A DNA stretch of 64,000 bases, from contig JAQGBZ010000003.1 in the NCBI GenBank assembly GCA_034687125.1, positions 310,001 through 374,000 of the forward strand, in the 5' to 3' direction. The notes under the pieces were generated by a model. That model was given only the letters and a program-made list of their open reading frames with translations, made no database searches and was not told the origin of the DNA. Of this stretch, positions 1-64,000 are shown one piece after another; the stretch's first letter is position 1; each line of letters starts with the position of its first letter. Origin of the DNA: Neelides folsomi (taxonomy: Eukaryota; Arthropoda; Collembola; Neelipleona; Neelidae). A program made the translations under genes and the position numbers.

Positions 1-214
1 GACGAAGTAAGATTTACAATTTTACAACGTGCTCATTTGACATTTTTACAAAGTGCCCATTTAAGACTAATTTGAAATGGGGCAATTAGTTAAGTTTAAT
101 GACTATCGAACGATTGAAAAACCAATCTCAATTTAATGAATAATCGCCCTATTTTATTGTACCAGTAAGATTTAAACTGAGAGATTTATTATTAATTACT
201 TTTATTCCATGCAG

Positions 215-1826
215 GTAACGATTCGTTTTTCTGGTCAGAATGTTGGTAAAATGTTCTGCTGCTTCGTCGCTCCCAAAGTGTGTTATTCCATATCTCGACT
301 TAATTCGGCTGGTAATTACCTTGTGACATACCGGAGTGATTTAGTCCCAGGGCCGAATCCCGATTGGGTCTCAGTGACCGTCCTCGTCCGTCGGCTCTGC
401 AACGGCGATAAAGATGTCAATTTAAAGATTGAGTGTTGGCAAGTGCATCCAGGCGGAGCGGGACAGAAGATCGTTGGGAGTTGCATCACAACTCTCAATA
501 AATTAATAAGGATGGGAACGGGGGGAATTCCTTTGTCTGGCGGTGGGACTTTGATTGTCCATCAAGCAAAGGTCACAAAAGTTCATACATTTGTCGACTA
601 CATCCAAGGTGGAACTCAAATCCATTGCTGTATATCACTCGACTTTACCTGTGAGCCTTTTTTATAACTTCTAACTTAATAAGATTTCCTTTAGTACTTG
701 AGAGATTATAAGATCAAGCTTAGATTAAGAGTAAGAGATTAAAGGAAAAGTGGTTATTAAGCTTTGTTCAATTTACAGCTTCAAATGGAGATCCAAGAGA
801 TCGACAATCCCTGCATTATTTTTCACCCATTGCAGCAAATCAACCGAATCCGTATGAACAAGCGATTCGAACAGTTGGACTTATCATTCAAGATTACGAT
901 ACTGACAAGTTGTTTCCTGTTTATGGATTTGGAGCGAGGATTCCACCGAATCGTCAAGTGTCTCATAATTTCTTTATAACTCTCACGGATCAAGGGTACT
1001 GCCAAGGGATTGAAGGGATTCTTGAACAATATAGAAGATGTTTAAGGCGCATTGAACTCTACGGTCCGACCAACTTTTGCCCAGTTATTAAACATGTCTC
1101 AGATATGGCTGCTGAGAATCAAAATGGAGAACATTATTTTGTCCTTCTTATTATCACTGACGGCGTTATCACCGACATGCAACAAACTAAAGAAGTAAGT
1201 TGGAATAGTGATAAGTATTAAGATAAGAATATAGTGTAGGATGATAGGATGATATCATTTATAATAAATAGGACTGACAATGATGCAAACTATTTTATGA
1301 TTAAAATGTAAATCTAATTAAATAACTTGACCAGGCCATAGTCAACGCCTCAAATCTACCTGTTTCTCTCATCATCATTGGAGTCGGCGACGAGGATTTC
1401 GACGAAATGGAAGTTCTCGACGGCGACTCTGTCCGGATCTCATTCAAAGGGAACAAAGCCTCGAGAGACATCGTGCAGTTCGTTCCTTACAGAGACGCCC
1501 TTACTTGGCTCCATGACTCAATGGGGCGAGAGGCGGTGGAGCGATTCCTCAACCAGAGGAGTTCAATCGTGAGGGACAACATAGGAACCGAGGAGGCGGC
1601 AAAGGTCGCCGCCACTTCCATTTACAATAAGACCAATCAGCTGGCTCAGGCCAAGTTGGCCCAAGAAGTTTTGGCCGAAATTCCCGAGCAGCTCACGAGC
1701 TACATGAAGACCAAGGGGATTTTGCCCGGAGGAGAAAAAACTGGTGGCGGATCTCCTTCCAAGGAAAAGAAGGAAAATCCAGTGACTGAGCAGCCTGTAC
1801 CTAAACCCACAGAGCCAGGACCTTAA
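215..1826 (+). CDS. Copine, 3' part (second C2 domain and vWA/copine domain)
   Basis: Copines are cytosolic Ca2+-dependent phospholipid-binding proteins with two C2 domains and a C-terminal von Willebrand A-like domain. Three exons fit: 215-650, 779-1194 and 1335-1826, with phases that match (acceptor CAG at 212-214, donors GTGAGC and GTAAGT). Seen: the end of a C2 domain, then an A-domain with a MIDAS-type D-F-T-S-S at the first junction, and the copine hallmarks [27 protein letters not shown] and [12 protein letters not shown]. The first C2 domain and the start codon lie off the left edge. Between FVPYRDA and [13 protein letters not shown] there are about 45 residues more than in the vertebrate copines I know. 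The C-terminus is a Lys/Glu/Pro-rich tail. Bases 1-214 are intron. Family assignment is firm; which paralogue it is cannot be said. Confidence 0.93.
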
Positions 1827-1849
1827 CTCACATTTATCATTCTTTTTTT

Positions 1850-1855
1850 AATAAA
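1850..1855 (+). terminator. Poly(A) signal of the copine gene
   Basis: AATAAA lies 24 bases after the copine stop codon and is followed by an A/T-rich stretch. It is the only canonical hexamer close to this stop. Confidence 0.6.
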
Positions 1856-3185
1856 AAATTTATATTAAATTAATTGCAATTAACTTGAAACTAGTCAAGC
1901 TGACATTCTTAGCACAAGCTTCGACGAGCCCCACATGCTAATTGAGTTCATTTAAAAATTACTGCAGATAATAATAATTTACACAAATATGGTAATTGGC
2001 ATTCGGGTAAATTGACAGGGAATATATGGGAGGCATTGGTATTAAATCCTTATAAGTATCGTATACATTTAAATTATAACATTGGGGAATACAATATACA
2101 AAAACATTTATGGGCAAAAGGATATGAAAAAAATGAGGGTAAATTTTTGGCAAAAGTATTGAGGCAATGGAGCGTAAAAAGGAATCGTGTTTTTCTCTCT
2201 TGCTAAAATTTTTACAACTCTTCTCAATCTTTATTATGAATATGAAGTAGTTAAATAAGTATGATAATGTTGTTGGGGTGGGATCCTTAATACACCTTCC
2301 ACATCGTGACTCGTGACACTAATATCTTAAAACTCGTATTTTAAACTCAATTACTCACATGGACGTAGGAATAATTGACTTGTATGCCTGGGCCTTGTAG
2401 GATCAAGAATGAGTGAAAATGAAGACAGGGTAAGAAAGACATTGGGAGAAATTGAAGGGAAAAGTAATGAGTACAGGAGTTAAACAAGCGTCAAGAAGAC
2501 TCTTCGATCGTTTTTATCTATAAGTTGTTGAGCTAGCCAATTAAACACCCAATATATGGTTGAATAGGTCCGTAGCTAATCTAGCTAATAGGAATTGCAC
2601 ACGTGGGAAAGATTTTCCCTTGCATTTGCACTTGACCATTGTGAGAGATTGTTGTCAAGTTGGATGGACTTCTACTGATCAAAGCGAATAGACACATATT
2701 AAAAAAATGAGATGGACGTCCGTTTCGACGTTCACACACATTGTTCGGGAAACGAGTTCTCTAACTTGGTTTCCAGGTTATAGAATTTTACTGCAAAGGA
2801 TTGGAGAGTGAAGTTTAATAATTGAGGGGGAGAAACAATGGGAGGAATATTACACACGTCGATACGAAGACGTAGCGACCAGCGAACACTTCAACTAATA
2901 TCAGTTTCAATTTGACTCTTAATCACGCTCAACCAACCTTCCCCGACCACACACATTTTTTATCAAAAACATTTCGAACCATTCCAAAAAATTCATTCCT
3001 TGACCCTAAGCTCTAGCTAAAGTGTTCAATTAAACACATCGACCAGTAATAAAATCATCCATTAAACCAATTAAAATAATAAAAGGAAATTCCAAGCTAA
3101 TTCTCGACAATTTGATTTAATTTGTGTTGAATAAGCTTCCGGTGTTTTTAAGTGTTTCATTAAAGTTTTTCCAAAAGAGTTTAAA
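1856..3185. other. Intergenic, including the probable promoter and 5' UTR of the next gene
   Basis: No coding region is supported. The short ORFs around 1959-2206 on both strands match nothing and lie in AT-rich DNA. From about 2750 to 3185 the sequence is less AT-rich, lacks ORFs and runs into the start codon at 3186, so it probably holds the promoter and 5' leader of the first small membrane-protein gene. I see no clear TATA box. Confidence 0.4.
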
Positions 3186-3776
3186 ATGGAGAGTGGACGA
3201 GTGTCAAATTTAGCCATTTCCTTATTGTTCACTTTCTCCCTTTTTTCCATTGTCTTTGCTGGAGATGATGAGAAAATTAAAGAAAATGTTCATTTGATCA
3301 ATTGGGGAGCCACTGGGGAAACCGAAGTTACCGGAAGATCATGGGCTGATAATCTCTCATTATCTGGTGGCAGTTTCTTCACATCTCTCTTCATTTACGC
3401 TATTTTTCCAGCCCTTCTCATGTACATGATCGTCTACGTGACATATTTCTTTGTAACCATCCGAGCCCATTATTTGGGTCTTGGCAAACATTTCCTCATG
3501 AGGAAGGGAGAATCGGGAGAAGAATTGTTTGGATTCGGTGTTATAGAAGATCATCTCGACAAGTAAGATATTTTTCAATTTGAATTAAAAGTGACCTTCA
3601 ATTTTCTGACCTCTTTCAATCCGCCCTACTTGTTTACATTTCCTTCCAACTTTCTTCCTTCCTTATTGATAAAAAACTTCCTCTCTTTGTCTTCGACGTA
3701 CGTGATGATCCTTATCTCTTGTTTCACTTTCTCACACAGATCAAAGGAGAAGTACGGAGGAGGAAATCAGCACTAA
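3186..3776 (+). CDS. Small single-pass membrane protein, family member 1
   Basis: Not a recognised family. Exon 1 is 3186-3562 and exon 2 is 3740-3776, joined by a phase-2 intron (donor AA|GTAAGA, acceptor CACACAG), giving 137 residues. Seen: an N-terminal signal peptide (about residues 1-25, ending near VFAG), an acidic extracellular part of about 40 residues, one membrane segment with an early proline (IFPALLMYMIVYV and on to YFFV), then a basic cytosolic tail. Unspliced, the frame stops at the TAA inside the donor; spliced, it ends SKEKYGGGNQH. Three similar genes follow on the same strand at 6573, 11595 and 14419, and it is the most divergent of the four. Inference: tandem duplicates of a type I membrane protein of unknown role. 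A canonical AATAAA lies at 4203-4208. Confidence 0.72.
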
Positions 3777-6572
3777 AGACGAGTTTTGTTCTTGTTTAAC
3801 CCGAATTCCAATTGATTTTATTGGTACAATGGCATTAGTGAAACACGGGAGACGAAATAATTAATACTCTCTCACCTATTTATTGAGAGAATTATTATCT
3901 CATTTTTATCATTAAAATGTATTTTTTTGCACTTTTAATCTCTTTCTCTCTTGATTGTGTACGAAATAAGTAAATTTTATTTGTCATATAAAATGAGCCA
4001 AAATATAGTTTGTACTCTTAACATTGTTAATTCTTAACTTACTCTTTATCCTACCTAATATTTATTTCTTGGTTCAACTTGATTCAAATGAATGTGCAAA
4101 ATAATGAACATGCAATGCCAAATGCTAATATTTAATATTAATTTATTTTCTATTTATTTTCTTAATTGTTGTTTTTATATTTAATTGTCGTTGTTGTTGT
4201 TTAATAAATGTGAGTTTTTATACCTAGATTTGTTTAATTCAAAATTTCTAATCCCAGTGGAAATAACACACGGAGTTATTTCCACTGGGAAGAATTCCAT
4301 TCAAAGACTTGAATCTGTCGAGTGAGAAAAGGTGTAACGCAGTGAGCGAATGTCGAATGATGATTTACATCAAAATGCATTTACAAGTTATTCGAGAGAT
4401 TCGAGAAATGTAAATTGAATTTCATTGGACACGAGTTGTTGAACGTGTCCACGTAGAGTCACGTGTTGGTTTTGTATTCAATTAAGAAGACCTATCAATT
4501 TCAATGAGGTTTATTTAAGTGATTGAAGTTACAGTAATGAGATTGAACATTGGAGAGGAGAGAGGTTTTCCCCAGCTTGAGATTTTGTTCATTAGCTTTA
4601 TTACTAATAAATACATATTCTATAATCCAAGTGAGCTTCGTGTGGTTCACTGTGGTAAAACCTTTATGATTTATATTGAAGATTCTAATGAGAAAATGAG
4701 AATTATGACAGGTAAGTTGGATCGCCTCAAACGGACCGAGTAGTATATCAAAATGAGAAAAGAAATTGACATTCATAGCATTGTTCTATTGAAAATTGGT
4801 GGAATGAAACCGCGCCTTCTGTCCTATATTTTTCAAGTTTTCTACGAGCAAATCAATATTCTTTATACAATTTCACACATAATTTGCTTATAGACTATTC
4901 AAGTTTAATCAAAATTCCCAAATCACATTAAAGCCATTTAATTTTTCCTATTTAATTATTTTTATTGAGATTATCAAAATTTATTATTTAAAAGTTTCTT
5001 TGGAGCACGAAATGTATGTGATAAGTTGATGAGCTGTGAGATATTAAAAATTAATTACATAATAGGAGACTCGTATAAACACTAAACACACTAAGAGTAA
5101 ATACAATAATACAACCAGATATGAATAAAATACAATAAAATACAAGGTATACTTTGAACAGTAAATTAAAAGGGTCCAATCGAATATTTTGTTTGTTTCT
5201 CTTAATTAGGCTTAATCCTCGGTTTCACTTTTAATTATCCTCAATGAGGCTACCGGTAATGGTTCAACTAACGATAATGCTCATTGAGCCACGGGAGATC
5301 TTAATGAAGTTCACGGTCAAATCTTCCTCAAAGACATAAAGAAAGTCGGCGTTTTTTAAGATAAAGGTGCTTTGTTTTATAGGCCTATCTTCAATCTCCT
5401 CGTGTAATAACGCCCAAAACAAATACTGAAATGTGAAGGGTGAGAGGAGAAAGCGGCATCAGCTATTGTTAGGATCATACATAGTAATAAATTTTCTATA
5501 GTTAGTAAATGAGACGGTGAATTATCTCTAGTTGGTAAATTAGAGGTGTTATTGATGAAGATGGGTGATGGCCATTAAGGGATGATGAGCGTGCGGCGAA
5601 ATGAGCTCAGGTGAGGAGCTTTAAGGTGAGTAAGGGTGAAGCGAAACGAGAAGATAGAAGAGATGAAGGGCAAGGGCCACACGTTCATGTGTATTAAACT
5701 TAAACTATGACTCTGTGCGTTTAAACCTGCTCTCACAATTCTGGCTTATATGAAGTATTTGGCCAAAGAAATTCCTGCAAGGATGAATATACCAGTATGA
5801 ATATATCGAATATCATTGCAGAGGATACAACCGGTTTGTTCAAATGTATGTGTGATCATTTGATCATGTATTTATTATATATGAAGAGCATTGGACGTGA
5901 CTCCCCCATGCCCTCATAATGGGAATTGCGGGTTGAGTCTTCGTACCTTTCTGTTATGATTCGCTTGTAGGTTTTCAGGTTAGATGGGTAGGTGGGCAAC
6001 TCCCTTGATTTTCACCTCCTCGCGGGTTTATTTTATATATACCTTCAAACTCATGTTGACTTTGGATTTGGGGTTGGGGATTAAGTAACGTCTGAAGAGA
6101 CGCGTTGAGGAATTTGTTCAGTTCTTCTTCTTCGCCCACTCAATCCACTTGGCTCCTTTCAATTCCTCTTTTCTGGTTTTCTTTTAATTCCCTCATTTGT
6201 CAATCACCCTTTATCGTTTCATCGGAAGAAAGTAATTGAAAATCAATTTGAGAAAAAAAATCTTGAGAAAAAACTTTTTAGTATTCAAGTTTTTATAGCT
6301 TGCGTTTTGCATTTCAATCAGACGAATTACAACGTAATATTTAGCAAAGTAATTGAAGTAATTGATAATTGGCGGCGTGTCTGAAAGATTGCAACGGAAC
6401 GGTAAAGAAATTCCATATAATACTCTTTTCATTATATAAACCAGATTTTAGTAATAAAAAATTTATTGACTTATTGGATCAAGAAAAAAATTATATGCGA
6501 GAGAGCACAAGTGAAGAAAAGGGAATTAAAAATGATTATTTTTTAATTAGATAATTAGCGAAGAGGATTAAG
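3777..6572. other. Intergenic between membrane-protein genes 1 and 2
   Basis: No supported gene. The stretch holds a perfect hairpin at 4253-4289 (listed separately). From about 5550 to 6130 it is richer in G+C, and a TATATATA-like run near 6035-6042 and a TTCAGTTC sequence near 6117 could belong to the promoter of the gene starting at 6573. This is weak evidence. The ORFs at 4501-4776 overlap on both strands and resemble nothing. Confidence 0.35.
4253..4289. repeat. Perfect 15-bp inverted repeat (hairpin)
   Basis: CCCAGTGGAAATAAC at 4253-4267 is exactly complementary to 4275-4289, with a 7-base loop. It lies in non-coding AT-rich DNA 3' of the first small membrane-protein gene. It could be a short element remnant or a structured 3' RNA. 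It is not near a splice site. Confidence 0.8.
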
Positions 6573-7104
6573 ATGGAATTCCTTCGCATTTCGCTGCTTT
6601 TAATCATCTCGGTGGTTTTCGGGGAGTGCGCCGGTGGACGAAGGGATTTGCAACGAAGAGATGAAGGACGGGATTTGGAAGAGCGAAGCGACTTTTGGTC
6701 CTTTAATTCCATACTTACAAATGGATTCATCTTCGTTGGCATTCCCATTATTATGCTGATCTTCGTCTTCCAAATCTCTTATTTGTTCTACATCATTAAG
6801 ATGAGCTTCAACTCGAACGTTGACTCCATCCACATTCTGAGGAAAAGAGACGTGGATCCGGGACGACGAATTTCAACAAGTCTCACTCAACGAGTTCTCA
6901 AGAGCATTGAGTGAATCTTCTTTATTGTAAGCGATCAATTAGCAAACTAGCAATAAAGTAGACCGCATTTAATATTTTTATATACATTATCTTATACCGA
7001 ACTAATGCATTTATATACATATTGTTAGAATTAAATTGTTATTAAATGGAAACTTGAAATATTAATGACAATGATTTTCTCTTTACAGAAACTTACCCAT
7101 ATGA
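6573..7104 (+). CDS. Small single-pass membrane protein, family member 2
   Basis: Not a recognised family. Exon 1 is 6573-6910. A phase-2 intron (donor GA|GTGAAT, acceptor TTTACAG at 7082-7088) leads to a tiny exon 7089-7104, giving 117 residues ending SIENLPI. If unspliced it stops at 6914 with 113 residues. Seen: a signal peptide (about 1-20, ending near GECAG), a strongly charged Arg/Asp/Glu ectodomain (21-48), one membrane segment with an early proline (GIPIIMLIFVFQISYLFYI), then a basic tail ending LTQRVLKSIE. The gene at 14419 has the nearly identical LTQRVLDSI at the same place. This shared C-terminal motif and the early proline are the evidence for a family. The donor is weaker than in members 1 and 4, so the last exon is uncertain. 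Confidence 0.72.
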
Positions 7105-10100
7105 AAACGTGCAATTGAAACGTATGTAATTTTGAATTGAAGATTACTTCAGATGCTAATAATCAAGATTATTCGAAAGTCAATTTTATTACCAATTATT
7201 TACCTTTTAAGTTATAACAAAATAATGCCAAATTATTTTAAATATTTTAATAAATACATAAGTAATGTATAGTTATAAGTATTTATTTAAACATTTTTAT
7301 AGGTATATTATTTAGATTTTATATTATTTATATTGTATGGTAATTATTATAAGTTTTTAGTAAATGTTCAAGCAGAAAGAGCCATTCTGTATTTATTTTT
7401 AATTGATAGTAATTAATTAGTAACTTATTATGTGTAAATGATATGGAAAGTTAAAATGTTTATCTTGGACATTTATTGGCGATTCTTCACTTTATCAGAG
7501 AACCTTTGTTTATTTAATATTAATTATTTATATCGCATTATCACTTGATGACGCCTGATTTACCTCATTAAAGTTAGGAAAAAAAATATTTACATGCCTA
7601 CACAGACCCAGCACCCAGATGTGCTATTAGTTATTCGAGTTGATAAAAAGTTTGTATACCAAAAGTAGCTTACGACATACCTTGTGTCATTATTTAGGAA
7701 TTTAATACCAAATATTAAGCAGTCACTGCTAATTTAGCAGTTGGAGTCTATGTAGTGCTAAAGTATTAAACTAAAGCGCTACTAAAGTCTGTTTGTTCAT
7801 CTTTGTTTAAACTACTGACAAATAAAATGCATTGTCAATAGATTGGCGACTACGACCATTGGTATTTTTATTACCTTTAAAAATAAAGATTTTTTTATAC
7901 TTTCTACAAATATTTACCAAATATGAACACTTGTAAAACCAATTGTCTTTACCAAATAAATTAATTGTATTTATGTATTCAATAAGTTTTATTTAAGGTA
8001 TATATTTACCTATACTTATGTAATGAGTAAAATATGAAATAAACAAATTACAATATTATTTTTGATAGTGCAATACCTACTAAATAAATTGATGCTCCAT
8101 TAAATTTTAAATAATATTTCACATAATGTTTTATAAACTATTTAGACTTTACCCATAATACATATGTAGATGCATACCAAAATGTGTAAAGTATCCTTTA
8201 ATCAAAATACAGATATCTTTATATGTTAACTTTATATCTTACTTTAATAAGTAATCATTTAATGACTTCGGGCCTTAAATGTTAATTAGTAATGATATAT
8301 TGTTGAATAATAAAATGAACAATAATGCTTTACCGAATGTTCTTTTGTTTTTAAACTTTTCCTTTATTACAAAGTAATGTTCTTTATTTAAAAAGTCTAC
8401 TCTACACTTAAAATCTAAAAACACATGATTTATATATTCTGATTATAAGTATTAAACCCTTATTATTCCATATTGTATTAAATTAGTATTTTGGCACATT
8501 TTTACAGTAAGATAGTGATTAATTTATTCTTTCTTTCCACTCATCTTGTTTGACCTTTTAATTTATATGCAAATATGCAGTATTTTAAACACGTTTATTC
8601 ATTGTCCATTTATAAATATTTTATATAAATATATTATTATTATTGTAATGATAAATTTTAGATATATGTAGCATCGATGCAGATGTTAATGTCTTAAAAA
8701 CTGTTATTTCATAGACATTTATATTACTTACTTTTAGAGGAAAGTTGATTTAAAATAAAGAAGGCTCACTTCATTTTGAGGAGTATAACAATCTTTAAAT
8801 CTTTATTCATTTAAAATAATATTTATACATAATATATAAAATATGTATGTAATAAAATATAAACAAACACAATGACATCGTTGATGATATTCAATAATCT
8901 AATTGATAAACTTACCCCTCACCTTAAAAAATTATTTTACATTAAATAGGTATGCTATACGGTACGTATGTAAATACTTAATAAATCATTATGCTGTCTT
9001 ATCTTCTTGCAACCAAATTCCGTTTATAAACATTGCACTGGTAATTTATATTTAAACGCTTATATGCAAGCGACTAATTAAGTAGTGATATAAGCTCATG
9101 TGAGCTAACAGTTTTTGTATTCTTCAAGTTTGCTAATTAACGGTAAACCATTTAAATTTTTAGAGTAGAAAACAATAAGATAAGCCTTGTAGGATTGGAA
9201 TAGCTAAAATAAAATTGCGTGCCTCACCTTTTCTTCAGTTCAGGTTCAAAGAATTATTTATTAACCTCTCCGCATATTCGAAATCTGTGTGAGTAATGAA
9301 CACGTAAGAGTGGTATTATTTTCATATAAAAAGTGTGTCATATTCGTGTGATAATCCTTTGGTTCAGACATACAGTCTGACACACTTCCATGTAAAACTC
9401 CCTCAAACCAATTGAAAAGATTTGATGAACTTTGAGCAGATTTAACCAACACACAACATGCATTATTTGTAAGATCAACCTGCGCATTTATCAATAATAA
9501 GTTCTCTGATTCTTTGTAATACAGAAAGTATGTCTGAGAATGAATCATAAATTGCGGATTCATAGAAGGGTTTTCTTCACATGATAGAATGGGGATTCAC
9601 ACAGGTGATTGGAGTGATAACTTGAAAAAGGTGATGATAGGTTTAATATTTGACCTCTCTGCATAATAATATTGAGATCATTATTTTCCACATGGTTCTT
9701 GGTGCGGTTGTGGGCGGCGATTGGGAATTTGGAATTTTTAACGATCGTCGAGGCAGAGTGAATGAAAGAAAGATGTGTGAAAATTTAATAACTATACATG
9801 TGGGAAATCAAGTTCTGAGGACCCACATTAAACGAACATTTAACATACATAGTTTACTTCACACATATACTTATGTTGATCTCTGTTTAACATAGTTTGA
9901 ACCTTTCAGGTATTTTTCCAAAACTTGGAATTTAATGTGAAATTTTTCGGCCCTGCTGAAGACGCTCCCTGACTGCTGAACTTAATAAAAGTTTGAGTAA
10001 TATTTAACTACAGATGTATAAGTATGCATAAGTAGTCTGTATAAGGTTGTTGAAATTCATATGGAGTTGCATTAGCAAATAAGCAAAGATCTTCGGCAAG

Positions 10101-11594
10101 GTGGTGAAAAGGATGTCCGATGATGGGTTGGATCCTTTATGCAAATGATAGGAAAAAAGAAGAAACTGTGGCGAACCCGATGGACTTGTGAGAGAGTTGG
10201 AACGTTTCACGTTTGGCCACAACGGTGACTCCGGCAGGTGGACGAGGTGGGCAATTAGTAGGTTTTCAGGTGAGCCGGTTTTCGACAGAGGAGTTCGAAT
10301 TGGAGTATCTGCACACCTCAAGTCACATTCCAACGATTTCGCCTCTCCTCGTCCTCGCTGATGCTACTTATCGGGTTTGGAAGGAAAATTGATTTCATTC
10401 ATTTCCACCCGACTTAACTTTCTTCTTCTTCCCTTCGACTTCTTGGTCTCCTCGTCGTCTCGAGTCCTCATTGTGAGTCGCGCCTTCACCTCTGCCAGAT
10501 TCCCAGAAGGATCTTGACAAATTAATCATCACTTCTTCTCTCATCCAAAACCTACGCCGGCCACCGTGAGAATATTACTAAAACACACACCAATTAAGAT
10601 TAATAATCATACCAAAACATTACACAAAATGTTATTAATTGCAATATTCTTCTAGCGTCATTAATTCATCTTTCTTAACAACACCTTTTCTTTGATTTTC
10701 TTCTTCTTTACCTATATTTCACATTGTTGGATTAAGTTACTTCCGACGAGACATGTTCGCATGCACATTGTCTTTATATTCGGAAGATTTCTTATCTAAA
10801 CTTTGGCGTTAGAAAAGATTTCTTCTTTTACTGTCTTTCCAATTTCAATTCTTATTTCTCTATCGATTTCAAATTCAAATTGAACTGTTTGAATTGGAAG
10901 CTTTGTGTTATACGGTAGATTTGATTTTTTACAAGTATTTTAGCTTTGTAGTAATAAAAAGCACTTAAATTATTGTTAATTTGTTCTTTCTGTTAAATAT
11001 CGTTTTTTCTTTATATTTTACAGTTAAAAAATTCACTTAAAAGTGATTTCGGTAAATATTTGGTTACAGTTATTTTTATTTACATTTTTGGGATTTGACC
11101 TTTATTTATTGCATGTACATATGAGTAAGTTGTAAGTATGTCTTTATTATATTTGTTGGAAAGTATTCGAAACAATTTAAGAAGGATTTCAAGTAGGATC
11201 TTCAAGTGGTTTTTTGAACAGGATATTGGATAGATCATGTTTATGTGCCAATACAATTAATGGGACAAACTGTTATTGCTTATATCCTTATACCTACTTA
11301 AGGATGCATTATTTGTTTAGGGTGGTTAAGGTTTGCATGCTGCATGTTGGACAACTTAAAGTAGAAAAAATTGGCTCATAATTATCTTTAGTTGATTAAA
11401 TTGAGTTTACAGGTACTCATTATGTTTAAAATAGCTCCTCATTGTCAGTCTTATTAATTTATTAAATTGGTCCTGGGACACATTTGGATTGTTGGTGTTT
11501 GGGCGTATGGGAATCTCTGCTTAGTGTAGCTTAGATGGAGATTGTATTTATTGGAAAAGAGTGACTGACGAAGCGAGAGGGCGGTTTTTGTTAG
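7105..11594. other. Long intergenic region between membrane-protein genes 2 and 3
   Basis: 7105-9250 is very AT-rich, with no ORF worth calling. 9261-9563 holds a 100-codon minus-strand ORF, listed separately with low confidence. 10100-10580 is clearly richer in G+C and pyrimidine-rich, and ends with a possible donor (GGCCACC|GTGAGA, near 10568). It may be the promoter and a non-coding first exon of the gene at 11595, with an intron of about 1 kb. That is inference from composition and one splice site only. Confidence 0.35.
9261..9563 (-). CDS. Unsupported 100-codon ORF
   Basis: An ATG-initiated ORF on the minus strand in a patch less AT-rich than its surroundings. The translation contains three N-glycosylation sequons (NMT, NTT and a possible NNT context) and several cysteines, but has no signal peptide, no membrane segment and no family I recognise. 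An ORF of this length can occur by chance in 64 kb. Recorded only because the local composition and length are suggestive. Confidence 0.15.
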   Translation of the reverse strand: MNPQFMIHSQTYFLYYKESENLLLINAQVDLTNNACCVLVKSAQSSSNLFNWFEGVLHGSVSDCMSEPKDYHTNMTHFLYENNTTLTCSLLTQISNMRRG

Positions 11595-12312
11595 ATGCTG
11601 ATGCTGCTCAAGGTCTCTCTCGTGTTCATGATGTTCGGTGTCTGGATGACGACCGCGGAGCCGCCACCCATCACACTCGACTCATCTGGTTCGGAATACG
11701 CCAAGGCCACACTCCAATCGTATCATCATGTGGTAGATCACGCAGCGAAGCCGCATTATGCTGAGGAGACGAACCTGGTCCACATCATCGCTTTCCTGGC
11801 TGTCCCGCTCATCCTCATCCCGGTCATCGCGATGGCGTGCATGTGGCTGGTGAAGCCAAAGGACCCATGGGGACATCCTGGATACGGCTACGGAGGACAT
11901 GGAGGACACGGAGGACTCGGAATCGAAGTCGGAATCCCCGGCGTCGCTTCGGCCATCTTCAGGAGCGCCAAGGACGATCTTCGAACCAACGCCAGGAAGA
12001 TGAACTCGGAGACGACTGGGAGGATTCTCAAAAATTTGTAAAATCTTCATTGATAGCGTAAGATGTTTTTTCCTGTGTAATCATCACTAATTGTGAACTT
12101 GATTCGAATTTCGAACACGTTTTTTAATGAGGGTGACGTTTTCACAATGCAATGTATCCTTGCACTGGGCTTATACAAATGTAGAAATTAATTATGCAAA
12201 TCAGATTAGAGGGACTTAAACAATAAGGAGGTTAATGTTTAAAGAAAATGAAAATGAAATTTGAGTCTCTTATCATTTCAGGTTACGTTTTCTGGCTCAA
12301 AGCGTCGAGTGA
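11595..12312 (+). CDS. Small single-pass membrane protein, family member 3 (Gly/His-rich tail)
   Basis: Not a recognised family. Exon 1 is 11595-12037 and exon 2 is 12282-12312, joined by a phase-2 intron (donor TT|GTAAAA, acceptor CATTTCAG), giving 157 residues ending NLLRFLAQSVE. Unspliced it stops at 12041. Seen: a signal peptide (about 1-21), an ectodomain of about 45 residues, a membrane segment AVPLILIPVIAMACMWLV, then a cytosolic Gly/His/Tyr-rich stretch (GYGYGGHGGHGG), and ARKMNSETTGRILKNL near the end. The LVH followed by PLIxxP pattern matches the gene at 14419, and TTGRILKNL sits where the others have TQRVLxSI. Local G+C is higher than in the neighbours. The start was chosen as the first ATG before the hydrophobic leader; M3 is an alternative. 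Confidence 0.75.
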
Positions 12313-14418
12313 AAGTCGTTGCTGTTCCTTTGAACTTGAACTTGATCTGCTAAACTTGTTATTGTTCTTATATTATTTTTAATTTATAATTTTAAACAAT
12401 GTTGCTCTTATTAGACATACTGTTATTCCCTGTTATGCTCTTTGAATAAAGAGGTTGTTTTATTTTTTCATAATAATTTAATTCAACTTTTACAATAGTT
12501 AGTCATTAATCTCATTAATCCTATTTAAAGTTCGTTCACACAAGATCCATCACTCATTGGAATGTTTTCATTTAATACAGTTTAGTAAACAATAGTTTAT
12601 ATTGCATACCTATTAAAGTGACCCAAACAAAGTTTTCTTAGTTCTTATTGGTAAAGATTAACTAAACTACTTGTAAAATAAAATCTTGTAAGTTAATTTA
12701 CTTTTGATTGGGGTTTTTAAAGTTGTTTAAGTTAGGTACATGGGTTATTACATACGTTAGGATAAGTTAGGATCACAAAATAAGTAGTTTAACTAACATT
12801 AAGTGTGGATACATGCAATGTAGGCTAGACTGGTAAATTAAAAAAACGATCAAAGTAGTGGAATTAAAGTAATTATATATTAGCTAGAAGTTCAATTGAA
12901 TTGAATGAATTTGGATGAATTAATTTAATCTGCCATAAACATATTTAATGCTTAAATGCATTGTATTACCATTTAAGAAAGTAGAGAGATCAAAATAATA
13001 ATTATTGAAGAAAGTTTCGATTAGAGCCAATTAAATCGATTGCAAAATGATGAAAATTGATAAAGGTGTGAAGGAGTGATCAATATGAAAATAAAAGTTA
13101 TGACCTGTGCAATTTAACACGGTTGAGATGAGTTTTACAAATATTGAAAAGTGAAATTATCTCAAGTTCATGTTGGTGGTATCTTCTTACTTATAAATGG
13201 ATTTACTTATATATTTGTGTGGTACAGGTATATGTAAGAGGATGAGTTTCTCCACCTTACGCATCCTAACAATTTGAGCCACTTAACCTCATTGACACGG
13301 TCTGAATGGGGAGGTGTAATCTTCCACTTCTGCCGTATCAATACGTGGTCTTCTCTATCTCTTGTTTCCTATCCGCTTCACTCTTTAATTTCAAAGTACA
13401 AGTAAATGAAATCTTTTCAATTTACAAATTACTATCAATTCGGTCAGATCTTGGTATTTTTTTATAATTAAATACTTATGATATTGATATGTTAAGATTA
13501 AATATAGCCAATTCATCACAAGTTAACCAAATATTTTATATTATGGGCGCTACATACCATTAAAGTGGGCATATACATCACTTAAATATATACATATATT
13601 TAACTTAATATATTTATGATATATGATATTCATACATACATATTACATGTGTCTAACATTTAGTTTAATGTTTATTTAAACCTCAAATCCGGAGAACTTA
13701 TAATAGAGGAAAAGGGGCTTTGACCATAAATATAATAATTAAATAAAAAAAACAATGCCCGGATGTCCAAAGTTTAAAAAGTGAAGTTGTAAAGTCTGAA
13801 GGATGTGTGTAAGTAGCGATATTCCTAATATCTGGAGCGAGTGAAAGATTTGAAGATAATGAGGAGTTCGTTGATATCCGTGCAGAAAATCCCCCTCATC
13901 TCCTCTCTGTTCACTGAGTGCGAAATGATCTTCTTTTTCACTTTTCCTCTTCCTTTCTCTTTCTCCTGCGTAGTTTGCTAAGAAGATGAGATATTACTCA
14001 TATAGCACCTCTAACCCATTAAGGGTAAGTATACATTATTTTACAGCTAAGTACTTTGAGCCTCTAATAACATAAATGGCCACTGGGGATTTGCACTTTT
14101 GTGAGCACGCGGGGAGACTCAGCCTAATAATTCCATCATAAAGAGGATCTTCTCCCTTCTGTCTTTCAAGATCCTCCCTTATAGTTTATATTATTGCCAG
14201 ACGCCACCTCAAGGTCCGGTGGTTCAAAATTAATACACGTCTAACTAACTAAAACTACCTAAGATGAAGTTTAAAATACGCCTTTATTCATACACATGTG
14301 CTATACAAAAGTTGGAGTTTCTCTTTCTTTAATGATGATCCATTTGAGTAGTTAGGGTTAAAAGTGTTGGGCAGAAAGAGTTCCCTCTCAGTCAGTGGCT
14401 GAAGTTCCGGGAGTTGAG
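12313..14418. other. Intergenic between membrane-protein genes 3 and 4
   Basis: An AATAAA at 12445-12450, inside the palindrome CTCTTTGAATAAAGAG, is the likely poly(A) signal of member 3. The rest is AT-rich without supported ORFs. TCAGTCAGTGG at 14389-14399, just upstream of the start codon at 14419, resembles an arthropod initiator (TCAGT), so the transcript of member 4 may start there with a very short leader. Confidence 0.4.
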
Positions 14419-15226
14419 ATGTATTACTTTTACATTCTCTTCACGACCTTGGTGTTCCTATTGCTTGCGGGGACGGGAGCAGGAGAAAACCCGCCGAACC
14501 CTGCCAACATTGCTGAAACAGTTGACCTCACCGAATCCGCCGACACGCGACATGACAGCCACCATCTTGTCCATAATTGGTTGGCCACTTACGTTGCTCT
14601 CACCTTCCCACTTATATTCGTTCCGTTCATATCGTTCTTGATGATCAGCTGCCTGAGGGTAAACACACGACATTACCCGGTCATTTATCGTGACCATGGA
14701 GCACTCCACGCTCCGGTTCACTTCAGATCAAACGAAGGGAAAAAGTCAGGGCTTGTGAATCCTGCTCAGTTGACTCAACGGGTTCTTGATAGCATCGGCA
14801 ATTATTATGCGGATTACAAGTAAGATCAAAATTTTCTAAAATGTATTCAAAATAATTAATATGACTGAAATATTTGTAATTCTGTAGCCAAATTAGAGAC
14901 AGTATTTAATTCTATACATTTTATCAAAACAATGCACAAATTACTTTAACTCTAATTACTTTTGGCCTTGTCTTTAGTTAGTTTCAATTCCCAAAATTCT
15001 TTAAAACCATTTTTTGGCAATAAACTTTAAGTTAGATAAAGAAGAATAAGAATTTATTTTAAACTATTATAATAAAACTTATGAATAAGTTAAAAGCTTA
15101 TAACAGTTTTATATTTAGAACTGGAATTTGTTCAATAAAGTTCAATAAAATGACCAAATTTAAATTAATTTTTTCATATAACGTTTCAGAGCAAGCTTGA
15201 AGCAGAGCCAACAGAGCCCGAAATGA
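14419..15226 (+). CDS. Small single-pass membrane protein, family member 4
   Basis: Not a recognised family. The start is the ATG at 14419; the frame is open further upstream, but only GTG or TTG codons occur there. Exon 1 is 14419-14819 and exon 2 is 15190-15226, joined by a phase-2 intron (donor AA|GTAAGA, identical to member 1; acceptor CGTTTCAG), giving 145 residues. Seen: a signal peptide (about 1-22), an acidic ectodomain, a membrane segment with two prolines (FPLIFVPFISFLMISCL), a tail with His and Arg, and NPAQLTQRVLDSIGNYYADYK at the exon end. A second acceptor two bases on (exon from 15192) gives a different 22-residue tail ending at 15258; I cannot choose between them. Poly(A) signal AATAAA at 15333-15338. 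Confidence 0.75.
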
Positions 15227-15332
15227 TCTTCAAAAAGCCAAGTTTGCCACCCGAATGAAGAAAGTTAACGTCTGAACCGCCTTGTTGTTTTGTTGTCTTG
15301 TTTTATCTATTATTTATTATTAATTCGTTTTT

Positions 15333-15338
15333 AATAAA
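15333..15338 (+). terminator. Poly(A) signal of membrane-protein gene 4
   Basis: AATAAA lies 75-110 bases after either possible stop codon of the gene that begins at 14419. The kinase gene on the same strand begins at 15696, so this hexamer probably ends the upstream transcript. Confidence 0.55.
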
Positions 15339-15695
15339 ATATTGCTTACACCTTTATACATTATAGACTTAAAATTGAATATCATCCTTGTGCGCATTTT
15401 TCGCATATTTTATTGTCTTTACATATAGGGTATTGGATCATACGATCAACGTCTTAACCACTACATGACAAAAATACTAACCAAATTGACTAAATCCATG
15501 AGTTTGAAAATGTTTATAGACTACAAGTCTATAAACATTGCATGGAAACAAAAAATGCACAAAGATTCTTTTCATCATAAAATTCAAGACTTGCTTAAAA
15601 GTTTAAATAAAAAATATAAAATAAAATTCGGTCCAAGCACAATGACTGAAAAATTAAAAGTGAATTAAACAAGGAGAAGACCGGGCGGGACAACG

Positions 15696-16969
15696 ATGCC
15701 TGAGGTCTATACGGAAAAGACAGCGTCCGATGAAAACATCTTAAAAAAGAAAGGATATGTTCTCAATAAAGTCCTCGGCGAAGGATCATACGCCAAAGTG
15801 AATTTTCATTTTTATTCTTAATTAATAATTAACCATGTCTAAAATTGAATAGGTTTTTTATAATTATACATGAGTTTACAAATAGCTTTTACATAAACAA
15901 TGTTGTTCAATTGTGTTTGTTGAATCTCAGGTATACTTAGCAGAATTTCTTGATGAGAAAAATGGAAAAAAGCAAAAATTGGCGTGTAAAGTCATCGATG
16001 GCTCTTCAGCTCCCAAAGATTTCCTTAAAAAGTTTTTCCTTCGGGAGGTTCAAATCATGAGCATGGTCAATCATCCGAATTTAATTCGGGTCCACAGCAT
16101 TCTTCAACGGCGCCTTCGATATTTCCTATTCATGCAGTTTGCTGAGAATGGCGATTTGCTTGACTTCATCCGGGCAAATGGGGCGATCAGGGAGAAACAA
16201 GCCAGAATTTGGTTTTGCCAACTCGCTAAAGGTTTACCATTCATTATATCTTACACTTAAAAATGTCTTTCCATTTCACCATGAATTTAGTCTTATAAAT
16301 GTTATAATGTATTACATAGGTTTGAAATATCTCCACGACAAAGATGTGGCCCACAGGGATTTAAAGTGCGAGAATCTTCTTCTCACTGCGACGTACAATG
16401 TGAAGATATCAGATTTTGGATTCGCTCGTAAATGGAAAATTGGGGATCAAAAGAGTGAGACGTTTTGTGGATCGGTTTCCTATGCATGTCCTGAAATCAT
16501 CCGTGGAGTTCCTTATGATCCGAAGAAAGCAGACTTGTGGTCAATTGGAATTATTCTTTTCATTATGCTCAACAAATCAATGCCATTTGATGACTCGAGT
16601 CTTAAAAAGTTGTATGTGAGCCAAATGACTCGAGCTTGGAAGTTCAGAGATAAGGTATACAAATTTTATACATATTTAAAATTTTCAATTATATGCTCTC
16701 TGAAATTATACTACAATTTTTTATCTTAATGCTAATTAAATCTCAAACCACAGGTCAAAGGTGCGTTGTCTATGGACGTAAAGACCATTATTTACACAAT
16801 GCTTGAACCAAATTCAGAAAAACGACTTGGCCTAGATAAACTTTGGCTGGAACCGTGGATTCAAAGGGCCTCAAATACTCAACTTAACAGTTCAGGCCAA
16901 TCGGTCCCTCCAGAGACCGCTGAACCTAAATCTTCAACTGCATTTGAGCAATCTCGCCCGATCGCTTAG
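15696..16969 (+). CDS. Testis-specific serine/threonine kinase-like (TSSK family) protein kinase
   Basis: TSSKs are CAMK-group kinases needed for sperm development in animals. Four exons: 15696-15797, 15931-16231, 16320-16654 and 16754-16969, with matching phases and GT-AG introns of about 90-135 bases, giving 317 residues. Seen: glycine loop GEGSYAKV (28-35), catalytic lysine in LACKV (K54), HRDLKCEN (146-153), DFG (166-168), then ETFCGSVSYACPE in the activation segment (APE has become CPE), and the TSSK-like GVPYDPKKADLWSIG and SMPFDD. All residues needed for catalysis are present, so it is probably active. After the kinase domain there is only a short Ser/Pro-rich tail. The ORF at 15465-15668 just upstream is not in frame and is not part of it. 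Which TSSK subtype cannot be said. Confidence 0.93.
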
Positions 16970-17635
16970 TCCTTCAACACTAAATTTTAATTTGCAATTT
17001 TTATAATATATTACATCAATCTTTTAATCAATTTCTTTTTCCTCGTCCTTCAAAATTTAACAAGATTCAAAAGAATTATGTAATAAATACTTTTTATGAA
17101 ACTTATACATTCATCGGTTTTAGATAAATAAAAATTCCAAGTTTGTATTTGACCAATAAAGAAAATGAAATATTGTATATACTATATAATTACTATACTA
17201 TAATTTATAATTTAATATGTATTCTCGGTCCATGAACGAGCTGGACTTCGCAGGTGCCATTTTAAAAATTTATTTAGTTAGTTTGCTATTGTAGCGATTG
17301 CTGTAGCGAATTCTTCGTTCGTGGACAGAGAATAAGTATGCCTAGAAATTAGTTTGTATATTACAGATATTTAAACATGCATTTAACAATAAGTATGTAT
17401 TAAAAGTATAGATATTATAAAGCGAGTACACACTTATTAAATGTACTTCACTAGTAGAATTAAATAGAGTACTTGACTGGTAATGTTAAATATTGCTTTC
17501 CGGTCTCACAATCAGATTTATTCATGAGATTAGGGTATTATGTGTACTTGTGCTGTGAGGTAGGAATTATTTATAGTCTCATCTATACTCCATTACATCT
17601 TTAGTTTTAGATTTCGACAGGCATGCACAGTGAGT
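16970..17635. other. Intergenic, with a small inverted-repeat element
   Basis: AATAAA near 17080 is the likely poly(A) signal of the kinase gene. A 111-bp inverted-repeat element lies at 17222-17332 (listed separately). Nothing else is recognised. Confidence 0.4.
17222..17332. mobile_element. Short non-autonomous element (MITE-like), TA-flanked
   Basis: The ends TTCTCGGTCCATGAACGA (from 17222) and, on the other strand, TTCTCTGTCCACGAACGA (from 17332) match at 16 of 18 bases. Both ends are flanked by TA (17220-17221 and 17333-17334), as expected for a target duplication of Tc1/mariner-like elements. The 111 bp between carry no ORF. Inference: a miniature inverted-repeat transposable element. 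Confidence 0.6.
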
Positions 17636-17998
17636 ATGTCACTGCACCAAAAACCGACCAACTGCCATTGCAAATCTCCTTCTATTCCTTCAACACTACG
17701 GCAGAATGAGCTTTACGCGGAGTGGTGTTTTGCAAATGTTGGTAAGTGAAGTTTGTAATATATTCTACCTACATAGATACCCGACCTGTGCTTTTTCTGC
17801 TCTATTGAAGTGGCTCTGAAAAAGCTGGCAAACTCACAAGATTTTAATATCCGACTCCGCTTCTTCGCCTCCCACTTCCTTCGGGGTTTTCACCCAACTT
17901 TTTCTGCGTCTATTGAAACCAGTCAAGATTTCCTAAACATTTACCAGGTTTGCCGACATAATTCCAATCCAAATTTAAATTTTATTATTTCTAATTAA
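17636..17998 (+). CDS. Small unrecognised two-exon gene or leader exon upstream of the K2P channel
   Basis: ATG at 17636 opens a frame of 35 codons to a good donor (G|GTAAGT at 17742). After a 69-base intron, an acceptor (CTATTGAAG) restores the frame at 17811. The joined frame runs through LYAEWCFANVVALKKLANSQ to IYQ and either stops at 17998 or is spliced at 17947 (CAG|GTTTGC). I recognise no domain. The K2P exon begins two bases before its ATG (acceptor TTTTTCAG at 18539-18546), so upstream exons must exist and these are the obvious candidates. Splicing from 17947 would put this frame out of phase with the channel. A weaker donor inside exon 2 (ACCA|GTCAAG) would put it in phase and give the channel a longer N-terminus. 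Confidence 0.4.
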
Positions 17999-18548
17999 CT
18001 TATTTAAATGCTAAAGGGTAGATATAATAATACCACTAACTAATTTAAGAAAATATCGATAGGTAAATATTAAGTCATTGGGACTATTTTTTCATTATAG
18101 TATTATAACATACATAACTAATGTGTTAACAGAATAATATATTGATACTCTATTGAGCAAATCTTTAATAACATTGCTCTACGTTATATACCTACATATA
18201 CTAATATCATTGCATGTCCAAAGTTCGAGTATGAAGAAATCTCAAAGGCAATAAGATACGCTTTATTTTACTCGGATTTCCTCAACCTGGAAAAAGTTTT
18301 TTTTTGCTAATTTTCTCCCATTGATGAGATTATTAGCTTCAATTATGAACTCACAGCTGATAATTTCGAAGGTCATTTTCACTGTGTACATTATTGTTTA
18401 CTTGAGAGTTGAATAGCTGTAATGCTTATTAAAGAGCATTAGCCTTTATTAGCCGTGTTATCACATAATTTCACTCCATTTGTTTTCTTTATGAGGATGT
18501 TGATGTTTAGAATTCAACATTTTTCATTTTCGTTTATCTTTTTCAGAG

Positions 18549-20289
18549 ATGGGTGAAGTTGAGGATAAAAGGGACGAAGAGAAGAAACTTTTAAGGAAAG
18601 CCCTCAATCGACTTGCTATCAGACTCTTTATTTTATTCCTACTTGCAGTCATTGGAGGATTCCTATTTAGAGTAATTATGTCTTCTTACTTCTTATAAAT
18701 GTTATAAATGATAATTTGCTGATTTTTTTCTTGACTTAATTTCTTAATCCTGTAAAGACAGTTTGAATTTTAGATCAATGACACATAATAATGTTATTGA
18801 TAAGATGATCATTCCTCTATTAAACTTAATTATAGTGGTTAGAAGGAGTGAAAGAAGTTGAGCAGAAATGCGGAGTTAAAAAAGTTCGTAGAGATTTCCT
18901 CGACAACCTATGGCAAGGAAGCAGGTAAGAATCGTTTTTAATTTTTTAACATTTTTAAGGAATTACATCGAGTTCCATGAGAAGGAAAGATTTATAAGAA
19001 AAGGGTGAAAAAGTGTGGAGTATATGATTAACGACTAGTAATTCCTTTAACCCTTTGGCAGATTCATGAAAGAAGAGGAATGGAAAAGTTTAGCGAGAAG
19101 GCGGCTATTAAAATTCGAAGATGAGCTTCATACAGCCTTTGAAGCCGGAATGAATTCATATTCTGGTCAAAAAGCTTGGTCCTACCTCAATTCCATCTTC
19201 TACTCCTTGACCGTCATGACCACAATTGGTAAAAAAGGACACGTCCAATAAATAGTACGCTACCACGCTAGGATTAAGTTCAACTCCACCAATGGAGCTC
19301 ACTCAAACTCAACTCACTTCAATTACAATTTGATACAAAAAATTGTGTTTTTCTTTTATACAGGATATGGTCACATTTCGCCTCTCACCGCATTGGTTTG
19401 TTCTTTGATTAAAAAACATTACCGCACTCCTATTCTATTACCAACCAATTATTACATGGAGTTACATGTACAATTAAAGGAGATTTAAATGCGTTTTTGT
19501 GCAGGGTAAAATCTTCACGATTCTTTACGCAATGATTGGAATTCCAATATTCACGATTATAATGGTGGAGGCTGGGAAAGTTCTCACGAGGGCGCTGAAG
19601 TTATTCCTCACGAGGCAAAAAGAGAATCACGACAGTGAGAAGTTCTTCTTTCATCTAATTAAATCCTTCATTTACCCTTTCGTTAATAGAGCTAATAGAG
19701 TTTAGTTAATTGAATTAGGTAGAGTATAAATTGCATAATGGTTTATAATGAGAATTTAACTTCTTAATTAAGATAAAGGCTTAAATATGGAAATGTTATA
19801 TTTAAGGACTAACTATCGATGAAGAATTCAACTTCCCAATTCAAAGTTCTCTCATCATCCTCGCGTGTTATTCGGCCGTTGGAACGATTTTCTTTTACTT
19901 TATTGAACCTGCTTGGGGACTTTTGGGATCTTTCTACTTTATTTTTATTTCAACTTCAACCATTGGATTTGGTGATTTGGTTCCAGAGGTGAAGTATAAT
20001 TGAAGTTTACGTACTTAACATAGCAAATTAATACCAATAAATGTTTGAAATTTTATTTAAACAGAGTCCAATAATAGCCATCATGACTTCATTGTACTTT
20101 CTCTTTGGCCTTGCCCTCACGTCACTTGTCATTGGAGGAATCCAGGAACGACTTGAAGGGTCTTTGGATAAATTAACCGACAAAATGATGTCGGCTATTT
20201 CTTTTTCAAAGCAACCAATTGACCCATCTGAGAATGAATTGAAGAAAGATAACGACGAACAGGAAAAGGAAAAATCAAAAGATGACTAA
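18549..20289 (+). CDS. Two-pore-domain (K2P/TWK) potassium channel
   Basis: K2P channels carry background K+ current across the plasma membrane; each subunit has four membrane segments and two pore loops. Seven exons: 18549-18671, 18836-18924, 19062-19228, 19364-19395, 19505-19634, 19807-19988 and 20065-20289, giving 315 residues with all phases matching. Seen: the first membrane segment (about 21-40), pore loop 1 with MTTIGYGHI (about 123-131), pore loop 2 with STIGFGDLVPE (about 231-241), and the last membrane segment LYFLFGLALTSLVIGGI. The tail ends in a Lys/Glu/Asp-rich stretch. One exon is only 32 bases and codes for the end of filter 1. The extracellular cap region (residues 42-100) has a single visible cysteine (QKCGV). 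It is short for the family but complete. The subfamily cannot be named. Confidence 0.92.
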
Positions 20290-22586
20290 AATATTCAACA
20301 GATTTACTTAAATCAAAAAATCTTTTTACAATTAGTTTCGAAGCTTTTCAATATCCAATACGATGCACATTCAACTAATTCATCAAAAAGTCTTATTATT
20401 GACATAATATTGAATTTTATTGAATCGAGACACATTGCTCTAGTCAATCAAACATTAAAGTATCATGTATTATATTAGTATAAAAAATAATGTATGTATG
20501 TATGATATGGATAAAATATGGATCAATACAAATGGTAATATTAATGTAAAATAGCCGATACTGAAAACAATTCAAATTGTGTGTCTCTGTCTCCTATCAA
20601 TGCTCATCCAACTATCTGTATATTAATTTAAGCATTAAGTAAGTATTAACCTAAACCAAGTTTAAAAGCATATGAAATAATAGTCATTGCACCTTAATGA
20701 ACACATCACTCAAACGTCACAATCTCAAGCCTTAATTACTAAAACTCCAAAATACGCAAATGCATAATCAACATAATTACTAATGTTTAATTAAGAATTT
20801 ATTTTCAAACTTTGGAATTTCAGTAAATACTATTGTTAGTTTTACCTGATTATTATATTTTTCATTTAACCAACCCCTTTATGTTATATCTAATGTTCAA
20901 TTATTTCAAAGAAAATAAAATTTGCTAATTTTACACCTATGTTTGTTTTTCATAAACAACCGACGAAAGAATTTTGACATGAAATAACAAGAAATGGTTG
21001 AATGATGTGAGTTGTAAAGTGAAGAGGCCGACGTGCTTTCACTCCATATTGATTTCAAATCCAAACCCCTCACGTGTCTGTTTCATTCGTTGATTTTGCT
21101 CATGAGGTCTCGTTGGATCTTCTTGTGGGTATGTGTGGTGGTTCTTGGTGTTTTGCCGAAGCAGCAGAGGAGAGTGAAATTGATCTCCTAATTGCCCCCA
21201 TCAAATTGAGTGAAGGTTGAGAGAGGAAACGAGTTGGGGTTGATCGTCTCACCCCCTATTAAATACATTTTATTCATGAGATCGGCGGCGACAGAAAACA
21301 AGAGAGCAAGAGCCTTTTCTCAGTATATCCAGCTAATGTATGTGTGTGTGTGCAAAAGAAGGGATTGCAATGGAAATGCAAAAGCTCATTAAAATGGAGA
21401 TTCCTCCCAGTCACTCAACCTTAAACCTCCTCCAGTACACTCGTAGATTAAGAGGAAAAAATCCAAGTTTCGCCAATTACCCTTTTTATAAAACACATCA
21501 TTACGATTTTCCAATATCGATACGTCTCTTCAATTCACTCCCAAGTCTTCAAATCACGGAATGTTCAATAAACATTTAAAGCGAAGCTCATTGAACTTCA
21601 CCTTCAACCTCATAAATGAATTTAACGTCTTATCCTTCCACCTTCTTTTTCTTGTATAAAAACACTTTCTTCCATCCCGCGTTTGATCCGCTATTAATTT
21701 CACACATAAAACTTCAAATTACTCTTAAACATGAAAATATTAACAAAAAGAAGCACAACAAAATGCTAAACAAATTAATTGCGTTAAAATGAATCATTTG
21801 ACATTTTAATTATTCACTGAGTTTTTCAATAGCACCACAGTGGTTCAATATTATTGTATACCTATGTACATAATATGAATAATTGTCATAATTCATATGA
21901 GTTTGATGGGTGCAGTATAATTAAATTTTATGAGTCTGGGTGCAATTTGAGTTTTGCATTTTATCAATTTAATATTTTAGCAATTGAAAATCCGGAGTTG
22001 TTCCATCCCAATTACTCTGAATAATTAGTCATTGAGTATTGTAATTAAGGATATTGAATTGAATTGAAATTCAGAAGATGTACACGTCGAGCAGTGGAAG
22101 CAGCAGAGGGAATTGATGGGGTAAATTGAGGGGTTTGATGATGGACAAACGATGATGTCGGGATTCCAACGAGGTTGGTTGGATGGGAGCCGGCGGGTGA
22201 GGGAGGTTGGTTGCCGACGGAGTGGTTCTCCTTGATTTCGGTCGTTTAACCTCGTGGAAGATGGAGGGGTTCGTCGTGGCTGGGCCGGTTTCAGCGCCCA
22301 CCCCATGGACCCGAGAATGGAAATGAGTCTTTGACACTCGCCACCCGAGGAAGAAATACTGAGAGAGTGGACGACAGAGAAAAGGAAAATTCGCCAGTTC
22401 AACACTCGGGCTCGGGTCATCCACTTCTCCTCTCCAGCAGATCCACATTCGAACTCCCGAGGTTCGCTCCCACCCAAACTCACCCACTTTCATTCTTATT
22501 AACCCCAATTTGTTAATTACCACCATTGCTAATTACCATTAATTAATTGTTTCCATATTCTAGAATCTCATCCAAACGCTGCCAAG
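20290..22586. other. Intergenic with the probable promoter region of the GH20 gene
   Basis: 20290-21000 and 21580-22050 are AT-rich with nothing recognised. 21000-21580 and 22080-22480 are richer in G+C. The second block carries long overlapping minus-strand ORFs in two frames, which I take as a by-product of composition. A good acceptor (CCATATTCTAG at 22552-22562) precedes the GH20 start codon by 24 bases, so that gene probably has a non-coding first exon in this stretch. Confidence 0.4.
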
Positions 22587-25500
22587 ATGAGATTAGCCGT
22601 AGGATCCTTCGTCTTGTGCCTCTTCTTGGAGCTCGGACTTGGGCAAGAATTGTTTTACCAACTTCCGACTCCTTACTCCTATTCTTGTCTCAATGAGACC
22701 TGCTCAAGGGACAAAAATCCGGAAGATTCTCCGAGCACGCAGAGCCTTGCCAAGTGCCGGCTCCTCTGTGGAGAGTATAGGTCAATTTGGCCCCGCCCTA
22801 CTGGAGCCGTTGACTTGGCCGATGACCTCGTCGCCTTCAAACCGCAAAGGTTACACCTACACCTTTCATATCAACTTCCATTACTTAATCTCCGCACCCC
22901 ATGTCCCTATACAGCCAGGCGCTGCATATGAAAGCCAACTGGAATTAAGGGACTTTAAGCCTTTTATGACCCGACCTTCCTCACCTCAAATTTTATGCCT
23001 CATTTAGTTGTAAAATACCTAATAGGATTTCAAATTTCTTAACGAGGATATCATAAATTCATAAAATTCTCATTTCCGACATTTTTATTTACAAAATGTT
23101 CAAAAATGTTATTTTTCCTAAGTATCTCATACACATGCTTAAGCATTATTAACTATAAATACATTACAGGTTATTTATTACAGATACTTCTCTGCTCTGC
23201 ATACACTCGTTTTGAACAATACCATTCATGCCTGTAAAAATATTAGAATTGATTACAGATGAATAGTTTGCTCAAAAGATTCACAAACTACTCTAGATAC
23301 ATAAATATGTACTGTACAGACTGTACACTATACACAACGTTATAAAGCATGGGATACAAAGATATCTTGTTGTATATTATTATGTAACAATCTGTATGTA
23401 AGGGATATACTTCATGTATGTACTTAGGTAGTTGTTAATAGATAAGTATAGGATCAAAATCTGGATAATCTTCCAAATGACATACCTATAATGATTAATG
23501 ATTGGTGAGGTGAATAATGTAATTGCATTGTAATTTAGACTCTTCATCAATTGGGCCCATCCTCCTTCAGCGAGAGTGAGAGACATGCTTCAACAAGCAG
23601 GAAAAATCTTCCAGGTCGAACTTCTCAAAATGCATCCAAACTACGATTCAACAACCATTGTTGGAAAGCAACCCAATCCATTCGATAAAAAATATACATC
23701 AGACATTGAGCGGACAACTGTGATGGTTTCCCTTAAAATTGACACAGCGGTTGACAAGTTGACTTTAAATACCAACGAGTCTTACACTCTCTCCATGAAC
23801 ACGTCAGAGAATGGAGTTGTCGAAGTTCGAGTGAGTTGAATGAAAAAAATCATTTCTTCTTCTTTCCCATTTTATTCTAAAGTCTCTCAAGATTGAGTGA
23901 ATGAACTTTTAAATGTTTTAAAGGTATCGGCTCCTACATATTTTGGAGCGAGGAATGCACTTGAGACTTTGAGCCAAATGATCAACTACGAAGATACCTG
24001 CGATTGTCTCATTATGGTCCGTCATGGATTTATTGAAGATGAACCTGCTTTCCCTTACAGAGGACTCATGATTGGTACGCCTTCTTCATTTTTAATCATT
24101 CTATGAAAATCCATGCTCCTTAAATTAAATTCAATGGCCCAAAACGATCCTTAAATTAAAAAAATGCCCAATTTATTTGAAGTTTCATAATTTCATGATT
24201 TGTAATTTTTATTCTTATGCTTTCTTGGTCCTATAAGGAAATAATAATTTTTTGATTATATTCACGACTTATAAATTACAATACATGTGTAATATGTGGA
24301 ACTTTGAAAAATGAGCTTAGTTTTTTTTATTAATCTTAAATAAATAAAAAAAAACGATATTAGCCTTTAGCTAAATAAAATTTGTTAAATTTCACAAGAT
24401 TTAAATGAGAATTATTTGAATTAGATTCTGGACACAACTACATCAGCCCAAAAGGAATCAAAAGGGTCGTTGACGCGATGTCTTACAACAAGTTGAACAC
24501 TCTCCACTGGCACATCGCTGACGCCCACTCCTTCCCATTCTACTCAAGGCGTGCCCCGAAAATGGCCCTTTATGGTGCATACGCCCCAAACAAGATCTAC
24601 TACCCAGACACAATCAGAGAGCTTGTTGAATACGGTCAAGTCCGAGGAATTCGAATTGTTCCTGAAATCGGCGGTCCATCAAGAGCCGGAAACGGATGGC
24701 AATGGGGAGAGCGTGAAGGAAAAGGCGACCTCGTCGTTTGTCTCAACAAAGAACCATGGAGAGAATTTTGTGCTGAGCCGCCATGCGGACAACTCAATCC
24801 ACTTAACAATGAAACATACAGAGTTTTGGGAAGAATTTACCGTGACGCTTTGGATGCTTTTGCTGGAACTGACTTGTTTCACATGGGAGCTGACGATGTC
24901 AACTTTGCTTGTTGGAATTCATCTGATGCCATGAACGACGTTCTTAAGGCCACTGCCCAAATCCCCAACGACGTCACTTTCCAACGGTTGTGGATGGAAT
25001 ATCAATCACGAGCTCTTCAAACCCTCTTTGACGGAGTTCAACCCGGACATGACAAACCAACTCCAATCATCTGGGACAGTCGTCTTACCTCACTCCGTGA
25101 CTCCGATGTCGTTCTCGACCCCGACACTTACATCATTCAAGTCAAGAGCCCTGCAAGAGAACCTGCACTTGCCAAGATCATCAACAGGGGTTACAAGCTG
25201 ATCTTCTCCAATGCTGACTCATGGTCTCTTGACTGCGGATTCAACTCTGGTCTCACTCCACCTCTTGGAATTGGACCACCGAATCCAAATCAAGCACTTC
25301 CAATTTGCGGAGGGGATTACAAGACATGGAAGACAATTTACGACAACGATCCAATGAACATTGCTGCCACTCATCACAACAATGAAACTGCAGCTTTTGC
25401 TCAGGTTTAAATAATAAAATAATAATTAATAATAAAATATTTTACAACTGAGATTAATATTACTAGATAATAAATCTTACATTAATTCTTAAAATTCAAA

Positions 25501-25885
25501 ATAAGATAATTTGTAATATACAAATATTTTATAGTTTATGATCTACAGTAAAAGTATGATCTATAATTATATCTAATCTCATATTAGGATAGTAGCATGA
25601 AAAATTAAATAGTTGAATAAATTATTTTTTAATTTAAAGGTTCTCGGTGGAGCTGGAACAATGTGGTCAACTGAAACGGATGAGATGACCCTTGAGCCCA
25701 AATTGTGGCCACGAGCATCTGCCCTTGCTGAGCGACTCTGGACGAATCCGATCACTTCATGGCGTGAGGCTGCTCCACGGCTCGACGCTCATCGAGAACG
25801 GTTGGTTCAACGAGGAGTGCAAGCGGAGGCCATCCGACCAGAATGGTGCTTCCACAACAGAGTCGAATGCGAACTTCTTCTCTAA
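22587..25885 (+). CDS. GH20 beta-N-acetylhexosaminidase-like protein with lost active site (probable pseudoenzyme)
   Basis: Family: insect chitooligosaccharidolytic hexosaminidases, secreted enzymes that trim chitin oligomers. Five exons: 22587-22849, 23539-23830, 23924-24074, 24425-25404 and 25640-25885 (643 residues, the usual length). Seen: a signal peptide (1-19), the GH20 N-terminal domain, then the barrel with CLNKEPWREFC and EPPCGQLNP intact and most cysteines kept. The catalytic positions are changed: the substrate Arg after the second-domain start is H239 (DSGHNY), the PEFDAPAH-type motif is PEIGGPSR (315-322), the GGDEV catalytic pair is GADDV (390-394, Glu to Asp), the LWGG tryptophan region is QVKSP, NYDALYxDCG is NADSWSLDCG, and GGEA is GGAG (565-568). 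The frame is intact, so it is not a decayed pseudogene. Inference: a secreted, folded, non-hydrolytic chitin- or glycan-binding protein. Confidence 0.93.
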
Positions 25886-27335
25886 ATTCTTCTTCTCGAC
25901 TGTTTTATTACATCAGATAATTGGAACACGACGATCTACGTTTTGATTCACTACTATACTAATACAACTCAATCATTTTCTAATATTTTGAAATTTGACA
26001 AACTGTACTTTGATTTAGTAGTTTTATAAGACTTTAAATCAATCTTTAACCCAAGCTTGGTTTATGTTAAATTGAATGTGTTAAGTGAAATTAGGCCAAA
26101 GACGTTTTGTTGCTATTCAAATGTCATGCTTTGAGAAAGAGAGCGAAAATTTCATTTTAATTAAAAATCTTCAGAGAGGGTTAATGGGGGTTAATACATA
26201 TAGACTTAAGAGACTCTTTTGATCGGGGGTGAAGAAACTCATCTTCAATACTGTTTGGTCAGCTTTAATTACAATTATTGTAAATGCAACATTTTATACG
26301 TATACTATTTATTGTGTACCTTATTATGATTGCTATTTATTTATGGATCGTCATTGTGAATTTATGCTTTAATTAAACTTAAGACGGTTAATTTGAATAA
26401 CATTTAAATTAGATACTATTTATTACTACTAATTAATAGTATAATTATGAAACTATATAGTTATAAAATCATTTTAAATTGTTTAAATTTTCTTATAAAT
26501 GTTTCATTTTTCAAAATTCTATATTCATATATCCCTGCCTATACAAAGACTTTCATATAAGTAACGATGTATTGAAAAATTAGTAAAAAAAAGTTTAGTT
26601 TAATAAAAATGTAAAATAAATATATTAAATTTTTATTCCGCATTCAAAATTAAAGCATCATATTACACATAAATAACAATACTAATTCATATTATTGGGG
26701 TTATAATATAGTCAATAATTAAATAACTTTATAAGCGAAAAACGTCGATACCCATCTTCAACATTTTTATTATCCATAACTTCTTTATGTAAGTTTTTAT
26801 AAATAATTTTTATGGTATATTAGGTATATAGTATACCGTAAATGACCGATGTAAGTATGTATATTGGTGAGATTGTGATGTTACCATCACAGCCGCGCAG
26901 GCCTAGAGGCCCATTGAAGTCTCTCTCAGCCTATGTAAAAGCATTTCTTTACTCTGTGTGGCACACATTATTAATATTAGATTGATATGAGTGTTTCCAG
27001 CGGAGAGAAATTTACCCCCGAGTTGTATACGCTATTGGCATTAGACTAATTGGTATGCTTCCAAAGGGGATACTTAATTATGACCGTGTGTGTAATGGTC
27101 GTGATCGCCACTTATGTGCTTTGAGAGAGAGAATGAGAGAAGACCTTGCATTTAGTCCTCAACTGAGCTGGTAGGGGTTTCACTCTCTGGTGGACCCATC
27201 ATCGCCCAATGCAACCCGGCTCCTCCTGACTAGTGTAACGAGCCGTACACCCATCGAGGCAAGCTCAGGGCCCAAAGTTGCTTAACAGGCAACTCGTGAC
27301 AATTATCTCTCCCTCAAAGCCAAACTGGTCGGCCC

Positions 27336-27504
27336 GTAAATGACCGATATCTTTCCCCCTGACACAAATCGAACCCGGACACATCGAGTCCCGGACACCA
27401 TTAAATTGTTTAGCCAAGATAATACCATACTATACATGTATCTTGCAAATACACATTTCGAACGCAGACACATATCGAGTCCTGGACAGATATCGGTCAC
27501 TTAA
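27336..27504. repeat. Repeat cluster with inverted ends and an internal direct repeat
   Basis: GTAAATGACCGATATC at 27336-27351 is the near-complement of the segment at 27489-27504 (TGACCGATATC perfect, flank one mismatch). Inside, CGAACCCGGACACATCGAGT at 27370-27389 is repeated with changes at 27459-27480, and both copies continue into C(C/T)GGACA. A third copy of the end motif (GTAAATGACCGAT) lies near 26839. It could be a degenerate element. No gene is seen in it. Confidence 0.55.
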
Positions 27505-30500
27505 GGTAAGGAACTATAATAGTATTGCAGCATTGCAATGCATTTTTGGAAAGAAAGATTATGATGGGGAAATTTTGAAATTTTGTTTTTAATTGTAACG
27601 TTCGTGGAATCTGTCTTGTTACTCAACTCTTTTTTGAAGGTTCCCTTCTCTCATTATACAAATGAAAGACATGTGAGAGAGAAAAAAAGTTCATTAAGGA
27701 GGAGTTGAGGAAGGATTTCGAGGGAAGTTCGGTGATTTGTACGGCTCAGTTTAAGTGGGTTGCGGGAGATGAGGTGAGAAGGTCGGAGTTCCAATCCTCC
27801 TCCTTCTCCTAATGAACCCGACATCATAAAAAGAAAAGACCCTTCTTCTCCCTACCTAATCATCGACATTCCTCGATTCACAATGGGGACTCACTCATAA
27901 AATAAAATCACCACAAAAAAGGAGAAAAAGGAATAAAAGTAAATTTGACGTCCAACAAACCGAGATTCCTTAACGTGTTTCTCTAATTTATGAAATTCCC
28001 TTTTACACCCACCATACCCAAATGATCGTTCTACAAAGAGCTACCTTTTTAAAGACATCTCAGAATTTCGGCGGTTCTTCTTTATTCGACAAGCAATTTT
28101 AACTCAAAGTTGGCCAACTGTTTCTCCAAAGTCTTTTACACAATTTTATTTATTTCAATACGTTTAAAGCACTATTGGTTCAAGACATCCTGCACAATTA
28201 ACAATACCTACATTACATGTTTAAATAATTGTAAGTAAATATATAGCTTATAAATACACGAAGTGAAAGTATCAGACGTAAATTAAATTAACAATTGCAT
28301 AGTTATATAATATAGTAAACAGTTGCAACAATAGTCCGTCACTCTCCCTTGTAAGTCAAAGATAGTAAAATAAATTGAGCGTATAAAATTGGAAAGGGTT
28401 TCTTTACACAGAGTTAACTTGTACAAAAGAAAAAGAGAAAAAGGTAAACAGTTTATCGGAGAGTTTACCTTGAAGAAAGGAATGTGCAGCTCATAGTAGG
28501 AAATGACGGTAATTAATCAAAGTTTCAACAACCCATTAACCCATACTTCGTCATTACGGATACGAGAAAGAAAAGTAGGAGAAACTTATAATTTCCCATA
28601 TAAAGGATAACATAAATATATACTGACTGATACAATACGAAGATACATCCTTTCAATCAGTGTACGAAATAATAAATTAAAATGAACCAACGCTTTTATA
28701 CAATTCTTGTTTTTTATATCCAAAACAACACTGGTCTCTTGTTTAATTATTTAACAATCGTAAATTGTAATTTCATATTGAGAAAGATAAAAGACTCCGG
28801 TTATCCGCTTTGACACTTTGACACCCAGAAAAGGAAACACGAAATCTTAAACTCCCCATGAATGTATCATTTACCTTTTCTCCAACCCTACATTTACATT
28901 ACCATATTTTTCCAAACTGGCCGTTGTGCACGAGAATTGCCTTATACGTAGATATTAAATTTTGCTTATTACCTCTGCGTAAACTTGAACGTGAACCACA
29001 TGTTTTACGCACGTAGGAAATTCATCATCTCAACCACTGGAGATGAAATAACGAGTTTTCATCAATCTGCTCAACTTAAAAGAATCACAAGAATTTGAAT
29101 TCAAAGAACCAAAGGGGCTAAGTAAATAAAAGTGCTTATAAATCGTATTCTGAATTTTTAATTTCTCTCTCTCAGATTCCTGCAGCTCGGAGAAGCTTGG
29201 AATGTTGAAACCCGACGGATTAATTTTATTTCTTTTTCGATCCAACAACTTGAATTTCATTTAAATACTAACTACTATCTCTTGTTCTAATATGCAAAAA
29301 CAGAAAGAAGTTATAAGTACAAAGCATATTACATCCACATATAAAAAATGTTAATTACCTCTATGGCTGGTAGAGCTATATTACAAATTGTATTTGTACC
29401 TGTGAGTTTATATTTATTATCTAACCCTCTTTCCAATGAAGTTGTGGTCGACCCCGCGCACAAAGGACTAAAGCAATAAATGCAAGAATTGAATGCCTAA
29501 TAAGTACGTAAAAAGTATTTTTATTCAAGTGGTTGTACAGATGAGAATGTAGAGGTTCTTACAGGTGTAATCATATGAAAAATGCTTATTTGTAAATTGA
29601 AAAAAATGTTGAAGAGTTATTCTGTACATGTTGGGCAAAGAGAGTGACAGGGGCTTGAAACAACAGAAGAATTAAACGATGGATGGGTTGCGGGAGAGCT
29701 AAATGAATTGTCCAGTTTTTATAACCTCCACTTTTGACACATGTTCTTGGTTTTATGACAAGAGCCGCGGAGTGACTGGGTGGGCAAAGGCACTACCACC
29801 ACACAACACAGAGATTTATTCAATCCGTCCCAAGCGGAAAAGATCCTCATTTTCATACAAATGACTGGAGGATCGAATCGTGGAATTTCTACATTACTCA
29901 CTTCTCCTTATCTCAACCATCTGTGGACATAAAGAGTCGGCCTTCCTTGTCCCTTCTAACTGTAATAGAGGAAAAAAATGCTCTTCTTTCCCTTAACTCA
30001 TTTCTCTCCCTTTTATCACCTTCATCATGAGAAATCAATCATAAGGGAAGGAATAAGTGAGACAAATGAACTTCACTTTTGACAATCAAACTTTGTCTTT
30101 TCTCCACTTTTAAAACATGAACACATTTTTCTTCATGTTCGCTTTCAAATCGGAATGATGTTTTTGTCATACGAAAGTCTGGAACCATCAGAAAGACGTC
30201 GCTTAAATTTTGAAACATTTTACAACATAAACATTTAAAATGTGTTTACTTTTAAAGTTCATCATTGTTCTTTCCATGGATGTTGCAGACAGACCTAATG
30301 AGCGCATTTTTCCCTATTGAACACAATTTTGACTCTTGTTATATTGCCGTGCTAAAAGGTAGCCGTAAAGTTTTTACCGCATATGAAAATGCGAGACGAA
30401 AGGTCAAATTACAATTTTGAAAAAACGTCGAAAACATCTTTCAACAGAAGGTCCAAACAAGTTTGAGATTTCCAATCGTATATTACAATTACAATGCAAT

Positions 30501-33500
30501 TCTCCAGTCCAATTACTCAATCCTTCTCTTTCGTAATAATAATATTACTGCTGGTTAGTTTATGGCCCTTTTCAGCTCCTTTCGAATTTTAGGAACAAAA
30601 TGATGGTCAAATTTGAAAGTCGCTCTGAAGGAATTTTCCCTATCTTCCACCCCTTACAATTCCCTCATCTCCAAGATCATAAAAATCTCATTCAAGTTTA
30701 AAAAAGGAAGTTGGAGATAAGAAGCGTACGAAGGCACCACCAAATCCTTTACAAGTCCTCCAAGGAAAACGGAGGGAAAATGAGTAGACCATAAAAATAC
30801 ATGTATGCTTATGTGAATCCGGGCTGAATCTCTCTACTTTGTTCGTTTTACATCTCTTACACAATGGTATATGGTCAGGTATTAGTATAAAGGTTGAGGT
30901 GATACAAGAAGATGTCCAGAGTTCCTTCCATATGTTCCTTCAGCCTTTCTCAGATGGTTGTAGAAGATAGGGAAGGGAGTTGGGTTGGGAGAAAATGTTT
31001 TATAAAGAAGTGTCCAACGGTCGCCATTTCCTCCTCTTCATTTCCTAATCTGAGTTGAGTAGAATGCCGAACCCACGGCTTATTACTCCTATCTCCCATC
31101 AAACACTCATTTATGACAGGGGGTTGTAAATACATAACAATTTTGAATCCCTCCACTTTTTTGTCATTTCATTTACTTCCCATTCCTATGTGGATTTTTA
31201 TTATCCATCAACCAAGTCCACTAACAACGCCAGAAATCCCCTCCAAACTCCAACAAGTAGGAGATTAACAATAGTTGGCTTAACAAGCCTCCTTTATTCT
31301 TATAAACCACACACGGAAATATCTAATAAATATAAGAAGCCCTGAGGAGTCTATAGAGCCCGTATAGTTCATCATTCCTTTGGCTGCTACCTGGCGAGAC
31401 GTACCTTTTAATCCCTCCCGACTTCCTTATACTTTATAATTCCCCGACTGAGGATGGGAAATTTCAATGACTTTTCATTGTCGCGTTGTCGCCCCAATTA
31501 TCGCCCAGACCGGCGTCCCTTCAAATCTCATTCATTCTTGGAATTATTATCATTGCCCTAGCTTGACACATGACATGTTTCTACTTATTGTAGTTAAGGC
31601 ATAATGGACTTTACACTTTTTTAAAATTGCATCGGCACTCAAAGGATTATTATAAATTAGACCTTCCCTGCTTTCTCTTGTAAAGTAATAGTAATATCTG
31701 ATTGAACTAAAAAATGTACAGAGTCCTGGAATTTACCAAACTGATATTAACAAGAATTTCATTTTTGTTTCATCGGGCTTGAAATTTGCTTGGAGTCTTG
31801 GAGCTGAATTGGTTGGTCCGAAGGACGGAGGTGATTAATGGCGGGAGTGTGTGTGAGTGTGCGATGATGCAAGGAAGGTCTGAGGGATTTTTGATGGAGG
31901 CTGGAGGGCGATTTGTGGTGGAGGGATTCATTGTGTGTTCTTTCATTGTCTGATGTGCTGCGATTGCGGTTGGGATTGCGAGGGAAGGGCTGAAGGACCT
32001 CGAGGGTTCCTCTACGAGGGACTTGGAAGGATGACAGAGGATTCCTTACGCATTCCTCACCAGGAAGAAGACAATTCCTATATTCGTATCTGGGTTCGGT
32101 GGATATACATAGGATTCTCCAGGAGGCACATGCCAAGCTGGAGGGGAATCTCCCACACACACCACCACCACTTCTATTCCATCTCCCCTCTCCATTGCCT
32201 CTCCACCCTTCGTCCGAAGAAGAACAACCCCTTCATTACTCACCCTCTAATCCAACAACCACTGCCGCATTCCTCAAATCATCGCTCCACGTGAATTGAA
32301 CGGTCGTGCCCAGTAGCACCTACAAATTAATTCATTCCACTAACCAAACACGGCTAAATTCTCCCTTCCTCCGATTCTTTCTACTTCATTTGAAAATTTA
32401 TTCAACAAGATTTGATCATACTGGAGATATTACTTAAAAGATACTTCGGAGATATAAAAAATTTTTAAAAGAGGTTTTCGACAATTTTGGAAAAAAGGAA
32501 GGATTTTTGAAGAAAAAAACCGGTGGAAATTGTGAATTTTTGAATAACCACATTCTTGTTAATACATTTAAGTGTGTCCATTTTGAACAGTTTTTGAGTC
32601 TAACAAGTTGAAAGTGGGTGAAAGAGATGATGGAGAAGTGCTAGAGGAGATTTATAACGTCGAAATCCCAATTACCAGTTCTTGTGTAAAAAATTAGGAA
32701 TCCTTGACGAGATTTGTGTGTATCTCACCAGAAGATCTAATCCTCTACCTCTAATCTTGTCAATTTAACTGACAAGAAAAATCATCTGCTTGATTGACCT
32801 CATTGACAATTATTCCTTAAAGGTAACTCATTCTACAATTTTTATATTTGACAGATAAAAATGTTTTATTTGGACTATTGACAAGATTGCGAGTCAAACC
32901 ATTAGCCAATAATTTTTGTTGTATTATTAAACCTTTACTTGAAAGATGTCTTGAATCAAATAAACCGTTAAGGTTTTGACATGCATTAGATAAATAACGA
33001 AAAATTCATATAATAAATAATTTGAAGTCATTCATTTTTATTCAATAACTTCAATAAAAACTTTAACTTACTGCTAATTTAACCAGATAAATGATTGTCC
33101 GTGTGATGATTTATTTTGAACTAAAATCTTATACTTATACAGGCAGAGTAAATGTTGAGTGTCAGCAAACACCAAAAAGGTGTAAATAAAATTTTGAATG
33201 TACGAAGTGTTGAAAACAAATTCCAGAAACTTCATATCCTAGAAAAGGTCTTCGTCTTTGTTTACCAATGACCAACACTCGAAAGTTTGCTTAACCTCAG
33301 CCGATCTCGTTATTTTCATAAATATTTCAAATCCTCATCGTAAGGTAAGGCCTTTCAAGGGAGAAAAATGTTGAGTAGGGAAGGAAGGGAAGTTGTATTT
33401 TGAAAAGAATTCCCAATTGGCTCATCATCCACGAAGGCATGAAGTCCGTGGAGATGCGGGTTGGGGGTAACGAGGATTCTTTTGACGTGTGAAAACGTCT

Positions 33501-33637
33501 TGAAGTCCCCTGTAATTAAAATAAACAAATAGGTCTATACCCATACATGGTACATGTGTATTTGTGGAGGATGTGCTTCAACGAACCCAGGCTGGGTTTG
33601 CCGGGTGAAGGGAGAGGGCAGGTGCGGGGTCATTTTA

Positions 33638-33688
33638 TATTCTTAAGGCCCTCCCAACGGGGACTCCGCATTCCATCCCTTAAGAATA
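33638..33688. repeat. 11-bp inverted repeat (hairpin)
   Basis: TATTCTTAAGG at 33638-33648 is perfectly complementary to 33678-33688. The 29-base loop is G+C-rich. It lies in a G+C-rich patch of the long gene-poor region. Its role is unknown. Confidence 0.6.
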
Positions 33689-33775
33689 AAAATCCCTCCT
33701 CGACGTCCTCCCTCCAGATCCCTCGACGTCTTTTCTAGGTCACCTGTCACGGTCCTCGGGATCTCGCCCGTCCTG

Positions 33776-33802
33776 CCTCGACGATGAGAGTCATCATCGA
33801 GG
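33776..33802. repeat. 12-bp near-perfect hairpin
   Basis: CCTCGACGATGA (33776-33787) and TCATCATCGAGG (33791-33802) pair at 11 of 12 positions (the exception is a C opposite A), with a GAG loop. It sits 87 bases after the hairpin at 33638-33688. It could be an RNA stem or a site for a dimeric DNA-binding protein. Confidence 0.6.
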
Positions 33803-36046
33803 GGCATAATAATGGTATTATAATGGAGGGCAGAATGCTGGGACCAGTAGGACGTCCGCCTTCTCCCCGATAATTTATGAGCAAAGAGACATGGAAGGGA
33901 AGTGTCACCATTTATTTAGTCAAAGGAGGAATCTCCTCTGACAAGAGCACAATTTATGCTCACCTCATCCACGCTCCTCTTTCCCACCTCTTTCTTCCAA
34001 CCATCACAACCCTATCGTCCACCGTCCGAGGAAAAATTTTACGACCGGGGCCCTCCGTCACACCAATTTAATTAACTGGACAGGAGACCCACCCTTCGTA
34101 AATCCTAAAATTCCATATCAACCACGAGGACTTCTGGAACTCATGTTGAACGAATGGGGAAGAATTAGTTGGGAGGTTGTTCGTATAACTAGGAACATTC
34201 ACAATTACAGATAGGCTTTGTTGGATCAAGATTCATGGGACCATTCTTCTAAATTTATCATCTATGCCTTTCTTTACATTTAACCAAAAAAACATTTTCT
34301 CCTTATTTGAACAAGAACATTGGGATTACAATACAATACTAAAGTACATAAATAAGTGCATTGAGATGCAACGAGTTGAATTATTAACCAATTGGTATTG
34401 ATATCTTTTCTATTAAATTAAATAGGGAATTGTTAAGTTAAAAAGATATTCCAAGAATTCAGAAAGAGGATGATTAAGGAGAATTGAAAAAAGAATTGTT
34501 CAAAGACTTGAAAGTAAACTGAAAGTCATTCATCATGTCATTCAATTTCTCTTTGCTACTCTCCAATATCTAGTCGGAAACACATAAACATGTAGTAGCG
34601 CTGTTATAAAAGCTAACATGGATTAAAATTCAAGAAAAATGCAGATTTAGACGTTTATTGACATCAACCGTCCGCATCATCAATTATTCATTTAATTGAG
34701 AATAATAAAGAAGTTAGGATTTTTTAATTTGCCTATACTCAACCATCAATCCATAAATCTTTGCCGAATTAAGTCCTTTGTTAAGAAATGCCTTTTTTCA
34801 TCTTTTGCACAAAAACTTGTTGGTGGATTTAATGAAATGGAGGTGACACAACGGCCACCAAGACCCGACCCTGCCCCATCAGAAAATGGGAATTTTCCTC
34901 AAGACTCGTTTGCCATTTGAGCGATACGATAAGGAGCTGTATCTTTTCTACTCAATTACCTTAATAATATTTAAATTTTCCATTTCCAACCGCAAACTCT
35001 CCATTTAACGATCATTGTCAGAGATTAAAAGGATTTTAATCTCTCAATAAGAATGCAAATCAAGGGCTCAAAATTTTGTACATGGATCATTTGACAGATA
35101 CACGGATTGAAATGCTCAATTCAAATTCCATTGATTCGCCCCATGCGGGAGAAACATCGTTTATTAAGATGGTCCGATACATCATATAGAATGAATTATC
35201 CCTTCACATTCAATTCCAATCCTTTCATCCTCATCATTAAATCCCTTCACATTCAGATGATTATGCCTTAATCGTATATAAGTAAGTGGAGTTAAGCATG
35301 CGGGGTAAAGCAGGCATTGAAATGAGGTGTGACAAAGGACTTTCTCATATTCCACGTAGGCCTGTCATAACTTTTCTCTTCTGCTCTTTTGGGCTTCATT
35401 TGACTGTTGAGAGAAACGAGTCGGCGGGTTAATATGGAATTGCTACGTTGGAATTTGGATGGGTCGTCGGTGTGGAGGGACGACTTTGACATTGAATGAA
35501 TGAGGAAGGATTTATGGATTGGAGGCTACAACTTGTCTTGTCACTCCGTCAGCAATAAATCTTAGGGAAAAGAGTTGTTCCTCCACCACCAAGTTCTTCC
35601 TTTTGGGTCTTCCATGAAGAAGAACTTATCATTATTGCCGGAGCCATTTGTCACCCCTCCCCGCCCCTCCAAATCAATCCTCATCAAATTTCAATTCTTC
35701 TTCTACATGAGCCACCTTTGGCGATTTACCTCTCCGTATAGCGCCTCCCTCTCCTAATGGACAACTAATGTAAGGATGTTTGAAAAGAAAGTAACGAACG
35801 ACAAGTCTTCTGTATGTGTTGAGGATTTTTTGAGGTTTCAAACAAACGAGTCTCCCAACAAGTCCCAACTACCAGTACAGACTCATGTCAAATGGAACTA
35901 ACTCTCCTCCTTTGACTCCGCCGGTCTGCAACGGACAATTAGAAATTCTTTTCATGTGAAAATAATCATGATTCTTGTGGTTTTAGACGGAGATGGGTTG
36001 AATTTTGTGAACAAAATCATCATCAGATGAGACGACGGAACCAGAA

Positions 36047-38527
36047 ATGGGGAATGGAAGAAGGGACGAAAAGAGCCATCATGCTCTCGTCCTATCTTGG
36101 ATATTTGAAACTGCAATTCATGTATGAGCTAAAAAATGTTTAAATGCTATAATAAATACATTAACTCAAATATATTATTTTAAAAAAACATAAATTATCA
36201 AATGGAGAACAAATAATTGTATAATTTACAAATTATTCTGCCACTTTCAATTATTCAATTGCAACCTTATATAATTTCAGATTTACATCTGTGTCATTAG
36301 TCCGAATTGGACAAGCCATGTGATCTTATGGGCAATTGGATCATTTGGCGTTTCACTCAAAAGTCTTTTTTGGGTCTCGAAACGACTAGATTTCCAAGGA
36401 AGATTCACTGCAAGACTTCTTTGTTATCTCATGCACTCTATTCAACTGGGTAAGATTTAATTTAACTACGAAGAATTAAGCCATTTTGAATAATAAATGA
36501 AGAGTAATTGAGAATTGATTTTTAACTTTTCAGCTATACCATGGCGTTACCTGAAACTGACCCTCGCTTTTGAAAAAGGCGACCTCGTCGAGTTCCGCGA
36601 CCTCCGATTATTTCAATTGGGCCTTGGCGCTCTTCCACTTACCCTTTTCCATTCAATCACTCTTTGTTCTCTCGATGGACTCGACGAAGAGAAATTGACT
36701 CTTTTCCTTCTCCTCTCTTCTGAAGTGTTTTCGATCTCCCTTGGACTTCTCCTATCCTCCTCACAACTCGAGAATTATTTTTACGTCAGTCCTTCCTTGG
36801 TGTTGAATGTTTTGAGTAAAGGACTGCTCCTGGTCGGGCGCGTGATCCTCGTCGGGCTTTTGGCTCTCAGTTTGGGCCATTGGTATTGGATCGTCCTTGC
36901 TGTGGCTTTCCACTTCCTCTTCACTTCGTTCTGGGCATTGTACAGCGAAAGGGATTTTGACTTCCCGGCTCTTCTGCGTCTCTTCGCTGTCAATTATTTC
37001 CTCTTCTTTGACGTATCCTTCGCTCGAGTGGAACTCTCAACGGTGGGGCCGATCACTCTTGCATTACTCGAGTCAGTTGCTCCTTTGATCCTCTTAAGGA
37101 AAACCGGCGGAGATGAGAAGTTTGGATTTCAATACACCGTGTGGAATTTGAGAGCAATCGGTGGGATTTCATTGGCCGTTGGACTTCTCCTTCAGTCGCT
37201 CATTGGGAAGTGGAGGAAAAAAGGAAGCGAGAAGAAAAGCGAGTTTACGGATTTGGAAACTTCAACTTCACATTCGAATGAATCTCGTCAAGATGAAACT
37301 GAGGTTTGCTTTTTTATTTACTAATTTTCAGCATTTCGTTTTGAACATGCACGATTTAACCCATCTGTATGTAGTTAAATTAAATTACTTTATTTTATAA
37401 ATTAATCAACTAATTTTATATGACTTGAATAGGAAAAAGAAAAAGAAGAGATTAAACCAGAAGCTCCATCAACTCAAGTGAGCTTCGTCAACGAAGAAGA
37501 GAAACAAATTTCTTCAGAAGACTCTCAATGTCAGACACAATTCTATCTTGAACCAAATTTTGTTTATCCAAAGTCAACTAAGATCAACTCGATGAGTCCA
37601 AAAGTTCGAAAACTGAGCACTTTAAGAAAAAAGCGTTGTTCGAGTGCTCCAATTCCTCCAGATGATCAAAAGAAGATGAGATTATCTAAAGACTATGATT
37701 CCTTTTCTTATTATTCTTGCACTTTAAGCCAAGATGGAGAGTCGAGGATAATTCTCAACTATCCAAAACACGAACATAAAAGTGAAAGATGCTCCCTTGA
37801 AAATGAACCTAGAGGAAGCAAAGATGAAAATCAGAATCATTCCAAGCCTTCAACAATGAGAAATGGGCGTGTAAACAAAGAAATTCAAACTGAGGTCGTG
37901 ATGAGGCGCCCACATACCAACGACCGCCATCCCGAAATTCAACCCGTTAAGCGAAAAACGAGCCCAGATGGTACGAGGGAGCGTTCGGGGCGAGACGTGA
38001 GCGTCTCTCGAGTCAAATGTGATGTTGAAAAAGAAGAAGAAAAAAGAAAAGGTCATGATTTCGGAATCCTCATTTACGAATCCCCCGAAGTGTGTCCCAA
38101 ATTGCGCGTGTTGTGTGCAAGGTGTTTGGAAGGACACGATCCCCTTTTGTCAACGTGTAACCTAGCTTCGGAAACAACGGACTATCCATCAGAAACCGAA
38201 GGTACCCATTACGAGTCCCAATCCTCCCATGATGAATCCCAAGAGTCGCAGATTTATGGAAGAAATTGGAACATAATTAGCAAATATTGGGGCAATTATC
38301 GTCCCAATAACCCTAATTTCAATTTCAACATCAATGGAATGGAATATGTGAAGATTTGGCTCTTGGCATCGAATTTAATTCCAAGACCGCCATCTCCCCC
38401 ACCGCTTTCCTTCCAACCGCCCCCGAAAAGGAAAATTCATCCTCGAGTACCCTATACGCATACACACGATGTCCGATACCATAATGATAATACTCATTAC
38501 CCAAAGGATCTAGAGATACGAGTATAA
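36047..38527 (+). CDS. XK-related membrane protein with long hydrophilic tail
   Basis: XK-related proteins are multi-pass membrane proteins; some scramble phospholipids. Four exons: 36047-36121, 36281-36449, 36534-37303 and 37433-38527, all phases matching, giving 702 residues. Seen: several hydrophobic segments between about residues 9 and 325, and XK-like landmarks such as IPWRYLKL followed by a charged stretch, FRDLRLFQLGLGALPLTLF (where the family has a LRLFE-PQL pattern), a VAFHFLFTSFWALY segment and a last membrane helix before a basic WRKKGSEKK. Similarity is distant; the family's ETAPQL-type motif is degenerate. From about residue 340 to the end is a 360-residue Ser/Glu/Lys-rich, probably disordered tail with a late proline-rich run. 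The first exon is inferred from phase and hydrophobicity, so the start is the weakest part. Confidence 0.62.
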
Positions 38528-40016
38528 TCTAATTAAATAAAATGTGACAAATTATACCTTAAATAATTAATTAAGTTCATTCGAATCTCTTGCCAATAAC
38601 CTTTCTAGCTTTCTTTACATTAGAATTTTAATGCTTCATAAATTATTTAATTTTATGTAAATGTGTCATATTTATATTAATGTATAATATCAAGAATTGT
38701 TAATCAAATGATTATTATTAAATAAAAAACAATGTTGAACTATTAAATCCATATTTTTTCTTGCGAGAGCTATGGAACAATGTTTGATTGCATTATTGCA
38801 TAGCATAGCAAATGCTGAACATCAAATAAATAATTTTATTTTGACATTTTTAAGGTAGGTGTACAATAGTGCAATAATGGACAAGTCGAACAATGCAGAA
38901 GCTTTAAAAAATCCACATGAATGATGAGAAACGGCACAGCATGAACCGACATACTTATCTTAAGAGATATAAAATAGCATAAAAGAAGATTAGAAGAAGA
39001 ATGAGGTTGGGTTGCAGAGGTGAGGCTTCTCTTTTTACACAGATATTACGACCGTCCTCGTCTTCCGTGTGGTTTACCTTTTCCGCTCCAAACAAAGCCG
39101 AGGAATTTTCGAGCGCGGGATGAGGAACATATCTTTATTATCCGCTCAATAGAAATTGATGGGGATGGATGGGCCGTGACCCTTAAGCAGGAGAAGGGCA
39201 GTTGGAAGGGCTAAACGCCTCAGGCAACCCAAGACATTGATCGATTGAAATTGACAAGTGAATAGGGTACAAGTCGGTGGTAAAAAAACTCAATGACATC
39301 TTCCACCAGCTGTGAGGAGCTCCAACACAAAAAACACGGAGAAATAAATACACTTTGCATCTCCTTAAGATACTCTTAAAAGGTATCTCTTATATGTAAA
39401 GATAAGTATTTATACTTCTCCCTCTCAATAATATATAGCCATACAAGTACGCATCATAGACATTCCTTCATCTCCCTCAGGTGTGCATTATATGCCCTTT
39501 TATATCCTTTTACTTACCCTCTGAGAAAATGTATCGCATTCTCATCCTTTCACTTATCTTTATACTCGAGCGAACACCATAAGAAAAGTCTCTTCCGAAT
39601 ATGATGAAGACTGTCAGATATTGTTAAGATTCTCGTATTTAATAAAAGACCTCACAATAAGACCTCGTTTTATACAGATGAAATTTCATGAACAATATAC
39701 GATTTTACTTATATGGATAATATGGATGCATGGATGCATGAATATCTTTACTTTTTATAAGCACAAACTGGATAGCTACATATTTATTTATACCACATAT
39801 CTAATACTAGATATTCGTATGATAGATTAAATATGGTGTTACGTGTAAGTATATTAGTATATGATTTGAAGAAAATGAATTGATTCGTAATGTAATTGAC
39901 TATCAACCCTGAGGTATATTGTATATTTTTTCTACTCAATAGTTGGCATATTAAATGTTACATTCATTTTTTGTACATTTTTTTCTCTCAATGTTGGTCA
40001 TCTTGGGATGATTGAT
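38528..40016. other. Intergenic between convergent XK-like and Kir genes
   Basis: The two genes end towards each other here. AATAAA hexamers occur at 38536-38541 and near 38721, and the first is 9 bases after the XK-like stop. 39000-39600 is slightly richer in G+C without a supported ORF. Nothing else is recognised. Confidence 0.4.
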
Positions 40017-42306
40017 TCAGAAGGTTTCAACTTTCACTGTATCATTAAAATGGGAAAAGTCGATGAGCCGCTCTCCAGAGTGAAGTTTTGTTTCTATTTT
40101 CATTGGAGATAGTCGATGTCCCCATTGAATCTAATAATCCAAGAAGTTAAATTGCAACTATGTGTGTACATACTATACGAGAAAGCTCATATAAAAGAAT
40201 TAATGAATAAGGATGAAATATAAGAGAATGGTACTTCAGAGGGAAGATAGGAAGTTCTGGCCTGCATACAAAGCCCTGTGTATTCAACAATTCCTTCAAG
40301 TGTGACGATAATTTCAAAGTCCTTGTCATCTGGACTCAAATTATACAAAGGACTTTTTCTGTTGATTTCATGCACCACTGTTGTTGGCCAAAATAACAAC
40401 AATTTTTCTCCCTTTTCACCAGACCCATTTACCTGTTCATATAAGCCACAACTAATCATTTGAAACTGTATTTGGTTATAATTTTTAATTTAATATGCAA
40501 GTTCTAATTTTTATAGAAATATACTTTGAGTTCTTCAAGATTTGTATCAATTACTTCACCTTCAAGAGTAGTTTTCTTTCGAACAATCAAAGCCCTAAAA
40601 TCCCATATTTAATATTTCTCATCAGCAATTTGAATACATTTATCATTTAATGCATAGATAATATATCTATTTTAGGCCATTCTGGGTTATGTTTTATAGA
40701 AATATTAACTTTACCGAACATGAGTTTCGAGTAAATGGCTTCTCCTTAAATCTCCAATTCTAAACATGAAACATTTCACACCGTCTCTCCTACATATCAC
40801 ACCGAATTTACTAAACATCAAAGTGATTGATCTCTTTTTGGATCTCGTCATTTTAACAAAAAGCATTCCGACCATAAAGCCTTCAAGAATCTAAAAGTAT
40901 AATTATGTGATTGTAATTACCATTTACTAATTTAATGCATGAGAAGAAGATTTCAATAATTAATTTAACCCACAGTTCCGAATATCGCTTGAATACAAAA
41001 AATGATAACGGATGCAACACAAGAATTGTTGATTGAACGGTTTCCGTATCCAATTGTATGTTGAGTCTCCACACTGAATAGAAACGAATCAGTAAAATGT
41101 TCAACATTCGCGATACAATAGTTCCAATTGGTATCATTTAAATCCAAATGACGAAAATCTCCGTGAAATGTTGAAACAGCAAAATAAGCGATTCCAAAAA
41201 CTGAAAATTGCAATTATTTACGGAATAAAGTAACAAATATCACAATTAACCTACAAATAATTAAACTAACTAAATGTCTTTATAGGTTTATTTTTACTTG
41301 TCCATGAAGCCAGATAGCTTAATGCAAACAACAGAAAAGTCCATCTCCATTTGAGCTCAAGTAATGTTGTGAAAATGTCAAAAAATAAACGTTGGCTTTG
41401 TTGATCAGCGTGAGCTGTTCCAAGATGAACCACTCCATGTTTATCGACAGCCCTTGAATTATTTTTTAAATTGAATCCGCTAATATACTATACTCTTTTA
41501 ATGTATTATAGTCTATTCGGGGAGAGAAAATCTCTCAGATTTACGTTTTTCCAAAATAATTCCACAGTTACGAGTAAAATTAATGGTTGACAATAATTGT
41601 AGTATAGCATATACAAATTCTTTATTTGATTTAAACTTTAATATAATTAATTTTTTATGCTCAATTAAACATGAAAGAATAAAAAGAGTTTCAATGTATT
41701 ACTTATATTCTACTCAATATCGGAATCGTCGCTGCTAGAATGATGAGTCAAAATTGATAATTACTGGCTCAATTATATTATCAAGTAAATTATCTATTTC
41801 CCAATATTTTGCTTCTTCCTTCCGGCTATGTTCAATTGCATTTTGCCAATTCTCTAGTGTGACGCGATCACATCCCACTTATAAGAGGAGTTTTTAAAAT
41901 GAAAACTATTTAATTGAATTACTAAACTTTGATTGACTACGTTGTTATACCAAATACTCTAATTCGTAACTATGAATTTGAACGTTAAATCTCAGGGTTT
42001 TTCTCTCCCCGAATAGACTATAATCTATGATATAATCTGAATCCTGTTTCTAATTATTGATATTGATGATAAGTGTATCCATTTATGAAAATCAAAAAAC
42101 CTTAATATATTTTGTTCGGGTGAGTCTTCGTCAACTATATTGATTACAGCCGGAAGATCGGTTTGAAGAAATATAGATTTCCTTTTCTTATATTTTTGAC
42201 TTAAATTACTTTCTGAAAGTCTTTTTGATTTCTTCATTGGTTTACTCCTTATTCTTCTGTTTTTTTCGAGTTCGACTTCACATATTGATTTGCTTCTTGA
42301 ATCCAT
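40017..42306 (-). CDS. Inward-rectifier potassium channel (Kir)
   Basis: Kir subunits have two membrane helices round one pore and a large cytosolic domain. Seven exons, in transcript order: 42306-42101, 41479-41298, 41200-40974, 40890-40715, 40594-40525, 40465-40235 and 40130-40017, giving 401 residues with all phases matching. Seen: a basic N-terminus, KWRWTFLLFALSYLASW (first helix), the pore SVETQHTIGYGNRS (filter TIGYG at 178-182), QAIFGTILEGFMVG (second helix), MFRIGDLRRSH, the Kir cytosolic signature RKSPLYNLSPDDKDFEIIV with LEGIVEYTG and QARTSYLPSE, then WGHRL and IDFSHFNDTVKVE close to the stop. The first intron holds a 512-bp inverted-repeat element, and its donor (AG|GTTTTT) is weak, so the N-terminal exon is the least certain part. 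The tail after the core domain is very short. Confidence 0.92.
41509..42020. mobile_element. 512-bp non-autonomous inverted-repeat element in Kir intron 1
   Basis: The left end TAGTCTATTCGGGGAGAGAA (41509 on) is repeated exactly in inverse orientation at the right end (finishing at 42020). Both are flanked by TA (41507-41508 and 42021-42022), as in Tc1/mariner-type target duplications. The inner part has no transposase ORF. It lies wholly within the first intron of the Kir gene. Confidence 0.75.
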
Positions 42307-42885
42307 TTATAATGCTTATAAATAAAAAAAACTTCACAATGTCAAATTGGCTATTTTCAGATTTAACTGTAAAAATTCTAATACTTAATGGTATATTATT
42401 AACAAGAAATACTACTATTCTTTTAGAACTCAAAAATTACCAATTTAAAAGTAAAGAACAATGGCTTATTGGAAAAAAGTATTTCAAATAAAATAACTAT
42501 TTATTAGCAAGATTTTAGCCCTCAAATTAACATTTTAACAACCAATCGCTAAATAAGGTACAAGCTTGATATATTAAACAAGGACAAACTTACTTTTAGA
42601 AGTATCTACTATGTATGTTCGGAGTGAAATAGAAATAACAGAAGAAAAGTATGCAAACCTTGAGTCTGGTAAAAGTAAAACAATTGTATTTATCAACAAT
42701 ATTAAATGTGCCAATGCATTTATTATGTATAAGAAAATTAAACATCTTAGCAGCATTATGTCGATATGCTTATGTTTAAATACTTATATGTTTTATTTTG
42801 TTTCTATTCAAGAAAAAATTGAGCCCACATAAAAATGGAATAGTTCGCTCTTCTTTGAACTCATTGTCAATCAATGATTTTCATT
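42307..42885. other. Spacer between two minus-strand genes
   Basis: This must hold the 3' end of the DECR transcript and the promoter of the Kir gene. It is AT-rich. Short ORFs on both strands resemble nothing. No clear TATA box or initiator can be picked out. Confidence 0.35.
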
Positions 42886-45231
<2,346 letters not shown>

Positions 45232-46149
45232 TGTAGTAATTTATCTACATAAATAAATAATGTGTTAAAACAATATTTTAAAAACTGTATAATATTCTAT
45301 AAAAAAGTATGCCATATACCTATACTTAATAAATAATAAACCTCAATATAAAATACTGAATGAAATCTTCATGTATTGTAGTGTGCATTTCATAACTTTT
45401 TTTATATAAAACAAACCCTTTTATCATGATAATCTAGGACTTTGGTTATAACTTATAAGTTGATAGCTAATTTGTAAAAACAGTTTATGTTACATATTAC
45501 ATAATCTCAAAACATAAGATGTTGATGTTATTAAAAAATAAACAAAGAAAAATCTTCATAGCTATTAAAGTCGATTCTAAAGCACGCTAGAATACTTTGT
45601 ACGAGTATGTTCAAAGTTCATCTTCCGAACTCGTGCTTTTCCTAATACTGATTTTGTATGAGGCAATTTAATCATCATTTTAATCGTATCTTTATTAGTG
45701 TAAGATTTAAATAAAGATAAGTAAGCCAAAACGATAGAGAGATATTCAAAAGGATTAATTGTTAATAAAGTTGATTGAAGGGCCTTGAGATTTTACCAGC
45801 AAAGTTGAACAGAGTCAAACCGCCATAAAAAGATAAAAGTCATTTTATATAAAATTTAAAAAGCTTGAATTTACCTTGAGGGTTCTTCTTCAAAGTTCAA
45901 GTAAGTTTCCCGTTTAATTCTATATTTTAAAGTATTTACTCAAGAAGGTCAGTTGACAATTCAATGAAGAATCTTGTGCGTTGTGGTTGTTGAGTGTCTG
46001 CGAAAATAAAGATAAAAACTAGTTTTCACTCTCTAGCCTCAATGCAATTGATTTCCGCAAGATACCAACAATAATTTTAATCATTATTTAATTTCTGCAT
46101 ACCTATTAAATTGCTGGCATTGCTCATTTATTGATCATCTCAGGCAAAG
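45232..46149. promoter_or_regulatory. Shared divergent promoter region of DECR and MMS19
   Basis: The two start codons face away from each other, 918 bases apart, so promoters of both genes must lie here. A good acceptor (CATCTCAG, ending at 46143) just before the MMS19 ATG suggests a non-coding first exon for that gene, perhaps around 45960-46020. I see no convincing TATA box; this is compatible with housekeeping promoters. Confidence 0.5.
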
Positions 46150-49100
46150 ATGCCCATGAATAAAGAATTTGCAGAAGAACTCTACTCGTCTTTATACGAG
46201 CCAGAGTCGAAACCGGAAACAAACGGAGATTCAACAACGTGCTTCGAGAATGCAACATTAGTCGGTGTTTCAAGGCACCTCGCTAATAGTAAGAAAAATT
46301 ACGATAATGAAAATGAAATCAACCTTATGCAATTGTAATTAAATAACCTATAAATTACTTTTTACCTAAATTATATATTTCATTAAACTTTAATAAAACC
46401 AATTGGCGTTATATTTTTTTAGGGATTATGGATTCAGAAGATAAATTGACTCTAGTCAATGTAATCGAAGCTCTTGAAAAGCGCCTAACATCCAAAATTG
46501 TCACTGATCGGGTCACGGCTCTTGAACTTTTATCTTCACTGTTTTTAACATTTCATGTAGATTTTCTCAACGAAAAAGAACTCGAATTCATTGGGGAATT
46601 TCTACATGATCGTTTAAGGGACCAACACTTAGTGATTCCATTTGTCATTGAATCGATTTGGACAATTGTAAGTTGTGTATTATTAAAAAATTTATAATGA
46701 TATTTAGCAAAATATGTACATTTTTTTTACTTTATCAAACGCTCATTAATTTAATTCTTCTAATTTCCAGGTAAGAAACAAAAACTTTCCAAAAGGATTA
46801 AGTAGTAAGTTACTCTCTCAGTTATTTGCCGAAGCCAACATTCAATCTCATCCTCATAAAGTCAGAAAATCATTTTATCTTTTGCTCCAATATATTCTTC
46901 AAGATAAAATTCTTGGTATGATTTATATATATTCCTAAACACAAAACAAATAATAACATAAAACCAAAAGTGCATCTGATTATCACAAATAATTAATTAG
47001 AATTGAAAGAAGATCCGATGATGAAAACGGACCTCATAATGAACTTTCTACAGTCGGTCGATGGTGAAAAAGATCCAAGGAATTTACTCATTATATTTTC
47101 CATTGTCCCGAATCTATTGGATAATTTTCCATTGGAACCATTTACCGAAGATTTTTTTGAAGTTCTTTCTTGTTACTTCCCTATTGATTTTACTCCGGTA
47201 TTTTTATAATAAAAACCAATTAATTGTAAAGTAATATGTATAACAAGAATAAATTTTAATTTAATTATCAATTCTATATTTTAAGACTTCAGGGAGTAAG
47301 GAAGTAATAACAAGAGATGAGATCTCCATTTCACTCGAAGAGGCTTTATCTCATACAAGAAAATTTGCTCCTTTTCTCATTCCAATTGCAATTGAAAAAT
47401 TGGATTCGAGTTTTGAAGACTCAAAAGTGGATTCTTTCAAATTATTGGTAAGAAAAGAACAATTCAATAGTTTCGTTAAATAATATTTTATATAATTTTT
47501 CATTACAATGACATTTCTTTTAATATGTTTAATTCATGACTTTGGATTTATTTATGAATTTTAGAGTGCATGCTGTAAAAAATCTTACAGAGCAGAGGAT
47601 TTGAACGACCATATGGCATCAATTTGGCATGCACTCCGAAGAGAAATTTTTATGGGCGGAAGTGAAAGAGTTGAAAGAGAAGCTTTGCGTTTTATTTCTT
47701 TTGCTTCTAAAGCATTGTCTTCAAATGAAGGAATTCTGGAAAAATCCATTACTTTAATTTATTCAGGTAATGGATTTTCAGCAAAAGCAAATATTCATTA
47801 TACGTAAAACTTTTTTGTATAATCCAAAAATATTTACCTAACCATATTTTTTTATTTTCTAGAATGTAAACACCATATTTCGGACCCTGAATTATTACTT
47901 GGAGCAGCGGCTACGAGAATTCTTGCCAGTTTATGCAATGGTGGTATAATGGCAGCGAAGTAAACTGAATAGATTATTATTACACTCTAAACTATATACT
48001 ATATTCTTAAAAAATATAACTGTCTAAACATTTGTTAATCTTTATAGATTAGTTTTGTCAAAATCAATTCCGTTACTCTATGATGAATTTGTAAACAAAA
48101 CCAACTCTTTGGAAAGGAAAAAGTTACTCGAACTCATTTCTTTACTTGTAGAAGGAACTTTTAATTCATTTCCAAATGGTAATAACAAAACTTATTGTAT
48201 TTATTTGTATCTTATTTATTACCTTTGTTTTAATTTAATAAGCAAACTTTGAATTCATTTTAGCCAAATTTCGGGAAATTATTCCAAATTGGGATGAATT
48301 AACTTCAACGATGTTTAGTTTGCTTTCTTCTTCTGACGTTTCATCAGGATTCCCAGAAATGTCTCTTAAATTCTTTAGTATATTAATTAGCCATGAGGAT
48401 TTTTCAAAGAAAGAGAGAGATTTAATACAAGAACATTATTTGAATTTACTTGAAAAGCAATTGAATTCTGAAATCACGTAATATTCTCTCAATATTTTAA
48501 CTATATAAAACCAATTTATATTTATCAATTAAATCGCTTAATAACAAATGTATAATATATTGAAAAATACAGATCAATAATAATTAAAATAATGAATTCG
48601 TTAATCAAACGGAAATCCGATGAATTCATCGACACATCTGTAAAGCGATTCAAAGAAAAAAAAGAAAGCTGCAATGAAAATTTTTATATAACATTTTCTG
48701 CAGCATGTGGTGAATCATTGGAAGTGTCAGAGCAAATACTGCCAATCTACTTTGCAAATGATAATTTGAATCTCAGCAGCATGGAGGTTCAATTTATCGA
48801 CAAAGTTATTGAAATCGGTTCAACTAATATAGGAACAAAGTTGATACTTTTCATTGCAAATACCCTTCGAGGAATCGAAAAACTCACTAGATTCGCCTTG
48901 GAACAAAATAAAGTATAATTATTCACTATTTTCAATTGTCATTTACCTATTATTATTTTGAAAGTTATAATAGATAGAGCTAATAATGTTTTTTGTTAAT
49001 TCATTTTGTATTATTGATAGAAAATGGATACCTTATTTGAACCCATATGCAAAATTTTAAGAATGCTGATGCGAAATTTACCTGCGTTGGATCAACAAAA

Positions 49101-52100
49101 TGCTCTCGATTCATTTTTGATAATTTACTATCAAGATCAAATGACTTCAGTAAGATTAAAATTTAAATTCAATGATATTTGATGCTATTTATAATAACTT
49201 TTATATTTTGAATACTTGTACATTTCCACAAAATTACTTTATCACAAAATTACAGGCTCTCTTAACGGAATCAATTGTTGGACCCCTGAAGACTTTAATT
49301 AAATATGATGAAAATCAAATGTTCAAATCACTCATCACACGAGTTGAGGAAGCAAATTCAAATTGTGAAATAGAGACTTTATCTTCAACACGTCTATTAG
49401 CATGTTTAATCAACAAATCTTCAGGTAAAATTTTACTGATGAAATAAAAGATAACAAATTACCTTCTTATTAAGCTCTAATAATAATAATTAATTAATAC
49501 TGTGACTTTAGAAGATGTTTTGGAAGATCGACTGAAAACTATTTATGCCATTTTACCAGAAGAGTCTCTTTATTTAAACAAAAATGGTTCAAAGTGTCTC
49601 TTTTGGATTGTGAAAGGATTAGCTATGCGTGGATATCAGAATTTGGACATTTGGATTGAAAGGGTAAGCTTATATTTTTATTCAATTTAAATTATATAAT
49701 TATATGTTACATAAAAACAAAATTGGCTTTAAAATTTAAATGTCTATAGGGAGAATAACTCCATATCGCAGTATATTTAATTAACAAACATTAAAGTAGA
49801 TTTTAAATATAACCACTACCTTAAATATTATATTATTCTGTATATGCAAATGGAATATTCTACAAGTCATAGAATGTATATTATTTTAATCCTCTCCAGC
49901 TGGCATTGCGTCCTCGAGTTTTTTGACGAATCGTACCCTGAGTTCAGTTGCGTTGTCACCTTTTAAGGTGTCCTTTTCAACCCAACAAAGAACTTCCATT
50001 TGAACCTATTTTATTAAATACAAGGGATCACTTAACTCTCAGAATACTATATATTTTATACGAAATTAATTTAATATATTAATAGTAATAGCGGTTTAAT
50101 ACCATTTCGCAAGCTCCTCTTACGACGCCAGGAAGAATGTTAGCGTATTTTAAGTTGTGGAGACCGTCAGGGAGTTCAACGAATTCCCCAAAGGGAGTTG
50201 AGTCAAATACAAATGCGAACTCTTCGCTATTGATGAAGTTGAGGTTTGGGCTGAGATTCAAGTAAAGCTTGAAGCTTTGCTACAATTGATAAATTAAAAT
50301 TATGGAAGATTGAATATCGAATTTAAATAATTGTATTATTCATGACGCTCATCTCATTGTTAGTCGGTATTATACATTTATCAAGAAATGTGAATTGTTA
50401 AAACTTACGAGAATCTTGTCGGCAGTATCTCTTAAATCCACACACCTAGGGAAATTTGTTCTTGCCAAAAAATCTTCAATAAGTCGAATTCCAATGTGGT
50501 AGCCGATCCGATCCAGATTTTTGTTAACTTCATCGGCATTTTCATAATCTTTAATCAATTGTTGAACTAATGCACCATATGTAAGGGTGAAAAGCTCTGC
50601 ATTCTAGAATTGAATATTTAAGAGAATAACATTAATTTTATTTCTGATAATTATATTTTAGCTTATATGTATTGTTAGTACAAACTATTGCACTGCAATG
50701 TTAAATAGTTAAATGCAAAAATTACATGTTTAAAATAAATTGAAACAACCAAACTTTATTATTTAACTTCTATTGTCTATTTACTTACTACTTTTTTGGT
50801 GTCAGTAACACGGGCTGCGTGTCTTGACATTTTTGACAATTCAACTGTGAGATTGTATTTGACGAAAGTTTTAACCTATAGTTAGGTTATTAATACTTAA
50901 TATTAATTAAGATGAGCACAAATACAGACTAACAATTAAAGACAAAGCCAGGGAGAGAAGAGACAAGTGGCAAGAACAAGAATGTCCAGAAAAAAGTCTC
51001 TCGCTTTATTCAAGAGGACCAGGGAAAGAGAGCAGCTTTTTGCTTCATATTATATCTTAAATATCCGCATGGTATCCAGAAAAATCGTATTCAATTCCCT
51101 ATCCTTTTATGATATAAGATGAACATTAATGATATATTATTAATGAACCGACTTACCTAGGTATTTATAATAAGATTGGCGTGGCCTTTATAATGGCGAT
51201 TATAAAGTATAGCTAATTAAATATTATATTTAGATATTGTATAGCGTTTGTATTTGTTTATATTATGCTAATTCAATTTGTTATTGTTTTTCAGGCTATC
51301 AACTTACTGCGAAATGACAAGGGAAGTGAAATGGCCAAAAATTTTGCTATTCTTGTAGCTGATGATGAATTTTCTCTTAATCAAGAGTCATTTTGCAATT
51401 TTAGGTATTCATTATAAGAAATAATTATTATTACTACAAATATTTAACCTTTTATTTTTAAATAATTTTGCCTGTATAATTCATAATATACCTAATCTAC
51501 TTTGCATAATAAATATGTAGATCATATAGTAAAAACTATTTAATTTTATGTTCAAATAGATTTCTCTACAAACAAAGGATATTCGCTTCTACCGCTTCCA
51601 AACTTGTTTCTGCCTATAGGAGCGGAGATGTAAAGAACGAGAAATTTCGCCAGAATTACATCCAAGCTCTTACAGTTCAACTCCCTCACATTCCAAACTC
51701 TGTTATAACAATGGAGATTAACAACGTGATCCCAATCCTCGTCGCGAGCCTACATTGCGAACAAGAGGTTTTTGAGGAAGGAAAAGCTGGTCTTATAAAC
51801 TCAACTTTAACCGCTCTCGAAGAACTCTTAAGTCAAGAAAATCGACCGAAACTTAATGACTACTGCGGTGACTTGACTCCAAAACTTGTCAAATTGTCAA
51901 ACTATTCACATTCAATGGTTGGCCTTATTATTCAATTCCATTTGCGTTTATAAATTTTATTTAAATTTATGTATTAGGAATTAAATATGAATATACACAG
52001 ACTTATGCATAAGAATTAAGCACATCAAATATACTTAATACTTATTCTTAAGTCTAAATATATAAATTATTAAATTTTCAATTTAAATTCATTGCAGGAT

Positions 52101-52483
52101 GTACGAATATTAGCTTTGAAATGTTTAAGAAAGTGTGCCAAGTTTCCCACACATTTGATTTTCCCATTGAAGCTGCAGGTGAGTTGTATTATCAGAATTA
52201 ATAAATCATATTTCATAGTATCATAGACTTAATCTCAATTTAAAAATATTTGGTAGGTGTATCTATAAGATAGCTATATGTATAATAATCAAAATCCCAA
52301 TAAATATTATGTAGATACTATGTAGATACTATATTACAGTCGTAAATTTAATGGAGAATACATTTTTAATAGGTGATTAAAGATATGAAAAAAAGTCTCG
52401 ACGACATTAAGAGGCTTGTAAGAAAGGAAGCAGCTTTGACAAGAAACGTGTGGATTCTCATCGACGCTCCTGGCGGAATTTGA
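46150..52483 (+). CDS. MMS19: MMS19 homologue (cytosolic iron-sulfur assembly targeting factor)
   Basis: MMS19 is a HEAT-repeat adaptor that delivers Fe-S clusters to DNA repair and replication enzymes. Seventeen exons: 46150-46288, 46423-46667, 46771-46915, 47001-47197, 47286-47447, 47565-47766, 47863-47959, 48048-48178, 48264-48477, 48573-48912, 49021-49149, 49256-49424, 49512-49663, 51295-51404, 51560-51917, 52098-52178 and 52373-52483. All phases match, giving 993 residues (human about 1030). Seen: the N-terminal LTLVNVIEALEKRLTS and DRLRDQHLVIPFV, then VDGEKDPRNLL with SCYFPIDFTPV, and the C-terminal LDDIKRLVRKEAALTRNVW ending in APGGI. These are family hallmarks at both ends. The middle (exons 8-13) is poorly conserved and Lys/Glu/Ser-rich. 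Intron 13 (1.6 kb) contains TRAPPC3 on the opposite strand. Other introns are 80-200 bases. Confidence 0.94.
49886..50830 (-). CDS. TRAPPC3: TRAPP complex subunit 3 (Bet3), nested in an MMS19 intron
   Basis: Bet3 is a core subunit of TRAPP, the complex that tethers ER-to-Golgi vesicles and activates Rab1/Ypt1. Four exons, in transcript order: 50830-50789, 50603-50409, 50279-50103 and 50005-49886, giving 177 residues (human 180). Seen: AELFTLTYGALVQQLIKDYE, then IGVRLIEDFLAR-type sequence (here IGIRLIEDFLART), C-V-D-L-R-D-T-A-D near residue 72, EFVELPD and ILPGVVRGACEMV, and a C-terminal RFVKKLEDAMPAGED. The whole gene lies inside the intron between MMS19 exons 13 and 14, on the opposite strand, with its own introns. 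For exon 1 the donor GTA|GTAAGT was preferred over AAA|GTAGTA because it matches both the consensus and the family length. Confidence 0.95.
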
Positions 52484-53066
52484 ATTCGTTCAGATTCGTT
52501 GAACAAAGTTAAAACATGATTCACTAAATAAACGTTAAAGTTAATTTAGTTATATGTTAAACTAAATATTACACACGTACATATATTTAGTATGTATGTA
52601 TAGATAATGTAAAGAATACATTTTATATTAAAAAGCTTATCTATTTTATGCAATGTGTATAAGTGTATGGTATACCTGAAAGTAGCATTATGATTAAAGA
52701 GGAATATGACAGAAAAAAGTGTGCCTATAGTTAAATTTTAAACTTCGTTTACTAACTGCTCAACAATTCGTGGAACGCTATGTTTTTGAGTGAAGGAACG
52801 TCAATAAAGCAATTTGTCGTTTGATAATTTCATTTGCGCTGTAAGTGGGTGAGCGAGGATTTCATTTCATTACCTTAATCATTTTCATGGCGTAGAAAGC
52901 TCTACAGATCACTCTAATTTACTCTCCCGACTTGTGTTTAAGGTAAATATATTATACAAACTTGGACGAATGATTTTTATGCTCCACAGCTCTCGCTAAA
53001 CATTCACCTCAAATTTAATTTCTCTATTTCATCCAAAGGTTCAAGAATTGAGATTCGACTTTCATC
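52484..53066. other. Spacer between MMS19 and nanos
   Basis: It carries the MMS19 3' end and the nanos promoter. AATAAA-type hexamers occur near 52525. No ORF is supported and no clear core promoter is visible. Confidence 0.35.
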
Positions 53067-53950
53067 ATGAATGTGCCACAAAAAATCGGCTGCGTCAAAA
53101 TTAATGGCACAACTTTCTTTTATCCAGAGAAATATGTTCCACTTGGGGCCATCAATGGCTTATTATGGATTAAAATTGAACATGATCCCGCACAATGTAA
53201 TTTTGAATGAATTGACTATTTTTTTCCTTTGTCAATACTTATCAGCCATATTCATAATCAGCAATCAAAATCACTGATCAAAATCACTTTTCTGCCTTTT
53301 AATTTGCTCTTGTGCTCTTTGCTCCTCCCCTTTGGAATAAAAATGATAAAAAACGATTGATTGAGTCTCAAAGTGATTGAGGAAAGTGATTGTCCATCTG
53401 ATGAAAATCTCTTCTCTCAATCACTTTGGGTTAATTTGAGAATCAAATAATACGTTTTTGATCATTTTTATTTCAAAGGGGAGGAGCTGAGAGGAGAGGA
53501 GCGAATTAAAACAGGAGAAAAGTGATTTTGATCGGTGATTTTGATTGAGGTTTATGAATACGGCCCTATGTTATTAGTTATACGTATTATGAATCATTGT
53601 GGAGTAGTCGTAATACGTATACAAATGTCTATATTCCATATATGGTAATTGTAATTGATGACGCTTTACATTGATTTTTAGATGTCCCATTGAACGGAAG
53701 TAACTCTTTGAAAATGCCTTGCCAATTTTGCAAGAGCAATGGCGAGAATGAGGGATTCTTCACTTGTCATGCTTTGAGAGATCGCTCTGGGAAAGTCACT
53801 TGCCCTGTTCTTCGAGTTTACGTCTGTCCTAACTGCCAAGAGACAGGAGACAAAGCCCACACTTTGAAGTATTGTCCAAAGAAGCCAACTAACTTTGTTT
53901 ATCGAAGCGCTACCAATGCAGTCGGAAAGAGAATTTTTATTAAATACTAA
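53067..53950 (+). CDS. Nanos-type RNA-binding zinc-finger protein
   Basis: Nanos proteins repress translation with Pumilio and protect germ cells. Two exons, 53067-53196 and 53682-53950, joined by a phase-1 intron, giving 132 residues. The second exon carries the complete nanos double CCHC finger: C-x2-C-x12-H-x10-C (CQFCKSNGENEGFFTCH and on to CPVLRVYVCP) followed by C-x2-C-x7-H-x4-C (CPNC, TGDKAHTLKYC). All eight zinc ligands are present. The first exon (43 residues, with GTTFFYPEKYVPLG) has no similarity that I recognise, and a typical NOT1-interacting motif is not evident. The protein is short for the family. The 485-base intron is mostly filled by an inverted-repeat element (53244-53566). 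Which nanos paralogue it is cannot be determined. Confidence 0.92.
53244..53566. mobile_element. Palindromic non-coding element in the nanos intron
   Basis: The two halves are inverted copies of each other over about 130-145 bases with scattered mismatches. Shared words include TATTCATAA near the ends, AATCAAAATCAC, GATCAAAATCACTTTTCT, GCTCCTCCCCTTT and AAAGTGATTGA. The spacer is short. There is no ORF. The ends (CCATATTCATAA on the left, GGCCGTATTCATAA on the other strand at the right) look like terminal inverted repeats. I could not identify a clear target duplication. Inference: foldback/MITE insertion. Confidence 0.75.
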
Positions 53951-54210
53951 TATGTTTGATTAAGCTTAATTAATACCACCCTTAAGTTATAATACACACA
54001 TATTTAACAAACATGAATTAACAAATGATATACCTATACTATGTATACATTTCAAATACACTATAATCTTCCAAATCTAAACTAATTAACTAATGCTAAT
54101 ATGAATTTCAAAGATTGTATTTATCATAATTTAATTGCCTGCAAATCTTTAAGCTTTTGAGCAACTTCAAAAATATTTTGTAAATAATAATATGTAGTAA
54201 ATAGATACTA

Positions 54211-54332
54211 TACTTCATTCCATTAAGCAAACCTTCCTAGTTTTAAAATTCGCGGAATAATTACGTATGGTAACAATGTAAATTTTTCCGCGAATTTTAA
54301 AACTTGGAAGGTTTGCTTAATGGAGTGAAGTA
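54211..54332. mobile_element. 122-bp palindromic MITE-like element, TA-flanked
   Basis: Arms of about 46 bases pair almost perfectly (TACTTCATTCCATTAAGC on the left against TACTTCACTCCATTAAGC on the other strand), running inwards to TTTTAAAATTCGCGGAA, round a loop of about 30 bases. TA flanks both ends (54209-54210 and 54333-54334). No ORF. It lies 260 bases after the nanos stop codon. Inference: a miniature Tc1/mariner-type element. Confidence 0.75.
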
Positions 54333-55537
54333 TAACTAATATTAAACCATTTTGATCAAATCAATTATGTTTAAATGTCAATCTAATAGAGTAACTGTAA
54401 TATACATTTAATGTAGCATATTTCTAAATGCAAATGAATTATAAAAAAATTTAACTCTCTAATTAAGATTGATAAACTAATATCACTCGTAATGTTTCAT
54501 TTAAAAAACTATTGTAAATTATATCCTTTATTTTGTTAAAAATAATAATTTCTTATGATTATATCAATTCGTAATTCTCTATCTAGTCATAGTCGCATAT
54601 CTTTAGTACATTCACTTCTATTGATTGATTTGATCCATAAAGCACACAATAAAATTGTAAACATTAATAAAAATACAATTTATAGTACATTTTATGCATT
54701 ATTAAATATTGTGTAAAATGTTTTATTCAGTACATACATAATACGGAGCTTAATTGTTTTTCTTAAATACCACAGATAACCCATCTTGAATACAAGTTCA
54801 TTTTAATAACTTCTTCGCTTTGAAGGGACCCGGTCTTTGGTAAAAAAAAGTTTTTTATGATCTTGTTTCATTTCCGATGTTTCTCTCAAGCTCTGTTGGT
54901 CCTTCCCAGTAAATTGAAAAAGTTAATCTTTCGAAATGAGAGAAATGGGAGGTTGCATGTATAAATACATAGGAGAGGAAGTTTAAGTCTCCTTATTATG
55001 AGAAGGGAAGTTTGGGAGCTGAACTCAAAGTGAGTGAGTGAAGAGTGAAGTAGAAGCTCTGGTGCTCTCAAGCTCCCATATCGATTTTGAGGTCTCAAGT
55101 CGCCAATGTCGCGTCGGAAGCTCGAAGCCCAAAGGATAGGAAAAGGACCAAGTCACATTTCCGAATCCGAAACACGTTCTCTTCGATCATCATGGCCATT
55201 TAACCGGCGTTTCATCGTCTCATGAAAGGCCTTCCAGGAAGAAGTCATCGAAAGAAAATATGAGTTAATTGAACACAATTTATCTCTTTTCTATACCTTC
55301 ACTTGACCCACACAACCAGATTCTTTCCCAATGGATCTTTATAGGCATCGATAGAACTTTTTTTTATAAAAACCACTCTGTACGTATCCAACTGTTGTCT
55401 TTTGTTCTTAATTTTTACCCTTTCTCTTTTGCCCTCTAACTTTTTCCCCATTGAAACTTTATCCTTTTCACACATGGAAGAAATGTTCGGAATAAAGCGA
55501 ACAGTCGAGTCGAGAGCCCTTAATTGTCCAATTCCTC

Positions 55538-55596
55538 TATAAGCTCCCACAGACGCCTACGGAAAAGTCAATCAATCCTTAATTCGAGTTAACGAT
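55538..55596 (+). promoter_or_regulatory. Possible promoter and first exon consisting of 5' leader plus ATG only
   Basis: CTCTATAAGCTCCC (TATA-like, about 55536-55549) is followed about 30 bases later by TCAATC, then GTTAACG and ATG directly before a good donor (ATG|GTAAGA). This is the layout of a gene whose first coding exon holds only the start codon, a known arrangement in some arthropod secreted-protein genes. No downstream exon could be recognised in the remaining 8 kb, so this is weak. Confidence 0.25.
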
Positions 55597-58500
55597 GGTA
55601 AGAGCCCTATTTATTTCATTTATTTCTTATTTTTCACGATACAATTAATTACTTATAACTTGCCAAAATGTACTCAAATCAATGCTTAATAGACTTCAGT
55701 AAGATCACGTCATAAGATATCATAAGTATTATGTAAGTGAAACAGAAGAAGGTGAATCCTAATAGGGAGGCCAGAACACGATCAAATTACATTTTTATCG
55801 GTTTATTATAAATAAATGCATGGTCTTGGGGAACTTATACATTTTGATGTTGATCTCAATATGTCCATAATGGATGTGAGGAGTTCTTTGTATTTTTATG
55901 ACATTGTGATTTAATTATATTTTTTCGATATGATTTGATTTGGAAAAATAAATTATAATTTGGCCAATAAAAATTATCATTTTCAAAAAATATTTGATAC
56001 TATTTAAATATGGCTATAAATTATAAATAGTACAGAAATAAAAGAATTATGGATAGATTACATACAACATGGACAATAAAATGAATAAAATCAAAAGTCA
56101 ATAAAAAAATTGCCGATGTATGGTGCATGATAAATTTGATGATGATTTACCGATGCAATATCGTGGCAGACGAAGGGCATTTTTGCCGTCGGAAATTGTC
56201 CTTTGTAAAGAGAAAGGACTGAATGAAGTTTGGGTGGAGGAAAGAAGCAACAGTCAGCTTTCACTTTGCCTCAGTTCCTCCCCACACACAATCCGGTTCG
56301 GTCAGTGAAAGTGGAAGCTCCCTCAACACCCGGTTTTTCTTTTCTCTTCTCCTTCCAATGTGTAAGTAACGAGGATTTAATCTACTTTCCAACCAGATAA
56401 CGATATTATTCTTCTAATCACAATTTAAGAGGTTTAATTCTGATCTAAACTGCCGTTTAAAGTTTGTCAATGTAATTGAATACTAAAGTTTATATATCCT
56501 GCGACCGTCACATTAAAGTGAAAATGAGTTGGAGTTGAATGAATTTAAGTAGTTTTAACCTTTTAACTAGAAATAATTTACTGATTTTATTACTCAATTA
56601 AGCGCATTTAAGCTTCATTCATTGAAATATACATGTAGAATATTTATTGTAATCTCTTTTCTGAAAATATCACAAGTGGAGTTAATTTATATACGATTAT
56701 GTTCAAAAATCTTTTGTATAAGGGTAAAAAACATTGTTGTCCGCTTTCTTTTTAAGGTAATTTATCTAATCTTTACCGACTTTACTCCACATAATCTTTT
56801 ATCTTTAATCCGCTAACTATCTGAGAAATCGAAGGTTTGATAACTTGATTATGCCTTCATGCACAACGTGGAGTAACTCGTGTAGTTTAGTTTAACTCAT
56901 GATGGAATTTTAAATATTAGTGGTAGAAGTTGAAATAAACGATTAAGTAAGAATAAGCCCAATTATTTATTTTATTATACTACTGTAAAATTCCATTTGT
57001 GAAAATAAAAACTTACTTGATTAAATTCGTGAAGTTGAGGCGAAATCAATTAAGTATTTGATAACTTTGAAAGTCTGTATAGCTATACAGGATGTGTAGA
57101 ATCTTTTTAAAATGGATTCTCCTAAGTCGAGTGTTTATTGACATAATTTGCAGTTGTTGGAGGAGTCAACAGAGTTGGGAAATCAATTTGGGATAATTGA
57201 AGATTCGAAAGGAGAGAGATGGGAATAATTGCTCGCTTTGCTGTCGCAATCCTGAAAAGCACATTGAAATTCTCCAAAGTCCTCCTGGTCCTTGTAAAGC
57301 AGCGGCATGAGTGGTGCTACAAAAAGTGATCAATAACAAGGGCATTTTAAGGTGCGTCTAACGTCATATCTGTTTTATATTATTAATCTTCATATGAAAT
57401 TAAATAATAATATTAAATTTTGTAAATTATAATTTAATAGTAAATGGGAATAATGTGGAATCGCTTTCTATATTATAAATATTAAATGAAAATTATTTTT
57501 AATTAGTGATTAATTAAAATGATAATAGTTATTATACTACATTAATATAAAATACATTATGAATTATGATATAAAATGTAGTTACCTATATAATACGAAA
57601 TAGTTATACAAATAAAATACTATATATACAATACCATATAATTAAATGATTTGATAATTTTATTGCGTTGTATTCTGATATTTTTATACCAAATACTTGT
57701 TGTGTTGAATTTACACAAATATGTATCGTATAAATAACATACATATTAGGTACATAAAGTTCTACAATATACTATTAATTAAAATTTTACATTTACATAC
57801 ATTTAGTTGGGTTTAGACATTCTTAATCAAACTAAAAGCTAGTAGGTAGTATTTACAACGGTGTCTCAACTTTTAAACAAAGACTTTCTACTGTTAAGTT
57901 GTATTATTTTTCAATGATTTGTAGGTTGCATTTTAATTTTATTCTATTTTAATTCTACAAGATTGAAATTCCTCAAACTGACAATTAAGAGCTGTATTAT
58001 ATAGATGAAGCATTCGTTAGCGTGTCAAATGGAGGGACTGTTAATAATTGAGCCTTTAAGCCATAATCCTCCAATTTAAGATGATTGGACTTAAATCCCA
58101 TCTTAAATAAATAAAAGTCCATTAAGAATCCGGAGTTCTTATTTGATAACATCAGAGCGTAGGACAGTATGACTGTGCCACTCGAACTCGAATGAAGCAA
58201 AGGAGAAGTGAGAAAATTTGGAAACTTGTAAATCTCTTTCGTGACTAGACGAGTCTCGAGTGATAAGAGTAGAATATTAAATTAGAGGAGAATGGAAATT
58301 TCCCTTCATCTCCCAAAAGTTCTCATAAGTATGCATGCAATATAGGCACCTCTTATTTTATTGTCCTCTAAACTTTATAAAAAGGAACCATTTTCCCAAT
58401 TTCTTTCGCATGCATTGCCAATACCATTTTTTGATTCATTTAAATGCTATTGAGTAAAAGACTAAAATTGCTAATAAACTAATAATTAAATTTTATTAAA

Positions 58501-61500
58501 AGAAACCGATATATTTTATCATCGGACAGATGAGATGATAAACGATGATTGATGATTGATTTTATGGGCTAGATTTTTTTCTTGTTTTTCATTAACAAAA
58601 TAGCAATATAATACTCCACTATTTATTTTAATTGTATATTAAATTAAATTAAATTTTTCTAGTAGAACTGGGAATTTCAATGTCTGAGACATCTTAATGC
58701 ATGGCTTTAACGAATATGTAAGAGTAGCTCTATCCGATAGGTATCTGATTTAGTTTCGCTTTCACTTCGTTTCTCATGAAATGACGTCATTTGATCCTTA
58801 GGAACCTATTCTTTATTACTCTTCATCTTTCTCTTATTGATATGCTAATGAAATTGCTGAAATCTAAAGGAAGCCTTGCGCTAAGGATTTAATACACATT
58901 CATTTTCGACTCTTGCTACTTTTTCATTTGTAATTTCTTCCATATCCTATAACATATCTAATTTTATCTAAAAATTCTACGTGATAAAGATGATCTCTAT
59001 TATTTGTAATATGTAGGTATTTATTAAATATAGATCTGTATATGATATGCGTCAATGCCACTTTATATTTTGCCAAGACATTTCACATTGACAGTAATTG
59101 GAAAATGAGAAGGACCGGTGTAATGAACTTCTTACGTTTTAATCGGATTTAGTTGGTAGAATTGTGCAGTTTCTTTGATGTTTCTCTCATATCTCAACTT
59201 TTTGATATAAATTGAGAAAGGACGGTACATTAATTTTGATTAGTGCTTTTAAGATCTTTTTTTAAAATGGTAGTCGAAATTGATTTTTTCAAATGATGAT
59301 GAATTTACTTTCAAGTGATAAATTTTGACAGGCTATTTTCTACTTTTTATGATAGTTCTAAAAGGTTCTATTCTTTTTAAGGTTAGAAAGTTAGAAACAT
59401 CCTATGTATACTCATATGATCTAATATGAAATAACTTTTATCACGGGATTTTTGTTAAAAGAATATACTCTGCAATGTTTGTTTTCCTTAACTATTTATT
59501 ATAAAACAGCGCTGTCCTGTATTGATAATTGATAAATAAAACTACAGTTAACCAACCTACATAAATACAGCATATTGCTACTTCCGTAAATATTATAAAA
59601 TGATTAGCAATATTGGCAATATATCGTAGTTATAATATCATTTAATTGGGCAGGACGTAGTCCATTGTTATTTTTTTTACATAAATGTGGGCAGCTATTT
59701 CAATTACCAAGAGTTGACATTTTAAACATCATAGCCATTTATACATAAATATACCAAATTTGTAAACTATCTATAATATTTACTTACCCTTTGCCCATTG
59801 TAAATTTTATGTAGATTGTACATTTATTTTCTTGATTCGTCTCAAGGAGGTGGACATGTGAGACAGGAAGAGGCATTTGGTTAGGTTAGGTAAACAGACT
59901 CCATTTTACTTCATGGTCTTTTAGGCCTCAGGGGGCAATTTTAGGGAATTTGGGGAATCCAGGTTGAAATGATAATTTTATTTGCAATATTATTATTCTA
60001 CCCTAATGGCCTCGAGTAGATAGTGAGGAAAGTGGGATACCGAGTGAAACTGCATTTTATGTTCAACCGGATTTCTATTTCTCTTAAGACTCCTATAGTA
60101 GGCAAAATCATTTAATCTAACAAGTAATGTCTAACATTATATCTTATAGCACTTTCCCAAATTCCTCACAATCTCTCTTCATAAGGAATTGAATGCTATA
60201 CACGTACGGAAAGAGTAGACTTGAATGCACATGGTTCTAATAATATCATTTGGTATATGGGGGAAGCACGGACCGGGTTTATAAGGTTGTGTGTATATGT
60301 CATTGTGAATGATCTTTGGCGGATTTAACGCTTCTATAGTTGAGTGGGAATTGAAGTAAATTGAGCTCCAGATCGAACTTTCTACCATTCGACGCTCTTC
60401 TTGTGTAGGAATTGGAAATTGAATAGGAAGGGGACATAATCCTTTTTATATAAACAAATTTTCTAAGAAATCCTTGTTTGAAATAAAATATTCGAGACAT
60501 CTTTTTATTCTATTTGACTGAGGGTGCGTTTTCAATAAAAAAAATAAATCATAAATTGAAATTCATGTAGTATGTAATTTTATAATTTGCCATCTGTAAA
60601 TGTCATTTATTATTGTTGACATTTTACTTTTAAATCACGTGCTAAAATAAATCTTAGATGATGTCAATCCCATTCATTCACATTGTACTAGATGTGTATG
60701 GAATTGGTTCTGTTTGAAGAGTGGTCCAAAGACCAGAGTACTATGTTTTATTACGTATACAGAGAAATCCATTTTCAGCTTTTTAAGGCATTTTCTCTGA
60801 GACAGAGCTCATGAAAGGAAAATCATCAAAGTCTTGTATACAGTTTCTTATGTTGCGGAGAATATAGAAGTTTGGAAGTATATTGGATTGGAATTGGGTT
60901 TCGAAAATTCGGGAAAGTTATGAAAGGAAAGAGATTGGTATGACAGGACCGGCTGGGCGTGAGTGAAGTCGAAGAGTATCGGATGAGACAGGGAGTTCGA
61001 GGAGCTCTTTTCAATGCTTTAAACATTCATGATCCTGATTAGACTGTCTCAATACCTGTGATGTCACTTGGTGTTCATCGAGGAAGTCTCACCTTCTCGT
61101 TTCTTATCTAATATTCATGTAAGGGTGGCTTTAATGTTTTATAATAGTGTTTAGCACTTACTATTTTAAAAGGAACAGACATCCTCGCGTCGTATCTATG
61201 TACAAATCAATCGTAGAAGAACATAGTGATCGGTATTTGTAAATTAAGTAATATAAAGTTGGTATAATGCGTTCTAAATATTTACCGATACTTACTTGAA
61301 TTCGTGATATATGTACAATTGTTTTATCATGAATGTTTATATAATTGATACTAACAAGAGAGGATATAAAAAGACAAATTATAGACTTTTTGCACAATTT
61401 GAAAATTTGGGAGACTTTCGCAATAGTTTTATAATATTTTATAGGGTGGTGATAGAAAAGTAGACGCGTATTTAGAATTCATATGAACCGACGTCATTAT

Positions 61501-62777
61501 TATGCTTCAATTCCCGCGACAAACTTTTCACTGTTCTCTTTCTCTTGTCGTTTGATGTGAGTGGGAATTGTCTATCAAATTGTACAATAAACTCTTTCAA
61601 CGAATCGGAAAGTCTGGAAAATTCACTTTTGTTATAGGTTTATTTAACCTTTCCAACTGCCTACCTAACAAAAATAAAGATGCTAAACTTTACAATCATT
61701 AAAAATAATCAACACAAGCATATTAGACCAACTTTCAAATACATTTTGAATTTTGAGAGAGAAAAGTTTTTCATAGCACCTCCATCTGAATTCTCCATTA
61801 AACCTTCATATTTAATTCTCTCGAGTTGTTTCCAAGTTTGAAGAATTTCTTCGAAAGACAAAAACTTGTGAAGTATGGTGGGCTTGGTGGGTCGAGAGTC
61901 TTGAGGAGTTATAAGAGGCCCTTAACAAAATTAGCCATGCGAAATTGATTGTTTTATCTCAAACTCTTTTATTAATTATACTGTAACTTTCCACCTCGTT
62001 CAATTTTCCATTTAAATATCCCTTTTATTTTTAAGCTTATAAAACACACTTGACCCAATTTTAATAAGCAACAATTGCATTTACAATTAGTTTATTTTGT
62101 TTACATTATTAACGAAAATATTAATTTATTGATTTTAAGCATTGATTTAAAGAGGAATAAGTAAAGTTTTTTCTCTGGAATAATTCAATTGATGACAATG
62201 AATATATACCATACATGTATTTGTATTGTACTATGTATGTGTATGTATACAGTTAAAATTTATTTATAATTTTCCTTTTTGCGTAGTTTACAATCTAGTT
62301 TAATAAAAATTAATACGGAATAGAAGACTTGGTTATTTCATTGAACCAGAAGAACTTCTCCTTTGATTCTTCTCCAATAATAAAATCGCGAAGAGAGTTT
62401 TAATTTAACTCGGTTAAGCAGAAGGAAACTTGGGTGGTTCCAATAAAAAGGAGAGATATACCTAAATAAGAATAGAACTACACTGTGACACATTCTTCTC
62501 CAACCAATTCCATTTCACTTTTACTTTGATGTTGAGTGGAAATCAGGAAGGCGTCGACGTACCTATCTCTTAAAAGCAGAAAGAATTAATCTAGGGGCTT
62601 AATAGTATAGGTCATACAATATGTAATATGTTATACATAGCACTGCTATATAGCTATTTATGCAGATACGCTTATTTTATGTGTGTACATATAATACATC
62701 TATAGATATTATGTTACCTACTTATATACATAATGTATTTATAAGATGTATTGGTAAATATGCATTGTAAATATGTA

Positions 62778-62797
62778 ATATATATATATATATATAT
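62778..62797. repeat. (AT)n microsatellite
   Basis: Ten uninterrupted AT units in an AT-rich intergenic stretch. No other role is visible. Confidence 0.9.
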
Positions 62798-64000
62798 TAG
62801 AAGCTAGTAACGTAATAAATATTTAGAATTGTTATTTAATACAACTTTTCTATTTAAATCCTTACCCATTTCAAGTGATTTAGCATATAGCTTTGCATAA
62901 CTTATTTTCAAATGTAGTTAATGAATAGATAAAATTTGTAGATATGCGTAATTATTTTATTCAAAAATAGTGCTTAGGATCGTTAAAATATTTTATAGGA
63001 CCATATTCATTTTAATTAATATGATAAATACGCAAAAAATGCTCAATCAATGTTCTTGCAAATTCAAGAAATTAGGTGTTGATATTTTTTAAGCCAATTC
63101 TCTTTTTTGAAATCAGGATATATTATATATACATAATTATATTAAATACCTAACTACTGATTATATACCTACTACCTAATATGTATGGTAAATATATGTA
63201 GCTAAAACTTAAATATAATTAATAAATAAATGTTAGTATTTCTATTATGTTTACATAGATAGGTACATATCAATATTTTCATAGGGTATATTGTAATATG
63301 CTTGTGACAACGGGTTAAAAACTCTTCATTGATTTTTCAAATTGAATTTGAGACTGAAAATTGGATTCGTGACATGGCAAATTGTCGTTACAAGATCTCG
63401 GAAGAGATGATAAGCAATTTCTATTATCAGTACCATATATTGCGTTTTATGGAATACTGCACTAGTATGTTTCGAGATGTTTGTTTTTCACACGTTTAAT
63501 AATTTTATACATAAATCTTTTGAAAGATATGAAATTTATTGTATTGATATCGTATTTATCTTGTCAGAATGTAATGTATTATGATGTAAAAGTATATTAG
63601 ATATTGTATAATATATAATAATAATGAATATACCCAAGGATAATCGAAGAGATAGGGTATACTACCCATGTATATTTCTGAAATAAAAGTTTTCCAAAAT
63701 ACCATAAGATTTTGTAGAGATAAAAGATGAATGTTATATATCAACTTTCACTTATCTTTTATTTAAGTACTTACCTATCTTAGATTACCTATACAAAACA
63801 TAGTTATACTATAGTATTAGTATTATGTAAATAAATATTTATTACAGTAGGTATGATACATAGTAGAATATGGTTTTTCCTATTTATTCAAAGTATGTAT
63901 GTAATTCCACATTGAGCACATTGATCAATCAGTGATTTATGTGAGCATGTGGGCTCTTTTCTTTTTACTGATCACGCACCGAACCCACACTGTCCATTTA

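Follow-up and report, generated by a model that had tools for sequence, protein, structure and literature searches.

Animals are known to have pseudoenzymes that derive from GH18 chitinases; insect IDGFs, which belong to GH18, are inactive. Pseudoglycosidases are known in GH18 (YKL-39), GH1 (klotho) and GH33 (CyRPA) (PMC7828330). In the literature searched (titles, abstract openings and some paper passages, with subscription journals sparsely covered), no natural GH20 pseudoenzyme was described as such. A term probe of two GH20 surveys (PMC2492878, PMC11308363) did not return the word 'inactive'.

The closest solved relative of the gene considered here is OfHex1 of Ostrinia furnacalis (insect group I; PDB 3NSM, 3NSN, 3OZO, 3VTR). 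In this enzyme, D249, H303 and E368 form a hydrogen-bond network, and W490 together with E328 binds the +1 sugar; at the -1 sugar, W524 stacks and E526 forms a hydrogen bond (PMC3531433). W448 is one of three tryptophans in the core of the pocket (PMC11573315). From the C-terminal arm, P582 and E583 extend to the partner subunit close to its R220 and E526 and thereby complete the neighbour's pocket (PMC4449183). OfHex1 was found in the moulting fluid along with OfHex3, which interacts with HEX1 in a pull-down (PMC3741120).

The gene from Neelides folsomi described below shares with OfHex1 the Cys-rich N-terminus, the GH20b and GH20 domains, the EPPCGQLNP loop and the C-terminal PEWC, at 40% identity. 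Unlike OfHex1, its product lacks six of the eleven critical residues and W490, and the loop corresponding to L478-496 is replaced and longer. As a glycosidase relative that appears to have lost catalysis, it is comparable to YKL-39, the IDGFs, klotho and CyRPA. These belong to other GH families, however, and the present protein has also lost sugar-holding residues; glycan binding by it is hypothetical. We read the gene as a HEX1-like duplicate, retained by selection and probably encoding a secreted, non-hydrolytic GH20 pseudoenzyme, with a probability of about three in four.

Gene Structure and Protein Features

The window, that is, the whole stretch of DNA analysed, comprises 64,000 nucleotides (contig JAQGBZ010000003.1, positions 310,001 to 374,000). 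Splice-site enumeration gave a gene of five exons on the plus strand at 22587-25885, with an intact frame of 643 aa. Its parts are as follows:

22587..22849, plus strand: exon 1, signal-peptide-like start, Cys-rich N-terminus and start of the GH20b domain (splice enumeration, alignment)
23539..23830, plus strand: exon 2, GH20b domain (Pfam PF14845); donor CGA/GTGAGT preferred, the alternative end at 23824 being 2 aa shorter
23924..24074, plus strand: exon 3, end of GH20b and first GH20 stretch (AFPYRGLMI)
24425..25404, plus strand: exon 4, bulk of the GH20 domain (Pfam PF00728, 8.7e-71 for the whole protein)
25640..25885, plus strand: exon 5, end of GH20, C-terminal arm (PEWC) and stop
25237..25329, plus strand: lengthened, replaced Pro-rich loop equivalent to OfHex1 L478-496, which bears W490 (alignment)

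The four introns (689, 93, 350 and 235 bases) are all GT-AG and have a GC content of 26%. Two versions of the exon 2 end differ by 2 aa; the strong donor GTGAGT yields the 643-aa version, which also agrees with the residue numbering of an original prediction made from the same DNA. The ATG at 22587, the stop codon ending at 25885 and the intact frame were all placed exactly by that prediction, and its numbering (H239, PEIGGPSR 315-322, GADDV 390-394, QVKS 474-477, SNAD 497-500, GGAG 565-568) is right throughout. Mis-joining of exons was considered and rejected, given the GT-AG borders and the open frame. An independent spliced alignment against OfHex1 reproduced exons 3 and 4 without deviation and also found where exon 5 starts and where exons 1 and 2 end; it split the weakly conserved exon 2 in two and added a spurious two-base exon. 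A second or allelic copy was likewise rejected: the exon 4 DNA matched itself at 100% and other places at 65% and 68%, in a search that skips very common words.

The protein matches Pfam GH20b (PF14845, 5.3e-15) and the GH20 catalytic domain (PF00728), which places it in the GH20 family. Among solved structures, the six best sequences score 434-440 bits, followed by 5OAR at 221 bits and human HEXB at 203 bits; the entries of the six that are not named in the next sentence are presumably OfHex1 as well. Entries 3NSM, 3NSN, 3OZO, 3VTR and 5Y1B are OfHex1 according to the OfHex1 papers cited. The predicted signal peptide corresponds to a hydrophobic N-terminus with a maximum 10-residue mean Kyte-Doolittle value of 2.67, signal-peptide-like by hydrophobicity alone, so the protein is probably secreted. 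Most cysteines are kept, as was claimed: 11 of the 12 in the OfHex1 stretch used lie at aligned positions, and a loop insertion may supply the counterpart of the twelfth. The protein has six N-glycosylation sequons.

Several other features were observed in the window:

724-1218: copine (Pfam)
16085-16726: protein kinase (Pfam)
19806-20000: ion channel (Pfam)
36512-37321: XK-related protein (below the Pfam cut-off)
46347-46694: MMS19 (Pfam)

Four small ORFs (113-153 aa as scanned) at 3135-14820 gave no Pfam match at E 0.01 and resemble a group of short proteins, each with a signal peptide plus another hydrophobic segment. One of the four, at 11595-12038, ranks first in codon adaptation in a sample of 66 ORFs. 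Elsewhere in the genome, eight exon-level matches to DIOX_N (isopenicillin-N-synthase-like oxygenases) were found on contigs C223, C54, C96, C346 and C318. To our knowledge, this family is unusual in animal genomes; such matches would fit a springtail. COX1 was identified by Pfam, and from the translations nad2, cox2 and atp6 can be read around it in the order nad2-cox1-cox2-atp6, an arrangement that fits a hexapod.

Changes in the Active Site

The residues critical for insect GH20 activity have been published (PMC3741120) and were transferred here to OfHex1 numbering by us. They comprise D249, H303, D367 and E368 for catalysis, R220, Y475, D477 and E526 for substrate binding, and W424, W448 and W524 for stacking. 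An active GH20 enzyme is expected to hold all eleven, the Asp-Glu pair included, and the window protein holds five (D249, D367, D477, W424 and W524). The six lost residues were located by alignment:

24433..24435, plus strand: codon of H239, replacing substrate-binding R220
24682..24684, plus strand: codon of R322, replacing H303 of the catalytic network
24895..24897, plus strand: codon of D393, replacing the catalytic acid/base E368
25144..25146, plus strand: codon of K476, replacing W448
25225..25227, plus strand: codon of S503, replacing Y475, which contacts the acetamido group
25670..25672, plus strand: codon of T573, replacing E526

Further changes are D299G, V327A and the absence of W490; E328 is kept. 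Consequently, one of the three group I residues of the +1 subsite remains (E328). The entrance loop shares 3 of 19 residues with OfHex1; that of the intact paralogue L021, from the same genome, shares 15 of them. All eleven critical residues are present in OfHex1, L021, L025, L027 and human HEXB, and ten in L026, L023, L024, L028 and human HEXA.

Alignment to solved insect GH20 enzymes had been proposed as a check on whether the residues sit at shifted positions. The replacements came out the same in four MAFFT modes, and neither these nor a HMMER alignment restored the lost residues, so a shift is rejected. A glutamate does lie one position past E526 (WSTE vs WSEQ), yet the alignment is gapless there.

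Most of the predicted losses were borne out: the substrate-binding Arg (R220H), the Asp and His of the PEFDAPAH-type motif (D299G and H303R), the Glu of the catalytic pair (E368D, with the Asp, D367, kept) and the Trp of LWGG (W448K). For two others the loss stands and the residue was misnamed. The critical Tyr is gone (Y475S), but the Tyr of NYD corresponds to Y471, a position at which three paralogues with 10 or 11 of the 11 critical residues have S, N or V. Similarly, the substrate-binding Glu is gone (E526T), but the Glu of GGEA corresponds to E520, where one HEXA/B-type paralogue with 10 of 11 has Gly. The statement that every active-site region had been rewritten went too far, since D249, D367, W424, D477, W524 and E328 are kept.

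The losses concentrate in the active-site pocket. Ten GH20 sequences (OfHex1, human HEXA and HEXB and seven paralogues) share 47 invariant columns. By the strict list, 6 of 9 critical columns are altered in the window protein, as are 3 of 38 others (p=0.00054); a wider pocket set, to which D299 was added because the original prediction named it, gives 7 of 10 and 2 of 37 (p=6e-5). When each comparison sequence was left out in turn as a control, pocket changes numbered 0/10 in nine sequences and 1/11 in L026. Against a background of the five HEX1-like sequences only, the enrichment held (6/10 vs 15/109, p=0.002). The kept framework, also part of the prediction, is reflected in the rarity of changes at framework sites.

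It is unlikely, judging from homologues, that the window protein hydrolyses N-acetylhexosaminides or binds chitooligosaccharides in the ordinary way, because E368, W490, R220, W448 and Y475 are changed together. A Vibrio GH20 enzyme retained <5% of its activity once its acid/base Glu had been changed to Ala or Gln; the mutants described did not include Glu-to-Asp (PMC4752478). Some residual activity may persist in the window protein, as E368D is conservative and D367, D249, W424, W524 and E328 remain.

These same remnants, with D477, and the maintained frame and codons could be taken to indicate an enzyme of changed chemistry or substrate, in which an Asp-Asp pair and an altered pocket cut another glycoside; the nearest relative of the gene, L022, moreover keeps R220, H303 and E526. 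We consider this unlikely. The GH20 nucleophile is the substrate's own acetamido group (PMC3531433), and W448 and Y475 are lost. Of the D249-H303-E368 network, both H303 and E368 are changed.

One function suggested for the protein was that of a simple chitin or glycan lectin, holding chitooligosaccharides in the ancestral pocket in the manner of certain GH18 chitinase-like proteins. Binding of chitooligosaccharides is indeed known for pseudoglycosidases of GH18, YKL-39 among them (PMC7828330), and two pocket tryptophans and E328 are kept here. However, the replaced entrance loop and the loss of R220, Y475, E526, W448 and W490, which hold the -1 and +1 sugars, weaken the idea. In OfHex1, W490A alone increased the Ki of TMG-chitotriomycin 2277-fold (PMC3531433). 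Because the sugar-holding residues have gone along with the catalytic ones, a chitin lectin using the old pocket is improbable; binding of a changed ligand is possible.

The GH20 Genes of Neelides folsomi

The search of the assembly (75.1 Mb, 840 contigs) for GH20 gave at least 26 exon-level matches, which were resolved into ten loci. Eight loci besides the window gene were modelled with our own intron-aware aligner, some of the models being without ends. The tenth, L029, is short and divergent and was left out of further analysis; we take it to be HEXD-like. In the tree, seven HEX1-like and five HEXA/B-like rows are split with support of 100/100 on both sides, and the window protein falls among the former. 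L023, L024 and L028 group with human HEXA and HEXB, and L025, L026 and L027 form a second HEX1-like clade. With regard to the group I HEX1 clade, OfHex1, L021, the window gene with its nearest relative, and L025-L027 are left without firm order.

The nearest relative of the window gene is the sister gene L022 (C158:27831-30941, plus strand), with 49% identity and clade support of 98/96. Both carry E368D and a basic residue in place of W448 (Arg in the sister), and both have lost Y475 (Y475Q in the sister) and W490. Unlike the window gene, the sister keeps R220, H303, D299, E526 and the GGEA motif. By the strict list and against the ten-sequence background, its changes are also enriched in the pocket (3/9 vs 0/38, p=0.0052); against the five HEX1-like sequences, the enrichment was not significant (strict 3/10 vs 10/109, p=0.078; wide p=0.13). 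One scan upstream of L022 gave no candidate for a signal-peptide exon.

The coding model of L022 lies head to head with that of L021, 3.4 kb away. Looking for an active paralogue in the same genome had been recommended, and L021 answers to that description: with 11 of 11 critical residues and W490, it looks like an active HEX1. The members of the second HEX1-like clade (L025, L026, L027) have G or I followed by Q where OfHex1 has V327/E328, and T, A or Y where it has W490; L026 also has D249E. Ile/Gln and a missing Trp have been published for insect group III (PMC3741120), to which L025-L027 are similar in this respect.

On the simplest reading of the residues common to both genes, the acid/base Glu and some of the pocket had probably gone already in the ancestor of the window gene and L022, and further residues would then have been lost from the window gene after the split. 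The common losses may also have arisen in parallel. The prokaryotic and viral collections genome_contigs and viral_contigs, scanned with two short peptide patterns at a time, contained no relatives of the two genes; such collections are silent on other arthropods.

Selection and Codon Usage

A dN/dS analysis, likewise suggested as a check, was run on paralogues. The codon model covered 458 aligned codons of six genes, and five branches were tested (window, L022, stem, L021, L025). Omega=1 was rejected on the window branch (2dlnL 12.6, p=3.8e-4), as it was on L022 (2dlnL 45.4), L021 (32.6) and L025 (13.9). Because synonymous changes are saturated, the omega values themselves are unusable, and only the finding that omega=1 is rejected is relied on. 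For the short stem, omega=1 was not rejected (2dlnL 0.1, p=0.73); there the free model fell slightly below the single-omega model, as the optimiser had not fully converged. A window-specific omega fits no better than a single one (p=0.18). Whole-protein relaxed selection is therefore not demonstrated; the original pseudoenzyme proposal is sustained as regards an intact and constrained gene with pocket-focused losses.

Codon usage was compared with that of three actin genes and EF1a, a small reference set of seven exon pieces. The window gene has a CAI of 0.531 and L022 one of 0.483, with 0.364 for L021, 0.355 for L025, 0.312 for L026 and 0.279 for L027, which makes the window gene the most actin/EF1a-like of the six HEX1-like genes. 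All six exceed their own-GC3 null to some degree, with z of 14.6 (window gene), 9.5 (L022), 5.5 (L021), 4.3 (L025), 4.4 (L026) and 2.4 (L027). In codon adaptation, exon 4 of the window gene ranks second among 66 long ORFs from the window and the fetched loci, some of which are perhaps not genes. This codon usage, an indirect indicator, suggests that the window gene and L022 are made in larger amounts than the intact paralogues.

A young pseudogene that is not yet broken would be compatible with changes at otherwise invariant sites and with the result for the stem branch. Such a gene would hardly have diverged from its sister by about 50% while keeping 643 codons free of stops and four introns with GT-AG borders, or show rejection of omega=1 on its own branch, few changes at framework sites and codons more adapted than those of the intact paralogues; the idea is highly improbable. 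The window gene combines catalytic loss, an intact gene and constraint, by which a pseudoglycosidase is recognised, and is predicted from its residues to be inactive. Its reading as a retained pseudoenzyme is well supported as far as the sequence goes.

Proposed Origin and Role

The retained pseudoenzyme would derive from a HEX1-like chitooligosaccharide hexosaminidase through duplication and stepwise loss of the active site, with subsequent retention by selection for a non-hydrolytic role. A folded, probably disulphide-bonded and glycosylated body would most likely serve as an extracellular partner, structural or binding. This could involve self-pairing or pairing with an active hexosaminidase via the retained dimer elements. 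Alternatively, the re-tooled pocket may hold a ligand other than GlcNAc.

As a precedent, OfHex3 shows that HEX1 can interact with a second hexosaminidase; OfHex3 differs from the window protein in being active and keeping the critical residues. P582 and E583 are retained in the window protein. Its C-terminal arm is identical to that of OfHex1 at 8 of 16 residues, against 11 of 16 in both L022 and L021, and with the arm less conserved, the partner idea gains mild support only.

A bolder and rather doubtful extension would make the window gene and its sister the founders of a GH20 group analogous to the chitinase-like growth factors. The two proteins would be abundant and secreted, with a pocket re-tooled through the change of W448 to Lys/Arg for another, perhaps anionic, ligand or for a protein partner.

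Significance

The sister gene and the codon usage make the window gene of greater interest than a lone degraded gene. One genome holds three stages: an intact-looking HEX1; L022, in which the catalytic Glu and some of the pocket are gone; and the window gene, from which sugar-holding residues are missing as well. With these stages in a single animal, it would become possible to test in what order residues were lost and whether a new role was gained. Should the founder proposal be true, an enzyme of chitin digestion would have turned, in this lineage of arthropods, into a protein with a structural or signalling role.
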